A stretch of 64,000 bases of DNA from a virus: positions 51,880 through 115,879 of IMG/VR virus record IMGVR_UViG_3300002138_000190; one strand, given 5' to 3'. Below are positions 1 to 64,000 of the stretch, piece by piece. How positions within the stretch are numbered: the first letter of the stretch is position 1; each line of letters begins with the position of its first letter. The notes beneath the pieces were generated by a model. That model was given only the letters and a program-made list of their open reading frames with translations. It was not told where the DNA came from and did not search any database. The translations under genes were made by a program, and so were the position numbers.

Positions 1-133
1 CCATAATCTTCCCACTACAAGAAGTAATGTATGCAGTTCGTTGAATACTGGTATTAAGTTGTATATTTGTAGCTGAATTAAGATCGAGCTTGCCTTGAAC
101 ACTATTATTTAATTTAACTTTGAAAAGACTCAT
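1..133 (-). CDS. Small phage protein, 3' end outside window (partial)
   Basis: Minus-strand gene that begins at ATG 133 and runs off the left edge; 44 codons are visible. A strong Shine-Dalgarno (AAAGGAG) lies just upstream and an AATAAATA element about 40 nt upstream. The visible protein begins MSLFKVKL and contains NTSIQRTAYI. This resembles the 74-residue protein at 59069-59293 (MASFQVKL, then a QRT motif at similar distance), so the two may be paralogues. An upstream ATG 4 nt away is out of frame and stops after 7 codons. No function is recognised; a small abundant structural protein is a guess. Confidence 0.6.
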   Translation of the reverse strand, partial: MSLFKVKLNNSVQGKLDLNSATNIQLNTSIQRTAYITSCSGKIM

Positions 134-172
134 ACATTTCTCCTTTAATAATTTTATATTATCGTATAACTC

Positions 173-181
173 TATTTATTG
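173..181 (-). promoter_or_regulatory. T4-late-like promoter motif
   Basis: The minus strand reads CAATAAATA here, one base from the T4 late consensus TATAAATA. It sits 40 nt before the start at 133, leaving room for a leader with a Shine-Dalgarno. The copy before the gene at 59069 has the same ACAATAAATA form. Confidence 0.45.
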
Positions 182-184
182 TAA

Positions 185-778
185 TTAATTTAAAATTTCA
201 TGATTTGGAAACAGTTTTTTGTAAAGATTTATACTTGTTGATTTTTCATTAAATAAAAATGTTGGTATTCCATAAAAAGCTGCTGCAAATAACTCTGGTG
301 ATTCAATTCCTGTGATAGCACCTATTTCTTGTTTATTGTTAACTTTTTCAACAATTTCATAACCTTTTTTGCACATTTCATTTTTTATTTTTGTAATTTC
401 TAAATCTGTCAAAGACTTATTTATTGAATTTTTAACTAATAAACATTTTTTTGAAATTTGTTTTTTAATTTCAAAATAAAAATCAAATTTTTCAAAATTA
501 ATTAAATTTTCAATTGGATTTGATATAAAATTTTCTTTTAAATCAAAAACATAACCAAACATTTGATTTTCTTGCAAAAAGGTTTTAGAAATTACATTTT
601 TTTTACTTTTGAATTTGTCATAAATTTTTGTGTTATAACAATAATAAATATTTAAATTTTCGTATGTTTTTTCTAATAAATCTCTTAAATTAGATAATAT
701 TACAGGATAAATAAAATTATCACCTAAATATGAAATACAGTAGTTTTTATAAATGTTTTTGTAATTTGATAATATCAT
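185..778 (-). CDS. Unknown protein, glycosyltransferase-like C-terminus
   Basis: 197 residues. The N-terminal two thirds is Lys/Asn-rich with no recognised motif. The C-terminus (about residues 150-175, AITGIESPELFAAAFYGIP) looks like the nucleotide-sugar-binding segment of GT-B glycosyltransferases, where a Gly-Ile-[ED]-S-P-E-like stretch is followed by a small-residue helix. The protein is short for a complete GT-B enzyme, which usually exceeds 300 residues, so it may be a degenerate or single-domain relative. No Shine-Dalgarno is visible before ATG 778. It starts back to back with the plus-strand genes at 792. Confidence 0.45.
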   Translation of the reverse strand: MILSNYKNIYKNYCISYLGDNFIYPVILSNLRDLLEKTYENLNIYYCYNTKIYDKFKSKKNVISKTFLQENQMFGYVFDLKENFISNPIENLINFEKFDFYFEIKKQISKKCLLVKNSINKSLTDLEITKIKNEMCKKGYEIVEKVNNKQEIGAITGIESPELFAAAFYGIPTFLFNEKSTSINLYKKLFPNHEILN

Positions 779-791
779 GAGTTAAAATAAT

Positions 792-965
792 ATGGAAGAC
801 AATATTTTAAAAGACACAGCATCTAATTTTTTAGATGCTGCAAATGCATTAGAAGAATTTTTAAATAATTTTGAAATAGACAGCATTGATAAAGATCAAA
901 CTGTCCAAGAAATTTTTAAAAATATTAAAAAAAATAAAAATTTACTTTTTAAAGAATTGGAATAA
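792..965 (+). CDS. Small acidic helical protein, unknown
   Basis: 57 residues (MEDNILKDTASNF...). The sequence is rich in Asp/Glu/Lys/Leu and should be mostly helical, perhaps coiled coil. Its stop codon (963-965) directly abuts the ATG of the next gene at 966, which suggests translational coupling and supports it as a real gene. No known family is recognised. Confidence 0.6.
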   Translation: MEDNILKDTASNFLDAANALEEFLNNFEIDSIDKDQTVQEIFKNIKKNKNLLFKELE

Positions 966-1325
966 ATGCAAAATTTTTTATACATGCCTAGAAGAGATAG
1001 AAAAGGAATGATACTTGTAATGGTGTTTGATGGAGAAAAAGTTACAAGAACCAGCATTAAAAACTTTGCAATTATTGGATTAAATAGTGAAAAAACAAAA
1101 ACTTTAGAAGATTTTTATAAGCCTTATCGCATGAATTATGATTTTGTAATAGAATCTGCTGTTGATTTTGACACTTTAAAAAAAAGACTTTTAGAAAAGG
1201 GATTTAGAAATTTACCTATTACAAATAGGCCAGTTTTTTCAAATTGGCAAAAAGAAAATCCAAAAAACTTTTTACAATCTCAAAAAATAATGTTGCAAAA
1301 AAAGAATTTGTTTGATATAAAATAA
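966..1325 (+). CDS. Hypothetical protein
   Basis: 119 residues beginning MQNFLYMPRRDRKGM, soluble, with no membrane segment. It includes a VMVFDGEKVTRTSIKNFAIIGL stretch likely to be beta-strand and an FDTLKKRLLEKGF helix. It starts immediately after the preceding stop. It is probably co-transcribed with the 57-residue gene before it and the membrane protein after it. Function unknown. Confidence 0.6.
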   Translation: MQNFLYMPRRDRKGMILVMVFDGEKVTRTSIKNFAIIGLNSEKTKTLEDFYKPYRMNYDFVIESAVDFDTLKKRLLEKGFRNLPITNRPVFSNWQKENPKNFLQSQKIMLQKKNLFDIK

Positions 1326-1370
1326 TCTGGTGAAAGAATTACCCCTTTAATAGGATTGCAGGAGAAAAAT

Positions 1371-1970
1371 ATGCAAGAGACTATTTCAACGGTTAATGCT
1401 GGTTCTTGTTCTATTGGAAATCCAACCAATGTTTCAAAAGAACAAGGGCAGAAGAACTATCAAACATCAGTAAAAAACCAAGAAGATTATTATAAAAATT
1501 TAATAATATCTATATTGGCATTTTGCGTTATCGCATTAGCAGCATTTGCTATTTTCCAAAACAATAAAATTGAAGGATTAAGTTTGGTCAATTCAGTTAA
1601 TTCTGCTGGTGGAAAGCTAAACGATGATAACTTTAGAGAAGTTTATTATAATTTGCTAATGGACATTAGGAATAACAACAGGCAATCTGATGTTGAAAAC
1701 AGTAAAAATGCTGGCAGGGTGGATGGAATTTTGTCAGTTATTTCCAACCAAAAACCTGATTCTAATGATTTTACTAAAATTTGGCATGAAGGATATTATC
1801 GTGGCATGAATCAATTGGAAGATGCAAGAGTTGCAGAATATGTTCGAGGTTATCATGCAGCATGTGATGATCTTAATTGTCCTTCAACTGCAAAAGAAAA
1901 AGCTTATAATGGAATTAATAATAAAATTGGTGTTGATAACTCTGAGATACCAGTTGAAATTAAAAAGTAA
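1371..1970 (+). CDS. Membrane-anchored phage protein, unknown
   Basis: 199 residues from ATG 1371, chosen because a GCAGGAG Shine-Dalgarno lies 6-10 nt before it; an in-frame TTG at 1356 is less likely. One transmembrane helix is predicted at residues 44-62. The basic N-terminal 40 residues would be on one side and about 135 soluble residues on the other. The soluble part contains an NDDNFREVYYNLLMDIRN helix and a YVRGYHAACDDLNC segment with two Cys. It is followed by a strong hairpin terminator. Role unknown. Confidence 0.65.
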   Translation: MQETISTVNAGSCSIGNPTNVSKEQGQKNYQTSVKNQEDYYKNLIISILAFCVIALAAFAIFQNNKIEGLSLVNSVNSAGGKLNDDNFREVYYNLLMDIRNNNRQSDVENSKNAGRVDGILSVISNQKPDSNDFTKIWHEGYYRGMNQLEDARVAEYVRGYHAACDDLNCPSTAKEKAYNGINNKIGVDNSEIPVEIKK

Positions 1971-1986
1971 CCATTAATTTATTATT

Positions 1987-2018
1987 AAAAAAGCACTATT
2001 AAAATTTAGTGCTTTTTT
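1987..2018. terminator. Bidirectional rho-independent terminator
   Basis: An A-run, GCACTA, an AT loop, TAGTGC and a T-run form a hairpin with U-tracts on both strands. It sits between converging genes (ending at 1970 on plus and 2017 on minus), so it can serve both. Confidence 0.8.
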
Positions 2019-2304
2019 AATAACTTTTATGTTTTGTGTCATTTTCTTCAATTGAAAAAATTCCCTTTTTCGTCTTTATTGTTAGAATATTATTTACAGA
2101 TTCAATTATTGTTCCACCATTTTTTCTAAAACATTTTGCTATTTCAAATATGTTTCCCTCATGAACTTCTATTTTTTCAATTAAAATTGAAAATTTTATT
2201 TTTGAATATACTTTTTCTGAAATGTTTTTTTCATTTTCGTTTATGGAATTTTTTTTCAACCATTTGTCAAAACCATCATAAGATAAAAAATTATTGTTGT
2301 TCAT
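2017..2304 (-). CDS. Hypothetical protein
   Basis: 95 residues from ATG 2304 (MNNNNFLSYDGFDKWL). An alternative ATG 9 codons upstream has no visible Shine-Dalgarno, while AAAGAAG precedes 2304. The start overlaps the end of the gene at 2291 by 14 nt, so the two are probably coupled. The C-terminal half (residues about 45-90) alternates short strands and turns, ending ILTIKTKKGIFSIEEND, which suggests a small beta fold. It is the last gene of the long minus-strand operon and its stop lies in the shared terminator. Confidence 0.55.
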   Translation of the reverse strand: MNNNNFLSYDGFDKWLKKNSINENEKNISEKVYSKIKFSILIEKIEVHEGNIFEIAKCFRKNGGTIIESVNNILTIKTKKGIFSIEENDTKHKSY

Positions 2305-3205
2305 GAAAATCTTCTTTAAATTCCTCTTCATTTATATAGGTTGCATAATAAAAACTTTTATCAATTCCAAAATATTTTATTTTTGTTTCTGGTTTGTTTT
2401 TCATAAACCAAAATATATTTGCGTTGATAATTTCGTCTGCTAGAATTTGTTGAGGATATTGATACATGTTATTTTTTAAAATTGCACCATTTTTATTTTC
2501 TTTGTAGCCATCAGAACAAGACATTAAGTAAATATTCTTGGCATTGCCATAATAACAATTTATTAAAGCAGCACAAATAGGATTTCTATAATCATCTATG
2601 TGCTTTGAATAATCATTTTTTATTGGTGCTTGATAATTTTTATTGGGAGTAGAATGATAAACATATAATCCTGCTCCGTAATTGTAATTTTTAAAAAACT
2701 CTGGATGAGTTTTAGTACTTGCCAACAATCTTGGAAATATTCTTTTGTTTATGCTGCTTAAACAATCTTTGTAGGGATTATTTATTACAAAAAGACTTGG
2801 CAAATACTTGTTCTTATTCCAAAGTTTTAGTGAATTGTTTGTTAAAATAATATATGGATTGCGTATTTTTACAGAATTAATTAAATTTAATGTTTTTTCA
2901 AATTCAAAACCATCAGATACTATAAATACTGTTTTATCAAATAAATTTTCAGCTTCGTAAGTAGAATTCTTGTGATAACTATTGATAATTTCATTATTGA
3001 TAATCGTACTAATTTCATGCTCTAAATAAAAATTGTTTAAATCTAAAGCAGAAGCATGGTTTATACCAAAATCTCTTACCCAAATTTTTTTATTATCTGT
3101 TAAAGCATATTGATTTCCCGAATGATGATTGCGAATTGAAATTTTAAATTTTTCATTTCTTGTTTTTACATGGTATGATTGCAAAACACGGATAGTCTTC
3201 TCCAT
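2291..3205 (-). CDS. Unknown protein, possible DUF115/Maf-like fold
   Basis: 304 residues from ATG 3205, preceded by GGAG at good spacing; an upstream ATG at 3211 and TTG at 3217 are alternatives. Residues about 95-130 (KTVFIVSDGFEFEKTLNLI, then NPYIILTNNSLKLW) and about 220-245 (GNAKNIYLMSCSDGY) read like alternating strand/helix units ending in a DG motif. This is reminiscent of the DUF115 (MptE/Maf) group that acts on sugars or pterins; the assignment is tentative. It overlaps the upstream repeat protein by 53 nt. In this operon it could modify or help assemble the fibre proteins. Confidence 0.45.
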   Translation of the reverse strand: MEKTIRVLQSYHVKTRNEKFKISIRNHHSGNQYALTDNKKIWVRDFGINHASALDLNNFYLEHEISTIINNEIINSYHKNSTYEAENLFDKTVFIVSDGFEFEKTLNLINSVKIRNPYIILTNNSLKLWNKNKYLPSLFVINNPYKDCLSSINKRIFPRLLASTKTHPEFFKNYNYGAGLYVYHSTPNKNYQAPIKNDYSKHIDDYRNPICAALINCYYGNAKNIYLMSCSDGYKENKNGAILKNNMYQYPQQILADEIINANIFWFMKNKPETKIKYFGIDKSFYYATYINEEEFKEDFHEQQ

Positions 3206-5564
3206 TTTCATCTCCAAGGATTTTTTTATAGTCTAACTCAATTTTAACTTCAATTGGACTGCCTTTGTATACCATTTCAATTTCTGGATTTTCAGGCATT
3301 TTTAAGTTTATTTCTGATGGTATTGATCCTCTTATTTCAATAAAATCAGGAATTCCAGTAATACTGATTGATTGAGGAATATTTCCAATATCAAACTTAA
3401 TCATGCATGGCAATTCAATGTCACTCTCTAATCTAATAATACTTGGTATATTTTCTGATTTTAAAAATATAGTATTTGGCATGTTCCCAGCATCTATTTG
3501 GATAATACTAGGAAAATCACTTACAATTTTAATTTCAGTTGGAAGTTTGTCTTCAAGTTTTATTTTTATGTCTTTTATTTCGGGCATTTGTATCTGAATG
3601 TATTCAGGAATATCATGTAATACTTGAATGTCTCTAATTTCAGGTACTATTAAGTTAATTTCTTTTGGAATACCATTTGTATCGTAATCCATTTCCATTC
3701 TTAAATCAGTAAAATTTAATTTATCGGAATCTCCATGCAATGAATTTTTTGCATTATTGGCTGCATACAAAGCAGAAGATGGACATACAATGTTTACAGT
3801 ACATTTAACTACTGGGGGAGTACCCCAGTAAACACTAATCATTGGCGGGCTATTATAATTAAGATTAATTGTATTAGGAATACTACTGCCACCAGCTATT
3901 ATGATTGTATCTGGTATTTTAGAATCTGTAAAACTAATTATAGATGGAATTGTTTGCCCAATTAAAATAATTTCACTTGGGAAACAACCACCAACAACAG
4001 ATATGACAGATGGAATAGTGCCTTCAATTTTTATTGTAGATGGAACATTAACAGGGCCAAATGAAATTGGGCCGAAAGATGGAGCAGGGCCAAATAGAAT
4101 TGGGCCTAAAGCTGGAGTAGGGCCAAAAACAACTGGGCCTAAAGATGGAGCAGGGCCAAAAACAATTGGGCCTAAAGATGGAGTAGGGCCAAAGTTAATT
4201 GGGCCTAAAGATGGAGCAGGGCCAAAGTTAATTGGGCCTAAAGCTGGAGCAGGGCCAAAGTTAATTGGGCCTAAAGCTGGAGCAGGGCCAAATGTAATAA
4301 TTGAAGGCAATGTAACACCAACAAGTGTAATAATTGAAGGTATTGTCGGTGTAAGGCTAATAATGCATGGTATTATAGGTGTAAGGCTAATAATGCATGG
4401 TATTATAGGTGTAAGGCTAATAATGCATGGTATTATAGGTGTAAGGCTAATAATACTTGGTATTATCGGAAAATTAGCAAAAGATATAATACTTGGTATT
4501 ATTGGTATATTTGTGAAAGATATAATACTTGGTATATTTATTGGGGAAAAACTAATAAATGAAGGTATGTTTACTGGACCAAAAGAAATTATACTAGGTA
4601 TGGGTGGTACTATGCTAATTATGGATGGAACATTTATATAAATACTTGGAATAGATGGAAAACTAGGAACATTTATGCAAGGAAAAACAATTGGAGGTAT
4701 GTTTATGCTTCCAACTGGAATATTAGGGTTTGGTATAGAAAAATTAGGTATGGCAGGACAAGATGGGATAGTTAAATTTAAGGTTTGTTGTTGTTGTGCT
4801 ATTCTAGGTTCTGATGGATTTGCCCTTTGCAAAGCAGTTTGTACAGTTGTACATTTAGGGGATAATACTGTTACAACAGGATCAATACTAGAAGACAAAG
4901 CATATATTTTTCTTCCTGACAAAGTACTCGTTGTACTATCCCCATCGCCAAAATCAATAGTAAATGATGTATAAACACCATTTATTTGCAAATTGTAACT
5001 TGCTAAAATACCAGTATTTAAATTAGTTTCCAAAATTGTAAATGTGAAATTGATTTCAGGACATCCATAATCATCTAAAATTGGAGGTGTTAAAAATAAG
5101 TTTCTAATTTTCCAATCTAAGGTTGTTTGATCTATGTCAAAGTCAATTCCTATAAATTTTTCTAAATTAACAATTGCTTTTACTAATTGATTGTGATGTT
5201 CAGCTACAACAAATCCTCTGATTGAAGTTCCAGCTTTATTAAAACGACTTGGTTCTCCACCTAAGTTTCTTATGCAATTTTTTAATGCAATTATTTTACC
5301 AGTTACATATTCTTTTTCTACATTGTTGTAATATAATAATTCACCGTTAATTGTAGCAAAACCATTAATTGGCCAAGGATCTTCTGTTAGATATTTATTT
5401 GTATACGGCAAAATGTAAATTATTTCAGACCATGCAAAGTTATCTGATGCCAAAAATGATTCTGTGGTATTTTTTACTTTAAATAGAGTATAGTCTGTGT
5501 CAATTCCGTAAGGATACACAGGTTGTGGTATAAAATTTTGATTTTGATTGCTTAATTCACCCAA
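3153..5564 (-). CDS. Virion structural protein with PKD-like domain and IPSII/GPAP repeats
   Basis: 803 residues from TTG 5564; an AAGGTGA Shine-Dalgarno sits 6 nt upstream and no in-frame ATG precedes it. The N-terminal module (residues about 1-160) ends VAEHHNQLVKAIVNLEKFIG and is shared with the next two proteins. A PKD-like segment with FTIDFGDGDS lies near residue 200. From about residue 265 the chain is built from 10-11 residue units: first IPSIISF-type, then CIISLTPIIP and FGPAPALGPIN units, then irregular IPxxIxI units to about residue 785. This should form an extended solenoid or fibre. It is the last of three tandem relatives and probably a tail-fibre or baseplate-attached protein. 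Confidence 0.75.
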   Translation of the reverse strand: MGELSNQNQNFIPQPVYPYGIDTDYTLFKVKNTTESFLASDNFAWSEIIYILPYTNKYLTEDPWPINGFATINGELLYYNNVEKEYVTGKIIALKNCIRNLGGEPSRFNKAGTSIRGFVVAEHHNQLVKAIVNLEKFIGIDFDIDQTTLDWKIRNLFLTPPILDDYGCPEINFTFTILETNLNTGILASYNLQINGVYTSFTIDFGDGDSTTSTLSGRKIYALSSSIDPVVTVLSPKCTTVQTALQRANPSEPRIAQQQQTLNLTIPSCPAIPNFSIPNPNIPVGSINIPPIVFPCINVPSFPSIPSIYINVPSIISIVPPIPSIISFGPVNIPSFISFSPINIPSIISFTNIPIIPSIISFANFPIIPSIISLTPIIPCIISLTPIIPCIISLTPIIPCIISLTPTIPSIITLVGVTLPSIITFGPAPALGPINFGPAPALGPINFGPAPSLGPINFGPTPSLGPIVFGPAPSLGPVVFGPTPALGPILFGPAPSFGPISFGPVNVPSTIKIEGTIPSVISVVGGCFPSEIILIGQTIPSIISFTDSKIPDTIIIAGGSSIPNTINLNYNSPPMISVYWGTPPVVKCTVNIVCPSSALYAANNAKNSLHGDSDKLNFTDLRMEMDYDTNGIPKEINLIVPEIRDIQVLHDIPEYIQIQMPEIKDIKIKLEDKLPTEIKIVSDFPSIIQIDAGNMPNTIFLKSENIPSIIRLESDIELPCMIKFDIGNIPQSISITGIPDFIEIRGSIPSEINLKMPENPEIEMVYKGSPIEVKIELDYKKILGDENGEDYPCFAIIPCKNKK
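4052..4299. repeat. 33-bp in-frame tandem repeats encoding FGPAPALGPIN-type units
   Basis: About seven to eight consecutive 33-bp units (for example 4201-4233 and 4234-4266) differ by a few bases. On the minus strand they encode 11-residue units with the pattern FGPxPxxGPIx. Their in-frame conservation inside one gene points to protein-level selection plus slippage or recombination. Confidence 0.85.
4351..4440. repeat. 30-bp perfect tandem repeat, three copies
   Basis: Three identical 30-bp copies (4351-4380, 4381-4410, 4411-4440), followed by a diverged fourth copy at 4441-4470. They encode repeated CIISLTPIIP units. Perfect identity indicates recent duplication and a likely length-variable locus. 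Confidence 0.9.
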
Positions 5565-5585
5565 ATTTTCACCTTTTCCATAATG

Positions 5586-5593
5586 TATTTATA
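5586..5593 (-). promoter_or_regulatory. T4-late promoter motif TATAAATA
   Basis: Exact TATAAATA on the minus strand, 21 nt before the TTG start at 5564. An AAGGTGA Shine-Dalgarno lies between them, so a normal short leader would result. Confidence 0.55.
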
Positions 5594-5602
5594 ATAGTTG
5601 TA

Positions 5603-7834
5603 TTAATAATTACCCATATACCATTGTTTTAATCTTGTTCTATTTGGCAAAGAAGAAAAAGTTAAATCTATGTTGTTGAATTTAATAAATGTTTTAGGAC
5701 TATAATCATAAGATATATATGCTAAATGATCATTATCAGATGTTGCTAATAAAGTATTATTTTCATTATTAAAGCCAATTACATTTTTATCTTGTAGTGA
5801 AACAAATGAAACAGAGTTGTTGCCTGTGCCAGCAGTATACCAAACACTTCCAATATCATCAAAAACTGATATAGCTCCAGAATTATTAAAGAAAAATAGC
5901 CCATTGCTCATATTTACTAAATCACCTTCAAGCTTAACTGAGCCAGCAATATCTGTTAATTTTCTTAATCCACTAATTGCATTTCCAACTGTTGCTATAG
6001 TTCCATAAAAGCTAAAAATTCTTAAATTCGTTCCGCTAATGATATTTCTCAATATATATCCTGCATTATTTTTCCATGTTGTTCTGTAAATAGAAAAATC
6101 ACCAGTTAAATTTTCACCTGTTGAAGGGTTAAAACTACTTGGATTTACTGTTAAGTCTAATGCTGTTCCTTGAAAATTTGAACTATTAAATGTTGTATTT
6201 GAAACAGATTGAGTTGTTAAATTAAAAACTTGTAAATTTAAATTAGTTGGAGATGAAAAAGGAACAGTTGCTGTATTGGGCAAGCCAAACATAAAATAAG
6301 CAAACGAACCAGTATTTAGAAAAGTCCAGTTGTATGGTCTTAAAAAACTAGTTTGAGTACTATATGTTTTTTCAAACCCATTAAATATATTAACATTTAT
6401 TTCTTCAACTGTTCGAGGTTCTATATTTGTTCTTCCACTAGCCCAAAACAAATAAGAATTTCCTGAAAATCCACTAGTTTGATAGGTAGCTGGACAAAAT
6501 CCTACATTTCTTGCAAATTCATATTTTTGAATATCTTCATTTGCTGTTCCATTCAAAAAAGAATTGTCTGTTCCTAAGTTTAATATTGGTGTTTGTGGTG
6601 TTTTAAATGTTTCTGAGATTAGACCAAATTCAGTTACTTGTACTTGGGATGTAGATTGATCACCATATAATAACAATGTGTAAAGCCACATCCAAATATT
6701 TTTGTTTTCTATAATATCAATTGCATCGTTAACAGTTGTAATCCTAAAAGAATTTGATAATGTGTCACATCGTAGTATGACATCAAAAATGCCACCTGTA
6801 TCATACAAAGCAGTAGTGACAATATCGTTTCCATGTGTTAAATCATCAGAAAAATTCCAGTTATAAAATTCAATAGGATCAATTGGATTTCCATATTGAT
6901 CTACTTCTTCTCCAGCATAGGTTCTGCCAGTAGAAGGATTTATTCCAGATGGAATGCGAAAATAAATTAAACTGTTTGTAGGTGCTCTAACAGTTAATCC
7001 TGTAGTGGATTGATATGGTTGTTCGTCAATATATATTTTTGCAATATCTGGTGCTGGAAATCTTGCATCAATTAAATCTTCAAAAATTAAAGAATCGCTG
7101 CCAAATTTATTTTTTATTGTGTATTTTACAGTATAAACACCACTTATTTCATAAGTTTTTGTAATTATTTGATTTGAACTTAATGTTTCGTCTGAATCAT
7201 TTTTGTAATTGAATGTTTTTATATCTCCATCACCAAAATCCCAAGTAGTTTTTATAGCATTATCAGCATTGTCAGTTGCTGTCCTAAAGCTTAAATCTGT
7301 AAAATCAACAGTAAAAGGTACAATTCCTATTTTTTTATTTGCTGATATCCAAGCTTTTGGCTTCAACGCAACACTTCTCAAATAATTTATTCTTTCTTCT
7401 AAAGATCCTACTTTTGGAATTAATCCAACATCTCCATAAATGCCAGAAAATTTTTCAATATTTACAATTGAGTCTTTAATAGCGTTGTGATGTTGTGCTA
7501 CAACATTCATTATTAGGGTTGTTATTTTTGCTTTTTTAGAAACATTTGGAAAGCCTTCTAATATTTCAATATTGTTGAAAGTGCTAGTAGCATTATCTTT
7601 TGAATTGTAGAAAAAACTAATAGCTCTTTCATCAATTTCTGCACATTGATCTGTTAGTGTTATGATACCACTTGGTGGAAACATGGCCATTTCTGTTGCA
7701 GAAGCATTTGAAACTATTGTTTTGTCACCAACATTGTAATCTTTAGCTAAGCTTGTTACTAATGAGTCTTTAACAACATAAGTATTAGTATCTGTGTCAA
7801 TTATATCTGGATATGTAATTTTTGGTAATGTCAT
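5603..7834 (-). CDS. Virion structural protein with two PKD-like domains
   Basis: 743 residues. The N-terminal module (about residues 1-130) ends VVAQHHNAIKDSIVNIEKFSG and is shared with both neighbours. A PKD-like domain follows at about 160-260, with KTTWDFGDGDIKTF and a YEISGVYTVKYTIKNKFG strand. A second related segment near 310-370 contains FYNWNFSDDL and YDTGGIFDVILR. The C-terminal 350 residues are Asn/Ser/Thr-rich beta sequence, probably a propeller or fibre domain. It starts right after the TGA of the upstream relative. PKD domains are common in phage tail and surface-adhesion proteins, so a role in baseplate fibres or carbohydrate contact is inferred. Confidence 0.7.
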   Translation of the reverse strand: MTLPKITYPDIIDTDTNTYVVKDSLVTSLAKDYNVGDKTIVSNASATEMAMFPPSGIITLTDQCAEIDERAISFFYNSKDNATSTFNNIEILEGFPNVSKKAKITTLIMNVVAQHHNAIKDSIVNIEKFSGIYGDVGLIPKVGSLEERINYLRSVALKPKAWISANKKIGIVPFTVDFTDLSFRTATDNADNAIKTTWDFGDGDIKTFNYKNDSDETLSSNQIITKTYEISGVYTVKYTIKNKFGSDSLIFEDLIDARFPAPDIAKIYIDEQPYQSTTGLTVRAPTNSLIYFRIPSGINPSTGRTYAGEEVDQYGNPIDPIEFYNWNFSDDLTHGNDIVTTALYDTGGIFDVILRCDTLSNSFRITTVNDAIDIIENKNIWMWLYTLLLYGDQSTSQVQVTEFGLISETFKTPQTPILNLGTDNSFLNGTANEDIQKYEFARNVGFCPATYQTSGFSGNSYLFWASGRTNIEPRTVEEINVNIFNGFEKTYSTQTSFLRPYNWTFLNTGSFAYFMFGLPNTATVPFSSPTNLNLQVFNLTTQSVSNTTFNSSNFQGTALDLTVNPSSFNPSTGENLTGDFSIYRTTWKNNAGYILRNIISGTNLRIFSFYGTIATVGNAISGLRKLTDIAGSVKLEGDLVNMSNGLFFFNNSGAISVFDDIGSVWYTAGTGNNSVSFVSLQDKNVIGFNNENNTLLATSDNDHLAYISYDYSPKTFIKFNNIDLTFSSLPNRTRLKQWYMGNY

Positions 7835-7835
7835 T

Positions 7836-8861
7836 TCAACTCACAATTAATTCTTGTTGGAGATAAACACTTTTTACATTTTGTGATTCAAGAGTATCCA
7901 AAAGATAAGGTTGGTATTTGCCAGGTTCTTGATATTGATAAGTTACAACATGGATATTTGGATCTATATAATTTTCAGTTGTGCCATCACCAAACGAAAA
8001 AAATCTGTTTGTTATATTTAAATTTGTTTGATCAACAAAAATAAAGGTAGTTGGAGCAATATTTAATTTTTGGGCAGTTGATTTTGAAATACCGCCAACT
8101 CTAGGTAAAACATAAAAGAAAGGAGCTTTTTGTTCAACATTTGAATTTATATAATTTGCTTTTGTGATAATTCCTTGTCCACCTAAGCTATTAATAACAT
8201 TTAATTGAACAGTAAATAAGCCTTCTTCTGTATAAGTATGAATTGGGTTTTCTTCTGAAGAAGTAGAAGTATCGCCAAAATCCCAAAAATATTTATTACC
8301 TTTGCCAAGTGTGTAATTTTTAAAATTAACTTTAAATGGAGGGGAGCCAGATATAGGATATGCTCTAAATATTGGTTTTGGGTTTAAAATAGTTGTTTCT
8401 AATGAATTCAAAATGCCATTTAAAGATTGTTCTAATGGTTCTGATTTTTTACCTAATTTATTTTCAATGTTCAACACAGCATCTTTGATGGAATTATGAT
8501 GTTCTGCAAAAACCCCTGAATAAACTGGTGTGTCTTTTGGCCATTGTAAAATTCTACTGTTTTGAAATCCTCTAACAAGATCCATAAATGTATTGTCTGT
8601 TTTTTTAAAATAATAAACAAACTCACTTATTCCATCTTTTGATTTTAAAGATCCTATTTTTAAAATTCCTTGAGATGGAAAATTAGTGGCATCTTCAATT
8701 GTGATTTTTTTAGAACCCATGCCTATACCAATTTTCAATTTTCCTTCAGCTAAATTTCTCGCTTCAAATAATGTTTGATACGAATCAATATTTGAAGGGA
8801 AGTCAGACAAATATCCTGTTTGGTAATATGGATCATATGATGATATTTTTTGTAACGACAT
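7836..8861 (-). CDS. Virion structural protein with PKD domain (shortest of three)
   Basis: 341 residues. The N-terminal module (about 1-145) ends VFAEHHNSIKDAVLNIENKLG. One clear PKD domain lies at about 165-240, with KYFWDFGDTSTSSEENPIH and FTVQLNVINSLGG. A second PKD-like half follows at about 270-330 (FSFGDGTTENY). It looks like the minimal version from which the two longer downstream proteins extend. It has no Shine-Dalgarno; a TATAAATA sits 4 nt before the ATG. Gene order and shared module indicate a virion protein at the distal baseplate or fibre. Confidence 0.7.
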   Translation of the reverse strand: MSLQKISSYDPYYQTGYLSDFPSNIDSYQTLFEARNLAEGKLKIGIGMGSKKITIEDATNFPSQGILKIGSLKSKDGISEFVYYFKKTDNTFMDLVRGFQNSRILQWPKDTPVYSGVFAEHHNSIKDAVLNIENKLGKKSEPLEQSLNGILNSLETTILNPKPIFRAYPISGSPPFKVNFKNYTLGKGNKYFWDFGDTSTSSEENPIHTYTEEGLFTVQLNVINSLGGQGIITKANYINSNVEQKAPFFYVLPRVGGISKSTAQKLNIAPTTFIFVDQTNLNITNRFFSFGDGTTENYIDPNIHVVTYQYQEPGKYQPYLLDTLESQNVKSVYLQQELIVS

Positions 8862-8865
8862 AATA

Positions 8866-8873
8866 TATTTATA
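8866..8873 (-). promoter_or_regulatory. TATAAATA element 4 nt before ATG
   Basis: Exact TATAAATA on the minus strand, 4 nt before the ATG at 8861, with no Shine-Dalgarno between. If it is a late promoter the mRNA would be essentially leaderless. The same spacing occurs at 10930, 32770 and 38786. Confidence 0.5.
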
Positions 8874-8890
8874 TTTAAACTCTATTTAAT

Positions 8891-9571
8891 TTAATTGGTT
8901 TTTGTGTTTTCTTTGTTAACTTGCACAAGCTTGTCTTGTATGTTTTTTAATGAATTTACAAGTTGAAGTTTTATTTGATTGTTATCTGGCAAAGCTAAAA
9001 CAGTTTTGCAAAGTTCTAAATCAGTTGGTAGGTTTAATAACAATCTCAAATTAATTTCTGATCCTAATTTTGCAGACCAAAGTTCGTTTTGAAGATTAAA
9101 ATCATCCCAATTTTTAATTTTTTCTATTTTTTCTAATTCAGAAAAGTTTTTAACAAAGAAAATTAGCTCTTCTTCAATCATTCTTTTCTTTTTGAGTAGT
9201 TTTTCTTTTATTATATCTTTTTTATTGTTTGTTCTTTCTAGTCTTTTCTTCTTTATTTCAATAATTTTAGATTTAAGGTGATTATTTTCAATTTTAATGT
9301 TTTTATTTAAATTTTTAATCTTACTTTCTAAAATTTTAATTTTTACTTCAAGTATTTCGTAATTTTCATCAAAATGTATGATTTCTTCTTCTAATGATAT
9401 TAAAGTTTCTAATCTAGGTGATATTTCTCTAACACATTGCCATAGCTTAGATTGAATTGTTGGTTCTTTTCCCAACACAAAATGTCCTAGTTGGTAATAA
9501 GAATGCCTATCTTTAAGATCAACTGTTTTAAGAATATTTTCAGCTTGATCAGTTACTGTTAATTCGTTCAA
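8891..9571 (-). CDS. Coiled-coil protein, unknown
   Basis: 226 residues from TTG 9571. The TTG overlaps the TGA of the upstream gene (TTGA) and is preceded by GGGAG. Residues about 55-145 form a long Lys/Glu/Ile-rich coiled coil. The flanks are compact and contain two Trp (SKLWQCVREI and NELWSAKLG). It sits between fibre-like genes, so it may be an assembly chaperone or a trimerising linker for fibre attachment. No family is recognised. Confidence 0.55.
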   Translation of the reverse strand: MNELTVTDQAENILKTVDLKDRHSYYQLGHFVLGKEPTIQSKLWQCVREISPRLETLISLEEEIIHFDENYEILEVKIKILESKIKNLNKNIKIENNHLKSKIIEIKKKRLERTNNKKDIIKEKLLKKKRMIEEELIFFVKNFSELEKIEKIKNWDDFNLQNELWSAKLGSEINLRLLLNLPTDLELCKTVLALPDNNQIKLQLVNSLKNIQDKLVQVNKENTKTN

Positions 9572-10077
9572 AATTTAACTCCCACTATTGATTTAAAAGT
9601 TCCACCAAGTTTAATTGCACCATTTGCCCATAATAGCTTAATAACATCTTCAGGATTTTCTTTGCCGAAAAATCCAATTTCATTGTAAAAATTTTTATTT
9701 ATAAGCAAACATTCAATTGGGTTTTTAAAAAAATCCCATAATCTGTTTTTAACAGGAAAGATTATATCTTTTTCAGATTCAACAAAATCTGAAAATTTTC
9801 TTATAATTGATTTTGGCAAATGCAATCCACTTAATACTATGAAACACCAATCTTTGGTACTTTGGGTAATTGCTTTGTCAAACAACACAAATTTTTCTTT
9901 GCTTTGTACAACTGTAAGTTTAAAATCACAATCAATTTCTGTATTAGTAATTATTTGTTTGTCATATTCTGCAAAAATATTTTTGTGGTGGAACAATGTT
10001 TCTTTAATGCTATTTTGATTACCATCTAAAGAAACTACTGAAATACAAACATCTAATTTTTTTGGCCAATTAATCAT
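9568..10077 (-). CDS. GT-A-like glycosyltransferase fragment or relative
   Basis: 169 residues from ATG 10077, chosen because AAGGA precedes it by about 7 nt; an upstream in-frame start adds 14 residues but lacks a ribosome site. Residues about 20-130 resemble the GT-A fold of family 2 glycosyltransferases: a nucleotide-side VSLDGNQNSIKETL, then DWCFIVLSGLHLPKSII at the usual acidic metal-binding position (no DxD is visible), then FPVKNRLWDFFKNPIECLLINKNFYNEIGFFG. It is short. In the fibre operon it could glycosylate a tail protein, but the missing DxD leaves activity doubtful. Confidence 0.45.
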   Translation of the reverse strand: MINWPKKLDVCISVVSLDGNQNSIKETLFHHKNIFAEYDKQIITNTEIDCDFKLTVVQSKEKFVLFDKAITQSTKDWCFIVLSGLHLPKSIIRKFSDFVESEKDIIFPVKNRLWDFFKNPIECLLINKNFYNEIGFFGKENPEDVIKLLWANGAIKLGGTFKSIVGVKF

Positions 10078-10133
10078 AATAATTCCTTTTAATTTCTTAT
10101 TATAATTGATTGGCAACAATAAATCAATATGAT

Positions 10134-10925
10134 TTATGGAATTAATGACACATCAAAATCAATTTTGATTACATCATAAGGAGATAATTCATATTCTAAA
10201 TAAAAACCAATTAAATCTACATCAACAGTAAATTTGTTAGATGTCCATGTGTTAATAGTATTTGGGTCATAAGAAGGTCTATAATTTTCAACATCACTAT
10301 AAATTTGAACACCATTTACGAAAACTCTTAGTGAATTTTCCATTATTGGCTTTGATAATCCAGTAGTATAGTTTCTATAATCAGGTATTAAATATTTTGC
10401 TGTTGGAGTAACTGCATAGTAATGTTGATGTGCAGCTTCTTTAGGGAACTTAAGTTCTGCTGTAATATTATTTGGGCTTGTAACTATCCATTCTAATGAA
10501 TTGCTATTATTAAATTTTATATTTCCACTTGGAAAATAAACGGCATTGCTAATGCTTTCAAATTCTATTGTTAATTTATTTGCTTCACCTTGAATTAAAT
10601 TTAATTTTTGTCTTTCAGATAATTCCATTCTTACATAATCAACATCATTATAGCTTCCATCTGTATGGTGTCCAATATTGTGAAGTGTATTGTTAACTTC
10701 AGACACGATTAAATTTCCATTAGCTGTTAAGCTTTGATTTAATCTAGATGTTAAGTCTAATCTACTGCCAGCAGAAAAATTTAAAATTTCGGTATTTCTA
10801 TCAACTGCATCACTAATTACATCTTCACGAATTGCAATAGTTGAAATTGGAAGATTGTCATAAAGAAAGTGGTATGGTTCAATACCAGTAAATGTCGGTA
10901 TCGGGAATAAATTAATATTTGGCAT
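10134..10925 (-). CDS. Tail fibre or baseplate-associated structural protein
   Basis: 263 residues. The N-terminal region (1-60) includes SDAVDRNTEILNFSAGSR. Residues about 80-95 carry HNIGHHTDGSYNDVDYVRM, a HxxGxHTDG pattern seen in some phage fibre or neck proteins. The rest is beta-rich and ends in a domain with LRVFVNGVQIYSD and FYLEYELSPYDVIKIDFDV. There is no Shine-Dalgarno; AATAAATA lies 4 nt upstream of ATG. The position just downstream of the gp7/I-like gene fits a fibre or fibre-connector role. Confidence 0.55.
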   Translation of the reverse strand: MPNINLFPIPTFTGIEPYHFLYDNLPISTIAIREDVISDAVDRNTEILNFSAGSRLDLTSRLNQSLTANGNLIVSEVNNTLHNIGHHTDGSYNDVDYVRMELSERQKLNLIQGEANKLTIEFESISNAVYFPSGNIKFNNSNSLEWIVTSPNNITAELKFPKEAAHQHYYAVTPTAKYLIPDYRNYTTGLSKPIMENSLRVFVNGVQIYSDVENYRPSYDPNTINTWTSNKFTVDVDLIGFYLEYELSPYDVIKIDFDVSLIP

Positions 10926-10929
10926 ATTT

Positions 10930-10937
10930 TATTTATT
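10930..10937 (-). promoter_or_regulatory. AATAAATA element 4 nt before ATG
   Basis: The minus strand reads AATAAATAAAATATG across the start at 10925. This 15-mer is identical to the one before the plus-strand gene at 32782, and no Shine-Dalgarno is present. Confidence 0.5.
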
Positions 10938-10954
10938 ACTTTTGCTTAAATAAA

Positions 10955-11464
10955 TTACAAAATATTGATATTCCAACTGAATGTAATTTGAATTTGACTT
11001 GTTTTTGCTATTCCACTAAAAGTTGATAACGAATACAAATCATTACTTCCCATTTGCAACCCAATTTCACTAATTGAATATCCATTGCCATCATTAAAGC
11101 CTAGTACTGCTGTAAAAATTGCTTGGCTTGAATTGTTTGGGTTTATCAAAGAATTAACTTGTTTTGTTGCTACTGTAATTCCGTACATGCCATTTTGATT
11201 TGCATTTACTGCTCTTGGAACACCGCCAACTTCACCACCGTTTCCAAAAAGCATGTTTTTTACGAAAAAAGGAAAAGCATACTCAAACTGCCCACTTGTG
11301 TTAGAACAAGCTTGTAGGGTATGAGTTAAGGCCTTAATGATTGCTTCCCTGCCAGTTTTTAAAATGGCATTTTTGAAAGGCTTTATTGTTTTATTGCCAT
11401 TCTTATCTTCGATGGTAATTTCTCCATAGCCTATTGATTGAATGTTAGAATTAATTTCGTTCAT
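10955..11464 (-). CDS. Phage baseplate/fibre-base protein
   Basis: 169 residues. The pattern VKNMLFGNGG near the middle, then GMYGITVATKQVNS, then a FTAVLGFNDGNGYSISEIGLQM stretch and a final TSQIQITFSWNINIL strand matches a widespread family of contractile-phage proteins at the base of fibres (often FGDGG, then NEMGL, then ITW-type endings). The start ATG overlaps the stop of the gp7/I-like gene (ATGA), so translation is coupled. Family membership is from pattern recognition only. Confidence 0.6.
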   Translation of the reverse strand: MNEINSNIQSIGYGEITIEDKNGNKTIKPFKNAILKTGREAIIKALTHTLQACSNTSGQFEYAFPFFVKNMLFGNGGEVGGVPRAVNANQNGMYGITVATKQVNSLINPNNSSQAIFTAVLGFNDGNGYSISEIGLQMGSNDLYSLSTFSGIAKTSQIQITFSWNINIL

Positions 11465-14400
11465 GTTAAATTTCCTTCAAATGTTTGGCCATCAACTGTT
11501 TCTATTTTAAAACCAATATTTTCTTCTTGCTTTATAATATCATTGATCTTGCTATTTTCCCCTTGTTTTTCCAAAGAAGAAATAAAATTTGCTCCGAATG
11601 CAAATGAACTTGAATTACAAATGTTTAGCACCATATTATTTTCATCAACACCAGTTATTTCATCAAAACCAGTTTTATCTACGGAACAAACAGTAGAATT
11701 TTCTTGTGTGCTGTATTCATAGTCAATTTCAAAAAAATAATTTGTAGGTATGCTGCTCCAAGAAAATAAAATTTGGCCTGTGGAAAATACAATTTCTCCA
11801 GATATTACCCTAGAATAATTTGTATTAACATCGTTAAATTTAAAAATTCCAGAAGGACTTATTGAAAAAGTTTGAATCATTGATTGCCTGTAATATATTC
11901 TACCATTTACGCTTCCTGCTACAACAGGAGTATTTTTTAATGTGACATTGGTAATTTTATTGGTGTGATTTGCTTGAAAAGATTCATTTACAACTTTTTT
12001 ATATTTATTATTCTGAAATGCATACTCATTTTTTGTCAATTGAATTGAGTTGACAGAAAGAGATGTTCCACCAGCTAATTGTGTAGTTAAATCTAATTTT
12101 AGACCACCTAATATCAAATAATCTGTAACTCCTTCTGAATAATAATCTTCTATTTTATATAAATTATCATCGATTACCAATATAAAGTTCTCTTTGAATT
12201 GATTGTTTTCAACAGCATCCACAGAATTAGGATTTTCAATTTCTAACATACTGGTAGGTTTTTCAATAACCATGCCTTTATAACTTAAATTACCAGTTGT
12301 TTCTTCTACAATTCTATTTAATACCTTGCCAGATTGACCTATAACATTTCCATTATTCCAAGAACAAACCACAAATACATTTTCTTCAAAACCATATTCT
12401 ATAATTTGATATTGTTCATTTAGTAGAGAATAATAAAAGTAATTTCCAATTTTCAATCTTTCTATAGCATTGCCAAAATTACCATCGTTAATTGTTACTA
12501 TTCCATTGTTGAAGCAAAATAAAGTTCCGTCAAATGAAGTGTAAATGGAATCATTATTTGAATTTAATAGTTCATAGTTAATATTGTTTATACTTAATGA
12601 TTGTGTAAGTGGTGGCAATGTATTGTCATCTTTCAGCACAACACTTCCATCAGTATTAATTGCACTTATAATGTAAACATTATAAGCACTTGGATAAGAT
12701 GTGTAATATTTTATTTTCCAAGGATTTAATGGGTTTGTTTCTTCTGATTCAACATTATTGTCCGATATGGAATTTTTCAAGAAAACATCAGAGAATATGA
12801 AAATATTTCTTTGTGTGACATTTATGTCTGTGCCAGAATAAATTGCATTGCTTAATCTATATGCAAATTGAGATTGGTTTATTGGTTGTGTTAATAAAGC
12901 TTGTTCGTAAATTTCAATGTAATTCTTTTCTGGATTTAATACAGTATAAACTCCTTGATTTGGAGAAGGTGATAAAATTTCCAAATATGTATTTGGTCTA
13001 TTAGTAACAGTCAAACTTGCAAAATTAATCAAGGGAGAATAAAGAACAATTTTCTGATTGAAACCTATAACTGAATCAGTTCCTAAGTTGATTTGTGTAG
13101 CAAGTACGGATCTGGTTACTTGTCTTGTTGTTAAACCTAAAAACATATCTCTGTTAAAAAGTGTTTGTGGATAATTAGCTAAAAGATTTTCTGCACCAAA
13201 ATAACTTATTAATATTTCAATGTTTTCTTCTGGAGGAAGAATGTATTCATTTAATAATCCAGAATAATTCAATGAATGTAATATTGCATGAAAAGGCTTG
13301 TTTTCTTTTATTACTTGCAGAGCTTCATTAATTCTTTCGGGATTTAAATCTTCAATAGTCAAATCACAATTGAACAATGTTGTAATAAAACCACTACAAG
13401 GATCAATGAAATTTTTATCTATGTCACATGGGTTATTACTATCTCGCAAGGAACCATTATATTCATCCATGTTGTAAATGTTTTCAGAATAAGCAAAATC
13501 AGTTCTAACTTGACCAAAAACTATTGGGTCGTTAAAAGGATTTTTAGTTGGAATAACTTCATTTAAGAAAACATCATCTTCTGCTATAACTTTCGCATTC
13601 CAATTTTTAGGAGGATAGGTAATGTTTAAATCATCCCTGAAATCTGCTAGAGATAAAGATCTCAAATAATTTTCTATAGTTTGCTCAACAGGATCAGCAA
13701 TTTGTTTTATTTGATATAGTATTTTTATTGTGTCATTATTTTTAAGACTTGGCCCATTCCATGTTAAAATACTTACAAAATTAAATGTCTCAATGCTGAT
13801 GTAATTTAAAGGTTGTTCAATGAATTCTCCAGAGCCTTCTCTGAGATGTACTTTAAAATTATCAGAATTTATTGGCAAACTTACTTTAGATAATTCAAAT
13901 TCACTTTGAGTATTTAAAATATAAAAGACATCTGTCCAAGTATATCTTGAATATACTTGATACAATTGTGTGAGTTTTTCTAAATTTATTCCAGCATCTC
14001 CTAGTGCTGATTTTAATCCTTTTAATGTTCCCTTCATTTTAAAATTAGGAACTGCTTTTGCTATTTGTCTTCTCCATCTAATTGGATCATTTGATGAAAA
14101 ACTTAACCTGTAAAGGTTTCCTAAATATGCAAGAAAATATTCTGGAATTAAGTTGTAATCCAGTAATCCAGAAATGTTATTTGCTAAATTTTCTAATACA
14201 GCAAAAGAATCTCCAACTGCTAAATTAAAATTATTTAAAACTTCTGGAGATATATCTGTAGGACTTAATTGTTGTTTGTAAACTTCTGGCATATACTTGT
14301 TTAACAAATCAGGATATTTGTTTTTATCTGTTATAAAATTAGCTGGAATTAAATATTTGTAAGAATCAGAAGATAAAGAAAAAAACAAACTAGATGATAA

Positions 14401-14937
14401 TTTTTGTAGAGAAACATTAGGTCGCCAATTCCAAGCTAAAAAATAATCTCCTTCTCTCAAATTATCTTTTTTAAATTTTAATCTAAAGTGACCATAGATT
14501 ATATTGCTGTCAACATCATTGACTTTGTAAAGAATAGAATCATTTGGATTACTTGATTCCCATACTGGATTTTCTTCTGAGCCGAAAACAGCAACAGCAA
14601 TCAAGTTGTCAAATTGCAAATTTGAAAAATTATTTGAATTTAAAAGTAATTTTTTAGCTGTTTTTAATTCATCTGCATAATCAGAATTTTCTGGATTAGT
14701 ACAAACTAATTGTGCTTTTTCTAAGTAATTTTTTTCTAATTCTGGTGAAACAGTATTAGCAGATATCTGTGTATGAAAATCATTGCTGAAATTTCTTTCA
14801 ACAAAGTAAACTTTTACATTTACAATTTCAAATGGATCAGCATTAAAACAACAATTTACATCTGGAGTGTAAATGTCAAAAATTATTGTGTCAGAAACTT
14901 TAGGTTTTTCGTAATAATATTTTTCGTTCATTTTCAC
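11461..14937 (-). CDS. Baseplate wedge protein with tail protein I-like domain (gp7/gpI)
   Basis: 1158 residues from GTG 14937, overlapping the upstream TGA (GTGA); an ATG two codons later is also possible. Residues about 205-320 match the P2 tail protein I pattern: KYMPEVYKQQL, a helix with NLANNISGLLD, then IPEYFLAYLGNLYRLSF, RWRRQIAKAVPNFKMKGTLKGLKSALGDAGI. The remaining 800 residues are beta-rich and may form the arm domains that hold fibres, as in T4 gp7 (about 1030 residues). Order W-J-I is preserved in this operon. It forms part of the baseplate wedge in the virion. Confidence 0.75.
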   Translation of the reverse strand: MKMNEKYYYEKPKVSDTIIFDIYTPDVNCCFNADPFEIVNVKVYFVERNFSNDFHTQISANTVSPELEKNYLEKAQLVCTNPENSDYADELKTAKKLLLNSNNFSNLQFDNLIAVAVFGSEENPVWESSNPNDSILYKVNDVDSNIIYGHFRLKFKKDNLREGDYFLAWNWRPNVSLQKLSSSLFFSLSSDSYKYLIPANFITDKNKYPDLLNKYMPEVYKQQLSPTDISPEVLNNFNLAVGDSFAVLENLANNISGLLDYNLIPEYFLAYLGNLYRLSFSSNDPIRWRRQIAKAVPNFKMKGTLKGLKSALGDAGINLEKLTQLYQVYSRYTWTDVFYILNTQSEFELSKVSLPINSDNFKVHLREGSGEFIEQPLNYISIETFNFVSILTWNGPSLKNNDTIKILYQIKQIADPVEQTIENYLRSLSLADFRDDLNITYPPKNWNAKVIAEDDVFLNEVIPTKNPFNDPIVFGQVRTDFAYSENIYNMDEYNGSLRDSNNPCDIDKNFIDPCSGFITTLFNCDLTIEDLNPERINEALQVIKENKPFHAILHSLNYSGLLNEYILPPEENIEILISYFGAENLLANYPQTLFNRDMFLGLTTRQVTRSVLATQINLGTDSVIGFNQKIVLYSPLINFASLTVTNRPNTYLEILSPSPNQGVYTVLNPEKNYIEIYEQALLTQPINQSQFAYRLSNAIYSGTDINVTQRNIFIFSDVFLKNSISDNNVESEETNPLNPWKIKYYTSYPSAYNVYIISAINTDGSVVLKDDNTLPPLTQSLSINNINYELLNSNNDSIYTSFDGTLFCFNNGIVTINDGNFGNAIERLKIGNYFYYSLLNEQYQIIEYGFEENVFVVCSWNNGNVIGQSGKVLNRIVEETTGNLSYKGMVIEKPTSMLEIENPNSVDAVENNQFKENFILVIDDNLYKIEDYYSEGVTDYLILGGLKLDLTTQLAGGTSLSVNSIQLTKNEYAFQNNKYKKVVNESFQANHTNKITNVTLKNTPVVAGSVNGRIYYRQSMIQTFSISPSGIFKFNDVNTNYSRVISGEIVFSTGQILFSWSSIPTNYFFEIDYEYSTQENSTVCSVDKTGFDEITGVDENNMVLNICNSSSFAFGANFISSLEKQGENSKINDIIKQEENIGFKIETVDGQTFEGNLT

Positions 14938-16481
14938 ACATATGTAAAAGAAATGGTAGTGTTTTCTGGTCTTATTATCTCATAATATTTTGTTGTAACT
15001 AATTTTAAATTAGATTCAGAAATTGTATTGAATGAAATTTCAAAACTTTTTGGTTGTTTGAAATCTGAAAGAGATTGTATTATATCTACATCACTTAAAG
15101 ATTCGCCATAATCCCAATTGTTCAAGTTGAAAAAGATGTCAATTTTAGATTGCATTGATGCTTTTAATTCATCTTCAAATTTTTTGTAAAATCTATCTAC
15201 TGTAACCTCTATTAAAACATCAACTAGAAAAATTTCTCCATCTTTGATACAAATAGAATCTGTAAGCATTTTAACATCATCTAAAGCATCTGTAAGTTCA
15301 GATTTAAATTGACTATTGGCTGGCTGTAAATTATTTGATCCTGATTTAACTAAAACAAAATAGTCAATTATATTTGCAGCACAACCATAATTTCTTAAAA
15401 CAGGATTGCATTTTCCCATAACACCATTGAAATTTGTTCTAAAAAGATTGCCATAAGATTTGTAATCTTGACCTGAAACTGTTCTATTTTGAGTTCTTAA
15501 ATAAAGAGGAATTTTTTCCCTTATGTCTTCAACAGTATCTCCTGATGATCCAAATTGACCAGCTGTATAGTTTGTAAATGTAACAGGAACACTAGATGGT
15601 ACACCTTCAGGATTTACTAATGCTTCTATTGTTGCATAATTTGTTACAATGTCTCCATTTATTGAACCACCAATTCTAAACTGAACAGAAATTTTAGTTC
15701 CTAAAGGTGGAATTAATCCACCCTTGCCAGTTCCAAATATAACATTGGCACTATAATCAGAATTGTATTCAATAATAAATTCTTTGTTTGCAATTCCAGA
15801 TGTGAAGAAATCAACATTTTGCCATTCTTGTCCATCTATGAAAACTCTCACAGAATTATCAATTATATTTGTGTAATTTAAAATTAATACTTGATTTATT
15901 TCACCTGTTGATGTATATAAATTTGTAGTTGTTTTTCCAGCAATCCCTACAATATTTGAATTAATTAAAGAGCCAGCTTTCAATACTATAGGTTCATCAT
16001 AAATTGGCCTGTTTAAAGAATCGGCAGGATATAATTCATATGTTAATGGTGCTTCATTTGATACAAGATTAAAATTATAAGGTGCTTCAATTACTAAATC
16101 AGCAGTTTGAATATTTGTAATTCTTGCTGTGAATAAAGCTTTAGAACCAATTGGCCCTTGTGGTTTGTATCCAACTAATTTTGCCAATCTAAAAATATTA
16201 TCAAGTTCTGTTACAGTATCAATAAAAATTTCATTTGCAATTTGATCCATTTTAAAAGACAAAGTATCTGCTAGAAATGCAAAATTTTCAATTAGCATAA
16301 TGGCTAAACTAGATTCAACAAAATCATTAAAATTATTTCCAAATTTTTCTTTTACAAAATTTATTAACCTAGCTTTCATTGAGTAAAAGTCTTGATTGGT
16401 ATAATTCAAGTTAACAATTTTTGTTTGTTGTGGTATATCACCAATATCATAAGGATTGACAATTTCACATTTTTCTTGCAT
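14934..16481 (-). CDS. Baseplate wedge protein gp6/J-like
   Basis: 515 residues. Features of the baseplate J family: an N-terminal helical part (residues 25-95) with FVESSLAIMLIENFAFLADTLSFKMDQIANE and the LAKLVGYKPQGP segment; a central beta domain with FIDGQEWQNV and NVIFGTGKGGLIPPLGTKISVQFRIG; and a C-terminal part with VEDIREKIPLYLRTQNRTVSGQDY and NPVLRNYGCAANI. It is similar in length to other J/gp6 proteins (T4 gp6 is 660). gp6 dimers build the inner ring of the wedge that joins gp25 to gp7. It lies 4 nt after gp25. Confidence 0.88.
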   Translation of the reverse strand: MQEKCEIVNPYDIGDIPQQTKIVNLNYTNQDFYSMKARLINFVKEKFGNNFNDFVESSLAIMLIENFAFLADTLSFKMDQIANEIFIDTVTELDNIFRLAKLVGYKPQGPIGSKALFTARITNIQTADLVIEAPYNFNLVSNEAPLTYELYPADSLNRPIYDEPIVLKAGSLINSNIVGIAGKTTTNLYTSTGEINQVLILNYTNIIDNSVRVFIDGQEWQNVDFFTSGIANKEFIIEYNSDYSANVIFGTGKGGLIPPLGTKISVQFRIGGSINGDIVTNYATIEALVNPEGVPSSVPVTFTNYTAGQFGSSGDTVEDIREKIPLYLRTQNRTVSGQDYKSYGNLFRTNFNGVMGKCNPVLRNYGCAANIIDYFVLVKSGSNNLQPANSQFKSELTDALDDVKMLTDSICIKDGEIFLVDVLIEVTVDRFYKKFEDELKASMQSKIDIFFNLNNWDYGESLSDVDIIQSLSDFKQPKSFEISFNTISESNLKLVTTKYYEIIRPENTTISFTYV

Positions 16482-16485
16482 TTTT

Positions 16486-16911
16486 CTATCTTTCTGTTGG
16501 CAATTCTAAAACTAAAACTTCAACATAACTAATATTACTTGGATCGAAAAATTTTATTAAAATTTTCAATACATGATCGTTATCGTTTAACTCAGATTCA
16601 TTCTGCGTTCTTGTACTATCATTATAACCATTACTTATTTCAATTTGAGACACTACTATCCTTGGTTCCCATAAAGTAATAGCTTTTTTAATCAAATTTT
16701 CAGCTTCCATCCTAACATATTCATCATTTGGCTTGAATAAAAGCTTTCTTAATCCTGTTCCATAATTAGGCAACATGACTCTTTCAGTAGGATTTGTCAA
16801 TAATAATTGAATTAAATCCGATTTTAAAGTAGATATTCCTTCTTGGGAAAACAAGTATCCAAGGGAATTTTTAGATATCGGATAAGGAGCACCTTTTAGT
16901 ATAAAACTCAT
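16486..16911 (-). CDS. Baseplate wedge protein gp25/W-like
   Basis: 141 residues, the usual size for gp25/W. Typical features: GTGLRKLLFKPND near residue 50, the EAENLIKKAITLWEPRIVVSQIEI helix-strand, and an N-terminal ISKNSLGYLFSQEGISTLKSDLIQLLLTNPTERVMLPNYG, with the conserved NP-GER-like loop. gp25 links the wedge to the tail sheath and has a distant lysozyme-like fold. No Shine-Dalgarno is seen; a CTAAATA element lies 7 nt upstream of the ATG. Confidence 0.88.
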   Translation of the reverse strand: MSFILKGAPYPISKNSLGYLFSQEGISTLKSDLIQLLLTNPTERVMLPNYGTGLRKLLFKPNDEYVRMEAENLIKKAITLWEPRIVVSQIEISNGYNDSTRTQNESELNDNDHVLKILIKFFDPSNISYVEVLVLELPTER

Positions 16912-16918
16912 ATGTCTT

Positions 16919-16926
16919 TATTTAGG
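16919..16926 (-). promoter_or_regulatory. CTAAATA late-promoter-like element
   Basis: The minus strand reads CCTAAATA 7 nt before the gp25 ATG. It lies in the 115-nt gap between gp25 and the spike gene, which also holds an AT-only inverted repeat near 16940-16970 with no clear role. Confidence 0.4.
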
Positions 16927-17026
16927 TAAAATTTAGGTAAAAAGTTAATAAATTGTTAATTTATTTAACTTAAATGTATATGTTTTATTATAGTACCTCA
17001 TTAATATTTTGTGCCATTCCTGTTCT

Positions 17027-19246
17027 TTATGTTGTTGTATTTTGTGTTGGACTAACAATATCGCCTAGTTCATCATTGGTTTGAGTTTCTTGGTTTTCTT
17101 CATCTTGTTCACCATTATCATCACCAAACATTTGTGAAATTGGTGCTATCATAGTGAAATTAACTAGTGCAGCATCTAAACTGCAACTCGCAAAAACACG
17201 ATCACTTATTCTTAATTTACCACCTAAATAAACAATAATTGGTGCTAAACAAAATGTATCTTCTCCTTCTGGAGTTTTACAATCACCTAAACCAGCCAAT
17301 ATAAATGCATATCTGTTGGACATGTTGAAGAAATATTCATTTGCTCGTATGTCCATGTTCTCTGTACTGCAAAATCTATCTTTTGTAACTAAACTGATCT
17401 TATCTGATGGGTTTTCTGTAGGTTCTCCTACAACTTCAATAGTTTCGTCATAACTTGTATGAACATAATATCCCCCTGCTCTTAAATAAATATAACCTGG
17501 CCCTTCGGGTATTTCTTGAAAAATCTCAAAATGTGGCCCTCTTTTTTTATTGTCTATTTGAGGTGCAAGTATTCTAATAAATTGTTTTTCTGTTTTTGTT
17601 TGATCGTAAAAATCAGCCATAAAAATTTCTAGTCCATATCCACTTCTGCATTGAATGTATGCTTTTTTAGAATTATTATTTGGTATTGCTCCTTCTGTTC
17701 TACATGGTTCTTGTTGATCAACAGTTTCATCACACATTCTGAAAAGATGTCTGGAAGTAGATTTAATATGCACACCTCTTTCAGATCCCCCTAATCCAGG
17801 GCATGTGCTTTCTGTATGATCCGAAAGAAATATTTCATTTCCCAACGCAGTTTTCAAATTTATGCCATTTAATTTATTTCTTACTTTAGATGGTTCTTCA
17901 TAATCAACCATTGAAATTGCATGGCCAGTAGCACTTTTCCAATAACTTCTTCCTAAATATTTGTCATTACAGCCAAAATCAAAACTTTTTAAACTTCTTT
18001 CCCAATCAGGAATGCCTCTTGGTTCTTCAACACTATCATCCATTACAAAAGAATGACCTGAAATAGAAAGAAATTGAATTCCAGATTGAGGTAAATCACA
18101 TTTGTTGTTTTGTGGAGTGCCTGGTCCTCTATATGGTCTACATTCATTTTTAGCTTTAAAATATGGATTGCTGCCATCTTGAGATTCTTCGTATTTAGTG
18201 CCTTTAGGAGTATCTGGATGTCCTCCAATTACAGTTGAAGAGGTAACTTCACCATCACAAGGAACACCTTTTTCTTCTTTTTGTGGAGAATTGTAATAAC
18301 CCTCATCAAAATAACTAAAAGTTTGCCTTGTATCTGCTGTTCTTTGTAATTCTTCTAAAGATATATTAAATGTTTGCTTGGTAACATCTTCAGAAGGATT
18401 TGGATCTGTTGCATTTTCAATGCAATTTGTACTACCACCTCTAGAACAATCTTTAAATGCCCATTGTCCACCATAATGTAAATGATCATCTTTAAAACAC
18501 ATCCATGCACCACATCCTGACATTAATTCCATTCGTTTCCACTTGCGATTACATTTGGCATCCCCATCAACCATTTTCAACATGTGTTTTTCTGGTGTTT
18601 TAAAACCATAAATGTTTGGGAAAGTCATTCTTCTTGCAGCATTTACATTTAAATCTATGTCTGTTGTACTGTTTATATCATACCCATTGTAACTTTCTGT
18701 ATTCCACGGTGGAAAAACTTGTGATCCATCATCTGGCCCAACAAAATAATTGCTTCTTTTCCCTGAATATAATAAATCCCATTCAGGAACAGAAATTCCA
18801 AAATTTTGACCATTTGGTCCTCTGTCTCTAACCCAAGTTGTTCCAAGATAATAAGCAGCTTTTCTATTTCCATGCTCAAATATTAAACAAACACATGAAC
18901 CAGCAGGGGGAACCCAATTTACACCTGAATCATCAAATCCACCAAAAGTACTAATGGGAAATGCCCAAGGCAATTGTCTTATTTTAACTGTTGCTGGATT
19001 ATGTAAAATTGGTGTGAAAAATCTTACTCTGTTTTGTTTCCAAATATCAAATGTATCAATAACTAATGCTAAATAAAGTCCTTCCAAAGTTACATTTTGC
19101 TGAATTGTATTATAATTCCTAGCAATAGATGCTTGAATGTTGGTTCCTAGCATTTCATTAGATTTTGACAGATTCTTTTCTAAAGATATAATTCTTTCAT
19201 CATGATCAAAAACTGTTTTTCCCAAGCCTTTATTTTCACTTGCCAT
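17027..19246 (-). CDS. Baseplate central spike, gp5/gpV/VgrG-like
   Basis: 739 residues, Shine-Dalgarno AAGGA upstream. An N-terminal helix (1-60) is followed by a gp5-type OB fold at about 65-140 (RVRFFTPIL, then PWAFPISTFGGFDDSG, WVPPAGSCVCLIFEHG, AAYYLGT). From about residue 390 come repeats of the form GHxFxMxDxxE (GHSFVMDDSVEE, GHAISMVDYEE, GNEIFLSDHTE, RHLFRMCDETV). These occur in spike proteins before the beta-helix. The C-terminal tail is acidic and Gln/Thr-rich. About 19 Cys are present, unusual for a spike. No lysozyme domain is visible, unlike T4 gp5. The trimer would sit at the tail tip and puncture the outer membrane. Confidence 0.75.
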   Translation of the reverse strand: MASENKGLGKTVFDHDERIISLEKNLSKSNEMLGTNIQASIARNYNTIQQNVTLEGLYLALVIDTFDIWKQNRVRFFTPILHNPATVKIRQLPWAFPISTFGGFDDSGVNWVPPAGSCVCLIFEHGNRKAAYYLGTTWVRDRGPNGQNFGISVPEWDLLYSGKRSNYFVGPDDGSQVFPPWNTESYNGYDINSTTDIDLNVNAARRMTFPNIYGFKTPEKHMLKMVDGDAKCNRKWKRMELMSGCGAWMCFKDDHLHYGGQWAFKDCSRGGSTNCIENATDPNPSEDVTKQTFNISLEELQRTADTRQTFSYFDEGYYNSPQKEEKGVPCDGEVTSSTVIGGHPDTPKGTKYEESQDGSNPYFKAKNECRPYRGPGTPQNNKCDLPQSGIQFLSISGHSFVMDDSVEEPRGIPDWERSLKSFDFGCNDKYLGRSYWKSATGHAISMVDYEEPSKVRNKLNGINLKTALGNEIFLSDHTESTCPGLGGSERGVHIKSTSRHLFRMCDETVDQQEPCRTEGAIPNNNSKKAYIQCRSGYGLEIFMADFYDQTKTEKQFIRILAPQIDNKKRGPHFEIFQEIPEGPGYIYLRAGGYYVHTSYDETIEVVGEPTENPSDKISLVTKDRFCSTENMDIRANEYFFNMSNRYAFILAGLGDCKTPEGEDTFCLAPIIVYLGGKLRISDRVFASCSLDAALVNFTMIAPISQMFGDDNGEQDEENQETQTNDELGDIVSPTQNTTT

Positions 19247-19264
19247 TTTTTAATTCCTTAATTT

Positions 19265-20854
19265 CTAAATATTTTCTAAGAAATCTGAACCATTCATTTT
19301 CTGTAATTTTAAAGTAGTAATAAAGTTGCCTTTAGTGATATTGTGAGAGGCTTCAGATACCATGTAAGCACCAGAAAGAATTTGATTCACAGGTGGTTCT
19401 GCTAAAAATTCACAATCTCCGTTTGATCCATTTTGTTTGATGCAAAAAGGATTTATAAATATAACTTGAATAAACATTTCTTGTATTATATTTAAAACTC
19501 CTGTGTAAAAAGGATCTCCAACTATTTCCATAGTTGCGGTAATAGGTGGAAGTCCTTCGATAACCTCAGATGCAGCTAAATTAACAGAAACAGATGAGGT
19601 TAATTGATTTACAACTTGACTTGGGCCTCTAAAATTTAAATCTCCAGAATTTGTTGGTATTTCTGTTTGTCTTCCGTTTGAAGAAGGTCTTTGTCTGTTT
19701 TCAGAATTTCCAGTTTGTTCATCAAGATTTACTTCGCAAATATTTATTCTTTCGGGAATAGTTGAAAAAGCATTTGGGCCACCACCACCTCTGCCAGCAA
19801 ATTGTTTATCATCATCATCTTCTGCTGACTCATCTATTTGGCTTAAGTTTAATCCATTTATTTCTGGTGTGAATTTTAAAACTTTGGTGCAATCTCCAGC
19901 ATTTACAATAAAAGTTTTAACAGGGCATCTTCTTTTTTCCCCGAAACAAGGATTTGGATTAATATCTTCAAGAACTACCATAGATGGATTTTTTGTTTGA
20001 TTTGGGAAAACAAAAGAAGTTGCTTTGTCTTTGTTCGTTACAAAAGAAAGCATGATTTTTCTTGCAGCATCTGTGTTGATTAATTGATCTGGATTCCAAA
20101 CACCATATGGGCCTAATCTTCCACCATCTGACTTTCTGAAATCCCATTCTGAAAACCCTTTGCCATCAGCATTTAATCTTAATTTAAGTAAGCTTAAATT
20201 GGCTGGACTTTCATCACATCTTTTGCCAACCATAGTTGTAAGTGAAGGCCATAATTTTTGCTTTTGATCATCTGATCCTTCTACAACTTCGTTTCGGAAT
20301 AAATCCATAGAGTCTGCAACAAAGGTAAAATCTAATTCAATTTTGTAATAACCCTCTTCAAATTGAAATTTCCCAGTAGAAAAAATACAATAAAGATATG
20401 GCCCTAAGTCTTCTTCATCAACATCTTCATACTCAATAATTGCTGCATTATTTGATGTGCTAATGTCATTTTTAGATGTAATTCCAGTATCACAATCATG
20501 AAAAATCCATCCAACATTGAGATATCCTTCTAAGGCTCCCAAATAATTTTCATCATAATAACATTGACTTGATGGAATTAATCCTAATAAGCTTTCCACA
20601 TCAGTATAATCACAGGTAACAATTGTAATTGTTCCTGCCATCCCACCTTCCTTACCACCCATAACATGTAAATTACAAGATTCAATAACTGCTTGATTGA
20701 CTGCTCCTTCATTTCCTACTTGGAAGTGTTTGCCTTTAAAAACTAATTCAACAAAAGGTGTATAGACAGCATAGTTGGGTGGTTGCTGAACATCACCTAT
20801 TCCACAAGTTACACCAGACTTTAGTGCCAAAAACTCAAAACTTCCACATGCCAT
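19265..20854 (-). CDS. Baseplate hub protein, gp27/gpD-like
   Basis: 529 residues, AGGA ahead of the ATG. The N-terminal part (30-190) resembles hub proteins: TPFVELVFKGKHF, ESCNLHVMGGKEGGMAGTITIVTCDY, and a later FEEGYYKIELDFTFVADSMD. A low-complexity stretch at about 345-415 (DESAEDDDDK, NSENRQRPSSNGRQTE) separates it from a C-terminal domain with ITATMEIVGDPFY and ISEASHNITKGNFITTLKLQKM-type strands, which matches the usual end of hub proteins. About 14 Cys are present. It should trimerise under the spike. Order hub-then-spike matches P2 (D before V) and T4. Confidence 0.68.
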   Translation of the reverse strand: MACGSFEFLALKSGVTCGIGDVQQPPNYAVYTPFVELVFKGKHFQVGNEGAVNQAVIESCNLHVMGGKEGGMAGTITIVTCDYTDVESLLGLIPSSQCYYDENYLGALEGYLNVGWIFHDCDTGITSKNDISTSNNAAIIEYEDVDEEDLGPYLYCIFSTGKFQFEEGYYKIELDFTFVADSMDLFRNEVVEGSDDQKQKLWPSLTTMVGKRCDESPANLSLLKLRLNADGKGFSEWDFRKSDGGRLGPYGVWNPDQLINTDAARKIMLSFVTNKDKATSFVFPNQTKNPSMVVLEDINPNPCFGEKRRCPVKTFIVNAGDCTKVLKFTPEINGLNLSQIDESAEDDDDKQFAGRGGGGPNAFSTIPERINICEVNLDEQTGNSENRQRPSSNGRQTEIPTNSGDLNFRGPSQVVNQLTSSVSVNLAASEVIEGLPPITATMEIVGDPFYTGVLNIIQEMFIQVIFINPFCIKQNGSNGDCEFLAEPPVNQILSGAYMVSEASHNITKGNFITTLKLQKMNGSDFLENI

Positions 20855-20857
20855 GTA

Positions 20858-21178
20858 TTATCCTATCGCTGGAATTCTAATTGTTATGCCTGATTTAAAT
20901 TCCTTTATGTCTTTTATTCCATTAAATTCCATAATTCTCCACCAATAATCAGAAAAACCATAGGCAACTTGAGATACTAAATCAGGTCTGTACTCGTTGC
21001 TGGAATTAAGCTTAATAAATTTATCTCTACTAGTGGCACTAATTGTTTTTCTTTTATAAGTTGTAAATGTGGTTTTTTGATTATCCCCATAAAATATAAC
21101 TTTTGATTTTGCGTATCTACTTAAAAAATCTATAAATCTTCTAGCTTTTAATTTAGTATATGTGATTTTATTGGCCAT
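20858..21178 (-). CDS. LysM-like baseplate protein (gp53/gpX-like)
   Basis: 106 residues with a perfect AGGAGGT Shine-Dalgarno. Residues about 60-104 (DLVSQVAYGFSDYWWRIMEFNGIKDIKEFKSGITIRIP) have the LysM-like pattern of T4 gp53 and P2 gpX: an Ala-Tyr-Gly, then a WW, an N, and a closing G-x-x-I-x-I-P. These small proteins bind the wedge or hub, not peptidoglycan. It sits between the tube-initiator-like gene and the hub. Confidence 0.75.
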   Translation of the reverse strand: MANKITYTKLKARRFIDFLSRYAKSKVIFYGDNQKTTFTTYKRKTISATSRDKFIKLNSSNEYRPDLVSQVAYGFSDYWWRIMEFNGIKDIKEFKSGITIRIPAIG

Positions 21179-21179
21179 T

Positions 21180-21719
21180 TTAACCTCCTGTACTTATTAT
21201 TTTATTTGCACCTGGCAATGATGAATTTGAATATACAACCTCAAATTGTAAGTCAACATCAAATTTTATTGGAATAAAAGATGTTTCATCACCACTTACT
21301 GAATGCCAAACAACATCTGTTGGAAATTTAACACTATAACTTTTCAAAATAACACACACTTCATCATCTGCAATTATTTTACCACATTTTATTTTGGCTA
21401 TCTTAGGTGGAACAACAGGTAGAGAATCACCTACATCAGGATAAGTTAAGCTTTCTAAAATTCTTAAATTTTGTAAATTTGCTACAATTCTTTCTTCATC
21501 TTCTCCGTAAAAATGAACAGTCCACCCAATTTGCCTAGATTCACCATGTGAGAAAACTTTTATTGGCATTGATCTACCAATACCATTCATATCTGCATAT
21601 GCTGCTGTTTTTCCATCAGTTATGTCTGGAAGAATGTACATATAGATGAATGTGTCATTAACTTTTATGTAACAATCATTTAAATCTACTAATTTTCCTG
21701 TTGCCGTTGTAGCTTTCAA
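21180..21719 (-). CDS. Tail-tube initiator-like baseplate protein (gp48/gp54 type)
   Basis: 179 residues from TTG 21719. This start was chosen because CAGGAG lies just before it, and longer upstream extension is antisense to the HNH gene. Segments ESRQIGWTVHFYGEDEERIVANLQNLRILESLTYPDVGD and then PPKIAKIKCGKIIADDEVCVILKSYSVKFPTDVVW match the general pattern of proteins that sit atop the hub and start tube polymerisation (long helix, then a PP-loop, then beta strands). Position between tape measure and hub supports this. The exact T4 equivalent is not decided. Confidence 0.55.
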   Translation of the reverse strand: MKATTATGKLVDLNDCYIKVNDTFIYMYILPDITDGKTAAYADMNGIGRSMPIKVFSHGESRQIGWTVHFYGEDEERIVANLQNLRILESLTYPDVGDSLPVVPPKIAKIKCGKIIADDEVCVILKSYSVKFPTDVVWHSVSGDETSFIPIKFDVDLQFEVVYSNSSLPGANKIISTGG

Positions 21720-21736
21720 TTTTTCTCCTGTTTTAA

Positions 21737-21744
21737 TATTTATT
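21737..21744 (-). promoter_or_regulatory. AATAAATA late-promoter-like element
   Basis: Minus-strand AATAAATA 17 nt before the TTG start at 21719, with a Shine-Dalgarno in between. A second promoter-like stretch (TATAAAATA, 21747-21755) faces the other way and lies 4 nt before the HNH ATG at 21760. Confidence 0.4.
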
Positions 21745-21759
21745 AGTATAAAATAAATT

Positions 21760-22053
21760 ATGGATAACTTTAAGATAATAAATAAAAAAAATTTTAAGAA
21801 ATATATCAAGAAATGTTTTTTTTGTAATGAAGATAATTCTAGTCTTTTGGACATCCATAGAATATTTGAAGGTAAAGATGGTGGCACATATGACACAATT
21901 AATGTTTTAGTTGTTTGTTCTAACTGTCATCGAAAAATACATTCAAATCAAATTAAAGTTATTAAAAAGCATAAAGCTTACAATTCAAAGTGTAACTTTA
22001 TTGTAGAGTGTTTAATTAATGGAGAAAATTTTTGGTTAGATTGTGATTATTAA
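21760..22053 (+). CDS. Free-standing HNH endonuclease
   Basis: 97 residues. The core runs KKCFFCNED, DIHRIFEGKDGGTYDTINVLVVCSNCHRKIH: two CxxC zinc knuckles around an HNH-type H, GG-x-Y and N, then a final CSNCHxxIH, a classic small HNH nuclease. It lies on the strand opposite the tail operon, between the tape measure (its stop is 3 nt from the tape stop) and the tube-initiator gene, filling all the space. HNH genes in phages often act as homing endonucleases that cut genomes lacking the insertion. A promoter-like TATAAAATA is immediately upstream. Confidence 0.75.
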   Translation: MDNFKIINKKNFKKYIKKCFFCNEDNSSLLDIHRIFEGKDGGTYDTINVLVVCSNCHRKIHSNQIKVIKKHKAYNSKCNFIVECLINGENFWLDCDY

Positions 22054-22055
22054 AC

Positions 22056-25000
22056 TTATGCAAATCCACCTGTAGCTGGTGCTATTGTATTATTGCCCTT
22101 AATATAATCAGATCTATTCATAGTTCCAGTTTGTAATTTAGCTGAGAATTTTCCTTTGTAATCTTGCAAATTACTATTTTGATCAAATGGACTTTGATCA
22201 GTATTATTTCTAGAGGGAACTGATATGTTTAATGCTTTTAATATATTGCCTAAAACATTGATAATATCAGTTTGTTTTCCATTTATTTCATCATTAATAT
22301 CAGTAAGTTCTGATAATTCATCAATATTTTCTGTGCTTGGCTTAGAAGATTCTTGCATTTGTAAGTTTTGGGAAAACATATCTGTACTTTTGTTCTCAGG
22401 CATTTCTGCATTAGTAGCTGTAGAAACTTCTCCATTGTTTATTTTTATATTTCCCAAAGAATTAATTTCATTTATTTTGCTAACATTTTCTGTCATTAAT
22501 TGAAGTATTTTGTCTAATTGTTCTCCAAAATTTGTCAATGCATTTTCTAAAGGACTTAAACTAATGGCTTCTATGTCAATGTCCTTGAATATATTTGTTA
22601 ATGCAGAAACATCAAATGCTGGCATTTCGTTCATTGTTAATTTGTTGATGTTATCTTGCATTGTGTTGATGATTCCATCTAATTGCAATCCAAGATTTAC
22701 CATTGCATTTTCTAAAGGATCAGCATTAATAGCATTTGTGTCAACATCTTTGAATATATTTGTTAATGCTGATACATCAAATGATTTAATTTGATCTATT
22801 AATTTTTCAAGTGCTAAAAGTTTTTCGAGATTTTGAATTGTTCCATCAGAAATACTAACAAAAGTTCCCTTGAAGAAATCATTATTAAATATTTCAGCTA
22901 ACTGACTAATCTTTTCAGAAGCATCGTCACCATATTTTGTGTCTATGTAATTTAAAAGTTCTTCCATGCTGTTGAAAAATCCAATAAATATTGGCCCTAA
23001 ATTTGAACATAAAGTAGCCAAAGAACTAATCTGAGATGATGCTTTTGCCAATAATTTAGGACTTGCTGAAACCATCAACAAAGGTACAACTACTCCCTGC
23101 ATGATAAAGCTTAACAAACCAATAAAAACTGTTCTGAAAGATTCGCCTTTTGCTCCAAGTTTTGCACCTAAAGATGCATCAACCGATTCTAAGTTTTTCA
23201 TTAAATCAGGTAGCTTAGTACTTAAATTTTCAATTAAACTTGGTAATGCATTTACAATGGTTGCAATACTTGTGATTTTCTTTGCTATTTTATCAAGAGA
23301 TTTGCTTGAAATAGGTATTGCAGCAAGTGGTATAATAAAATTATTGTATAAACTAACAACAAATTCAGGTAATTGCTCTCCAAATTCTTCAAGTTTAGAA
23401 CTTACATCTTGTATGAAAGTAAGATTGCTATTATCTACTTTCATTAATTTTCCAATGCAATCATTAACATTGGTTATCAAAACAGGCAAATCCTTTGCTA
23501 TAGTACTAACAGATGTTAGTATTGCAGCTGTTTTTGTAAGTTTCTTAGGATTTGTAACTTTATTTAAAATTGAAAGTGGTTCAATAACATTTTGTATCAA
23601 TGCTATAACAAAATCTGCTATCAAATAATTTACTGGCCCACTATTTTTAAGCTCGCCATATAAGGTTTGTACATTGGGGCCAACTTCTTTTAACTTTCCA
23701 ATTTGAGTTGATGCTGCTTTTATTGTGGCAGGATCTAGGTCTGTTCCCAATATAGTAAACAATGAAGTCAATGCAGAAATTGCTTCACTTGTAGCTTTAA
23801 GTATTTTTGCAATTCTTTCAACTTTTTTAGGATTGATACTAATTGTAGATTTACTAAATGGTTCTATTAAATTTTTGATTATGAAATTTGGCAAGCTTGA
23901 CATTATTTGGCCAAAGTCACTTGTTCCTTTATCTGAAAGAACATCTTTTAAATAATTAGCAACAGATACAGCTTTTTTAATTCCTTGCGAGTCTATTGTA
24001 ATAACTTCATCGTTTAAGTTTGATGCAATTATTCCCATGCTTTCTAGTAAACTAGAAACTTCTCTTATTATTGTTCCGTATCCACCTAGTATTTTTGTTG
24101 CTTCAGTAAAATCTTTTTCACTTATGTTAATTTTTTTAAATCCTGAAACAATTTCAGAAAACTTTGTAAGCAATGGAACAAAATCACCATCGAAAAATTT
24201 TCTAATAGCGGTAATGTTTTCAGCTATGGTTGGTAATTTCTTTTCTATTGCTGCAACAGGAGTAGAGGTTTGGCTGTTTCCAGAAGGATAAACTTGTTCT
24301 GTTTTTGCAACCTCTTGTTTTGCTTCATTTAAAAAAGCAAAACAAGAAGTGAATTGATTTATAACAGTAGAAATAGCTTTGGAAAAAGCAATAAACGAAG
24401 TAAAATCTAATTTTGGAATGTTAGGAATTCCACCAATAAAACCTTCAATTTCTGAGAAAAAAGAATCATCTAATATAGAACTTTTAATATTTGCAATTGA
24501 AGTTTGTATTGATTTTTTAATGTTTTCTAAATCTGCTAATTCTATAGGCTTAAAGTTTTTGATAGTTTGAAGAAAATTAGCATCGAATATAGTAATTAAA
24601 TCTTTGAACGAACTCATGCTTTTGGTTACTAACATTAATTTATCACCAAGCTTAGATATTTTGCCTGATGCATCTTCCCCACCAGCTTCAGTAGTTAATT
24701 CTGTAATTGCTACATTCAAATCTCTATTCATGTATATTATTGTTTTTAATGCTCGCCATGTATTTTCTGATGCTTCTGAAAATGCTTCACCATCGGCATA
24801 ATATTTTCTTGCAAACATTGCCTTGTTTTCTGTAACAAAATTAATACTTGGCATAATTTCTTTTTGAAATAATGTAAAAAACTCTCCAACTTTTTGAAAG
24901 TTTTTTGACACTAACATTAACTTGTCACCAACACCAGATATTTTTCCTGATGCATCTTTTCCAGTCTCTTCTTTAAATAATGTATCGAATGCTACATTTA

Positions 25001-28000
25001 AATCTCTATTGATATACATCAGGGTTACTAACACTTTCCATATGTTATTTGATGCATCAGAAAATCCAATTTTATTACCAGCTTCATCTACTACATCAGA
25101 ATAATATTGGGTTGCAAACATTGCCTTGTTTTTTTCAACAAAATCAAGACTAGGCATAATATCTTTTTGAAATGATGTGAAAAACTCTCCAACCTTTTGA
25201 AAGTTTTTTGATATTATTGCTAGTTTGTCATAAACTTTATCTAGAGAATTGCTTTTATCGGGATTCATTCCTACTAAATTACCAATTTCAGTATTTATAA
25301 TATTATTGATGGCAATTAAATTTTTAAAGAGCAGAGAAAAGTTTTCCACTAATTCAGATTGCTCTTTAGAAAACTTTTCTACTTTTGTACTGCTCCAACA
25401 ACCATGCCACTTAGTTGAGGTTGTGGTTTTTGTATATTCACCCATCATTAACATTTCTTTACTTTTTTCAAATTCCTTCATTGGCCCTGCAATATCATTG
25501 TTGAAGATGTTTATTAAAGTCTTCAAAGAAATCATTAATTTACCTAAATTTTCAGCCATTGCAGTAACAGGCCCAATTGAAACTACATTTACATCTTTGT
25601 ATTTCTTTGAAATTTCAATTAAGGCTTTTGAATTATCTAAAATATTTTCATAGAATTTGGTTAGTTTTGATTCAATTTGTTTTGTTCCAATTTCTTTGGT
25701 TGCAACATTTTTTGGAACAGCTACTGGTTGTTCTGATACTCTGCCTCTATAGCTACCATCTGTGTTGTACATTTCATCGCCAATGGTAAAGCCATATTGT
25801 TTTTCTTTCTTGGGTTCTATTTTTATTGGTTTCAAAGCATCTTGTTTGTCAATTCCACCCATCAAGGTATTTATTTGTCTCATAGATTCAGCTGAACTTG
25901 CAACTGCTTTTGTCAAAACTGCTATTTGTTCAATTTTGCTGGCTGTTGATTTCAAATCTATATTTGATATTTTATATTTTCTTGTAACATTTAAACTTGC
26001 TTCAACATTTCTAAAAACATTATCTAACACTTTTGGCAAACTGTCATTGCCAAGACTTTTATTTAATTCTTCTAGGTTTTTAGTATTTAAATTTTTACCA
26101 AATTCACTTGAGTTTCCAGTAAATTCAGAAAAGATATCTGCCATAGATTTAACAAGGTCTAAACTTTCTTTTACTTTAGCTAAAGGAATATTTTTAGTAG
26201 TTTCATACATTTCATGTGAAATAGTTGCAGTTGCAATAATAACTGATGTTATGGAAGATTTAACATTTTCTATTATTTTTGCAGCCTTGGCAAAAGATGC
26301 TTGTGCATTTTCAATTGTGTCAAAAGATGAACTGTTTACAATTTGGTCTAATGAAGCAAGACCATTAAACAACGGTAGTGCTGTTGAAGAAAACGCATTA
26401 ACAAATTCATTTAATTTTTTAAAATTTGAAGGATCTATGTTTTGTAAAGAAGACAATAATTTAGGACTTGCTATAGCAAGGCCAGCTATTACAGCAAAAC
26501 AATTTTCTAAATGTCCTGCAACTACTTCTGGTGTGTCAGCTTGTCCAATTGAATTTGATGCAGTTTTTAAACTTTGATATCCTGGTGCTAAAGCAATTGC
26601 TTCATCTGCTATTGCTTTAATTGCTTTGCCTAAACCTTTTGGGGATTCTGAATATTTTTCTAGTGTTGTAGCACTTTGTTTAATAATTTCAGGAGAAATT
26701 CTATATTTACTTTCTAAGTTTTTTATTACTTGTGGCACTTCAGAAAGAACTGAAAACAAACTATTGATGACAGCTTTTATGGCAGCAATTGGGCTTGCCA
26801 TATTATCCCCACCAGTAAACAGTTGCATTACCCATCCAATGCCTTGGCCAATTCCAACAGCAACACCACCTACAAGGCCACCAACGCTAACACCAGCTAA
26901 TCCTGCTGCTGCTGCTGCTACATAGCCTATTAATTTTGCACCAGGCCCAAGAATTGCCGATAAGCTGTCTACAGCTTTAATTAGTTCACTTGGACTTACT
27001 GGCATTTTACTTATTGCATCTACTCCACTTTTTCCAACTTCTCCAATCCATTCAACCATTCTGCTTATTGAAGCTGCTACTCCAAATCCTGGTAGGAATG
27101 ATACAATCTTATCAAGCCCAACAGATAAAGTTCCAATTAAACCACCAGCAAATCCTGCTAATACAGCAGTTCCTGCTGCTGCTAATGCAACTGAAAATTT
27201 AGCAATAGTATAAAATATAGAAGTGCATTCAGCAGATGTTTTTTCAATTAATGGTATGTCCATTGAACTAGTAGTATCTGCTAATTCTTCTATCCCCATA
27301 GCCAATCTCAAAAGAACTCCAGATAAAACTATAAATAGCACAGCCCCTATTGCTAAAGCAGCAATGAGTGTTCCACTAGTTCCTATTACACCATATCCCA
27401 AGGCAGTCATTGGTGCAGCTGCTGCAATCATAACTAAAGACAAAACACCAACACACGCAAATAAAATGCTTAATTTTTTAGTGGTATCTATAAGTTTATT
27501 TTCATCTATTCCTAATTGATCTACTACTCCAGATAGGTAAACTAATCCCGATCCTAAAATTCCAACAGCAACACTCATAAGTACAAAAGTTCCTGCTCCT
27601 GCTGCTAAAGTTGCAAAATCTCCTTTGCCAAAAACATTCATCATTTTTTGCATTGTTTTTAGAATTAAAGAAAATGCTAATATTTCTGTTGATAGAAATA
27701 TTGTGGCAGCAAAAAGAATTCCTATTTTCTTAGTTACTGCAATTATTTTTTGTTCATTTATGTCAATACCTGTTTTTTGAAGCAACATCATTGCACCAAA
27801 TATAATTCCAGCTGCAAGTAAAAGACCTCCTAGTCCAAGTGCAAAATTTCCTGCATATCCTTTAAATGCTCCACCATTAATAACACCGCTTTTAGGTGGA
27901 TTTGCTGAAGCAGCTGATATTTTTCTCGCTGGCATATTTCCAGATTTTTTACTTACTCTTGTTGTTGCTGCTGGTTTCTTTAATTTATCTGCTCCTATTA

Positions 28001-30047
28001 ATGCAGCATTTGCTGCACCTTTTCCAAATCCATTCCTTGCATAGCTACTAGCAGCTATTATTGCTACACTCGTAGCAATAACTCCTAAAACACCAGCAGA
28101 ACTCATAAAGGCAGATATGGTTCCACTAGTGCCTTTCATAATTTCTGTTTTTATTTCTTGTAAATATTGATTTGTTTCAGTAAGTGCATCTAGTTGAGTT
28201 TTTTGTTTAGTTGCATTAGTTGTTTCAGCTTTTGATAATTTCGCAGTTAATTCTCTAAAAGAAGCTGGATTATCTAATGCTTTTTCAATTTCTGAAGATG
28301 TAATTCCTAAATTTTTCTTAGTTGCAGTTTCAATTCCTTTTATTGCTTCTTGTAAAGCACCTCTAATAACTTCTTTATTTGTTCCTTTTAGTCCTAAAGA
28401 TTGCAAATCTTTTTCAAATTCTTTTCTTCTTTCACCAAACTTTGAAAGAGCTTCATCCATGTTCTTAGCCCCAACTGCTGCTTTATCAAGTACAGTAAGA
28501 GTTTCTAAAGATTTATTTGTAGCTAGTCTTCTTTTTTCTTCTAATGCAGATGTTTTTTCTTCCAAAGTTAAATTTGTTTTTAATCTTTTTTCAATATCGG
28601 CAACTCTATCACCATAGCCTTTACCAGCTTCGGTAAGTGATTCAACCACACCTCTTACTTCACCTAATTCAAGTCCAAATGCAGCTTTTAAGTTCAAATT
28701 AAGCTTCATTTTTGCAAAATCAGAAAGGTTGTCGATTGCATCAATGCTTTCAACACCAAATCTTTTAAGTACATTTGTAACACCTTCGGCCAATGCTTTG
28801 ATGCCTTCTTTGCTTCTTGTTAGAACACCTTTTTGCAAATCCCCAATTTTTCCAACACTTGCAGCAGCACTAAAAAGTAAACTTTTTGTTTGATTTGATG
28901 CTGTAAAGAATAAATTAGTGGTACTACTTGCAGCTTCCAATAAAGTTTTTGCTTGCTCTGTTACTCCAAGTTTTTCTGCTGCTGCTATGCCTTGTGTTAC
29001 ATTTTTTACTGCTGTAGCTGTTAAGGTAGATGCTTTTCTCATAACATCTATGATTGATTGTGACGAACTCATTGCCTGTTGTAGATTTTTACCTGTTAAG
29101 CCAGTTTGTTTGGCTATATCTCTCATTCCTCTGCCAACATCTGCCAATTCCCCTTCTGTCAATCTTCCAACTTGATAAAGATGATTAAAGGTATCAAATA
29201 GGTCACCAGCTTCTAGCCCCAATTGTTTTTCTGTTGACAATTGTGCTTCTGTTAAATTAACTAATTTTTCTTTGTATTTAACTGCATTGCCATCAAGTTT
29301 AACACCAGCCTTCATGTATTTAATTAAATTTTCTTGAGCTTGTTCTTGAGATGCACCAGTAACTTTAGTTATATTTTCTAAATCTTCTAAGGTTTTAAAT
29401 AAGTTTTGGTTTGCTGATGTAACATTTCCAGTTTCATAAAGTGCTGCTCTTACTTCTTGTGTGTATTTTACTTGAGCACCTACACCTTCTAAAACTGTAC
29501 CAACTAATCCTCTATATCCAGTATTTAAATTTACAAGTTGTTCGGCAGCATATTTTAAATTAGTTACTAGCCCTTCCATCAAATTTTCATTTCCAACAAA
29601 CAATTGATTTCCGCTTTCAAAATTCAATTTTGTTTTGCCTGTTGATTCAGGTTTAGTTGATACAGGTTTAGATGATCTTTCACGACCCATTCTTGGGTCA
29701 CCATAGCTTCTAGGTTTTTGGCTTTTTCTAAATGCATCTCTCAGTTTATTGTTTGGATCATTTTTTTGAACTTTATTATGATCTTTAGATTTCTTAATAG
29801 GATTGGCTTCTTTGGTTGCAGTATTATTTAACTTTTTAATTACTTCTGCTACTTTTTCAACATACTTTTCTGATTTTTTCATTTCAACAAGAACATCTCT
29901 GTTTACTTTAAGTAGTTCTTCTAGTAAAGCTTTAACTCCAAGATTAGCTGGATTAGCTTGTGGTTGAGCTTGAGGTGGTGAAACACCACCAAGAATTTGC
30001 TGCATTACTGCATTTACATCAATAGGGCCAAGAGGTTGTTTTGCCAT
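22056..30047 (-). CDS. Tape measure protein
   Basis: 2663 residues, by far the largest gene here. Layout: Pro/Gln-rich and basic N-terminus (1-150), long helical part to about 640, a hydrophobic block of several membrane-like segments (about 640-1060, for example TISAFMSSAGVLGVIATSVAIIAA and the Ala/Gly/Val-rich stretches after it), then 1500 residues of helical repeats. This is the standard tape measure build: it sets tail length and its hydrophobic part helps DNA cross the inner membrane. Using about 0.15 nm per residue, the tail would be near 400 nm, about four times that of T4. It lies upstream of hub and spike genes, as expected. No Shine-Dalgarno is obvious. Confidence 0.9.
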   Translation of the reverse strand: MAKQPLGPIDVNAVMQQILGGVSPPQAQPQANPANLGVKALLEELLKVNRDVLVEMKKSEKYVEKVAEVIKKLNNTATKEANPIKKSKDHNKVQKNDPNNKLRDAFRKSQKPRSYGDPRMGRERSSKPVSTKPESTGKTKLNFESGNQLFVGNENLMEGLVTNLKYAAEQLVNLNTGYRGLVGTVLEGVGAQVKYTQEVRAALYETGNVTSANQNLFKTLEDLENITKVTGASQEQAQENLIKYMKAGVKLDGNAVKYKEKLVNLTEAQLSTEKQLGLEAGDLFDTFNHLYQVGRLTEGELADVGRGMRDIAKQTGLTGKNLQQAMSSSQSIIDVMRKASTLTATAVKNVTQGIAAAEKLGVTEQAKTLLEAASSTTNLFFTASNQTKSLLFSAAASVGKIGDLQKGVLTRSKEGIKALAEGVTNVLKRFGVESIDAIDNLSDFAKMKLNLNLKAAFGLELGEVRGVVESLTEAGKGYGDRVADIEKRLKTNLTLEEKTSALEEKRRLATNKSLETLTVLDKAAVGAKNMDEALSKFGERRKEFEKDLQSLGLKGTNKEVIRGALQEAIKGIETATKKNLGITSSEIEKALDNPASFRELTAKLSKAETTNATKQKTQLDALTETNQYLQEIKTEIMKGTSGTISAFMSSAGVLGVIATSVAIIAASSYARNGFGKGAANAALIGADKLKKPAATTRVSKKSGNMPARKISAASANPPKSGVINGGAFKGYAGNFALGLGGLLLAAGIIFGAMMLLQKTGIDINEQKIIAVTKKIGILFAATIFLSTEILAFSLILKTMQKMMNVFGKGDFATLAAGAGTFVLMSVAVGILGSGLVYLSGVVDQLGIDENKLIDTTKKLSILFACVGVLSLVMIAAAAPMTALGYGVIGTSGTLIAALAIGAVLFIVLSGVLLRLAMGIEELADTTSSMDIPLIEKTSAECTSIFYTIAKFSVALAAAGTAVLAGFAGGLIGTLSVGLDKIVSFLPGFGVAASISRMVEWIGEVGKSGVDAISKMPVSPSELIKAVDSLSAILGPGAKLIGYVAAAAAGLAGVSVGGLVGGVAVGIGQGIGWVMQLFTGGDNMASPIAAIKAVINSLFSVLSEVPQVIKNLESKYRISPEIIKQSATTLEKYSESPKGLGKAIKAIADEAIALAPGYQSLKTASNSIGQADTPEVVAGHLENCFAVIAGLAIASPKLLSSLQNIDPSNFKKLNEFVNAFSSTALPLFNGLASLDQIVNSSSFDTIENAQASFAKAAKIIENVKSSITSVIIATATISHEMYETTKNIPLAKVKESLDLVKSMADIFSEFTGNSSEFGKNLNTKNLEELNKSLGNDSLPKVLDNVFRNVEASLNVTRKYKISNIDLKSTASKIEQIAVLTKAVASSAESMRQINTLMGGIDKQDALKPIKIEPKKEKQYGFTIGDEMYNTDGSYRGRVSEQPVAVPKNVATKEIGTKQIESKLTKFYENILDNSKALIEISKKYKDVNVVSIGPVTAMAENLGKLMISLKTLINIFNNDIAGPMKEFEKSKEMLMMGEYTKTTTSTKWHGCWSSTKVEKFSKEQSELVENFSLLFKNLIAINNIINTEIGNLVGMNPDKSNSLDKVYDKLAIISKNFQKVGEFFTSFQKDIMPSLDFVEKNKAMFATQYYSDVVDEAGNKIGFSDASNNIWKVLVTLMYINRDLNVAFDTLFKEETGKDASGKISGVGDKLMLVSKNFQKVGEFFTLFQKEIMPSINFVTENKAMFARKYYADGEAFSEASENTWRALKTIIYMNRDLNVAITELTTEAGGEDASGKISKLGDKLMLVTKSMSSFKDLITIFDANFLQTIKNFKPIELADLENIKKSIQTSIANIKSSILDDSFFSEIEGFIGGIPNIPKLDFTSFIAFSKAISTVINQFTSCFAFLNEAKQEVAKTEQVYPSGNSQTSTPVAAIEKKLPTIAENITAIRKFFDGDFVPLLTKFSEIVSGFKKINISEKDFTEATKILGGYGTIIREVSSLLESMGIIASNLNDEVITIDSQGIKKAVSVANYLKDVLSDKGTSDFGQIMSSLPNFIIKNLIEPFSKSTISINPKKVERIAKILKATSEAISALTSLFTILGTDLDPATIKAASTQIGKLKEVGPNVQTLYGELKNSGPVNYLIADFVIALIQNVIEPLSILNKVTNPKKLTKTAAILTSVSTIAKDLPVLITNVNDCIGKLMKVDNSNLTFIQDVSSKLEEFGEQLPEFVVSLYNNFIIPLAAIPISSKSLDKIAKKITSIATIVNALPSLIENLSTKLPDLMKNLESVDASLGAKLGAKGESFRTVFIGLLSFIMQGVVVPLLMVSASPKLLAKASSQISSLATLCSNLGPIFIGFFNSMEELLNYIDTKYGDDASEKISQLAEIFNNDFFKGTFVSISDGTIQNLEKLLALEKLIDQIKSFDVSALTNIFKDVDTNAINADPLENAMVNLGLQLDGIINTMQDNINKLTMNEMPAFDVSALTNIFKDIDIEAISLSPLENALTNFGEQLDKILQLMTENVSKINEINSLGNIKINNGEVSTATNAEMPENKSTDMFSQNLQMQESSKPSTENIDELSELTDINDEINGKQTDIINVLGNILKALNISVPSRNNTDQSPFDQNSNLQDYKGKFSAKLQTGTMNRSDYIKGNNTIAPATGGFA

Positions 30048-30049
30048 AA

Positions 30050-30484
30050 TTAATTATTCTCATTAATTTCTTTTACTTTTACATTAGTCTTTCTATTTAT
30101 TTGTTTGTCAACATCTTCTTTTATTTCCTTATTTTGTTTTGTTTTCATTATTGCTTTCAATCCCATCATTTGAAGCATTTTGTCACAATCCAAATATTTT
30201 AAACTCTGAACACCATTTCCTTTATAAACTCTAAATCCTTTAATTATATATGCTTTACCCTTTAGCAAAGGATAACCAAGTGCTTTATTTTTACATGCAT
30301 TTATTTCTTTTGGCGATAACAATCTTTTAATGTCGTTATAAGTTAAATAATGAATGTTTATTCCAACTAATACATTGTTCTTGTTATCAACTTTAGTTAC
30401 CATGACTGTTGGGTTAGGGTCATGCTTGAAAAAACTATATTTAAAGGAAACAATGCTTCCAACTTTAATTTGGTTAATTGCCAT
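30050..30484 (-). CDS. Hypothetical phage protein (conserved tail-region type)
   Basis: 144 residues. Residues about 5-55 (VGSIVSFKYSFFKHDPNPTVMVTKVDNKNNVLVGINIHYL) look like an SH3-like beta barrel, and the following KGFRVYKGNGVQSLKYLDCDKML ends in a helix. The C-terminus is Lys/Glu-rich. Similar short proteins of unknown role occur next to tail genes in T4-like phages. The start codon overlaps the stop of the preceding gene (TAATG), and the tape measure gene follows after 2 nt. It is located where tail assembly chaperones often lie, but nothing in its sequence proves that role. Confidence 0.5.
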   Translation of the reverse strand: MAINQIKVGSIVSFKYSFFKHDPNPTVMVTKVDNKNNVLVGINIHYLTYNDIKRLLSPKEINACKNKALGYPLLKGKAYIIKGFRVYKGNGVQSLKYLDCDKMLQMMGLKAIMKTKQNKEIKEDVDKQINRKTNVKVKEINENN

Positions 30485-30987
30485 TAATTTTTAGAATATA
30501 TTTGATTGGAATAAGAATTACTTGCATCCATGTTTCTGACTACAATAGAGCCAGCTTTATCACTACCACTAGTTCCATCAATTACTTTGCCCATCAAATC
30601 ATCTTCTGCTACTTTACTTTGCATAAAGAAATGTCTCACTAATTTAGCTACTTCTTTAACCAAAGTTTCCATAGCTTTTTCTTGATTGGGTTTTATTTCT
30701 TTAATTTGAAAGAACATATCATTTACTGGTAATTCTCTTGGAGTGCCATAGGGCAAAGTATTTTTGTTTTTTGAAGTTTGAAATGACATGGTAGAGCCAT
30801 TTTCAGATATTTTAATTCCTTCAAAGCTTAAGTTATTAAGTGGTGTATAACAAAACAAATATGGTTTCACATCATCAACAATTTCTTCACACTTAAGTCC
30901 ATCTTTTTCAAGACATTTTTTAATAAGCTGAAGTTTAATTCTGCTTTCTTCAGTTTTTGCATAAGAATATTCTAAAAATGTACCCAT
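30484..30987 (-). CDS. Hypothetical protein
   Basis: 167 residues, with AAAGGAA before the ATG. The N-terminal part (1-80) starts MGTFLEYSYAKTEESRIKLQLIKKCL. A middle segment (about 85-130) reads GTPRELPVNDMFFQIKEIKPNQEKAMETLVKEVAKLVRHF, a long helix. The last 35 residues are Gly/Ser/Asn-rich and flexible. It is followed by the 144-residue gene with overlapping stop and start. It may be a tail assembly factor by position; no family is recognised. Confidence 0.5.
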   Translation of the reverse strand: MGTFLEYSYAKTEESRIKLQLIKKCLEKDGLKCEEIVDDVKPYLFCYTPLNNLSFEGIKISENGSTMSFQTSKNKNTLPYGTPRELPVNDMFFQIKEIKPNQEKAMETLVKEVAKLVRHFFMQSKVAEDDLMGKVIDGTSGSDKAGSIVVRNMDASNSYSNQIYSKN

Positions 30988-30997
30988 GTTTCCTTTC

Positions 30998-32332
30998 TTA
31001 ACAATTACGCATTAAAATTTCAGGTGTGGATGGAATGCATCGACTTAAAAACTTCAAGTCAGAAGGATTGCCATTGTAAGGTATAGTTTTAAAATTAATT
31101 CCATTGTAGGAAGATGAGGCTTCTTTGATAATATCTTTAGAAGCGTTTAGAATTAACATGCCATCTCTTCTTGTAATGAATTCAACTTGTTCTTTTAGGG
31201 ATTTGCCGAATTCATCTAGTTGACCAGTATCTTTTTGGAATAAAATTTTAATATCTGCTAAAGGAACAATATTTCCTTTTTCGTCAATTGTTGCTTCTGA
31301 ATTAGAGTTTACATATGTGACAACTACAATTTTGCCGTCATTATATGCACCTTTAAGAAATGTAGATAAATCCAATCCAATTAAATTAACTGATCCATCT
31401 TCACCTACAACATTAACAATAAAGGCTCTTTTTCTAAAAAAGTTTGAAATGCTATCTATGATAATTCTTTTTTTCAAAATATCTTTTTCTTCAGGACTTC
31501 CTGATTCCATTCTTTCAATTTCTGAATCAGACAAGTATTTATTTGGTTCATCAACTGTCATATACCATTTGCCAATATCAATAGCACCAAATCTTGCATT
31601 CATTCTAGTTGATATCTTAACTGAGTATTCTTTTTGATTAAGAATTAAATCTTCATTTACTCCACCGCTGCCAACTTGTATTGCACATAGCAAAGATGCT
31701 ATAAATTTTCTATGTAGATCACTTTTTAAGCTGTATAGTCCATTTAATTTTATAAAAACATTTGATATTTCTGGATACTTTTGTAAAACATTGAAAATAT
31801 GATTTGTCAAAGAATTAGCAGGGTTTGCATTATCCATTTCTTCTCTTATGAGTTTTCTTATTTCATTGGAAACATTTTCAATGTTTGCTTGTTGCCTTAA
31901 ATAACAAATCTGCAAGTTATCTTCTACGAATTTTCTTCTATAGGGATCAATGTTTAAATCTCTTACTTGGTTTATCAAGCTCATTAATTTGTTAATATCA
32001 CTTTTTGATGATTCTTTAAAAAATTCTGATCTCCACTTATCAAAGTCAACATTACTTGCTTCTTCAGGCATATCAGGATATTCAGGATCAAAGGAACTAT
32101 CTGGCTTGTTACTTGGTTTATATTGTTCAGGACTTGTATTGTTAGATGATTTATTTAGGTTGGTAATACTTGTTCCTTTGGACATGGGATTACTCATGCC
32201 ACCAGAACCACCAGAAAAATTAGGATCTTTGGCACTATCAGATGGTACTCCAGCTAAAGGGTCAGGCCCACCACCAAAAGTTGGATCTTGTTCGTTAATA
32301 AGCCAATTTTCAATCACCCAATAATTTTTCAT
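30998..32332 (-). CDS. Unknown phage protein with T4-like capsid-targeting N-terminus
   Basis: 444 residues from ATG 32332, preceded by GAGG at normal spacing; an ATG two codons upstream lies inside the ribosome site. The start MKNYWVIENWLINEQ has the hydrophobic-acidic pattern and an I-x-E site of T4 capsid-targeting peptides. Residues about 15-90 are a Gly/Ser/Pro/Asn-rich linker. The rest is globular: a helical block (90-240) and an alpha/beta block with AIDIGKWYMTVDEP and NFFRKRAFIVNVVGEDGSVNLIGLDL. It overlaps the upstream gene by 23 nt. A virion or head-assembly role is inferred only from the N-terminus and context. Confidence 0.5.
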   Translation of the reverse strand: MKNYWVIENWLINEQDPTFGGGPDPLAGVPSDSAKDPNFSGGSGGMSNPMSKGTSITNLNKSSNNTSPEQYKPSNKPDSSFDPEYPDMPEEASNVDFDKWRSEFFKESSKSDINKLMSLINQVRDLNIDPYRRKFVEDNLQICYLRQQANIENVSNEIRKLIREEMDNANPANSLTNHIFNVLQKYPEISNVFIKLNGLYSLKSDLHRKFIASLLCAIQVGSGGVNEDLILNQKEYSVKISTRMNARFGAIDIGKWYMTVDEPNKYLSDSEIERMESGSPEEKDILKKRIIIDSISNFFRKRAFIVNVVGEDGSVNLIGLDLSTFLKGAYNDGKIVVVTYVNSNSEATIDEKGNIVPLADIKILFQKDTGQLDEFGKSLKEQVEFITRRDGMLILNASKDIIKEASSSYNGINFKTIPYNGNPSDLKFLSRCIPSTPEILMRNC

Positions 32333-32711
32333 TTTCATCCTCTTTGCTATTTAAATCTTCTTTTATTTTTTCTTCTCGCAAAGCTTCAATAATTGATCTT
32401 CTATTGATATTTATTGGAGAATTGTTATTTGTTGTTACTTTTAATTGGTTTTTTTGTTTTATTTTCAATGATGTGAGCAAATCAGCAACTTTAGTTTTTT
32501 TGTCTAAAATATCAGATTTTATTTTTGCAAGATTAACAACTGATTCTTTTGAGGAACTACTAACATCCCCGCCATTGAACACCATATCCGTAAAATTTTG
32601 CAATAAATTGTCTACTTCAATACGATCATTTTTAATTTCTGCTAATAATTCCATATACAAACCCATTAAAAGTTCATCTGTAATTAATTCTTCTTTTGAT
32701 ATATTTTCCAT
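32310..32711 (-). CDS. Small helical protein, unknown
   Basis: 133 residues from ATG 32711, with an AAGGGGA Shine-Dalgarno. The sequence is acidic, helical (MENISKEELITDELLMGLYMELLAEI), with a Lys-rich centre and a short NSPININRRSII stretch near residue 100. It opens the long minus-strand tail operon, directly downstream of a TCTAAATA element, and overlaps the next gene. Its size and position allow a head, neck or scaffold-like role, but no family is recognised. Confidence 0.55.
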   Translation of the reverse strand: MENISKEELITDELLMGLYMELLAEIKNDRIEVDNLLQNFTDMVFNGGDVSSSSKESVVNLAKIKSDILDKKTKVADLLTSLKIKQKNQLKVTTNNNSPININRRSIIEALREEKIKEDLNSKEDENEKLLGD

Positions 32712-32725
32712 GTATCCCCTTATCT

Positions 32726-32733
32726 TATTTAGA
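32726..32733 (-). promoter_or_regulatory. CTAAATA late-promoter-like element of the tail operon
   Basis: Minus-strand TCTAAATA 14 nt before ATG 32711, followed by an AAGGGGA ribosome site. It lies back to back with the plus-strand AATAAATA element at 32770, forming a divergent control region of about 70 nt. Confidence 0.45.
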
Positions 32734-32769
32734 TTTAAATTAATAAATAACTTTTTTTTATTAATGTTA

Positions 32770-32777
32770 AATAAATA
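32770..32777 (+). promoter_or_regulatory. AATAAATA element 4 nt before ATG
   Basis: AATAAATAAAATATG spans the start of the gene at 32782, identical over 15 nt to the start region of the minus-strand gene at 10925. There is no Shine-Dalgarno. Confidence 0.5.
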
Positions 32778-32781
32778 AAAT

Positions 32782-33225
32782 ATGGGAATTAAAAATAACA
32801 ATGAAGAAAATAATGCTGATAACTTTCAGATTAACAGTTATATCCTTGAAATTCATGATTTAACTACAAGAGTTGATGAAAGGGTAAAAACTGTTTTCAA
32901 GCAATTAAGTGAAACTGATAAGAAACTTGAAAAAATTAGAGATAATTATGCTGCATTAATAACTAAAATTAATGCCATAGAATTTCACGAAATTCCCTGT
33001 ATTGCCAAAAAAATAGATCAAGTTAAAAATGATTTAGATTCTTTTGAAGATGAATTTGAAAAACATGTTTCTAAGTTACAAAGATATGAAAACTATACTA
33101 AAGAACTTAAATCATTTAAAAAAACAACTGAAGAAAAGTTAAAATCAACATTTGATATTGTTTTCAAAGTAATCATGACCCTAGTTTCAGCATATATAAT
33201 TTATTCGTTAGGATGGAACAAATAA
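32782..33225 (+). CDS. Coiled-coil protein with C-terminal membrane anchor
   Basis: 147 residues. An N-terminal Asn/Glu-rich tail is followed by a long coiled coil (about 22-125: EIHDLTTRVDERVKTVFKQL, DKKLEKIRDNY, DSFEDEFEKHVSKL) and a single transmembrane helix at about 125-143 (FKVIMTLVSAYIIYSLGW). The layout recalls XhlA-type holin accessories or membrane-tethered phage proteins, but this is topology only. It is translated without a Shine-Dalgarno, and its stop overlaps the next start (TAATG). Confidence 0.6.
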   Translation: MGIKNNNEENNADNFQINSYILEIHDLTTRVDERVKTVFKQLSETDKKLEKIRDNYAALITKINAIEFHEIPCIAKKIDQVKNDLDSFEDEFEKHVSKLQRYENYTKELKSFKKTTEEKLKSTFDIVFKVIMTLVSAYIIYSLGWNK

Positions 33226-34484
33226 TGGAAGACATAATACCAAAAATTAAATTAAATAAAAAATCACAAAGTGATATATTAAAACCTTTGACGATAGATC
33301 ATGAAAATCATCCATCTCTCCAAAGAATTGTTGATGCTTTTGAAAATTCTGACAAAGTAACTTTGGGTTACTCAACTTTGGACAAAGATGATAGTATGTC
33401 CAAGCCTTCATTGAAAAAGAAACTAATCTATTTAACTGGTGCATCTTTAAGAGATCATCTATTCAATAAAACATTTCAAAAGTATGAATTAGTTACCAAT
33501 GCAACTCCTGAAGAAATAAGAATGATCTTAAATTTTTATAAGTTTAGTGAATTTAAGCCTTATGATAAAAAAAATTCAAGTAAGTACTCCAAACTTGAAG
33601 CAACATCTATGAATCCTTTTAAATATTATGCTAGTAAGTGGGATTCATATGGTAACGAAATGGGCTTTGAAATTATTGTTAGAAATCAAATTTTACATCT
33701 TGATACCTTGGATAAAAATCCAAAGTATCTTTTAGAATCCCCAAATTTAAGAAAATTTACATCTTCTGTTCATGATGATGCTATGTCAAGAGATATTTCA
33801 GTAAATGCAATTTATTTGAAATTAAAAAATTCTGATGGCGAAAATACAGAATTATATGACCCAATTAGAGGGGTTCATGATATTATTCATGGTGAAATCA
33901 ATCTTATAGGAAAAGATCATAATAAATTTGAAGAAAATCCTGATTTGATGTTTAAATTAGTTGAAGCAAGTACAAGGTTTTCTGATAACAATAAATTGTC
34001 TGAAAACAATTTGAATACTATTAAATCAAACTATAAAAAAGTTAAAAATTTACCTAAATTATTTAAAAAAAGTTATACTTCTGCTATCAGTAATGAAGAT
34101 GTTCCTACTTATCATTATCTTAAAAACTTATATGTGTCTGGTCTTTTGTTTAAATTATTTCCAAAATTGAAAATAACCCCACCTAATATGAGTTTATTTG
34201 ATGATTATGTTTTTATTACAGCATATATTCTACAAAACAACAATGATGGACTTATATTTAGTTCTTTGACTAGTATGGATTGGAATAAGTTTGAAATTAA
34301 AGAAATTGTTTTTGTCAAGTCTTTAATTGATTGGGCTAAAAATAATGATGAAGACTTATTAAAGAAAATTCTGATTCAGTTTACAGACATTCCTGTTAAG
34401 AAAACAATTGATTTCATGAAAATTTTCAATAAAGAAAAAGAATTTAAAAGATTATTAGAGAAATATTCTTCTGGTGTTATTTAA
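33225..34484 (+). CDS. CCA-adding/poly(A) polymerase-like protein with degenerate active site
   Basis: 419 residues from ATG 33225, which overlaps the preceding TAA; an in-frame ATG four codons upstream is also possible. The class II nucleotidyltransferase signature is clear: YLTGASLRDHLFNK (family G[GS]-x-x-R-D), then LVTNATPEE, then DDAMSRDISVNAIY (RRDFTINA motif), DPIRGVHDIIHGEINLIG, and FEENPDLMFKLVEASTRF. The metal-binding DxD that should precede LVTNA reads KYE, so catalysis is doubtful. Active enzymes add CCA to tRNA 3' ends. This phage has tRNA genes without CCA, which makes a tRNA link tempting, but it could be a pseudoenzyme used structurally. Confidence 0.65.
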   Translation: MEDIIPKIKLNKKSQSDILKPLTIDHENHPSLQRIVDAFENSDKVTLGYSTLDKDDSMSKPSLKKKLIYLTGASLRDHLFNKTFQKYELVTNATPEEIRMILNFYKFSEFKPYDKKNSSKYSKLEATSMNPFKYYASKWDSYGNEMGFEIIVRNQILHLDTLDKNPKYLLESPNLRKFTSSVHDDAMSRDISVNAIYLKLKNSDGENTELYDPIRGVHDIIHGEINLIGKDHNKFEENPDLMFKLVEASTRFSDNNKLSENNLNTIKSNYKKVKNLPKLFKKSYTSAISNEDVPTYHYLKNLYVSGLLFKLFPKLKITPPNMSLFDDYVFITAYILQNNNDGLIFSSLTSMDWNKFEIKEIVFVKSLIDWAKNNDEDLLKKILIQFTDIPVKKTIDFMKIFNKEKEFKRLLEKYSSGVI

Positions 34485-34491
34485 TTAGTAA

Positions 34492-35325
34492 GTGAAATTC
34501 ATAACAATAGTTGAAAATGTGCCATTTTATCAATGGCAAATAGAACTTTTAATACAATCCTTTAAAACATATAATTTACAGGATGATCTATATGTTTTTT
34601 TAATTGGTGAAAACAATAAAATGTTTTTTAAAAATATTGATCAGTTTGAAAATTTGTATTACATTAAAGAAAACTCTAAAAGATTTGGATTTAATTATTT
34701 TGATTTTTACGAATCAATTATTTATTTCAAACAAAATAATCCAGATGAAGATTTTTGCATAATTGATCCTGATTGTATTTTGAACAAAAATGATTTTTCT
34801 TTTTTCAACGATAAAAATATATTTTACCAAGCAGAAATCATTAAAAAAGATTATATAGACAAAGCTTTAGTAGGATTAATTCTTAAAACAGTACAACAAA
34901 TTTGTTCTGTTTTTTATTTTTCAAAAGATATTAGTATTGATTTCTTTAAAAAAAGTTTATACGCAACTGAAGAATTTATAATTGAAATTTTGAAAACCAA
35001 TGAAATAGATGTTGTTGCAAGTGATTACAATATTTTTAAATATGGATTATTATTAGTTGCAATTTTAGACGAAAAAACTATTTCCGCATCTTTTGATTCA
35101 GTAATTTTCCCACAAAACAATCATTCAGATGCCATTTTTCTTTCTTACAAACACAGCATTATGCCTTTTTTTAAAAAAAATGATTTCAAGTTTGATAGAA
35201 ATAACATTATAATTATGCATCCTGAAAGTCCATTTGAAAATTTAATGGAACTTCCTGATTTCCCCAATTGTATTCCATTGAAGAAAATTGCAATATCTTA
35301 TGAGAAAAAATTAGATGAAATATGA
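34492..35325 (+). CDS. GT-A glycosyltransferase-like protein
   Basis: 277 residues from GTG 34492; no strong Shine-Dalgarno. The start MKFITIVENVPFYQWQIELLIQSF is a first beta strand plus helix of a nucleotide-sugar fold. DEDFCIIDPDCIL near residue 90 supplies the DxD metal site. It contains KTISASFDSVIFPQNN near residue 200. It opens the carbohydrate island, and its end overlaps the UDP-galactopyranose mutase start by 11 nt. The acceptor and sugar are unknown. Confidence 0.6.
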   Translation: MKFITIVENVPFYQWQIELLIQSFKTYNLQDDLYVFLIGENNKMFFKNIDQFENLYYIKENSKRFGFNYFDFYESIIYFKQNNPDEDFCIIDPDCILNKNDFSFFNDKNIFYQAEIIKKDYIDKALVGLILKTVQQICSVFYFSKDISIDFFKKSLYATEEFIIEILKTNEIDVVASDYNIFKYGLLLVAILDEKTISASFDSVIFPQNNHSDAIFLSYKHSIMPFFKKNDFKFDRNNIIIMHPESPFENLMELPDFPNCIPLKKIAISYEKKLDEI

Positions 35326-36397
35326 TTATATTGTCTGTGGATCAGGATTAGTAGGTGCTGTCTTTGCAAGAAAAATGCATGATAATAAAAAAACTGTTTT
35401 AGTTATCGACAAAAGAAAACATGTTGCTGGCAACTGTTACACAGAGAAAATAAATGGAATTAATGTGCATAAGTATGGATGTCATATATTTCATACAAAT
35501 AAAGAAAATGTTTGGGATTTCTTAAACCAATTTTCAAAATTTAATAATTATAGGCACAAAGGCATTGTGAATTATAATGGTAAAATCTTTAGCTTTCCAT
35601 TAAACCTAATGACATTTTCACAATTGTGGAATGTTAAAACTCCTGATGAAGCTATTAAAAAAATAGAAACAGAAAAAATAAAAATTGAAAACCCAAAAAA
35701 CTTAGAGGAATGGTGTCTTGCAAATGTTGGAAAAGAAATATATAAAATTTTTATAAAAGAATATACAAGTAAACAATGGAACAAAAATCCAAAAGATTTG
35801 CCTATAAGCATAATAAAAAGAATTCCAATTAGATTTGACTTCAATGATGATTATTTCCATACATCAAATTATCAAGGCATACCAGAGAATGGATATACAA
35901 ATTTAATAAATAATATTCTAGATGGTATTAGAGTTGAATTAAATACTGATATTTTTAAAACTAATTGGAAAAGTTATGCTAATAAATTAATATATTGTGG
36001 TGCAATAGATCAATATTATGAATATTGCTTTGGAAAATTAGAATATAGAAGTCTGCGTTGGGAACACAAAGAAGTAAATGGAGATTTTCAAGGACATTCT
36101 GTTGTTAACTATACAGACAGTAAAACAAAATTTACTAGAATCATAGAACACAAACATTTTGATAAACTTAAATTTGATAAATCAATTGTAAGTTATGAAT
36201 TTCCTCAAGATTTTAAAGATAAAAATGAGCCATACTATCCAATAAATGACGAGAAGAATAATTTAATTTATTCAAAGTATAAGAAAATTCATAATCCAAA
36301 TGTTGTTTTTACAGGAAGATTAGGAATTTACAAGTACATTGACATGGATGATGCTGTTTCTTTAGCTTTTAAAAATGCAGAAAATGAGCTAACTTAA
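35315..36397 (+). CDS. glf: UDP-galactopyranose mutase
   Basis: 360 residues, the usual size (about 370). It is an FAD enzyme that interconverts UDP-galactopyranose and UDP-galactofuranose. The Rossmann GxGxxG lies at residues 9-14, followed by DKRKHVAGN (residues 32-40), the GCHIFHTN motif at about 55-62, FPLNLMTFSQLW at about 95, and the C-terminal GRLGIYKYIDMDDAV that contacts FAD. All core motifs are intact, so it is probably active. It provides the donor for galactofuranose-containing polysaccharides and is usually found in O-antigen or capsule clusters. Confidence 0.92.
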   Translation: MKYDYIVCGSGLVGAVFARKMHDNKKTVLVIDKRKHVAGNCYTEKINGINVHKYGCHIFHTNKENVWDFLNQFSKFNNYRHKGIVNYNGKIFSFPLNLMTFSQLWNVKTPDEAIKKIETEKIKIENPKNLEEWCLANVGKEIYKIFIKEYTSKQWNKNPKDLPISIIKRIPIRFDFNDDYFHTSNYQGIPENGYTNLINNILDGIRVELNTDIFKTNWKSYANKLIYCGAIDQYYEYCFGKLEYRSLRWEHKEVNGDFQGHSVVNYTDSKTKFTRIIEHKHFDKLKFDKSIVSYEFPQDFKDKNEPYYPINDEKNNLIYSKYKKIHNPNVVFTGRLGIYKYIDMDDAVSLAFKNAENELT

Positions 36398-37177
36398 TTT
36401 TTTTATTTTTAAAATAGGGTTTAAAATACTTAAGTTTTTTGACGAGCCAGTAAAACTTATACAAGGTATTTTCCATACAATAAATATTAAAACTTCTAAG
36501 AACAATATGAAATAAAAATTAATGTATTTTTCAAAATGTTTTTTTTCTAGCTCAAAAACATTTATTGTTTTTTTCATTTGACGAGCTAAATTTTTATTAT
36601 CTAAAAGAATTTTGAAAGTTGTATCTTTGCAAATAAATAATTTTTTATAAAAGCATATGAATGCAAATAAGTATTCATATTTTTTCTTGAAAAAACAAGT
36701 TTCTACTTTTTTTGAGAATGCTTCAAAAAGTACAACTCTGCTAATTGCAAAATAATAAGTATTAGATGCATGTGTTTTGTACAAGTTACAATTTATTTTA
36801 TGGTAGAATCTTGGCTCTTCAGTTATAATTTGTTTAAAAGCACTACAACTAGTAGTAAAATCAATAATTCCTGCTTTTTCTTTATATTTTCCATAGTACC
36901 AAGAAGTTCTTTCTATTGTCTCTAATAAATATTTTTCATCAGCAGAAATATTTACAAATAAAAATTGTTTGTGGGTTTTTTTAAAAGCTATTCGTTCTAG
37001 TATTTTATTCATGTACTTAGATTTTACATTTATTAATTTTTTACTTTTACAATCAAGTTCTTTTCCAAAGTTTAAAAACAAAAAACTTATTTTGTTGTTT
37101 TTGCAAAGATGTAATAGTTTTTTGTTTATTTTTTCTTTTTCGTTTCTTACGAATATTATCATCGTTTCATCAAGCAT
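36389..37177 (-). CDS. Unknown protein with a C-terminal hydrophobic segment
   Basis: 262 residues. The N-terminal part resembles a small alpha/beta fold (MIIFVRNEKEKINKKLL, ISFLFLNFGKELD, KQFLFVNISADEKYLLETIERTSWYYGKYKEKAGIIDF). The C-terminal part has a hydrophobic helix at about 223-237 (FYFILFLEVLIFIVW), probably membrane-bound. The stop overlaps the convergent glf stop region by 9 nt. Placement between glf and a GT-A gene suggests a glycosyltransferase or a partner, though no motif proves it. Confidence 0.45.
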   Translation of the reverse strand: MLDETMIIFVRNEKEKINKKLLHLCKNNKISFLFLNFGKELDCKSKKLINVKSKYMNKILERIAFKKTHKQFLFVNISADEKYLLETIERTSWYYGKYKEKAGIIDFTTSCSAFKQIITEEPRFYHKINCNLYKTHASNTYYFAISRVVLFEAFSKKVETCFFKKKYEYLFAFICFYKKLFICKDTTFKILLDNKNLARQMKKTINVFELEKKHFEKYINFYFILFLEVLIFIVWKIPCISFTGSSKNLSILNPILKIKKLS

Positions 37178-37937
37178 TAAAAAGATCCTTATTTTTTACT
37201 GGATGAACCACACATGTTTTTTCAGTTAATTCATTTTTTTTAATAGATGGTTGAAATCTCATTCTGTAAAAGTTACTCATCCCTGTGTATTTCTCAACTT
37301 TTTTCGAGCATAAATTAAAAACCCCATGTTTTAGCACCATGCAAGCAGTTGGTATAAAAACTTCTGCCATGTCATATTGGAAAAAATTTGGGTAATTATA
37401 GCAGTCAGGTATTAAAGTTGAATAATTTAAAAAATCTGGAAGTAATTTTTCACACAATTGTTTCATGAAAACACTCCCAATAAAGTAACAACATCCCAAC
37501 ATGCAAAAATGAGTACGAATAACTTTCTTAAAGAATTTTTGAAACAAATAACCATCACAAAAAATACCTCTAAAATCAGAAGTTACTAATTGATAATTTT
37601 TATTAAGCAAACTTAAATCTTTTTTTATTGTGTCATTTAAAATAAAATTATCATACTCGCAATAGCAGTACCATTTTTTATCTGGAAATTTCTTATAAGT
37701 TTCAATTAAGTTATAAAAAACATTTCTGTATGGATTTCTTCTAAAATTATGTTTAAATCCTTTTATTATTGTAACATCTTTGAATTTATCTAAAGGCCAA
37801 GAATCATATCCAGATTCTTCTATTAGCATGTGTATGTTTTCAGTTAGATTCATTTGCAAAAGATTTACATTTGTCCTTACTATAAAAGGATCAGCATGCA
37901 CATTAAGAGCAACCGCAATGTCTTCAGATAACACCAT
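37170..37937 (-). CDS. GT-A-like glycosyltransferase
   Basis: About 255 residues. Several starts are possible: ATG at 37937 or an earlier one at 37943, both overlapping the deoxyribosyltransferase end by about 14-20 nt. It has an ALNVHADPFIVRTNVNLL opening and a central KKWYCYCEYDNFIL near residue 95; the EYD there takes the DxD metal-binding place. Then come LVTSDFRGIFCDGYLF and CCYFIGSVFMKQLCEKLLPDF. The layout fits a small retaining or inverting GT-A enzyme. The sugar is unknown. Confidence 0.55.
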   Translation of the reverse strand: MVLSEDIAVALNVHADPFIVRTNVNLLQMNLTENIHMLIEESGYDSWPLDKFKDVTIIKGFKHNFRRNPYRNVFYNLIETYKKFPDKKWYCYCEYDNFILNDTIKKDLSLLNKNYQLVTSDFRGIFCDGYLFQKFFKKVIRTHFCMLGCCYFIGSVFMKQLCEKLLPDFLNYSTLIPDCYNYPNFFQYDMAEVFIPTACMVLKHGVFNLCSKKVEKYTGMSNFYRMRFQPSIKKNELTEKTCVVHPVKNKDLFNA

Positions 37938-38436
37938 ATACAAAATCCCATCTGCTATTTTTGATCAAATTGCCTTTATTGACATTTTCTAAATAATAAT
38001 AAATTTCATTCCATGAATTAAAAAATATTTCATGTTTCATAAAACCATAATACCATATTGGGATATTTTCTTTCCCTTCAGGACAAATTAACATAACAGG
38101 TTTTTTCATATTATTTGCATTTATTATTTCATTGTGAGTTCCAACTGTTGGAACTTTATATGGCAAGTAAGCAATTAAAGCATCACAACGATCAACCATA
38201 GTCAAATCTTTCCTAACAAATTTATTTGCAATTTCAGTTAATTTATTGAAATTTTTTTCTTCTTTGTATTGATTGATTTTATCAATCCATTGTTGTTTTG
38301 GATCAGAAAATGGATCAAAAACATTAATGTTAAATTTTACTTTTAAATTTTCAATAACATCTTTTCTCCAATTGATTTCACTTCCAAATTCTATTGGGCC
38401 TGATAAATAAAAGTTACTGTTTTTTAAATAATTCAT
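37924..38436 (-). CDS. Nucleoside 2-deoxyribosyltransferase-like protein
   Basis: 170 residues from ATG 38436, with an AAAGGGAAG Shine-Dalgarno. The family pattern is present: FYLSGPIEFG at residues 8-17, NWRKDVIENL, INVFDPFSDPKQQW, then VRKDLTMVDRCDALIAYLPYKVPTVGTHNEIINANNMKKPVMLI, where the cDaliay, GT-x-x-E and A-x-x-x-x-K-P elements belong to this superfamily. Members cleave or swap bases on deoxynucleosides or hydrolyse nucleotide N-glycosidic bonds. In a phage it may salvage or remove specific bases, or act in a nucleotide-sugar context given the neighbours. Confidence 0.7.
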   Translation of the reverse strand: MNYLKNSNFYLSGPIEFGSEINWRKDVIENLKVKFNINVFDPFSDPKQQWIDKINQYKEEKNFNKLTEIANKFVRKDLTMVDRCDALIAYLPYKVPTVGTHNEIINANNMKKPVMLICPEGKENIPIWYYGFMKHEIFFNSWNEIYYYLENVNKGNLIKNSRWDFVYGVI

Positions 38437-38546
38437 GAAACTTCCCTTTAATTTAAATTTAACAATATTTCTTGTGAAAATCAATTAAAAAAAAAAATTA
38501 TTACTATTTTGAATAATAATAATATAAACTTAGAAAGGCAAATAAA

Positions 38547-38753
38547 ATGATTGTATTACCGTTAGATATTAAGCTTCAATGTACTTTTGGTGTTGTTGAT
38601 ACAGAAACCAATTCGATTATTAAAAAAGAAGGTTTTAATGTTGACATACAGAAGCTAGATGCAGATTTATTCAAGCAAGCATTTGAGTCTTTGGAAAAAA
38701 TCAGGTTGGAAATAGCAAACAACATTAACAATCCTGCACCAGTTATTGATTAA
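38547..38753 (+). CDS. Small unknown protein
   Basis: 68 residues with a GAAAGG Shine-Dalgarno. The beginning MIVLPLDIKLQCTFGVVDTETNSIIKKEGFNVDIQ is a likely beta hairpin pair; the end is a helix with KQAFESLEKIRLEIANNI. It is transcribed divergently from the deoxyribosyltransferase. No family is recognised. Confidence 0.55.
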   Translation: MIVLPLDIKLQCTFGVVDTETNSIIKKEGFNVDIQKLDADLFKQAFESLEKIRLEIANNINNPAPVID

Positions 38754-38785
38754 ATAAAATATTTTTTGTAATTTTTGGTTGTATT

Positions 38786-38793
38786 AATAAATA
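38786..38793 (+). promoter_or_regulatory. AATAAATA element 4 nt before ATG
   Basis: AATAAATA followed by AATT and the ATG at 38798, with no Shine-Dalgarno. It has the same spacing as the elements at 8866, 10930 and 32770. Confidence 0.5.
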
Positions 38794-38797
38794 AATT

Positions 38798-38989
38798 ATG
38801 CCTTTTCATAGTAAAGTACAATCTGATAAATGTTATGCCACAGGTGGGTTTAATGGTGCTGTTGACTGTGATGAATGGGCAGCAGAAACTGATTATAAGA
38901 CATTGCCACATAGGTTACATCCTTCAAAGGTAAAAAAAGGCAAGAGAAAATCTTTTAAAGAATGGCTTGATCAAAGAGAAAGTATTTAA
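38798..38989 (+). CDS. Small unknown protein
   Basis: 63 residues (MPFHSKVQSDKCYATGGFNGAVDCDEWAAE...). It contains two Cys and a His/Lys-rich C-terminal part ending KSFKEWLDQRESI, which resembles the short F-x-x-[WF]-L helix at the N-termini of several other proteins here. Translation probably starts without a Shine-Dalgarno. The RmlD-like gene follows after 2 nt. Function unknown. Confidence 0.5.
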   Translation: MPFHSKVQSDKCYATGGFNGAVDCDEWAAETDYKTLPHRLHPSKVKKGKRKSFKEWLDQRESI

Positions 38990-38991
38990 CT

Positions 38992-39675
38992 GTGAAAGTT
39001 TTACTTACAGGGAGTTCAGGTTTATTAGGTTCTAAGCTTATCGAATATTTTCCATCTTGCTATTGCCCTTCTCATAAAGATTTTGACATTTCATCTGATA
39101 TTAATATTTTAAAAAAAACCTTACAAGAAAAATTAGGTGGCTTAGATTTATTAATACATTGTGCTTCTTTGAAAAATGAAGCTTGTACTAAAGATTATCA
39201 TCAAGCATTTAAAACTAATTGTTTAGGCACATTAAATATGGTTTCTTTGTGTCATGAGTTCAATTCTAAAATAGTTTTTATTTCTACTGATTATATTTTC
39301 AAAGGTGATAATGGAGATTATTCAATAAATGATTCTTTTTATCCTGTTAATTATTATGGAGAAACAAAATTAGCTGGTGAGTTTTGTGTTAAAAGTTTAA
39401 AGAAATATCTCATAATAAGATTATCTTTTTGTCCTGATGTATATCCATATGAAACTGCTTTCATAGATCAAATAACCACAAGGTTGAAAATAACAGATGC
39501 TGTAACCCAAATTGTAAACGCAGTAAAAAATGATTATGCTGGAATCATACATTTAAAAGGAAAAAAACAATCTGTTTATGATTATGCAATTAGTACTTCA
39601 AATGGTAAAGAAATTAAAAAAATAAAACTTGCTGACAATAGCTTAATTAGACCTAAAGATAGTAGCTTAATTTAA
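38992..39675 (+). CDS. RmlD-like sugar-nucleotide reductase (SDR)
   Basis: 227 residues from GTG 38992. It carries the NAD(P) fingerprint TGSSGLLGS at 6-14, a CASLKNEACTK segment, STDYIFKGDNGDYS near residue 97, and the catalytic YYGETK (Tyr-x-x-x-Lys), all typical of dTDP-4-dehydrorhamnose reductases. It is shorter than RmlD (about 290) and lacks most of the substrate domain, so the substrate may differ. The stop overlaps the next ATG. It belongs to the sugar-donor set of the island. Confidence 0.7.
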   Translation: MKVLLTGSSGLLGSKLIEYFPSCYCPSHKDFDISSDINILKKTLQEKLGGLDLLIHCASLKNEACTKDYHQAFKTNCLGTLNMVSLCHEFNSKIVFISTDYIFKGDNGDYSINDSFYPVNYYGETKLAGEFCVKSLKKYLIIRLSFCPDVYPYETAFIDQITTRLKITDAVTQIVNAVKNDYAGIIHLKGKKQSVYDYAISTSNGKEIKKIKLADNSLIRPKDSSLI

Positions 39676-40538
39676 TGTTAAAGAATAAAAAACAAGCAGC
39701 TGTATTTACAATAGTGAAAAATGAAAAATTTTTTATTCCTATATGGCTTAATTATTACAAAAAACATTTTGAAAAAAAAGATATTTATATACTTAATCAT
39801 CAATCTGATGACAACAGTTTAAAAGATGTTGATGTAAATATAATAAATATTGAAAATGATTTTTTCCAAGATAATAATTGGCTTTTGAATGTCACAAAAG
39901 CATATCAAAAAAAATTATTAGAAACTTATAATCAAGTGTTATTTACAAATATTGATGAAATTATTGTTCCCAATAAGAATAAATTTCCTGATTTAAAAAC
40001 ATTTATTAAAACCAATAAACAAAATGTTACAAGGTGTGTTGGAAGAGAGTTTTTGCATTTTATTCATGATGAAAAAAATGATTTTGATCAAAATAAAAAA
40101 ATAACTGAACAAAGATCTTTTTATTATGAAAATAATAATGTTTATAGCAAGACTTTGCTTTCAAAAGTTTCTTTGGATTGGACTTTTGGATGGCACAATG
40201 TTAAAAACTATAGTTTAGAAAAAGATGAAAATTTAATATTGTTTCACTTGCACAGAATTGATTTTTTAAATTGTAGAAATAGACATTTTAACAACACTAA
40301 AAGAAACTGGTATAAGCCAGACTTAGAAAAAAATAAATGGGCATGGCACTTTTTAATACATGACGAAAAAGAATTTTTTAAATGGTTTTATTTTATAGAA
40401 GGTGCTTGTATTTTAAATGCTGAAAAGTATTACAATGTGTTTCAAGAAGCATTACTTAAATATACAGAAGAAAATATTTACAAGCAATCTTTTGGTGTTT
40501 GTAAAAAAATTGAAGATTGTTATGTTGGGGAATTCTAA
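39675..40538 (+). CDS. Glycosyltransferase, Glyco_tranf_2_4/GT92-like
   Basis: 287 residues. FTIVKNEKFFIPIWLNYYKKHF at 11-32 is the opening signature of this family, followed by DIYILNHQSDDNSLKDV and QVLFTNIDEIIVPN, where the IDE sits at the metal-binding place. LILFHLHRIDFLNCRNRH is the usual C-terminal acceptor-side motif. It starts overlapping the RmlD-like stop. Its stop shares bases with the stop of the convergent gene at 40535. Confidence 0.7.
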   Translation: MLKNKKQAAVFTIVKNEKFFIPIWLNYYKKHFEKKDIYILNHQSDDNSLKDVDVNIINIENDFFQDNNWLLNVTKAYQKKLLETYNQVLFTNIDEIIVPNKNKFPDLKTFIKTNKQNVTRCVGREFLHFIHDEKNDFDQNKKITEQRSFYYENNNVYSKTLLSKVSLDWTFGWHNVKNYSLEKDENLILFHLHRIDFLNCRNRHFNNTKRNWYKPDLEKNKWAWHFLIHDEKEFFKWFYFIEGACILNAEKYYNVFQEALLKYTEENIYKQSFGVCKKIEDCYVGEF

Positions 40539-41344
40539 ATTAAAATTTTCATTTTTTTAAATTCTTTTCTTATTAATTCTACTTCTAATAAGTTATTGCA
40601 TTTTGGTAATACTTCAGCCCATCTTTTTTCTATTTTTTCTTCTGTTAAATCTATATGATTCCAGCTATATCCTAATTGTTTATCTCTTTCTGGTATTCTT
40701 GAGGATGCTTGTAGCTTTCTTTTTAATTGTGGATAAAATGGTGCAAATCTATACCAGAACAATATTAAATCATGTATAAGTGGAATATTAGTAGGATATT
40801 CTAACACATAAGGATTTTTTTTATTTTTTGGAGTATCAAAATGTCTTCCAACATAATAATGTCCATGACTTTTTTTATGTAGTATTCTATGCCTCCAAGG
40901 GTCAGTAAATCCATGATGTCTTTGCAATAATAAATTTTTACAATTATTAAAATTATTATTTATTTTTTGATAAGATGTATCATTAATTTGATATCCATGT
41001 AATCTTACCATATCGTAATTTGAATCATCTAACTCTTGAACTTTTTTTCTAAAGTCTGAACAAATTATAAATTCAGTTGTGTTTAAAGAAATTTTCCATC
41101 CATTTAATTTTTCTTCACATTCCATAATTTCTTTGTCATTTATTTCTGAATCAAACCATTTGTAATTTTTTGCTGTGATAATTTCCCATGTTGGAACTAT
41201 ATTTCTAACTAAATCAAGGGTTGAATCAGTTGATTTGCAATCTAAAATAATGCCATGATCAAAAATTTTTTTATGATGCATTAGCCAATGTTTCAGCATG
41301 AATTCTTCATTATAAGTTCCAACAACAACATTTAACTTAATCAT
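40535..41344 (-). CDS. Glycosyltransferase, Glyco_tranf_2_4-like
   Basis: 269 residues. NVVVGTYNEEFMLKHWLMHHKKIFDHGIILDCKSTDSTLD at 5-44 is the family signature (NEE-x-x-L-x-x-W, then STD-x-S/T). ICSDFRKKV follows near residue 95, at the DxD position. RHHGFTDPWRHRILHKKSHGHYYVGRH lies in the acceptor half. It is coupled with the sulfotransferase upstream by a 4-nt overlap. The transferred sugar is unknown. Confidence 0.7.
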   Translation of the reverse strand: MIKLNVVVGTYNEEFMLKHWLMHHKKIFDHGIILDCKSTDSTLDLVRNIVPTWEIITAKNYKWFDSEINDKEIMECEEKLNGWKISLNTTEFIICSDFRKKVQELDDSNYDMVRLHGYQINDTSYQKINNNFNNCKNLLLQRHHGFTDPWRHRILHKKSHGHYYVGRHFDTPKNKKNPYVLEYPTNIPLIHDLILFWYRFAPFYPQLKRKLQASSRIPERDKQLGYSWNHIDLTEEKIEKRWAEVLPKCNNLLEVELIRKEFKKMKILI

Positions 41345-41988
41345 GTAATTAATTCTTTTAAATAGTTACAATAATAATCTGTTTCATTTCTTTTCATTTT
41401 TATCATTTGACTTTTATCGCAGACATCATAAATATTTTTTATTTTTAAAAAATTTGATATCACTTCAAAAAAATTTTTTTTATTTTCTATCAAATCTTCA
41501 TAAAAAACTTCTATGTAATCAAAATCTTTTGTGAAATTTTTCCAACAATTAAAATATTTTAAATTTCTATAATATAAATCTAATAGTAATTTATCATCTA
41601 TTTCTATTTTTTGATCAAGGTAAAAATCATAATCTTTTTTGTTTTTTAAAAACCATATTTTAGATTTTTCACAAAAATAATGTGATACACTTTGTTCGAT
41701 AATATTTTTTCTTTGTATTACTATGAATTTGATATTAGGATGTTTTTGTATTATAAATTCTTTTTCTTCATCTTTAAATCCTTTAATGTCATAAAATATT
41801 CTTTGTAGTTTTAAAAATTTAGGGGGATTTGTCATTACTGTTTGCTTGCTGTCATAATCAAGATTTAATTCTTTAAATCTTGGGTCGAATAAATTTGTTG
41901 AATTTAAAACATCGACTAAATAAGATGATCCGCATCTAGGAACAGCTAATATCCATATAGGAAAAATTTTATTTATAAAGTGTATCAT
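41341..41988 (-). CDS. Sulfotransferase-like protein (Stf0-like)
   Basis: 215 residues. ILAVPRCGSSYLVDVL at 13-28 is the 5'-phosphosulfate loop. KFIVIQRKNIIEQSVSHYF near residue 87 is the 3'-phosphate-binding region (R-x-x-x-x-x-Q-x-x-S). These are the two cofactor-binding elements of PAPS-dependent sulfotransferases, here of the sugar (Stf0) type. It would move sulfate from PAPS onto a sugar hydroxyl. It lies between two glycosyltransferase genes. Confidence 0.68.
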   Translation of the reverse strand: MIHFINKIFPIWILAVPRCGSSYLVDVLNSTNLFDPRFKELNLDYDSKQTVMTNPPKFLKLQRIFYDIKGFKDEEKEFIIQKHPNIKFIVIQRKNIIEQSVSHYFCEKSKIWFLKNKKDYDFYLDQKIEIDDKLLLDLYYRNLKYFNCWKNFTKDFDYIEVFYEDLIENKKNFFEVISNFLKIKNIYDVCDKSQMIKMKRNETDYYCNYLKELIT

Positions 41989-41989
41989 T

Positions 41990-42844
41990 TTAAAGTATGT
42001 ATTTAAATTTGTTGGAAATTATTTTTTTAAAAACACTTGATAGTTTTTTATTCTGATTAAAAGTTATATTTTTCTTGTATTTTTGTAAATCATTAATGCT
42101 AAAGAAATCAGGTTTTTTATTTAAACTGTGAAATACTTTCATATTTTTAAATTCTTCGAGGTACATTTTTTCAAAATGTTCATAATCTGGAAAATTATAT
42201 CTTAATGGCAATTCTTTAAAATTAATTTCAAGTTCATATATTGTAATTGTTAATGCTACTTGTGCCAAGAAATAAAGTTTTTTGTATTTTTCTATTTTTT
42301 GTATTTTTTGCAAATTTTTATAAAAATTTTGTGCAATTGCTTTTTTAATTTTATCATTGGTTAAAACAAAACCAAAACTAATATAAAAAGGACATTCTTT
42401 TTTAGTGTTGTGTGTAATATAAGTTTTAATTGGAAATTTTATTTTGAAATATGAAAATAATTCTTTCCATTCAATTAAAGTTAATGGGGAGTCATAAGCT
42501 ATAACCCCTCCTAAATAATCAATTGGGGTTTCAAATTCATTTAACTCAGAGCACAAAAACATATCGCAGTCTATAAAAACACAAGTATCACATTTTTTTT
42601 CAATGTGCCACCTTACTGGTGGATGTGTCTTATAATGTTCATTTGAAAAAAATAAATCAAATGGTTTCAAAAAAAATTTTTCATTTTTTATTTTATTTTC
42701 TAATTCTTCGTCACGATAGATAATAGAATTTGATTTATTGCCTATTCCTGTCAAGACCAATGAAAGATAATATTTTTTCTTGGGCATAGTGCAAATAAAA
42801 GATTCAACTCTATGCCATAATTCTTTTTCATTAGATATTGTCAT
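41990..42844 (-). CDS. GT-A glycosyltransferase (ABO/DxD type)
   Basis: About 284 residues from ATG 42844; an ATG five codons upstream (42859) is possible but overlaps the neighbour more. MTISNEKELWHRVESFICTM opens the fold. KKCDTCVFIDCDMFLCSEL near residue 95 is the DxD metal site, followed by YLGGVIAYDSPL and ECPFYISFGFVLTNDKI. The C-terminus is basic. The pattern resembles ABO/GT6-like enzymes that move galactose-type sugars, but the exact family is not certain. Confidence 0.6.
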   Translation of the reverse strand: MTISNEKELWHRVESFICTMPKKKYYLSLVLTGIGNKSNSIIYRDEELENKIKNEKFFLKPFDLFFSNEHYKTHPPVRWHIEKKCDTCVFIDCDMFLCSELNEFETPIDYLGGVIAYDSPLTLIEWKELFSYFKIKFPIKTYITHNTKKECPFYISFGFVLTNDKIKKAIAQNFYKNLQKIQKIEKYKKLYFLAQVALTITIYELEINFKELPLRYNFPDYEHFEKMYLEEFKNMKVFHSLNKKPDFFSINDLQKYKKNITFNQNKKLSSVFKKIISNKFKYIL

Positions 42845-43610
42845 TAAAAAATGTATCATGAATTATTTTCTCATCAGGAAAATTAGGGAACAGTATTTTA
42901 TCTATTCTTTTCTCAATTCTTGTTTTGGGAAATCTTCTATTTATAAATGTTTTTTCTGTGCAATCATCAAATCTAAAATGACTAGTAAGTCTTATTTTAT
43001 TAGATTTATTTTCTCCAGATCTGTGAATAAGAAAGTTTGAAAAAAACAAAACATCTCCTAGATTCATTTTTATTTTTTCAAATTCAAAATTTAATTTTTT
43101 TGGCAATAATGGTATTCCACTATCATTCTCATGTTTTAAATATCCTAATAGATGTGACTTAGGAACAACTTCTAAATATCCCATATTGGCTTGCATTTTA
43201 GTTAATGGAAACCAACATGTTATTCCCTTTAGACTTCCTTGTGTACTTGGCCAGTCTTGGTGGGCATTAACTTTCCAATAGTTTTTACTCTTAGCAGTAT
43301 CTTTGCTACTAAATGAAATTAAAGGTCTAGTATTAACACTTGATTTTTCAATCCCTATTTCAGCGAGTGTTTTTTCAATTTTACAAGAAGTAAGTAATTT
43401 ATAAACACTTGTTAAATTTTGGCATAAATTAGCACAACCTAAAAAAGCATCAAAATCATTTTTGAAAACATATTTTATTATTTCATCTTCTTTTAATTTT
43501 TTACTGCAAAAATTTTTAAATAAAGATATTATTTCTTTTCTTACAATTAATAATTCTTCTTCTGAAAATAGTTTTCTTTTTAAGTAAAAGCCTTTTTTTA
43601 AATATTGCAT
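42831..43610 (-). CDS. Phytanoyl-CoA dioxygenase family (Fe(II)/2-oxoglutarate oxygenase)
   Basis: 259 residues. NAHQDWPSTQGS near residue 114 gives the H-x-D iron ligands. FLIHRSGENKSNKIRLTSHFRF near residue 195 gives the distal His and the Arg that binds 2-oxoglutarate. TCWFPLTKMQANMGYLEVVPKSH is the typical jellyroll strand of PhyH proteins. It would hydroxylate a small molecule; in this island a sugar, amino-sugar acyl group or lipid is likely. The end overlaps the neighbouring glycosyltransferase, showing one operon. Confidence 0.82.
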   Translation of the reverse strand: MQYLKKGFYLKRKLFSEEELLIVRKEIISLFKNFCSKKLKEDEIIKYVFKNDFDAFLGCANLCQNLTSVYKLLTSCKIEKTLAEIGIEKSSVNTRPLISFSSKDTAKSKNYWKVNAHQDWPSTQGSLKGITCWFPLTKMQANMGYLEVVPKSHLLGYLKHENDSGIPLLPKKLNFEFEKIKMNLGDVLFFSNFLIHRSGENKSNKIRLTSHFRFDDCTEKTFINRRFPKTRIEKRIDKILFPNFPDEKIIHDTFFNDNI

Positions 43611-44380
43611 TTAGCTATTCCTATTCCTGTTTCCCCATAATTATTTCCATTATAAAACATTAAATTATTAATAATCCAAGGATAACATACCATTTCACAA
43701 TCCCAACCAGATTTTGATTTAGATAATATCTTAGTGGTAATTTTGGTTAATATGTCATAATTATATATTTCATAGTTTTTATTAATTGTTTTTTTTGAAA
43801 AATATAGTTTATTGTTGTACAAGAAAGGTCTTGAACAAGCTTCTTTTTCTCCACCTGTTAATTTTTTTTTAGCTATCCATCTTTTTTTATATTCTGCTAC
43901 CCAAATAGAATAAAAAGGCATGTTTTTTTCCCATCCTGAGCCATTACAAAAATACATTTTATTTTTAATCACAAAAGGAGAATTTGCTAAAAAAGGAACA
44001 TTTTCACTTCTGTCTAAAACAGGCCAATTTGATAATCTTTCAAATAAATTTTTTTCATGATTGAATTTTGCAATGCCTATGCCATGCCCATAAGGAACTG
44101 TACCTTTTTGAATATTCCATCCTGTGTAATAAAGCAAATCTGATATTATGCAAGATGGCATTACTCCACTATCATCAAAACATCCTTTATCTCCAACATT
44201 AAATACTGGCTTTTTATTTCTATAAGTAATTTTTAAATTTTCTGGATCTATTTCAAAATAATTAATAACACTTTTGTTGTTTATTCTGTAAGAATAAAAT
44301 ATTCTTAAATAGCCTAAATATTCAATTACAGTAGGTAGTTGAGCATATCCATCATAAATTATTTTTACTTTTTGCCACAT
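43598..44380 (-). CDS. Beta-propeller glycosidase-like protein (GH43/GH130 type)
   Basis: 260 residues. Repeated blades are visible: FDDSGVMPSCIISD, YGHGIGIAKFNHEKNLFERLSNWPVL, NSPFVIKNKMYFCNGSG, EKEACSRPFLYNNKLYFSKK, and GWDCEMVCYPWIINNLMFYNGNNYGETGIGIA. This pattern is frequent in five-bladed glycosidase-like proteins found inside O-antigen clusters, which act on or recognise sugars. Acidic residues suitable for catalysis are present (DDSG, CEM), but the reaction is not clear. It overlaps the PhyH gene by 13 nt. Confidence 0.6.
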   Translation of the reverse strand: MWQKVKIIYDGYAQLPTVIEYLGYLRIFYSYRINNKSVINYFEIDPENLKITYRNKKPVFNVGDKGCFDDSGVMPSCIISDLLYYTGWNIQKGTVPYGHGIGIAKFNHEKNLFERLSNWPVLDRSENVPFLANSPFVIKNKMYFCNGSGWEKNMPFYSIWVAEYKKRWIAKKKLTGGEKEACSRPFLYNNKLYFSKKTINKNYEIYNYDILTKITTKILSKSKSGWDCEMVCYPWIINNLMFYNGNNYGETGIGIAKCNI

Positions 44381-44381
44381 T

Positions 44382-44975
44382 TTAATAATTTTTTGAATTA
44401 GGTTTTGTATTTTTAGTAATTTTAGCCCCCATACATATAAAAGAATTTTCAGCTATTGTTATATTATCTCTTATTGTTGAATTAACACCAAACCAAGAAT
44501 ATTTCTTTACTTTGCATTTTCCTGACAACACAACATGCGATGAAAAAAATACATTGCTTTCAATGATGCTGTGGTGACCTATGTGGTTTCCACTCCACAT
44601 AATGACATTATTTCCTATTTTAACATAAGGCTGGATCACATTGTTTTCAAATATAAAACAATTTTCTCCAATTTTTTCAGTATAAACTGTTGCTTTATCT
44701 GAAATAAAAGAAATTAATTTGTACCCTTTATCCTTTATCTCTTTGCTTTTTAATTCTCTAAGTTTGTTGTTATAAAGGGGTGCAAAAAAAACATAATCTT
44801 TAGGAGAAAAATATTTATTTATTTTCTCAAAAGGTACAATTGGTGTTCTTTCTTTTGATTTGTTTTTTATAAATTTTTCATTTTCGCAAAAAGCTACAAT
44901 TGTATTGCCTTGCATTTTTAAATAAAATTTAGCAAGTAGAGAACATTCATTTGACCCGAAAATAATTACTTTCAT
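44382..44975 (-). CDS. PglD-like sugar acyltransferase (left-handed beta-helix)
   Basis: 197 residues. The N-terminal Rossmann-like part (1-90: KVIIFGSNECSLLAKFYLKMQG, PIVPFEKINKYF) binds the UDP-sugar in PglD/NeuD enzymes. From about residue 95 hexapeptide repeats form the acyl-CoA-binding beta-helix (VIQPYVKIGNNVIMWSGNHIGHHSIIESNVFFSSHVVLSG, then WFGVNSTIRDNITIAENSFI). The His in HIGHH matches the catalytic His region. It probably acylates an amino sugar made by the DegT proteins in this island. Confidence 0.85.
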   Translation of the reverse strand: MKVIIFGSNECSLLAKFYLKMQGNTIVAFCENEKFIKNKSKERTPIVPFEKINKYFSPKDYVFFAPLYNNKLRELKSKEIKDKGYKLISFISDKATVYTEKIGENCFIFENNVIQPYVKIGNNVIMWSGNHIGHHSIIESNVFFSSHVVLSGKCKVKKYSWFGVNSTIRDNITIAENSFICMGAKITKNTKPNSKNY

Positions 44976-44994
44976 ACTAATTTATAATAATAAT

Positions 44995-46455
44995 ATGTTA
45001 CACTTAAATAAAGAAAATTACGATAATAAATTTTGTTTAGACACTTATGTCATAAGAGATAAAAATTGCATAGGTTATTGTTGTTCTAGCCCAGAAAAAT
45101 TAGAAGAAAAACTAAAAATTGCAGCATTTAGTAATTTTAAATATGTAGAATTATGGCACAAAGATGTTTTTAATTATATTAATAAATATGGTTGTGATAG
45201 TTTACTTAATTTATTAAATAAATTCAATTTAAAAGTTTCATCTTACAAAGTTTTAGAAAATTGGTTTGAAGGAAATTCTTCTTTAGAAGTTATAGAATAC
45301 GCAGCTAAAATAAAATCAAATAATTTAGTAGTTAAACTACTAAGTGATGCAAATGAAAACCCTATTGCTGAAATTGATTGGTATGTTGAAAGATATTTAG
45401 AATTAATTAAAATATGTGAAAAATACAAATTGTATCCTTGTTTAGAATTCATGTGTTTAGCTAAAACTATGAATAATATAGATTTTGTTTATGAAATACT
45501 TAAAAGAACAAATCATCCATATTGCTCATTAGTTTTAGATACTTGGCACTTATGGAGAAATGACAATGAAAATTTTGATAAATTTGAAAAAACATTATTT
45601 AATTTAAATAAAACATGGGTCAAAATTATACATTTTACAGATGCAAGAAAAGATATACCTAGAGAAATACAAAAAGATGGCGATAGAAAAATGCCTAATG
45701 AAGGCCTATTAAATTTAACAAAGTTTTGCAATTTGTTAAAATCAAAAGACATTAAAACAACTTATTCTTTAAATGTTTATGACCAAAATTTATGGAATCA
45801 AAACTTATATGAAGTTGCAAAAAAATCATTTGAATGTTTTGGTAAATATTTTGACATTAATGCTAAAAGTTTAGCTGATTCTAAATCTTGGGAAAATAAA
45901 CAAGATGAAAGATGTAATGGGTTATGGGAAAATAGTTACAAAACACATTTAGATCCTAGATTTTCTAATAGTGATAGAGATATACAACTAGAAAATATAT
46001 TAAAAGACTATTTGCAGGATAAAAAAGTTTTAGATTTCAAATGTGGATTCTCACCTTTGGCAAAATATGTAACATATGGTTTTGATGCTTATAAAAAATG
46101 CATAGATTATTTAAAAATTAATTTTAAAAATTCTTTTTGGTGGTGCATGTCCGATAATCAATTTGGTAATTTTTTCAACGAAAAAATAGATGTTTTGCTG
46201 CATATTGGATTAGGTGATTCTAATACTGAATTAGTAAATCATTTGAAAATTAGAAATAACTGCAAACCTTCAGTTGTAATAATTGAATGTGCTGCAAATG
46301 AAGACAAAACTGTAAATGAATCAAAAGAAGGAAATACAAGAAATTGGGAAGTTTTAATTAAAGATTTAGTTGAAAGAAAAGAATTTTTCATAAAAACAAA
46401 TATGAATGATAGAAGTTACAGACTATTAGTAATAGGCAAGTGCAATAATGCTTAA
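44995..46455 (+). CDS. Fusion: xylose-isomerase-like TIM barrel plus methyltransferase-like domain
   Basis: 486 residues. The first 290 form an AP-endonuclease-2/xylose-isomerase-like barrel: FKYVELWHKDVF, PCLEFMC (metal-binding Glu), SLVLDTWHLWR (Asp, His), and VKIIHFTDARKDIPREIQ (His, Asp). From about 300 a different domain starts: SKSWENKQDERCNGLWENSYKTHLDPR, DKKVLDFKCGFSPLAKYVTYGFDAYKKC (degenerate SAM-motif I region) and PSVVIIECAANED. This looks like a class I methyltransferase fold with a weakened glycine motif. It is divergent from the PglD-like gene. Confidence 0.62.
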   Translation: MLHLNKENYDNKFCLDTYVIRDKNCIGYCCSSPEKLEEKLKIAAFSNFKYVELWHKDVFNYINKYGCDSLLNLLNKFNLKVSSYKVLENWFEGNSSLEVIEYAAKIKSNNLVVKLLSDANENPIAEIDWYVERYLELIKICEKYKLYPCLEFMCLAKTMNNIDFVYEILKRTNHPYCSLVLDTWHLWRNDNENFDKFEKTLFNLNKTWVKIIHFTDARKDIPREIQKDGDRKMPNEGLLNLTKFCNLLKSKDIKTTYSLNVYDQNLWNQNLYEVAKKSFECFGKYFDINAKSLADSKSWENKQDERCNGLWENSYKTHLDPRFSNSDRDIQLENILKDYLQDKKVLDFKCGFSPLAKYVTYGFDAYKKCIDYLKINFKNSFWWCMSDNQFGNFFNEKIDVLLHIGLGDSNTELVNHLKIRNNCKPSVVIIECAANEDKTVNESKEGNTRNWEVLIKDLVERKEFFIKTNMNDRSYRLLVIGKCNNA

Positions 46456-46747
46456 GGAAAATTTTTTTACATATCATGAAAAAAACCATGTAGAAATTAC
46501 CGCAATCGAAGATTGTACAGTTTACATAGGAACTCCACCTACTAAAATAAAAGAAAACAATAATGGGTTCAATCACAATGATTTAGCAAAAGGTTCTTTA
46601 CTGAATTTTTTTTCTTTCCCAAAACAAAAACAAATATTTTTAAAAAGTAAAGAATCTATAAAAATAGATTCTTTTGTTGCTTATAGGATTTATGGAAATT
46701 GTTTGAGAAAGTTTGACAATGATGAAATTATATTTTTTATGTCATGA
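46448..46747 (+). CDS. Small unknown protein
   Basis: 99 residues, starting within the stop region of the fusion gene (8-nt overlap). It is beta-rich (NHVEITAIEDCTVYIGTPPTK, KQIFLKSKESIKIDSFVAYRIYG) and has no membrane helix. A cupin-like or accessory barrel is conceivable but not supported by metal ligands. It overlaps the next gene by about 29 nt, so the three plus-strand genes are one unit. Confidence 0.5.
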   Translation: MLKENFFTYHEKNHVEITAIEDCTVYIGTPPTKIKENNNGFNHNDLAKGSLLNFFSFPKQKQIFLKSKESIKIDSFVAYRIYGNCLRKFDNDEIIFFMS

Positions 46748-47777
46748 AAGATGGAAAGATAATCATGCTGAACCATTATTGAGAAGCGTAAATTTTTTGT
46801 CTAATTTTGATATAAATTTAATACCAGTATTTTGTCCATCTAACAAAGGAACTCCTGAATTATTATGGCCTGATTGTGATGATACAGAAAGAAGAAGCGA
46901 AATAGATGAACTGTTTGATTCTTTGATCTTTCCCGATGCAGTTATAGTTCACCATCGTTGTCTTTCACCTAAAATGTTAAGATCTAAAATACCTTTAATA
47001 ATTTTAGAACATACAGATGGAACTTCTTTAGAAATATCAAGAAATTTCATAAATTTAGATAATGTAATTGGTGTAATCAAAGGTAGTGTTTTTACAAACT
47101 ATGATTTTTATAATGCAAGTTTAACTGAAGGTATGTATCATTCAAATTACATGAATTTAATTGGTTTGCCAAAATCAAAAGTAAAACAAATAAGTTCTAT
47201 TTTTTTAAGTAAAATAGAACTTGGTTATTCTTTTGGATGTTTCCCATCTAATAAAAGATTTTTAAATTATCAGTTAGATAAGTCAAAAGATATATTGGTA
47301 TCTTTTATTGGAAATATAAATTACCATAGGAGTAAACTTGTTACTGCACATAGAAATTTAGCTTTTAATAAAATAAAAAATTTAAATGGTAGTTATTATT
47401 CATTAGGTGGAATGCATCAAAATGAATATGATGATATATTATTAAGAAGTAAATTTTGTTTATCTCCATATGGGTATGGTGTTTGCTATAGAAGTTTTGA
47501 ATCGATATACACAGAATGTATTACTATTCAGCCAGACTCAAATTTTTTAAAAACATGGCCCAATATATTTGTCGAAAATATTGGTTATTTGAAATGTAAA
47601 TCTGATTTTTCAGATTTAGATGAATTGTGTAATATTTCAAATACTAAATATGAGGAACTATTGATTGAAACAAAAAATTTAAAGCAAGAATTAATAAACA
47701 GTTATTGGAAAGAAGAAATTATTGGAAATCATTTGAAAAATATAATTGTAAATTGTATTTCTAGAATAAAGAATTAA
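46719..47777 (+). CDS. Exostosin-like glycosyltransferase (GT47 type)
   Basis: 352 residues from ATG 46719 (a neighbouring ATG at 46722 and TTG at 46713 are alternatives). KDILVSFIGNINYHRSKLVTAHRNL near residue 195 and LGGMHQNEYDDILLRSKFCLSPYGYGVCYRSFESIYTECITIQPD near 230-275 match exostosin/GT47 proteins: the [FL]-x-L-x-P-x-G-x-x-x-x-[SR]-x-R-x-x-E/D core. The N-terminal half is the acceptor Rossmann domain. Its TAA shares two bases with the convergent gene's TAA. Confidence 0.78.
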   Translation: MMKLYFLCHERWKDNHAEPLLRSVNFLSNFDINLIPVFCPSNKGTPELLWPDCDDTERRSEIDELFDSLIFPDAVIVHHRCLSPKMLRSKIPLIILEHTDGTSLEISRNFINLDNVIGVIKGSVFTNYDFYNASLTEGMYHSNYMNLIGLPKSKVKQISSIFLSKIELGYSFGCFPSNKRFLNYQLDKSKDILVSFIGNINYHRSKLVTAHRNLAFNKIKNLNGSYYSLGGMHQNEYDDILLRSKFCLSPYGYGVCYRSFESIYTECITIQPDSNFLKTWPNIFVENIGYLKCKSDFSDLDELCNISNTKYEELLIETKNLKQELINSYWKEEIIGNHLKNIIVNCISRIKN

Positions 47778-48430
47778 TTTTTAACAATTGCAACTATCTT
47801 GCCTGATTGATACTTCTTGTTTGCAATATTAATAATTTCATTTGCTATTTCAATTACAGAAGTTTGTCCTTTTTCTTCGCCTATGCCACCAAAACTAATA
47901 ACATTGGCAAATATTAAAAGATTTTTTAATTCATTTGCCAAATGAAATGCATATTCATTTAACCCTGCTTTTGCGGATGCATAAACACCTACTTGTCCTA
48001 AATCTCTAGTATTTGATATTACAGAACTACTAGTGAAAATTATATTACTGTTTTTATTCATTAGTGGTATTACATGTTTCATCAATAAGACATTTATTAA
48101 AAAGTTAGTTTCTACAATCCATTTTACATCTTCATGTTTCATTTTAAAACAGCTATCAAGTTGTAAAGGAAGACTGTCAAATCCTTTGTTGCCACCTATA
48201 CAAGAAACAAATAAATCAATTTTTTTATTTTTAAAAAAATCATTTTTGAAAAAATTTTCAATGTTTTCTTTTTTAGAAAAATCACAACACTCGAAATCAT
48301 TATTGTTTTTCTTTCTTTTAAATGTATGTTTTAAAATATTGAAATTATTATTTTTTAGTTTTTCACATATTGCTGTTCCAACAAATGAACTTGCTCCAAC
48401 AACTAAAGCATTATTTTTAGTTTGAATCAT
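47774..48430 (-). CDS. Short-chain dehydrogenase/reductase
   Basis: 218 residues. VVGASSFVGTAIC at about 10-22 is the NAD(P) site (in place of TGxxxGIG). DLFVSCIGGN matches the NNAG position. NIIFTSSSVIS carries the catalytic Ser, and VGVYASAKAGLNEYAFHLANEL the Tyr-x-x-x-Lys. It has all catalytic residues but a shortened C-terminus. It likely reduces or epimerises a keto-sugar or acyl intermediate. The N-terminus overlaps the radical SAM stop. Confidence 0.78.
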   Translation of the reverse strand: MIQTKNNALVVGASSFVGTAICEKLKNNNFNILKHTFKRKKNNNDFECCDFSKKENIENFFKNDFFKNKKIDLFVSCIGGNKGFDSLPLQLDSCFKMKHEDVKWIVETNFLINVLLMKHVIPLMNKNSNIIFTSSSVISNTRDLGQVGVYASAKAGLNEYAFHLANELKNLLIFANVISFGGIGEEKGQTSVIEIANEIINIANKKYQSGKIVAIVKN

Positions 48431-49286
48431 ATTCTTGTATGTTTTTCTTTTTTCTTATAATTTTTAAATTTTCAACGGAAACAAATGATTTATCAGATAT
48501 TTTTTGATCTTTAATTATATGTGGATCATTTGAAAAACCAGCAGCACACCTGTAACAAAAATTCTCTGCTTGTTTAGCTATCTCTTCATTTGTTTTATCA
48601 AATGGATTTTTGCCATCTTCAATTTTCCAACCATTATCTTCTCCTGATATTTGATCAAAAGCAGGAGCAACTTCACAAATATAAGCTTTGTCATTGTAAA
48701 TAGTGACTCCACATTTATTCCAACAAACACAATGTTTTTTAGCTTGATTCCAATAATATTTTTTATTTTTTATTTTTAACACATCAATAGGGGCTACTAA
48801 TGTTGGATTAAACATTTTCATTGGAATATCATCTTTTCCATAATGTTCTTTGAAATCAATTAAGAATGTAACATTGTTTTTATCAGGAATCCAAGCACCA
48901 ACTCTATTTTCTTTTCTTTCAACTTCACATTTGGAAATGTCATGTAGTCTTCCATTAGAAAAAATAATAAAATTGTAATCTTCATATGAGTAAAGTATTT
49001 CTTTTATTTCATTAAATTTTGGATGTAATGTTGGTTCCCCTCCAAATATCCAAATTTTCTTGCTAATATATTTACCCATTGTTTCAATGTTTGTTTTTAA
49101 TTGGTCTAAATCAATAAACCAAAGTTGTTCTTTTTCAAAGTGACCACAAAGTTGGCTGCATCCACCACAATGCAAATTACAAACATTTGTTATGGTAATG
49201 TATGGAGGTCTTTTTTTAAACATTAAATTATCAGGGCCATCTATTTGTTCGTAAGTAATATTTCTTTTTATGATATGGTTAAGCAT
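48417..49286 (-). CDS. Radical SAM enzyme with SPASM/twitch-like C-terminal Cys
   Basis: 289 residues. NVCNLHCGGCSQLC near residue 35 contains the canonical CxxxCxxC cluster. KKIWIFGGEPTLHPKF follows (SAM-binding GGEP). HCVCWNKCGVTIYNDKAYICEVAP at about 190 and NFCYRCAAGF near 245 add further Cys that could bind an auxiliary FeS cluster. It likely performs radical chemistry on a sugar or nucleotide-sugar, or another small substrate. It is next to the MOSC gene (8-nt overlap) and a DegT 3-dehydratase-like gene, which suggests a shared pathway. Confidence 0.82.
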   Translation of the reverse strand: MLNHIIKRNITYEQIDGPDNLMFKKRPPYITITNVCNLHCGGCSQLCGHFEKEQLWFIDLDQLKTNIETMGKYISKKIWIFGGEPTLHPKFNEIKEILYSYEDYNFIIFSNGRLHDISKCEVERKENRVGAWIPDKNNVTFLIDFKEHYGKDDIPMKMFNPTLVAPIDVLKIKNKKYYWNQAKKHCVCWNKCGVTIYNDKAYICEVAPAFDQISGEDNGWKIEDGKNPFDKTNEEIAKQAENFCYRCAAGFSNDPHIIKDQKISDKSFVSVENLKIIRKKKNIQEYDSN

Positions 49287-49815
49287 TTAATACCTTTTTT
49301 ATTGTGTCGTTTATTTTTACAAATCCGCTTTCGATAACTTCTGCTCTAATCCCGCCATTTAATAATAAAACATCTATTAAACCTTTGCATTTTGTATATT
49401 CTTCTATATGTTTGCATCCTTTGCAAAATTCAACTCCTTTAAGTAAAACATCATTTATCTTGAAATATCTATTCATCAGAGAATTTAAGTTTAAATTTTC
49501 GGTTAAAATATTTCTCCTTAAATCTATTGGTTCAAGATTAGGGAATTTTTTTTTAATTTCTTTAATGTTTTGAGCATCTATCAAAGAAATGTTTCTTGGG
49601 TTTTTAAATTTAACTAAGTTATTATCTTGTAATTTAAAATGAGAAACATCATACCACCTATCTCCAACAATTCCTTTGTTCTTATGTATTTCAACTGAAT
49701 TCATGGCAATCATTGGATTGGCATAGTTATAGCCACCAGCTGGTGGTGTGTTTGTATCTTCAATAGGCTTAGATATGAAAATACTTAGCACTTTTATTTT
49801 TTGTATTAACAACAT
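49279..49815 (-). CDS. MOSC domain protein
   Basis: 178 residues. EIHKNKGIVGDRWYDVSHFKL near residue 45 and NPRNISLIDAQNIKEI, LRRNILTENLNLNSLM, then LLKGVEFCKGCKHIEEY with the Cys, and GGIRAEVIESGFVKINDTI at the end are the MOSC family core. MOSC proteins carry sulfur or molybdenum-cofactor chemistry; the Cys in VEFCKGC is the likely carrier. Phage MOSC genes are rare. It is tightly coupled with the radical SAM gene and the DegT gene, so it may deliver sulfur or a cofactor to one of them. That is inference. Confidence 0.8.
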   Translation of the reverse strand: MLLIQKIKVLSIFISKPIEDTNTPPAGGYNYANPMIAMNSVEIHKNKGIVGDRWYDVSHFKLQDNNLVKFKNPRNISLIDAQNIKEIKKKFPNLEPIDLRRNILTENLNLNSLMNRYFKINDVLLKGVEFCKGCKHIEEYTKCKGLIDVLLLNGGIRAEVIESGFVKINDTIKKVLNA

Positions 49816-50990
49816 TAATTTATATCTATGTAATTTTTAATTTTACTTGAAACATACTCCATATCTTTCAAGTTTAATCCATGCCAACATCCAACAAATA
49901 AACTATTCTTCATAAGAAAATCAGCTATTGGTAAATTTTGATACAAGTGTTTAAATGGTTTGTGTCTGGTAATATTACCAGCAAAAAAAGGTCTGCTTTT
50001 GATATTGTTTTTCAACAAGTACAAAGCTAAATCATTACGATTTCCATCTTGCAAAGTTACTACATACCCATAATAGGCAGGATTAGAATCATCAAGAACT
50101 TTCATTTTTGTTGTTGGATAATTACTCAATGAATTTTGAAGATAATTAAAATTTTCAATTCTTTTTTTTGTAAATCCTTTTAATCTATTCATTTGAACAC
50201 ATGCATAAGCTGCTGCTGTGTCTGGCATAAGCATATTCCATCCACAAGTTTCATATGTAAATTGTTCGTCATAAGCTATATTATCAATAAAACAAGAATA
50301 ATTTGTAATTTTTTCAATGTTTTTTTCTGTTTCTAAAGTAGATATTTTCCCCCATGTTTTCATTGATCTTATTTTGTAAATTAATTCTTCATCATCTGTA
50401 ATAACAGCACCCCCCATGCCCATTCCATTAATTTGATGAGAAGGATAAAAAGAAAATGTGCCTAATTTTCCATAAGTTCCAACATGTTTTTTTTTGTAAA
50501 ATGATCCTAAAGACTCACAGCAATCTTCAATTATATGAATGTTATATTTATCACAAATTTCTTTTATCGGAATAATATCAACAGGATTGCCTAAAGTATG
50601 TGCGAAAATTATAGCTTTTACATTATCTTTTTCTTTTTTAACAGCATCAATTACTTGATTTATATCAATGTTGTAAGATGGTAACTCATAATCTACTAAA
50701 ACAGGTTGTAATCCTAAATGTAAAATTGGATTTAGAGTAGCTGGAAAACCACATCCAGAAGTAATAACTTTAGAATTTTTCGGTAAATTCAAACTAGCTA
50801 AAGCTAATAAATTTGCTGACGAACCTGAATTAACACAAGTACAAAATTTAGAACCTGTAAAATCACAAATTAATCTTTCTAATTTCTTGTTTTCTTTTCC
50901 TGATGTGTGCCACTTACTGATTAAAACTTTAATAACAGCTAAATATTCTTGAATTCCATGTTTTATTCCACCAAAAGATATAGGTTTCAT
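49815..50990 (-). CDS. DegT-family sugar 3-dehydratase-like enzyme (His in place of PLP Lys)
   Basis: 391 residues. DegT/DnrJ/EryC1 layout: VNSGSSANLLALASLNLP near residue 52, CGFPATLNPILHLGLQPVLVD near 80, ANI-type FAHTLGNPVD and IIEDCCESLG near 140. The PLP-site segment reads GTFSFYPSHQINGMGMGG. In aminotransferases this has Lys (for example S-F-x-x-x-K); here a His takes that place. A His there is known from E1 (RfbH, CDP-4-keto-6-deoxyglucose 3-dehydrase) and ColD, which use PMP for 3-deoxygenation. So a 3-dehydratase role is likely. The ATG overlaps the upstream stop. Confidence 0.8.
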   Translation of the reverse strand: MKPISFGGIKHGIQEYLAVIKVLISKWHTSGKENKKLERLICDFTGSKFCTCVNSGSSANLLALASLNLPKNSKVITSGCGFPATLNPILHLGLQPVLVDYELPSYNIDINQVIDAVKKEKDNVKAIIFAHTLGNPVDIIPIKEICDKYNIHIIEDCCESLGSFYKKKHVGTYGKLGTFSFYPSHQINGMGMGGAVITDDEELIYKIRSMKTWGKISTLETEKNIEKITNYSCFIDNIAYDEQFTYETCGWNMLMPDTAAAYACVQMNRLKGFTKKRIENFNYLQNSLSNYPTTKMKVLDDSNPAYYGYVVTLQDGNRNDLALYLLKNNIKSRPFFAGNITRHKPFKHLYQNLPIADFLMKNSLFVGCWHGLNLKDMEYVSSKIKNYIDIN

Positions 50991-51808
50991 AATTTCTTTC
51001 TTTGATTGTAATAGTGTTCTCTAATTTCTTTTTCACTTACATAAGGCACATTCTTAATAGAATGATGAATTAGAAATTTTTCATCAATTAATCTTGGGTC
51101 TAATGGTTTTTTTCTGCCATGATGAGATGAATATAACGGTGGAACCAAATTATCAGGATACTCACCCCAATAAAAATTTTCAAAACCCATAAGTTTAACA
51201 CAATTAGTTAAAAAAGATTCTGATGGGAATGGATAGTTTTCATGCTTTGTATCTAACAAGCCATTTTCAAAAGCTTTATCAATAAAACTTCTACTTTGGA
51301 AATTAACTGCATAAAATATTTGTCTTTCTGGAAAAACAAAATCATTTATATTTGGAAAATATGGATTGAAGTGGTTCTTTATTTTTTCTATCATCCAGTC
51401 TTTAGAATAAATTGCATCATCTTTGCTTCCTATGCAACCTATGTTTTTGTTGTGAGTGAAAATATTTAAAGCCCATACATCTAATCCTTTTCCGTTAATT
51501 GGCAATGCATCATCATCAATAACCATCACCATTTTAAAATTATATTTTTTATTTAAAGCATAAGTAATTCCATCATTTACTTTTTGACTTATATTTCTAT
51601 TTTCTTTTTTCAAAATTGCTTTAGTGTGTACTATTTCAACATTTTGAATGTTTAAATTTTTTATTTTTTTACTATCATCTACAACAATCATTTTTACTTT
51701 AGATTTGCAACTCCAAAAAATTGCATCAATTTGATCCAATACAATGTCTTCGCCTCTATGTGTAGGCATTATAACCAATGTGTCAAATTCACTAATTTGC
51801 TTGAGCAT
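50987..51808 (-). CDS. Glycosyltransferase family 2-like
   Basis: 273 residues. FDTLVIMPTHRGEDIVLDQIDAIF opens the GT-A fold, and FKMVMVIDDDALPINGKGLDVWALNIF near residue 92 provides the metal-binding DDD. SKVKMIVVDDSKKI is the second strand. The C-terminal half has PPLYSSHHGRKKP and HHSIKNVPYVSEKE. It is coupled to the DegT-like gene. The donor and acceptor are unknown. Confidence 0.68.
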   Translation of the reverse strand: MLKQISEFDTLVIMPTHRGEDIVLDQIDAIFWSCKSKVKMIVVDDSKKIKNLNIQNVEIVHTKAILKKENRNISQKVNDGITYALNKKYNFKMVMVIDDDALPINGKGLDVWALNIFTHNKNIGCIGSKDDAIYSKDWMIEKIKNHFNPYFPNINDFVFPERQIFYAVNFQSRSFIDKAFENGLLDTKHENYPFPSESFLTNCVKLMGFENFYWGEYPDNLVPPLYSSHHGRKKPLDPRLIDEKFLIHHSIKNVPYVSEKEIREHYYNQRKKL

Positions 51809-51863
51809 TTTATGTTGTTATTTAGTGTAATTTATTTGTAAATTTTTAAAATTAAAAACTAAT

Positions 51864-52748
51864 TTAATTTTTCCATAAGTCACTTAAAAGCCATTTTGAA
51901 TTAATTTTTTGTTTATCTATTTCTAATGGATTGAATGCTATATTAAGCTTTTCAAATTGTAATTCATAAAAAGATTTTGGAAGAGTAGTTAAAAGGTTTT
52001 TGTACAAAGTTAATTCTTTTAATTTTTTCAAGTTGCCAAAATTTTCTGGTAACTTCTTTAGTTTGTTTTTGTGAATTCTCAAACCTTCTAAATTTTGCAA
52101 ATTACAAAAACTATCAGGTAAATTTTCTATTTTATTTGCTACTAAAGAAAGCCATTTTAATTTTTTTAAATTTTCTATTTCTTCAGATATCATTGTGATG
52201 CCAGATAATCCCCAAGAAAAAAATTCTAAATTTTTAAGCTTATAGATAAAATTTGGAATTTTTCTTATTTTATTCAAATAAAGATTTAAAAATTCTAAGT
52301 TGCTTAAAACAGATATACTGTCTATATTTTTTAATTCATTTTTGTGAAGTTTCAAGGTTTTTAATTTTAGTAAATTACAGATTGAATCAGGTAATTCTTT
52401 TAAATCATTAACTCCAAGGTTTAAAAATTCTAAGTTTAAATTAAGTACTGTTTCAGGTATTTTTTTTAAATAATTAGATCCTAAATCTAAATGTTTTAAA
52501 TTTTTTAAATTTAAATTATGCAAGTCACAAATTCTATTTTTTCTTAAATTCAATATTTCTAAATTTTCTAAATTTGAAATATTTTTAATTATTTTATTTT
52601 TTTCACTAGGAATTAAATTTCTTATTGTTCCATGAAAAATAAATTCTTTATTTGTAAAATCAATTTTAATGCATTTATCTTCGTGGAATTCATAGTTGAA
52701 AAAAGGTGTTATTTTTTTTATATTTGCAATAACATCATGATCTTTCAT
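51864..52748 (-). CDS. Leucine-rich repeat protein
   Basis: 294 residues with nine or so LRR units of 21-24 residues from about residue 55 to 270 (for example LEILNLRKNRICDL, LKHLDLGSNYLKKIPE, LKTLKLHKNELKNI, LEGLRIHKNKLKKLPE). The pattern LxxLxLxxNxLxxLP is that of typical bacterial LRR proteins. It has no signal peptide or membrane helix and begins with a short cap (1-45) that includes NYEFHEDKCIKIDF. LRR proteins bind proteins. In a phage a role in blocking or recruiting host factors, or in binding an enzyme of this island, is possible. Its ATG overlaps the TauD-like gene end by 14 nt. Confidence 0.88.
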   Translation of the reverse strand: MKDHDVIANIKKITPFFNYEFHEDKCIKIDFTNKEFIFHGTIRNLIPSEKNKIIKNISNLENLEILNLRKNRICDLHNLNLKNLKHLDLGSNYLKKIPETVLNLNLEFLNLGVNDLKELPDSICNLLKLKTLKLHKNELKNIDSISVLSNLEFLNLYLNKIRKIPNFIYKLKNLEFFSWGLSGITMISEEIENLKKLKWLSLVANKIENLPDSFCNLQNLEGLRIHKNKLKKLPENFGNLKKLKELTLYKNLLTTLPKSFYELQFEKLNIAFNPLEIDKQKINSKWLLSDLWKN

Positions 52749-53457
52749 GTATTCCCCCTTTTATCAACCATCTTTCTCCAATAAAGGAATTTCTTCCATG
52801 TAGAACTTTATTGTCTTTGAAAAAAAGTGCATCCCCATTGTTAAGTATAACTGAATCCACTAATCCTGAAGCAATAATTTTTTCTTCTAAAAAATTATGA
52901 AATTCATTAGTTGTTTTATTTTTTTCACAACGATAATAATTCCAATTTAAAAAATTGTTTTCATCTACAATAAAACTTTTTTTGCAATCACTACCTTTGA
53001 AGAAATTAATAATATTGCTTTTTAAATCTTTTAGTAATTTTTCATCGTAATATTTAAGTACTTCAATTAAAAAATCATTTTCAATAAAAGTAGTGGCCCC
53101 ACCATATTTAGCTTTTTGCGAACAACCAAAAAATGTAATTGTGGGTGCGTTAAATTCATATGAACCATCAGTATGAAGAGGTTGTCTTGTATTGCTGTGG
53201 CTATAACTTGAACTTGTAAAATTTACTGGGTGTTTAATATTTGTGAAAAAATTACCATTTTTATTTCCTGTTTGTAAATCTTCTTCCATTAAGGCCAGAT
53301 CACCAATTTTTTGAGCTAAATTTTCATAGTACTCAAAGTTAATATTGTTTGATTCGTTAACACAATGAATAACTTTGAATTTTTTCAATAACTCAATTAA
53401 TTCTTTGTGAATATCTTTTTTGCCATCAAACACAATCTTCCAAATGTATTTTTTCAT
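52735..53457 (-). CDS. TauD/TfdA-like Fe(II)/2-oxoglutarate dioxygenase
   Basis: 240 residues from ATG 53457 (an earlier in-frame ATG at 53496 lengthens the overlap with the flavodoxin gene). RQPLHTDGSYEFNAPTITFFGCSQKAKYGGATTF near residue 90 carries the H-x-D iron ligands and the GGAT/T motif of the family. The second His is in VLHGRNSFIGERWLIKGGI near the end, with the Arg for 2-oxoglutarate. It is a second oxygenase in the island. It could hydroxylate the same precursor or a modified amino acid. The end overlaps the LRR gene. Confidence 0.82.
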   Translation of the reverse strand: MKKYIWKIVFDGKKDIHKELIELLKKFKVIHCVNESNNINFEYYENLAQKIGDLALMEEDLQTGNKNGNFFTNIKHPVNFTSSSYSHSNTRQPLHTDGSYEFNAPTITFFGCSQKAKYGGATTFIENDFLIEVLKYYDEKLLKDLKSNIINFFKGSDCKKSFIVDENNFLNWNYYRCEKNKTTNEFHNFLEEKIIASGLVDSVILNNGDALFFKDNKVLHGRNSFIGERWLIKGGIHERS

Positions 53458-53839
53458 ATAATTTACTTTTCCATTTTTCAAAACAATTCCAATCAATTTT
53501 TGGTATTGAATCTAATGATAACATGTAATAAAATTCTTCAAAACCTAATTCTTCAAAATATTTTTTCAAAATAATACCAGCACCAAAAGTAAAATCTTCA
53601 TATCCATAATAGTTTCCTAATTCGCAAATTGTAAAATACTTAAGGTTGTTTATTTTAATGTTAAGTAAATAATCTTCCATTTCTAATGGTAATTCTTCAT
53701 CACCATAAGTAGGACATAAAATTATTAAAAGATCACAATCAATAATTGGATTTACTTTTATATTTAATGCGTTTTCAAAATAATTCGCAACTAAAGTTGT
53801 TTTGTTTTTAACTGAGCAATAGATAATTTGAATTTTCAT
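53426..53839 (-). CDS. Flavodoxin-like protein
   Basis: 137 residues. YCSVKNKTTLVANYF at 7-21 is the phosphate-binding loop region. LLIILCPTYGDEELPLEMEDYL follows near residue 37, and FTICELGNYYGYEDFTFGAGIILKKYFEEL near 70 is the typical FMN-binding loop with Gly-Asn-Tyr. The length fits short flavodoxins and NrdI. It could deliver electrons to the radical SAM enzyme. It overlaps the TauD-like gene. Confidence 0.78.
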   Translation of the reverse strand: MKIQIIYCSVKNKTTLVANYFENALNIKVNPIIDCDLLIILCPTYGDEELPLEMEDYLLNIKINNLKYFTICELGNYYGYEDFTFGAGIILKKYFEELGFEEFYYMLSLDSIPKIDWNCFEKWKSKLYEKIHLEDCV

Positions 53840-54444
53840 TTAATTATATTATTCAATATGGAAAATTTTTCACCTTTAAATTCTGGCATAAAATTTAATT
53901 CTATTTTATTATCACTAAATTTATTCTTGCAATATAAATCTGTACCCCCAAATGAATTCAAATAATAAGTTGCATTAAATAATTTACACAATTCTAATAT
54001 TCTATCTTGCCCATGTAAATTAGATGAATAATCACTTGCATAATAAAATTCTTTATTTATTCCTAATGTTTTGCATGTCCAAATTATAGAAGTACATAGC
54101 ATATCAGACAAATTATAATATTTTTTAAAAGATAAATAGAAATCTTTAAATATATTGTTTTTACTTTTACCATAAACATGAAGAAATGTTTTTAAGTGTT
54201 TGTCAACCCATGTATTATCATATATTTCAATTTTATTAATGGTAGTTTCTCTTGGTGCATTTTTAACTGGAACTGTTATAAAAATATTATCTTTTTTATT
54301 TGGGGATGGAATAATATTTCTATTGATCCATCTTCTTTTTACATACTGGACATCGTTAAGAAATATAAATTTGTCTGCTGAAGCGATTAAATCAAAATAA
54401 CCTTGATATGGGAAAAAATAAGGCTGCATTATTGCTATCTTCAT
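53836..54444 (-). CDS. WbqC-like protein
   Basis: 202 residues. MKIAIMQPYFFPYQGYFDLIASADKFIFLNDVQYVKRRWINRN is the family's conserved N-terminus. YLNSFGGTDLY near residue 160 is the conserved C-terminal glycine motif. WbqC proteins occur in O-antigen and capsule clusters next to DegT aminotransferases and were proposed to act on amino-sugar intermediates, but their biochemistry is not settled. Here it overlaps the half-length DegT gene by 4 nt. Confidence 0.88.
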   Translation of the reverse strand: MKIAIMQPYFFPYQGYFDLIASADKFIFLNDVQYVKRRWINRNIIPSPNKKDNIFITVPVKNAPRETTINKIEIYDNTWVDKHLKTFLHVYGKSKNNIFKDFYLSFKKYYNLSDMLCTSIIWTCKTLGINKEFYYASDYSSNLHGQDRILELCKLFNATYYLNSFGGTDLYCKNKFSDNKIELNFMPEFKGEKFSILNNIIK

Positions 54445-55031
54445 TTAAACACCGAAAACTTAGACAAATCAGGATATTTGCCCTTACAAACTTTACCTTC
54501 CCCTAAATGAAGCATAAGATTTAAACCTCTTGCTGCTTGTTCAGGTGTCATATACATGTTCCAACCTAAAATTGTAACATCAGTTTGTTCTGCCAAAGGA
54601 ACATTTATTCTTCCACAATACCTAGCTAGTTTAAACCAATCATTGGCTTTTTCATTGTCAGTTAGTATCATGCCACCTTTCCCAATATTAATTGGTTTGT
54701 TTGCACTAAAAGAAACACAAGTATATGTTTCTCGTTCATACATGTTTCTCTTTAAACAACAAGCACTATCAATAATTGGATAAGGGTCTAATGAATAATT
54801 TTCTGTCCATTCATTATCATTAAATTTTATTTTTCCACCGCTATGAATTACAGCAGAAGGAATTGAAATATAAGTTTTTTTAGGAATAGTTATTTCATTT
54901 ACTTTTAAATATTTGCAACATAGAAAAATAGCGTTAGTGCAGTTGTCAACAGCTATTGCATGTTTTGCACCAGTATAAGATGCAATTTTCTTTTCAAATT
55001 CTTCAACAATTGAATAAGGATTTGGTTCCAT
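54441..55031 (-). CDS. Half-length DegT-family aminotransferase
   Basis: 196 residues, about half a usual DegT (370-400). It keeps the large-domain elements: SIVEEFEKKIASYTGAKHAIAVDNCTNAIFLCC at the start, the cofactor strand PYPIIDSACC, and CVSFSANKPINIGKGGMILTDN with a standard PLP Lys (SANK). It ends soon after MYMTPEQAARGLNLML, so the C-terminal small domain is missing. The stop codon and overlaps with neighbours are clean, so it is not an obvious frameshift. It may be a compact enzyme or a subunit that needs a partner. Confidence 0.78.
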   Translation of the reverse strand: MEPNPYSIVEEFEKKIASYTGAKHAIAVDNCTNAIFLCCKYLKVNEITIPKKTYISIPSAVIHSGGKIKFNDNEWTENYSLDPYPIIDSACCLKRNMYERETYTCVSFSANKPINIGKGGMILTDNEKANDWFKLARYCGRINVPLAEQTDVTILGWNMYMTPEQAARGLNLMLHLGEGKVCKGKYPDLSKFSVFK

Positions 55032-55880
55032 TTAATTACTTCCATTTTTAAAATTCAAATTTTTGACAAACAAATTTATATAATTATCTAAATTAATTCT
55101 CGGCTTCCAATTTAACTTTTCATAAGTTTCTTCCATATTAATATTTGCAACATCAATATCATGTTTTGATTTTGGAAGATAAATAATTCTGTTTGCTTTA
55201 AACAAGCTTGATATTTTTTTTATTGAATACTTTTTGGATTCGCCAAAATTAAAAATTTCAAAATTAAAATCTTTTTTCATTAATTTAAAAATGCCTTCAC
55301 AAACATCATTTATGTGAATGAAATGTTTTTTATTTTTACCATCACCATATATTTCAAATGGTAAATTGTTTTCTTTATTGTTTTCAAAAATTCCAACTAA
55401 GTTAGCAGCATTTCCAGTTTTTTTTTGACCAATCCCATAAATGTTAAATAGTCGTAAAATATTAATTTTAAGTCCATAATATTGATTGTAATAAATACAC
55501 AATTCTTCACCTAAATATTTACTGAATGTGTAAGGGTTTAAAAAATAATTACCATGACATGTATAGGAACTTGCAAAAATAACTTTTGCTTTTTTTTCCA
55601 AAGCATACTCTAAAACATTTTTAGTTCCTTTGATATTTACTTCAAAAGTTTTATCAGTATTACTTAGGCATGTCTTTATCCTTGATATTGCAGCAAAATG
55701 TATGATTGTTTTTGGATTAAGGGTTTCAAGTTTTTTGTTCAATAAAAAATTTTTTGTAATATCATGTTTTATTGTTGAATTTTCCAAGTCTAAATCAACA
55801 AAATTAATTTTTTTTTCTTTTAAAAAATTAATTAAATTTGTTCCAATAAATCCTGAAGAACCAGTTATTAAAATGCACAT
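55032..55880 (-). CDS. NAD-dependent sugar epimerase/dehydratase
   Basis: 282 residues. TGSSGFIGTNLI at 6-17 is the extended-SDR NAD site. VKGT-type NIKGTKNVLEYALEKKAKVIFASS and YTFSKYLGEEL near residue 117 carry the catalytic Tyr-x-x-x-Lys. LRLFNIYGIGQ and GDGKNKKHFIHINDVCEGIFKLM are the substrate-side motifs of GalE/RfbB-like enzymes. It probably changes a nucleotide-sugar at C4 or makes a 4-keto sugar. It overlaps the GT9/methyltransferase gene start by 13 nt. Confidence 0.88.
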   Translation of the reverse strand: MCILITGSSGFIGTNLINFLKEKKINFVDLDLENSTIKHDITKNFLLNKKLETLNPKTIIHFAAISRIKTCLSNTDKTFEVNIKGTKNVLEYALEKKAKVIFASSYTCHGNYFLNPYTFSKYLGEELCIYYNQYYGLKINILRLFNIYGIGQKKTGNAANLVGIFENNKENNLPFEIYGDGKNKKHFIHINDVCEGIFKLMKKDFNFEIFNFGESKKYSIKKISSLFKANRIIYLPKSKHDIDVANINMEETYEKLNWKPRINLDNYINLFVKNLNFKNGSN

Positions 55881-57343
55881 TTATTAATGTTTTGTCCAAA
55901 AGCAAAAATTTTATTTTCTTTTATTTTTTTACAAACAAAAGTTTTTACACCTTGTCTGCCACATTTATTTTCTTGCTCAGAAGTTTCAACAATCTTAAAC
56001 CCATTTTGTTCCATGTACCAATCAAAAGATTCATTTGTCCAATAATAAATATGTTCATTCTTTTTGAAATGTTTACTCAAAGAAAGTCTTATGAAATTAT
56101 CGTAAATTGGAAGAGTTACAATAACAAATTGATTTTTTTTAATTTTGGACAAGAAATAACAAGGATTTACCATGTGCTCCAAAGCATCCCACATAGTAAT
56201 TACATCTATTTTTGAAATATCATCGTAATAAGGATTTAAAAAGTTACCTTTATCTTTAAGCCACTTAATTCCATGTGGATTTATATCAAACCCAAAAATA
56301 TTTTTTTTAACTTTATCAATAAACTCACCAGAGCCAATTCCAATATCTAAAACATTACCATCTTTTGTATATTTTTTTGTTAAGTCACATCTAAATTTAT
56401 TTAATTTTTTTGAAATATTAGTGTTTCTTAAATTTACAAAATTTTGAAAATAATCATGTTCATAAGGTATTAATGTATCTAAGTTAATTTGAAATATAAT
56501 ATCATTGGCAAAAGAATGAGCAAAATCTTGATTGTAAAAAATTGCTGCCTTTGTTCCAATAAAGTTGCAATGTCTATAAGGAATTATTGAATTAACTATA
56601 AAATCAAATTCCTTTTGAGCAGTATAATAATATTTCTTGCTAAACATTAAATGAGGACTTAAAGATTTAATTAATAATTTATCTTGTGGGAATAATTGAC
56701 TAGCTAAAACAGATAAGAAAGAATCAATCCCAATGTAACCATTTGCTTTTTTAATAATTTCAATTGATTCTTCTAATGATGTCTTACTCATTAAATTAAC
56801 AATTCTTGAATTAATGGGTATTACATAATCATCTTCATGTACTCCTAAAACAACAGCATATTGGTCTGTTTGCGATAAGAATAATTCAATGTTTCTCCAC
56901 TCAACATTATCAATATCCTTTCTCCCATTCTTACCTCTGGTTACTGTTGTTGGAGCAATTACAATAAACTTTTCTGGCAATTCTTGTTTGATATCCGTAA
57001 TTTTATTCTTTATGAAACTTGATATTCTAAAAGATGGCAAAGTTTTATTGCCAAACACAGTAAAAATACTATGATCAACAATTTTTTCCCAATTTTTTGG
57101 TTTGGTTGTTAACAAAGCTCCTAAGTGTTCTTTAGTTTCAATATAAGGTACTTTGCTCCAATCATCGTAAATAACTTCTACTTCAATATCTTTCCAATAA
57201 GGTAAAAGGTTAAACAAATAAATTAAATCTTTTTTTCTTGGAGTTGCAAGATAAATCTTCTTAATTTGCTTTAGTTGTTTTTCAGGTATAAAGCTTTCAA
57301 TGGCGATGAAATCACCAATTGCACCAGTAATTAATATTTCCAT
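55868..57343 (-). CDS. Fusion: GT9-like glycosyltransferase plus SAM methyltransferase
   Basis: 491 residues. The first 260 resemble ADP-heptose/GT9 enzymes: ILITGAIGDFIAIESFIP at 3-20, FIVIAPTTVTRGKNGRKD near 126, and NGYIGIDSFLSVLASQLFP near 200. A linker leads to a class I methyltransferase from about 330: NVLDIGIGSGEFIDKV (SAM motif I), FGFDINPHGIKWL, VITMWDALEHMVNPCYFLSKI and FVIVTLPIYDNF. Such bifunctional proteins are unusual in phages. It could glycosylate and methylate the same product. The start codon is a plain ATG at 57343 with no strong ribosome site. Confidence 0.78.
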   Translation of the reverse strand: MEILITGAIGDFIAIESFIPEKQLKQIKKIYLATPRKKDLIYLFNLLPYWKDIEVEVIYDDWSKVPYIETKEHLGALLTTKPKNWEKIVDHSIFTVFGNKTLPSFRISSFIKNKITDIKQELPEKFIVIAPTTVTRGKNGRKDIDNVEWRNIELFLSQTDQYAVVLGVHEDDYVIPINSRIVNLMSKTSLEESIEIIKKANGYIGIDSFLSVLASQLFPQDKLLIKSLSPHLMFSKKYYYTAQKEFDFIVNSIIPYRHCNFIGTKAAIFYNQDFAHSFANDIIFQINLDTLIPYEHDYFQNFVNLRNTNISKKLNKFRCDLTKKYTKDGNVLDIGIGSGEFIDKVKKNIFGFDINPHGIKWLKDKGNFLNPYYDDISKIDVITMWDALEHMVNPCYFLSKIKKNQFVIVTLPIYDNFIRLSLSKHFKKNEHIYYWTNESFDWYMEQNGFKIVETSEQENKCGRQGVKTFVCKKIKENKIFAFGQNINKCAF

Positions 57344-57364
57344 TACTTAAAATAATAATGTTGA

Positions 57365-57394
57365 TTGGAAAATAATTTGTAAAAACTATATTAT
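57365..57394 (+). promoter_or_regulatory. Possible sigma70 promoter of the first tRNA
   Basis: TTGGAA (57365-57370) and TATTAT (57389-57394) are 18 nt apart, and the tRNA begins 18 nt later. The -35 matches weakly, so this is less certain than the one before tRNA-Met. Confidence 0.3.
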
Positions 57395-57411
57395 GCTGAA
57401 TCTTTTTTACT

Positions 57412-57493
57412 GCTGGTGTCGCATAGTGGCTATTGCAGCAGTTTTGTAAACTGCCGAGTAAAATCATCGTGAGTTCGAGTCTCACCATCAGCT
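57412..57493 (+). tRNA. tRNA, class-II-sized: Thr(TGT) by geometry, Tyr-like by shape
   Basis: 82 nt. The acceptor pairs GCTGGTG with CATCAGC and the T arm pairs GTGAG with CTCAC. The anticodon stem GCAGT/ACTGC leaves the loop TTTGTAA, so the anticodon is TGT (Thr). The variable region is 14 nt, far longer than in normal tRNA-Thr (4-5). The whole body, and the TGTAAA stretch, resemble tRNA-Tyr(GTA); a one-base shift would restore GTA. The discriminator is T and the CCA end is not encoded. Confidence 0.75.
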
Positions 57494-57521
57494 TTTAAAA
57501 ATAATTTTTTTTAAATTAACA

Positions 57522-57550
57522 TTGACTTTTAAAATTAAAAATAATACTAT
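57522..57550 (+). promoter_or_regulatory. Sigma70-type promoter before tRNA-Met
   Basis: TTGACT (57522-57527), a 17-nt spacer and TACTAT (57545-57550) give near-consensus -35 and -10 boxes. Transcription would begin near 57557, 3 nt before the tRNA. A host-RNA-polymerase promoter lets the tRNA be made early. Confidence 0.65.
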
Positions 57551-57559
57551 TAAAAATAT

Positions 57560-57635
57560 GGGGGCATAGCTCAGTCTGGCCCAGAGCAGAAAACTCATAA
57601 TTTTTTGGTCGTTGGTTCAAATCCAACTGCCCCCA
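57560..57635 (+). tRNA. tRNA-Met(CAT) (elongator or Ile2-type)
   Basis: 76 nt. The acceptor pairs GGGGGCA with TGCCCCC; the D arm is GCTC/GAGC; the anticodon stem is A/T-only apart from one G-T pair, with loop CTCATAA giving CAT; the T arm is GTTGG/CCAAC. The 1-72 pair is G-C, so it is not an initiator tRNA. An Ile tRNA with modified C34 cannot be excluded. CCA is not encoded. Confidence 0.88.
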
Positions 57636-57684
57636 CTAAGCCACATTAATGTTAATTATTTTTAGACATAACTATGTTATGTTC

Positions 57685-58206
57685 ATGTCATATATATGTA
57701 AAAAATGTGGTGTAAGTTTTCCATGTTGGGTTATTATTGAAGGTAAAAGTCACAATCTAAACAATCGTAAATTTTGTTTATCTTGCTCACCTTTTGGCAG
57801 ACACAATACTAGGGATATTACAAAATATGCAAATAATCCATTAGAAGTGAAAGAAGGTGGCAATTCAAACACTCAGATGATAAAATGTAAACATCATGGT
57901 TTAACTGAATTTATTTATGAAGAGCGTGGATATCATCGTTGTAAAAAATGTAGATCTATTTCCGTAACCAATCACAGACGCAAAATTAAAGCCTTGTTAG
58001 TAAAAGATTTTGGTGGCAAATGTGTGATTTGTGGATATAATAAATGTCAACAGGCATTGCAATTTCATCATACTGATCCTAAAAATAAGGACTTTAATAT
58101 TTCTAGTAAAGGTACAAAAAGTTATAAAAAAGTTTTAGAAGAAGCGAGAAAATGTATATTAATTTGTTCTAATTGTCATTTTGAAATTCATAACAATATT
58201 ATTTGA
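57685..58206 (+). CDS. HNH endonuclease with zinc fingers, between tRNA genes
   Basis: 173 residues from ATG 57685 (upstream in-frame ATGs at 57649 and 57679 are less likely; no clear ribosome site is visible). The N-terminus has ICKKCGVSFPC and CLSCSPFG zinc-binding Cys pairs, then MIKCKHHG and RCKKC. The C-terminal HNH core is GKCVICGYNKCQQALQFHHTDPKNKDFNIS, then EEARKCILICSNCHFEIH. Both the HH and the final NCH-x-x-IH motifs are intact. Free-standing HNH genes often spread by homing next to tRNA genes in phages. Confidence 0.85.
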   Translation: MSYICKKCGVSFPCWVIIEGKSHNLNNRKFCLSCSPFGRHNTRDITKYANNPLEVKEGGNSNTQMIKCKHHGLTEFIYEERGYHRCKKCRSISVTNHRRKIKALLVKDFGGKCVICGYNKCQQALQFHHTDPKNKDFNISSKGTKSYKKVLEEARKCILICSNCHFEIHNNII

Positions 58207-58220
58207 CTATAATAATACAT

Positions 58221-58295
58221 TCCCTTGTAGCTCAATTTGGTAGTAGCACAAATTTGTTAAATTTGCGGTTCTTGGTTCGAGTCCAAGCGAGGGAG
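58221..58295 (+). tRNA. tRNA-Asn(GTT)
   Basis: 75 nt. The acceptor pairs TCCCTTG with CGAGGGA (one wobble); the anticodon stem CAAAT/ATTTG has loop TTGTTAA, giving GTT; the T arm is CTTGG/CCAAG. The D stem is short. TATAAT at 58208-58213 lies at a fitting -10 place. CCA is not encoded and the discriminator is G. Confidence 0.85.
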
Positions 58296-58309
58296 TTTTC
58301 TTTCAGAAG

Positions 58310-58317
58310 CATAAATA
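58310..58317 (+). promoter_or_regulatory. CATAAATA late-promoter-like element
   Basis: CATAAATA is one base from T4 TATAAATA, 7 nt before the ATG at 58325; no Shine-Dalgarno is present. Spacing equals that of the gp25 element at 16919. Confidence 0.45.
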
Positions 58318-58324
58318 GTTTATT

Positions 58325-58942
58325 ATGCCAATTTGCTTTGACAGAAAATTACTTTTTGTTCATATTCCAAAAACTGCTGGTACTTCTACGCATGATTATT
58401 TTGGGTTTGAATATACTACTAGAAAATTATATGGTAGAACTTTAAATACTTCAGTTGAAGCTAGTCATTTGCCCTTGTTTGCTATCAATGAATTTTATGA
58501 TTTAACAGATTATTTTAAATTTTGTTTTGTTAGAAATCCTTGGGATAGAGCAGTATCTGCTTTTAAATTTGGTTTAAAAGAATCACCTGAAAAAATAAAA
58601 TTATTTGAACCAACAAATAATTTTCAAACTTTTTTGGAGTCTATTAAAAAAAATTGGGATCGTATAATGAATAACAGACCATCTCATTGGCTTTGTAATC
58701 ATTTTCAACCACAATCTTATTACATAAAATCAGATGATTTAAAAATGGATTTCATAGGTAAATTTGAAAATTATAATGAAGATATCAAATATCTTGGTAA
58801 AAAATTTAACATTGAAAAAGAAATACCTCATTTAAACAAGACAAATCACAAACCATATAAAAATTTTTACAATAACGATACAATTAAAATTATTGAAGAT
58901 CTTTATAAAGAAGATATTGAAGCTTATAATTACAAATTTTAA
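58325..58942 (+). CDS. Sulfotransferase family 2-like protein
   Basis: 205 residues. LLFVHIPKTAGTSTHDYFG at 9-27 is the 5'-phosphosulfate loop. FKFCFVRNPWDRAVSAFKFGL near residue 64 is the 3'-phosphate-binding motif (RNPxxRxxSxF). Both are intact, so it is probably active with PAPS as donor. It sits just outside the carbohydrate island but may act on the same glycan as the Stf0-like protein at 41341. It is translated from an ATG without a Shine-Dalgarno. Confidence 0.82.
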   Translation: MPICFDRKLLFVHIPKTAGTSTHDYFGFEYTTRKLYGRTLNTSVEASHLPLFAINEFYDLTDYFKFCFVRNPWDRAVSAFKFGLKESPEKIKLFEPTNNFQTFLESIKKNWDRIMNNRPSHWLCNHFQPQSYYIKSDDLKMDFIGKFENYNEDIKYLGKKFNIEKEIPHLNKTNHKPYKNFYNNDTIKIIEDLYKEDIEAYNYKF

Positions 58943-58984
58943 AAATAAAACATTGGATTATTTTTGAAAATTTAACATAATTAC

Positions 58985-58992
58985 AATAAATA
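58985..58992 (+). promoter_or_regulatory. AATAAATA late-promoter-like element
   Basis: AATAAATA in the context ACAATAAATA, 76 nt before ATG 59069. A leader with a hairpin and a palindrome follows. The partial gene at the left edge carries the same promoter form. Confidence 0.45.
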
Positions 58993-59002
58993 ATATAAGA
59001 TT

Positions 59003-59057
59003 TCAAAAAGAAATAGCTATTAATGTCTTTTTGAGATTAATTATTGTTTATAAACAA
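59003..59057 (+). promoter_or_regulatory. Structured 5' leader: 9-bp hairpin plus 14-bp palindrome at the ribosome site
   Basis: TCAAAAAGA (59003-59011) pairs with TCTTTTTGA (59026-59034). The perfect palindrome TTGTTTATAAACAA (59044-59057) overlaps the first bases of the AAAGGAG Shine-Dalgarno (59056-59062). Both could control RNA stability or translation. Confidence 0.55.
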
Positions 59058-59068
59058 AGGAGATTATT

Positions 59069-59293
59069 ATGGCAAGTTTTCAAGTTAAATTGGTTCCAGA
59101 TGAATTGAATTTCTCAACAGAAGGTGGTCTTGACACATCTATTGTTAATGGTGTTTCCAAGCAAAGAACCTTTAATGTTATTGAAACCGTATCTGGCGGT
59201 GGCAGAAAAATTACTGTTAATGTTGCAGATGGTGGTTATTTCAATGATACAGTTCAAGGTTTAACTAGTATTCCTGGCATTATTGCAGATTAG
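59069..59293 (+). CDS. Small monocistronic phage protein
   Basis: 74 residues, an AAAGGAG Shine-Dalgarno and ATG 59069. It is Gly/Val/Thr-rich and mostly beta (MASFQVKLVPDELNFSTEGG, RTFNVIETVSGGGRKITVNV, GYFNDTVQGLTSIPGIIAD). It has its own promoter-like element, a structured leader and a strong terminator, so it should be made in large amounts. The start and the QRT motif resemble the partial gene at 1-133. A decoration or minor structural protein is a guess. Confidence 0.6.
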   Translation: MASFQVKLVPDELNFSTEGGLDTSIVNGVSKQRTFNVIETVSGGGRKITVNVADGGYFNDTVQGLTSIPGIIAD

Positions 59294-59314
59294 TTTTAAT
59301 TATTTTTAACAAAT

Positions 59315-59347
59315 AAAAAAGCCCTAGTTTATGCTGGGGCTTTTTTA
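59315..59347 (+). terminator. Rho-independent terminator
   Basis: The hairpin pairs an A-run plus GCCC with GGGC plus a T-run and loops over about a dozen bases. It closes the single-gene unit at 59069-59293. Confidence 0.85.
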
Positions 59348-59373
59348 TTTTAATAATACTATCTAGATACAGT

Positions 59374-59706
59374 ATGGAATGGATAACTTTACTTATTGCT
59401 TTAAATTTTTACTTTGCATGCACATATTTTAGTTTTCATGAAGAACTAAGAAGAGCTAACTGGTTTGTACCAGTTTCAGTATGTTTAAACATTGTTACTT
59501 CATTTCTTTGGTTTTCAACAGTCAAATACATAGATGAAAAAAATAAAATATTTTTCTATTCTTTAGTTTGGGATTTTTTCATGGTAGGCATTGCTTATTT
59601 TGTTCCTGTGCTATTTTTTAATTTAAACTTAAATAAAATGACAATTGCTGGATTTCTTTTGATGATTGTTGGATTGATTATTATAAAAACAAATATGCCC
59701 GAATAA
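59374..59706 (+). CDS. Four-helix membrane protein, EamA/DMT-like
   Basis: 110 residues with four hydrophobic helices at about 3-19, 29-50, 59-82 and 89-106 (MTIAGFLLMIVGLIIIKT at the end). The size and shape match one half of EamA drug/metabolite transporters and small multidrug-resistance-like proteins. A single unit would have to dimerise to transport. It lies near the sulfotransferase and could move an intermediate, but its substrate is unknown. Confidence 0.6.
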   Translation: MEWITLLIALNFYFACTYFSFHEELRRANWFVPVSVCLNIVTSFLWFSTVKYIDEKNKIFFYSLVWDFFMVGIAYFVPVLFFNLNLNKMTIAGFLLMIVGLIIIKTNMPE

Positions 59707-59714
59707 ACTTACAA

Positions 59715-60059
59715 TTAATTAAGATCAGTAACTTCTTTTTGAAAATTTTGAAATATTTTTTTCTCAATTCTACCTAATAACATTATTTTTTTCTTCTCGT
59801 TATCATAAGTTAACATACCATCTACCTTGCCAACTAAATTTTTGTATTCATTGTAAATTGGCTTTGTTAAGAAAGATTTTTCGTTGTGGATTTCTCCTTG
59901 AAAATCAATATTATTGCCTCCACATTTGGTAGTTGCCATAATACTTTGAATAACTATTTCTACTTTTTTAGCTTTATTTTTAAATTTAGCTGTAAACAAA
60001 ATAAAAATCTTGCAAGCATTGAGAGAATCTAAATAATACCATATTTCATTTTCCATCAT
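59715..60059 (-). CDS. Unknown protein
   Basis: 114 residues (two adjacent ATGs at 60059 and 60056). The middle part (about 20-75) reads FTAKFKNKAKKVEIVIQSIMATTKCGG, then GEIHNEKSFLTKPIYNEYKNLVGKVDGMLTYDNEKKKIMLLGRIEKKIF, probably beta-rich. It is alone on the minus strand between plus-strand genes. No family is recognised. Confidence 0.5.
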   Translation of the reverse strand: MMENEIWYYLDSLNACKIFILFTAKFKNKAKKVEIVIQSIMATTKCGGNNIDFQGEIHNEKSFLTKPIYNEYKNLVGKVDGMLTYDNEKKKIMLLGRIEKKIFQNFQKEVTDLN

Positions 60060-60136
60060 AATTTAATATAGGAATATTATTTTAAATTTGTATTGTTTTA
60101 TTGCATTAATAATTAATTTAAAATCTTATATACTAC

Positions 60137-61972
60137 ATGATTAATTGTGAATTTAAAAATTGGTTAATGCTTGAAGCTGAAAGAATGCCTTTAGATCAAG
60201 TTGAAGATTCTTGCAAAACAACTTGTCCAGATGCAACAGTAATTTGGCTAATCAAATTAGAAGAAAATTGGGAACAATATAAAAATTTATTACCTGAAGA
60301 AGTTGAAAAAATAAACTATTTCGTTAAAGATTACGATGGTGGAAAATATATTGAAGGTCTTGAAAGCGGTAAAAAAAATAATTTTAAATTTAAGTCTGAA
60401 ATATATGATAAAGTAATTGACATTATTCCTCAAGAAAGTGAAGCAAATAGTAAATCTGGTGTAAAGCCTTTGTCTGGTGGTAGCATTTCTGTAAGACCTA
60501 GAAAAATAACGCAGTCTGAAGAATTTGGAAATTATGTTTCGATAAGTGATAAAATTACTATTCCATCAGAAATAATAAATAAAATACTTGCTGTTGGTGG
60601 TTGTGCATTAACTTGTCTTCATTTAAGTGGTGGGCATGTTGATGCAAAAACTGTTGGAGGCTATAAAAAAACACATTTATTCCATACTAATCAAGATTTG
60701 TTTTACAATAATACTTTGGAAGATTATTTCAAAAATGCTTTGAAAGCTCTTTATGAAAAATGTTTGGGAACAGATCCAGCAAAAGATATAGATCATTATG
60801 CAGTTAGATTAAATGGAACTACAGATATTAGACATTTTGATAAAAAGTTTATATTAGATCAAAGTACAATATATAAGATTAACAAAAGTATAAATAAATA
60901 TAACAGCAAATCACAAACTAAATTTAATACAATAAATTTATCTTTTAAAGAACCAGTAAACTTCTTTGATGTTTTCAATCAAATGTGGAAAAAAGCTACT
61001 AAAAATATAAATTGTAAGTTTAGTCCAGCTTTTTTGATGTTTTATGATTATACGGCTATAAGTGGATTATCAGATGCGTATGCAAAAGGAAAATTACCAA
61101 AAAATTATCATATTACCTTTAGTGCAAAAGAAGGTAATCTTAAGCAAATTATGAATGCACTTGCTAATGGAATTGGTGTTGCCTTGCCAATTTGGACAGG
61201 TGGATCTAAAAAAACCAATAAAATTGGTTTTCCAACAATGTGGTATCCATCAGGATTTAGTACAGGAATAGGATATAGAATAATTGATGGTGACCAATAT
61301 GATGCAAGATTTTTAGATAAAAAAATACATAAAATACACCCTAAAGAAGGTTATATCATTGGACTTCGTGCAAAAGGTAAACTTGAAGATGTTCAAGATT
61401 TCGATAGTGGATTTTCAGAAAGAATTCTTTTAGATGTGAAATATCCAACTAAAGATAAACTTACAGAATTTGCAAAAAGATATAACTTTAAAATTTTAGA
61501 AAACTCTCCAAACTTTGAAGATGCTAAAAATGACTTTATGACTTTGACTAATTCTCATTTAAATCCAAGATTTAATCCAAATGATCCAGCAATTAATAAA
61601 ATTATATTAGAGCAAATAATTTATACTCTCAGAAGAAGTGATGTTATTATAAATAATTTGGGAAAACTTGGTGGCAGGGATTTTTATCATGCTCAAGAAG
61701 ATAGAGGCATGGAAAGATTAATTGATTTAAAAGATTTAGATCATGATGATCTTCATAACATTGCTGGAACTAGTGCTAAAACAGACAAGGGTGTTGCAAA
61801 ACAAACTTATTCTGGATCAAGTGCTAAAGTTGAAAAAGGAGAGCAGTTTAAAGTAAAAACAAATCAAACAAATATGCTTCCTCACACTAGTTTTATAGCA
61901 TTGAGAAATAAATTAGATTATCTTAGAGATCAGAAAATTAAAAACAAAAATTTAAACACCAATCTTGCTTAA
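60137..61972 (+). CDS. GP88-like protein with N-terminal extension
   Basis: 611 residues. Residues about 155-420 show the pattern of GP88 (mycobacteriophage gene product 88) proteins: VGGCALTCLHLSGGHVDAKTVGGYKKTHLF (C-x-x-x-CL, then SG-G), HYAVRLNGTTDIRHFDKK (vRLNGTsDI), FYDYTAISGLSDAYAKGKLPKNYHITFSAKEGN. The N-terminal 130 residues are extra and begin MINCEFKNWLMLEAERM, like phage capsid-targeting peptides. The C-terminal 150 residues are also extra and hold RRSDVIINNLGKLGGRDFYH. The function of GP88 proteins is not known to me. The assignment is by motif memory only. Confidence 0.5.
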   Translation: MINCEFKNWLMLEAERMPLDQVEDSCKTTCPDATVIWLIKLEENWEQYKNLLPEEVEKINYFVKDYDGGKYIEGLESGKKNNFKFKSEIYDKVIDIIPQESEANSKSGVKPLSGGSISVRPRKITQSEEFGNYVSISDKITIPSEIINKILAVGGCALTCLHLSGGHVDAKTVGGYKKTHLFHTNQDLFYNNTLEDYFKNALKALYEKCLGTDPAKDIDHYAVRLNGTTDIRHFDKKFILDQSTIYKINKSINKYNSKSQTKFNTINLSFKEPVNFFDVFNQMWKKATKNINCKFSPAFLMFYDYTAISGLSDAYAKGKLPKNYHITFSAKEGNLKQIMNALANGIGVALPIWTGGSKKTNKIGFPTMWYPSGFSTGIGYRIIDGDQYDARFLDKKIHKIHPKEGYIIGLRAKGKLEDVQDFDSGFSERILLDVKYPTKDKLTEFAKRYNFKILENSPNFEDAKNDFMTLTNSHLNPRFNPNDPAINKIILEQIIYTLRRSDVIINNLGKLGGRDFYHAQEDRGMERLIDLKDLDHDDLHNIAGTSAKTDKGVAKQTYSGSSAKVEKGEQFKVKTNQTNMLPHTSFIALRNKLDYLRDQKIKNKNLNTNLA

Positions 61973-61994
61973 TTTTTTGTAATAGTGTGGATCT

Positions 61995-62279
61995 TTATTC
62001 AAAGTATTCGTCAGGAATACTATTTGATGTTATTGGATAGCCTTCTTTTAAACTTTTTTGTTCGTCTGGAGTTAAATAATTAACAACTTGATTTATGTCA
62101 TTTTCATCTTGCAAATACAAATCAGATTCACTTCCATTTACAGTATAAAGGTATTTTTCTTTTTTTAGTGGATCTACTTCTCCTTTCCATATATGCAAAT
62201 GACCCATTTTGTCCATTTGACATGTTACAGTTGAATAAAGCTGGCTTTCTTTTAAACCCATCCATTTACTAAATGACAT
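61995..62279 (-). CDS. Small protein with capsid-targeting-like start
   Basis: 94 residues, AAAGG before the ATG. It begins MSFSKWMGLKESQLYSTVTCQMDKMGHLHIWKG: the first 12 residues resemble phage capsid-targeting peptides, with L-K-E as a possible cleavage site. The remainder is acidic, with GSESDLYLQDENDINQVVNYLTPDEQ. It lies opposite its neighbours. Function unknown. Confidence 0.5.
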   Translation of the reverse strand: MSFSKWMGLKESQLYSTVTCQMDKMGHLHIWKGEVDPLKKEKYLYTVNGSESDLYLQDENDINQVVNYLTPDEQKSLKEGYPITSNSIPDEYFE

Positions 62280-62315
62280 AATTACCTTTCTACTTTAAGA
62301 TTATATATAATATTA

Positions 62316-62828
62316 ATGATGATAAATTTCGCTATTTTAATAATGTTAAACTACAGCATTTTTGTTGAAGAAATTAAATTTAAAAAAGCTATATTTGATT
62401 TACATGTTAAATATGATTTGAGAATGATTGGAGATGACCATCCAACTACTATTACAACTTTTTTAAAAGAATATAAAGAAGTTAAACTTAATAATTATCC
62501 TGATATTGCATGGTCTTATAATTTTAATTGTTTTAGTAGATTTCAAACCATGCCAATATTGCAATTTAATCAAGCTTATCAAGCTTATTGTAGAATACAA
62601 TTAAGTTATGATTCAAGTAATTTTAGATATTGGACAAATGCACTTAATGAAGCAGAATACTTGTATAACATACATGATTTAGTAGATGATTCCTTTCATG
62701 AACATTTTAATTTGTTTAAAAGAAGAAAAGCTTTAAGCAAATTAAGAGACATAATTGGAGAAGAAAATTTCTATAATGGAATTTTACCTCCAATAGTTCC
62801 AGTTTGGAGATTTCAATTAATTGAGTGA
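62316..62828 (+). CDS. Unknown soluble protein
   Basis: 170 residues (an internal ATG at 62343 is an equally plausible start; no ribosome site is clear for either). The body is rich in Asn, Tyr and Phe with helices (YSIFVEEIKFKKAIFDLHVKYDLRMIG, EYLYNIHDLVDDSFHEHFNLFKRRKALSKLRDIIG) and an intervening SRFQTMPILQFNQAYQAYCRIQLSYD segment. No family is recognised. Confidence 0.5.
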   Translation: MMINFAILIMLNYSIFVEEIKFKKAIFDLHVKYDLRMIGDDHPTTITTFLKEYKEVKLNNYPDIAWSYNFNCFSRFQTMPILQFNQAYQAYCRIQLSYDSSNFRYWTNALNEAEYLYNIHDLVDDSFHEHFNLFKRRKALSKLRDIIGEENFYNGILPPIVPVWRFQLIE

Positions 62829-62837
62829 TGAATCTAT

Positions 62838-63335
62838 TTAAATTCTTTCAACACCTCTAGGAGGTGTTACATTATCTTCATCATGCCAAGGATTTTCATT
62901 TCTACCACTATTTCCAGTTACAAAGTTTTTTATTTGTCCAAATATGTTAGGTTTATTTGTTTGTCCACCTGTTTTATCAATAAAATATTTCAAAGCAAGA
63001 TATGACTTCTCTAGCATTTTTTCTATGTCTTGTTTTACTGATCCAATACCATGCATTCCACCTTGTACAGTTTTCTTGCTGGTTTTTATCAAATTGACTA
63101 ATTCTCTTGCAAAATCATTAAGTAGGCCCATAACTCGATTGCCTTCTGATGAATCTTCCAATCTAAATTTGTTTTGAATCATAGTGATGACTGATGAGGC
63201 ATTAATTAAAAAAGCGTCTTTTCCTTCAAAATCTTTCATTGCAGCATTTTGCAACTTAACAAATATTGCATCATGTGCAAAATTTTCCACCAACATGTTT
63301 TGTTTACTTGCTACAAATTCATTAAATGTTTTCAT
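62838..63335 (-). CDS. Unknown protein with T4-like capsid-targeting N-terminus
   Basis: 165 residues from ATG 63335, chosen because AAAAGG is spaced well for it and not for the ATG two codons upstream. It begins MKTFNEFVASKQNMLVENF, very close to the T4 capsid-targeting sequence (MKTYQEFI-type) with an L-V-E cleavage site by about residue 16. The rest is helical (DAIFVKLQNAAMKDFEGKDAF, EGNRVMGLLNDFARELVNLI, KQDIEKMLEKSYLALKYFID). It could be an internal head protein delivered with DNA; this is inference. A hairpin sits in its last codons. Confidence 0.6.
   Translation of the reverse strand: MKTFNEFVASKQNMLVENFAHDAIFVKLQNAAMKDFEGKDAFLINASSVITMIQNKFRLEDSSEGNRVMGLLNDFARELVNLIKTSKKTVQGGMHGIGSVKQDIEKMLEKSYLALKYFIDKTGGQTNKPNIFGQIKNFVTGNSGRNENPWHDEDNVTPPRGVERI
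62850..62868. repeat. Perfect 8-bp inverted repeat with 3-nt loop
   Basis: AACACCTC, TAG, GAGGTGTT lies within the last codons of the 62838 gene, 22 nt from the convergent gene. No T-run follows on either strand, so it is not a standard terminator. Confidence 0.6.
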
Positions 63336-63392
63336 CTTCATACCTTTTAATATTAAATTATCAATGTAGTATATATATTGTTAAAGGAAAAA

Positions 63393-64000
63393 ATGAATAA
63401 ATTATTAAGTATTGTTTTTTTAACTTTTGTTTCAAATTTTGCTATATCGCAACAACCTAGATACAGATTTATATTACCTCCAACACCTCCACAGCCACCA
63501 GCATTGAACAATACGGTTCAAGCTCAAATATCTAATCAAAACATTAATTTTAATACTGGAAGTAGTAGTGGTTTTGGTGGGGGGTTTGGCGGTGGCGGTT
63601 TCCAACAAAATACAGGTGGCATTCAAGGTACTGCACAATATACACAAAATAATACTCCAGGAATGCAAATCTCTAAACTTTATCAAATTCCACTTTCTAC
63701 AGGTGGTGGATTTAGCCAAGGAGGTGGTCAATTTGGTCAAGGTGGAGGTGGTAATATGGTTGGTGGTCAATTTGGTCAAGGTGGCGGTGGATTTGGCCAA
63801 GGAGGTGGTCAATTTGGTCAAGGTGGCGGTGGATTTGGCCAAGGAGGTGGTCAATTTGGTCAAGGTGGCGGTGGATTTGGCCAAGGAGGTGGTCAATTTG
63901 GTCAAGGTGGCGGTGGATTTGGCCAAGGAGGTGGTCAATTTGGTCAAGGTGGCGGTGGATTTGGCCAAGGAGGTGGTCAATTTGGTCAAGGTGGCGGTGG
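63393..64000 (+). CDS. Secreted glycine-rich repeat protein (3' end outside window)
   Basis: 202 codons are visible, starting at ATG 63393 with an AAAGGA Shine-Dalgarno. The first 18-20 residues (MNKLLSIVFLTFVSNFAIS) form a Sec signal peptide, possibly with cleavage after Ser. A Pro-rich (ILPPTPPQPPAL), Asn/Gln-rich segment follows, then Gly-rich sequence and, from residue 124, perfect 14-residue units GGQFGQGGGGFGQG. The frame is open to the window end. A secreted, repetitive Gly/Gln/Phe protein from a phage is unusual. It may be an extracellular or surface fibre or aggregate. Confidence 0.75.
   Translation, partial: MNKLLSIVFLTFVSNFAISQQPRYRFILPPTPPQPPALNNTVQAQISNQNINFNTGSSSGFGGGFGGGGFQQNTGGIQGTAQYTQNNTPGMQISKLYQIPLSTGGGFSQGGGQFGQGGGGNMVGGQFGQGGGGFGQGGGQFGQGGGGFGQGGGQFGQGGGGFGQGGGQFGQGGGGFGQGGGQFGQGGGGFGQGGGQFGQGGG
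63762..64000 (+). repeat. 42-bp tandem repeats, five full copies and a partial one
   Basis: Units start at 63762, 63804, 63846, 63888 and 63930, with a further 29 nt to the edge. The visible copies are nearly or fully identical and in frame, each encoding 14 residues. High identity suggests recent expansion; read-based assembly of this end could be collapsed or extended. Confidence 0.9.

Follow-up and report, generated by a model that had tools for sequence, protein, structure and literature searches.

Clusters of polysaccharide genes are an established feature of jumbo phages (PMC7824862); their presumed role is to re-coat the host as protection from rival phages. In the large T4-like Synechococcus phages P-SSM2 and S-B05 they form a long block of epimerases, glycosyltransferases and methyltransferases, which in S-B05 also carries a DegT protein, and RfbH-type DegT genes were already known from cyanophages. 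Radical SAM cassettes have been described for the variable, glycosyltransferase-rich host-recognition region of pelagimyophages, with no mention of MOSC (PMC7029224).

We analyzed a stretch of viral DNA of 64,000 nucleotides, termed the window (positions 51880–115879 of a virus record of 115,879 bp). It contains a comparable block of sugar genes and resembles the pelagimyophage region by description. The published overview of phage polysaccharide clusters mentions no radical SAM, MOSC or DegT protein, whereas all three are encoded in the window, which moreover differs from that overview by its sulfotransferase and leucine-rich-repeat (LRR) genes. Our best reading is a phage polysaccharide island of known kind with two unusual passengers, a Twitch dehydrogenase-like enzyme and a MOSC protein. 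The joint explanation, comprising the glycan island, a Twitch-type oxidase, a ColD-like DegT protein and the MOSC passenger, is put forward tentatively, its chances as a whole falling just short of even.

Setting and layout of the gene island

A major head protein, a portal protein and baseplate wedge proteins, all of T4 type, are encoded on the source contig. The major head protein shares 75% identity with one from LR756511.1, the 595-kb genome of an uncultured phage; the contig is therefore probably a fragment of a large T4-like phage. Just left of the window (contig positions 49160–50197) lies a gene for an actin-like protein with a match to Pfam Volactin (4e-60). This family takes its name from an archaeal actin; here the match comes from a phage contig.

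Twelve genes of the window form a minus-strand run (47774–57343; Table 1). Left of this run lie UDP-galactopyranose mutase, RmlD-like, two GT2-like and sulfotransferase-like genes, together with PhyH, hexapeptide transferase, TIM barrel and GT47-like genes. With several glycosyltransferases and NDP-sugar epimerases in a large phage, the locus shows the features by which jumbo-phage polysaccharide clusters are recognized, and the run is best read as the minus-strand portion of a wider island for glycan biosynthesis (about 34–57 kb). Such an island would probably make or remodel a host surface polysaccharide, or a virion glycan. Three members may be noted in addition: a xylose-isomerase-like TIM barrel is fused to an apparently methyltransferase-like C-terminal part, the LRR protein within the glycan gene run resembles phrog_6688 (function not known), and the second DegT-family protein, with 196 aa, keeps the PLP lysine region and lacks the C-terminal half. 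PDB matches to PRDM9 zinc fingers were set aside as Cys-rich chance matches.

Table 1 Features of the minus-strand run, in run order, and two features to its left
Feature	Position	Strand	Supporting match or remark
GT9-like plus methyltransferase protein	55868–57343	-	PF13489, PF01075
NAD-dependent epimerase	55032–55880	-	PF01370 1e-38
Second DegT-family protein, C-terminally truncated	54441–55031	-	PF01041 5.5e-24
WbqC-like protein	53836–54444	-	PF08889 5e-48
Flavodoxin-like protein, degenerate phosphate loop	53426–53839	-	phrog_883 (flavodoxin) 3e-6; PF00258 20 bits, under cut-off
TauD-family Fe(II)/2-oxoglutarate dioxygenase (from ATG start)	52735–53457	-	PF02668 4.6e-11
Leucine-rich-repeat protein	51864–52748	-	PF23598 4.5e-21
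GT2-like glycosyltransferase, weak match	50987–51808	-	PF00535 9e-4
DegT-family protein, RfbH/E1-like, His185	49815–50990	-	PF01041 269 bits
Stand-alone MOSC-domain protein	49279–49815	-	PF03473 24.5 bits, cut-off 22.7
Radical SAM protein, Twitch-type C-terminal domain	48417–49286	-	PF04055 37 bits, 4e-9, above cut-off
SDR (short-chain dehydrogenase/reductase)	47774–48430	-	PF00106 4e-15; 14-bp overlap with radical SAM gene
TIM barrel with C-terminal fusion	44995–46455		
UDP-galactopyranose mutase	35315–36397	+	PF03275 1e-67

A preliminary description of this DNA had joined four of the twelve co-directional genes, encoding the radical SAM, MOSC, DegT and flavodoxin-like proteins, into one pathway. 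Its observations on the layout were borne out: the four genes are present on one shared strand, the overlap measures 8 bp between radical SAM and MOSC and 1 bp between MOSC and DegT, and the flavodoxin-like gene lies upstream, 2.4 kb from the DegT gene. The sugar setting was likewise supported, as glycosyltransferases, epimerases, WbqC, UDP-galactopyranose mutase and a sulfotransferase surround the trio. Overlap is, however, the local norm (17 of 21 same-strand neighbor pairs in the sugar-gene region, 24 of 43 across the window) and thus does not single out radical SAM, MOSC and DegT as a trio. The case shows that overlapping genes in a dense phage island do not define a pathway.

The DegT and MOSC proteins

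The DegT protein scores 324 bits against NCBIfam RfbH, below the cut-off of 423, and its closest solved sequence is E1 (PDB 3bcx/3bb8). The earlier assignment to the His type holds: His185 stands where PLP aminotransferases have Lys and aligns with E1 His220, which replaces the PLP lysine, a replacement common to RfbH/E1 and ColD. In contrast to E1, the window protein misses three of the four Fe-S ligands. Only the first Cys of the E1/RfbH [2Fe-2S] motif C-x57-C-x-C-x7-C remains and the equivalents of E1 C251, C253 and C261 are absent; in the same alignment the motif is intact in Salmonella RfbH and in the phage homologues L005, L006 and L021_a. E1-like electron transfer is therefore unlikely in this protein, and the argument that its type calls for a reductase falls away. 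ColD works without such an Fe-S cluster, and the window protein may be a ColD-like, His-type PMP/PLP enzyme of this sort. A 4,6-dehydratase forming its substrate was not recognized among the proteins scanned; the nearby epimerase reads ASSYTCHG, without the Asp/Glu of 4,6-dehydratases, and judged from this sequence would not be one. The closest phage match of the DegT protein (H1, from a 2.6-kb Salmonella phage clone) was taken to be a bacterial rfbH carried over.

The MOSC protein aligns with its family at the invariant Cys (C134) and the RRNxxT motif, and its best NCBIfam match is MoaC/MOSC. It shares the invariant Cys and the MOSC core with stand-alone MOSC proteins, of which YiiM is the characterized relative, and differs in being phage-borne and in sequence, its identity to MOSC proteins with an annotation being about 30%. 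A single-sequence structure model (pLDDT 40) was unusable, and a PDB profile search returned no relative. Characterized MOSC members are Moco-dependent reducers of N-hydroxylated compounds (PMC5818509), which argues against the proposed role as sulfur carrier in a thio-sugar route; the window protein is probably a separate, Moco-dependent passenger.

It is quite possible that the MOSC and DegT genes were inserted recently, came from a host and have no functional tie to their neighbors, a view compatible with the joint explanation. It is favored by the likeness of MOSC to ordinary cellular MOSC proteins and by the scans of phages, PHROGs and viral contigs, where no MOSC relative was found, although these pattern scans are narrow, their absences are not proof, and three cellular MOSC proteins likewise match no PHROG. 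Both frames are intact, on the other hand, and overlap their neighbors, so that they are likely translated along with these.

The radical SAM protein and its family

The radical SAM protein carries the motifs of its superfamily, the core cluster motif CxxxCxxC (C36/C40/C43) and the GGE motif (G82-G83-E84), as well as four auxiliary cysteines (C186/C204/C244/C247; C-x17-C-x39-C-x2-C in the window protein), all of them invariant in ten of ten sequences, the window protein and its relatives. In the AF2 model (pLDDT 79, pTM 0.81) C186 lies before the hairpin 194–202, C204 after it, and C244 and C247 at the end of the helix 233–246. This placement agrees with the described Twitch anatomy of one Cys ahead of a hairpin, one past it and a Cys pair after the second helix (PMC6231123), the binding of a cluster here being a prediction.

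Among PDB entries, Foldseek gave an E value below 0.001 for SpeY alone (7wzx, 7x0b, 7wzv), a named Twitch radical SAM dehydrogenase in which a radical SAM core is likewise followed by a Twitch domain. Although SpeY is the closest fold match, the resemblance is moderate (TM 0.42–0.48, rmsd about 6–7 Å, 15% identity), and the substrate of the window protein is one that we infer. In BtrN, also a Twitch dehydrogenase, the second electron is believed to pass to an auxiliary cluster with full Cys ligation (PMC9012708). Based on the Twitch cysteine arrangement, the SpeY fold match and this role of the BtrN cluster, the most likely assignment of the modeled protein is a Twitch-type oxidase, bearing in mind the warning that function within SPASM/Twitch enzymes is hard to predict (PMC6231123). 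It would probably oxidize a small molecule, perhaps a sugar.

The genes, motifs, fold match and family distribution are the data on which a possible reaction can be built; its direction, its substrates, the donor of the electron and any enzyme coupling are proposals. SAM cleavage at the C36/C40/C43 cluster would yield a 5'-deoxyadenosyl radical abstracting hydrogen from a substrate C-H, the C186/C204/C244/C247 cluster would take up the second electron, and an alcohol, e.g. a sugar hydroxyl, would be oxidized to a ketone. This ketone could in turn be reduced by the neighboring SDR, for instance with inversion of a center. The electron might come from the flavodoxin-like protein or from a host flavodoxin; the former also falls under the NCBIfam cut-offs, and its phosphate loop reads SVKNKT as compared to T/S-x-T-G-x-T in the FMN loop of flavodoxins.

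Motif and profile scans yielded nine close relatives with about 35–47% identity, spread over seven contigs, six of them viral and one from a Neisseriaceae MAG, with only the motif search opening the family. When 84,980 species genomes were scanned by pattern, distant relatives came up and no further close one. Scanning viral contigs with the radical SAM or MOSC protein as single query gave no match, and neither did a two-sequence profile or a degenerate C-terminal motif. The family is little known and mostly found in phages. Its tree is largely without resolution and vertical descent is not claimed; the MAG protein and the one from L041, a viral contig, form a pair. Around the radical SAM gene of the MAG contig (L115:1768–18170), related small proteins bearing HRKKGPA-type repeats are strung together in a long tandem array.

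Glycan-type neighbors were observed in four of the seven other contigs. L036, L037 and L039 encode glycosyltransferases, sulfotransferases, methyltransferases or PhyH together with UDP-galactopyranose mutase near the radical SAM gene, so that a homologue of the mutase accompanies three of the relatives, and in L038 sugar epimerase-type and sulfotransferase-like genes, as judged by sequence, stand beside it. The neighbors in L040, L041 and L115 are not glycan genes and comprise metal-dependent hydrolase, RNA-ligase, amidoligase or repeat-protein genes. The link of the family to sugars is thus suggestive without being general, and a substrate other than a sugar is conceivable. A family whose substrate is a peptide, protein, nucleotide or another non-sugar, and which only sometimes resides among glycan genes, would also fit the three paralogues, two of them in tandem, within one 48.6-kb viral contig (L036:5498–11574). 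We consider this unlikely, yet a serious contender: the glycan-type neighbors in the window and the four contigs speak against it, as do the fold match to a Twitch dehydrogenase and two distant cellular relatives (L116, L117) that are GT2/radical-SAM fusions.

A more far-reaching version of the sugar reading, that large phages own a family of Twitch radical SAM dehydrogenases oxidizing sugar hydroxyls of surface or virion glycans and that the phage-borne MOSC here acts on the same glycan, e.g. on an N-oxygenated amino sugar, appears rather improbable. A radical SAM family found mainly in large phages, and partly in polysaccharide clusters, would bring radical chemistry into the phage arms race; the enzyme is small enough for an assay.

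Co-occurrence of the four genes

The pathway put forward in the preliminary description was a deoxy- or thio-sugar route in which flavodoxin reduces an E1-type dehydratase as well as the radical SAM enzyme, and sulfur is supplied by MOSC. Gene order and overlaps, the His-type DegT and the flavodoxin gene upstream are in its favor. The distribution of the genes points the other way: MOSC was found in none of the seven other records with radical SAM relatives (six viral, one MAG genome) and DegT in none of the six viral ones, which is the very separation of radical SAM from DegT that had been named beforehand as refuting the pathway, and neither occurs within the 20-kb neighborhoods of the relatives. 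Conversely, LR756502.1 has two DegT genes without a radical SAM gene of the window type, and no DegT or radical SAM gene lies within 3 kb of the MOSC relatives on five plasmids or within 1.5 kb of eleven genome matches to MOSC. The virus record with the window is a fragment, so that genes missing from it prove little. Taken together with the lost Fe-S cysteines of DegT, the N-reductase chemistry of MOSC enzymes, the lack of a recognized 4,6-dehydratase among the scanned proteins and the commonness of overlaps in this region, the distribution of the genes makes a single four-gene pathway very improbable.

Just as improbable is a molybdenum-cofactor pair, in which the radical SAM enzyme would be MoaA-like and MOSC would use the cofactor, e.g. 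to reduce N-hydroxylated nucleobases: MoaA, too, belongs to the Twitch enzymes and is the second-best NCBIfam match of the radical SAM protein, and MoaC/MOSC is the best match of its partner, but the MoaA score of 30 bits is far under the cut-off of 284, the relatives occur without MOSC, and the protein ends in IQEYDSN, without the C-terminal Gly-Gly that is a feature of MoaA. The identification as MoaA was thus rejected on score, C-terminus and auxiliary cysteine count, the four invariant auxiliary cysteines contrasting with three ligating ones in MoaA (PMC9012708).

What the first reader, a model, noticed from the sequence alone, without database searches (positions are those of the whole stretch)
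63393..64000. Phage gene for a secreted Gly/Gln/Phe repeat protein
A signal peptide, a Pro-rich segment and perfect 14-residue units GGQFGQGGGGFGQG suggest a protein exported from the infected cell or placed on the surface. I know no phage protein with this layout. It may form fibres, condensates or a sticky coat.
Basis: partly seen in the sequence, partly recalled or inferred. Interest (0 to 1): 0.68.

Follow-up and report, generated by a model that had tools for sequence, protein, structure and literature searches.

The report
Phage copies of host coat protein
A very large lake-type phage carries a gene for an exported, glycine-rich repeat protein that closely resembles a protein of one group of planctomycete bacteria, which suggests which bacteria it infects and that it alters their outer surface during infection.

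Summary
An ATG start at 63393 leads in one frame through a signal peptide, a Pro-rich segment and five perfect 42-bp repeats, until the virus record itself ends at base 64000 of the window. The missing end is a contig end, not biology. Twelve other IMG/VR contigs (nine phage types with the window) carry the gene; the complete copies show the full plan: signal peptide, Pro-rich start, conserved N domain, variable Gly/Phe/Gln repeats, a conserved helix-prone segment, and an NG[GD]NG[LI] end. No C-terminal anchor is visible. The same protein is in all 7 genomes held for one Planctomycetota genus and in none of the 88 other genomes of that family. There it mostly sits at a conserved chromosomal place beside an outer-membrane-protein-like gene and, in three contigs, near a YTV-type cell-wall gene. 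The window phage is related to a 595-kb huge phage. Selection keeps the protein (dN/dS 0.05-0.25). Best reading: a planctomycete envelope protein taken up, probably more than once, by phages and exported during infection to modify the host surface. Family, plan and host link are well supported; direction of transfer is inferred; function is not shown. No library family matches it.

The parts
63370..63377 (+). TATATATA box, 23 nt before the ATG, possible phage promoter element
   Evidence: Found 23-26 nt before this gene in window, L002, L003 and L011; in all 12 of 136 upstream stretches against a shuffle mean of 1.4, maximum 6. The motif is its own reverse complement, so divergent gene pairs count one site twice.
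63383..63388 (+). AAAGGA ribosome-binding site
   Evidence: read from the sequence
63393..64000 (+). gene for the secreted Gly/Gln/Phe repeat protein, cut at its 3' end by the end of the virus record
63393..63449 (+). signal peptide MNKLLSIVFLTFVSNFAIS (cleavage site by inspection)
   Evidence: helix 2-18 in the AlphaFold model of relative L003; signal part varies while the mature YR start is kept
63474..63503 (+). Pro-rich segment LPPTPPQPPA
63504..63701 (+). conserved N domain LNNTVQAQI...QYTQNNTPGMQISKLYQIPLST
   Evidence: alignment of phage and bacterial copies
63705..64000 (+). 42-bp / 14-residue tandem repeat array, five perfect units from 63763
34621..57343 (.). cluster of sugar and surface-glycan genes in the same phage (UDP-galactopyranose mutase, DegT aminotransferases, WbqC, epimerase, sulfotransferase and others); context, not part of the gene
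   Evidence: 8 proteins of this region scanned with Pfam; the others are listed only

Best explanation
The gene is a phage-borne version of a secreted envelope protein of one Planctomycetota genus. Shown: the family, its conserved plan, its residence on the chromosomes of all genomes held for that genus, and purifying selection on the phage copies. Inferred: bacteria-to-phage transfer, probably more than once, so the genus is the likely host. Inferred mechanism: during infection the phage makes the protein, Sec exports it, and the Gly/Phe/Gln region, almost free of charge and predicted disordered, packs with itself and with the host's own copies into a gel-like outer layer. The fixed N domain and the NPFY...MQGI segment would be the docking and assembly parts and the repeats the variable filler. 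The changed layer would hide receptors from competing phages or keep the envelope together during a long infection. Identity and host link: about 0.85. Surface-coat mechanism: about 0.45.
For: Family in 7 of 7 genomes of the genus, 7 of 95 of its family, 1 of 392 of a phylum sample, that one being the reference genome. Bacterial contigs carry chromosomal genes (menaquinone synthesis, ECF sigma, kinase) and the locus is conserved with an OMP-like gene (PF05150) and YTV (PF07639) genes. 12 further virus contigs with the gene. Between distinct phage types the surroundings mostly differ. dN/dS 0.048-0.248 in 12 pairs. L010 carries a signal region 95% identical in DNA to L008 but a mature domain only 77% identical, and it shares residues such as ANSGGIQGT and GSQLSFLYQLP with bacterial copy L024. 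One clade for all phage copies: p-AU 0.050; without L010 0.022. Repeat part has 0-3 charged residues in 87-204. A sugar-gene cluster lies in the same phage.
Against: No experiment and no structure: the model is disordered (mean pLDDT 42). The bacterial function is itself unknown; 'envelope' rests on signal peptide and neighbours. The TATATATA box has the place of a T4 late promoter (recalled), and late expression would fit exclusion of other phages less well. No spacer or other DNA link between phage and genus was found in the 20 kb tested, apart from tRNA-like matches and one 33-base match at E 0.008. The tree does not firmly count the transfers (p-AU 0.050), and its direction is inferred. 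A genus-wide gene could have come from a phage in the genus ancestor.
Confidence: 0.5

Rival explanations
1. Interference: the phage version co-assembles with the host protein and spoils or loosens the host layer, easing lysis or release.
For: Docking parts are conserved while repeat type and number differ from the bacterial copies. A late-type box precedes four phage copies.
Against: Phage copies keep the whole plan and look like working versions, not shortened blockers.
Confidence: 0.15
2. Decoy: the host protein is a phage receptor or covers one, and the secreted phage version soaks up competing phages or their fibres.
For: Export signal and a host surface context; repeat part varies among phages.
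Against: No phage fibre is known to bind this protein; nothing here tests binding.
Confidence: 0.1
3. Release matrix: late-made protein leaves the cell and forms a sticky matrix that holds progeny near new hosts.
For: TATATATA box 23-26 nt before the ATG in four phage types; low-charge Gly/Phe/Gln composition.
Against: Timing is inferred from a motif alone; host copies serve an uninfected cell.
Confidence: 0.12
4. Virion part: the protein is mounted on the particle, as glycine-rich adhesins of T-even phages are (recalled).
For: Neighbouring genes often start with a short MxxFxx[WFY][LIV] motif like head-targeting signals (recalled); 8 of 25 ORFs in L003.
Against: This protein has a signal peptide instead, lies outside the structural module and has chromosomal relatives.
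Confidence: 0.08
5. Passenger: a host gene picked up by chance with no benefit to the phage.
For: Gene sits alone in mostly different surroundings.
Against: Open in every phage copy read, low dN/dS over 12 pairs, kept in nine phage types.
Confidence: 0.05

Closest known systems
Host-derived auxiliary genes (morons) of phages
   Same: Relative on host chromosomes, scattered places in phage genomes, kept by selection.
   Different: Not a metabolic gene; a low-complexity secreted protein with no library family.
Surface proteins of huge phages (Al-Shayeb et al. 2020, PMC7162821; passages read)
   Same: The paper says huge phages encode proteins predicted for membrane or cell surface that may affect infection by other phages; the window phage is related to LR756511.1, 595 kb.
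   Different: Planctomycetes are not named in its main text, and this family was not found in LR756511.1 or any other of the 50,697 phage records.
T-even gp38 adhesins with glycine-rich motifs (recalled)
   Same: Glycine-rich segments between other sequence.
   Different: Those are fibre-tip proteins without an export signal; this one has a signal peptide and bacterial relatives.
Planctomycete YTV cell-wall proteins (PF07639)
   Same: Secreted Planctomycete envelope proteins; a YTV gene lies near the host copy.
   Different: YTV proteins are Cys-rich; this family has no Cys in the copies read and no sequence match.

Membership tests
Host-derived auxiliary gene | relative resident on bacterial chromosomes | tested here: met
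   7 of 7 genus genomes; conserved neighbours in contigs L016, L059, L060, L061
Host-derived auxiliary gene | carried by real phage genomes | tested here: met
   window record has terminase and baseplate genes; for the other 12 contigs it rests on IMG/VR, as terminase and baseplate searches found 0 of 12
Host-derived auxiliary gene | transfer direction bacterium to phage | tested here: inconclusive
   tree and AU test p 0.050 and 0.022; root not inferred
Host-derived auxiliary gene | benefit during infection | not testable with these tools
   only dN/dS as a sign of use
Superinfection-exclusion surface protein | exported to envelope | tested here: inconclusive
   signal peptide by inspection and helix in model; no signal predictor on hand
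Superinfection-exclusion surface protein | blocks adsorption or entry of other phages | not testable with these tools
   needs infection assay
T-even gp38-type adhesin | in tail-fibre module, no signal peptide | tested here: not met
   signal peptide present; gene lies about 29 kb beyond the structural module
Outer-membrane spanin (lipoprotein) | lipobox Cys after signal peptide | tested here: not met
   no Cys in the protein
Known protein family in Pfam, PHROGs or NCBIfam | match over cut-off | tested here: not met
   best is PHROG 23729 at E 0.33

The most novel reading that the evidence does not exclude
Huge phages of planctomycetes build an outer gel or condensate on the infected cell from a disordered FG-rich protein taken from the host: a phage-directed extracellular phase made of a low-complexity protein whose fixed ends dock it into the unusual planctomycete envelope and whose repeats are re-tuned by expansion and contraction.
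Probability: 0.22. Interest if true: 0.78.

Novelty: new variant of a known kind. Interest (0 to 1): 0.55.

Why it matters
It links at least nine phage types, one of them related to a 595-kb huge phage, to one phylum and to a single bacterial genus. It gives a family of secreted low-complexity proteins shared by bacterium and phage, so the role of that protein in the poorly known planctomycete envelope and in infection can be tested. It also shows a difference in repeat number between otherwise near-identical phage contigs.

Tried and rejected
No match of the first 116 residues in 50,697 phage records at E up to 1, nor of window 39001-64000 by megablast. A scan with the C segment gave no virus contig beyond those already known. 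AlphaFold gave disorder, so no fold search was run. The terminase and baseplate proteins of the window were not found in the 12 other virus records; these records may be fragments, and the tool warns that an empty answer shows nothing. A search for other DNA shared by window 44001-64000 and the seven genomes gave this gene, tRNA-like matches and one short weak one. Two proteins of L013 and L008 had no match in the phage records. Rejected: spanin (no Cys), gp38-type adhesin (signal peptide, place), passenger (dN/dS). L015 lacks the C segment and joins the left flank of one host locus to the right flank of another; I take it for a probable misassembly through the repeats and give its C end no weight. 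Papers: passages only of PMC7162821, PMC8567305, PMC9875498, PMC7416419, PMC9723584 and PMC6802176; PMC6461901 gave no hits for the terms asked; other papers as search listings. Paper searches made.

Full report
The observation. The window is the last 64,000 bases of a 115,879-base virus record. From ATG 63393 one open frame runs to the end of the record. It encodes a hydrophobic signal-like start, a Pro-rich stretch, a conserved domain, and repeats GGQFGQGGGGFGQG with five perfect 42-bp units from 63763. The record stops inside the array, so the missing end is an assembly end. Three of the bacterial copies, in G474, G475 and G001:C84, also lie at contig ends.

Relatives in viruses. One scan found 10 contigs, two further scans added L013 and L045; in all 12 contigs beside the window. 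L003-L007 are one population, 99.9-100% identical over 18-20 kb, so there are nine phage types. Every phage copy outside the window is a complete frame. The plan is: signal peptide; YR-x-ILP and Pro-rich start; N domain ending in LYQIPLST or similar; repeats of about 5, 6, 7 or 14 residues; segment like IGMNNPFYQMAMQGIMSGVGGSAFQSGG; end like GGGFNNGGNGL. Within the L003 population two contigs have 11 GGGQF units and three have 12, with no base mismatch elsewhere in the aligned 18-20 kb: repeat number changes fast, or assembly miscounts it.

Relatives in bacteria. A scan of 84,980 species genomes found two Planctomycetota contigs, L015 and L016. Around L016 the family is in 7 of 95 genomes of the taxonomic family, all 7 forming the genus (7 of 7), and in 1 of 392 of the phylum sample, G002 itself. 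Completeness of these assemblies was not given. In six genomes (contigs L015, L016, L059-L062) the copy lies beside a gene whose L015 copy matches PF05150 outer membrane proteins at E 8e-9; in four (L016, L059, L060, L061) two menaquinone-type genes follow (Radical_SAM/CofH_C and VitK2_biosynth in L016); in three a YTV gene comes next (YTV tested by Pfam in L059 and L061, by similarity in L060). G476 has a second copy beside a kinase and an ECF sigma gene, and G001 part of one. The copy of G475 has other neighbours and is cut. YTV proteins have been found in cell-wall preparations of planctomycetes (PMC8567305, passages read).

Phage or host first? Several species share the chromosomal places, whereas the distinct phage types have mostly different surroundings (L008 and L009 share nine ORF matches in 20 kb, L002 and L003 two). 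So bacterium to phage is the simpler direction, but it is inferred. In the tree the phage rows need four changes; holding them as one clade gives p-AU 0.050, without L010 0.022 (L025 left out as a long branch, L045 not yet found then), so more than one transfer is likely, not proven. L010 looks mosaic: its signal region is 95% and 94% identical to L008 and L009, its mature domain 77% and 73%, and 74% to bacterial copy L024.

Selection. In 12 pairs dN/dS was 0.048-0.248; for the window against L003 0.048, L002 0.074, L016 0.102.

The phage. The record holds a T4-type terminase whose best match is LR756511.1, a 595-kb uncultured phage (48.5% identity over 96%). Of the 25 window ORFs between 2.0 and 34.5 kb, 21 match ORFs of LR756511.1 at 552-582 kb in the same order; one more matches out of order (150,000 of its 595,163 bases compared). 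Terminase and the baseplate-region gene at window 11461 are about 23 kb apart in both. So the record is probably a piece of a huge phage. LR756511.1 and two records of 634 and 642 kb also give the best matches of an L003 protein. For the other contigs no hallmark gene was found with the queries used.

Expression. TATATATA occurs 23-26 nt before this gene in four phage types and before other genes: 12 of 136 upstream stretches against a shuffle mean of 1.4 and maximum 6. It is a palindrome, so divergent pairs count twice; about seven separate sites remain. TATAAATA itself, the T4 late box (recalled), is not enriched (3 against 3.2). L008, L009, L010, L013 and L045 lack the box before this gene.

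Physical character. The part after the N domain is 39-69% Gly with 0-3 charged residues in 87-204 (16 of the 17 rows, one being cut before it). AlphaFold of L003 with 11 rows has mean pLDDT 42; only the signal helix and a short helix at 210-219 appear. A gel, fibre or condensate is compatible with this but not shown.

Mechanism. Shown: family, plan, bacterial residence, selection. Inferred: Sec export, surface place, assembly with host copies, change of the surface in infection. The same phage has a cluster of sugar genes, in line with surface change. Al-Shayeb et al. (PMC7162821, passages) suggested that surface proteins of huge phages may affect infection by other phages; planctomycetes are not mentioned in the main text, and they predict Bacteroidetes as hosts for the five genomes over 634 kb. 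Phages predicted for Planctomycetes are mentioned for Lac Pavin (PMC9875498, passage) and for freshwater metagenomes (PMC6802176, passage).

Verdict. Not an artefact, and not a classic phage protein: a host-type envelope protein in planctomycete-linked phages, a new family within the known kind of host-derived phage genes.

Noticed in passing
window 2017-34484: Structural module collinear with the 595-kb huge phage LR756511.1: 21 of 25 ORFs match in order.
   Followed up: yes
window 34621-57343: About 23 kb of sugar and surface-glycan genes: UDP-galactopyranose mutase, DegT aminotransferases, WbqC, epimerase, sulfotransferase.
   Followed up: partly
window 60137-63341 and L002, L003, L009, L011, L013: Many proteins near the gene start with MxxFxx[WFY][LIV]: 8 of 25 ORFs in L003 and 5 of 16 in L002, against 4 of 136 and 3 of 98 internal Met; 3 of 65 in the window, 0 of 21 in the two bacterial contigs. 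It resembles the head-targeting start of T4 internal proteins (recalled); some may be packaged proteins.
   Followed up: partly
window 61995-63393, L003 10001, L002 5187, L011 9989: TATATATA box before genes, a possible phage promoter type.
   Followed up: partly
L015 4896-5504: Probable chimeric assembly: left flank of one host locus joined to right flank of the second through the repeat gene.
   Followed up: partly
window 3901-4641: ORF with 33-, 30- and 36-bp tandem repeats (GPKDGAGPK type); no counterpart in the LR756511.1 pieces compared.
   Followed up: no
L008 14748-19949: Two neighbouring large ORFs with the same start MNFNFQEWLLILEELKPKALAFKILGNTVD, apparent tandem duplication.
   Followed up: no
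window 57412-58296: Three tRNA genes (Thr, Met, Asn); the Met tRNA region matches sites in all seven genomes of the genus.
   Followed up: no
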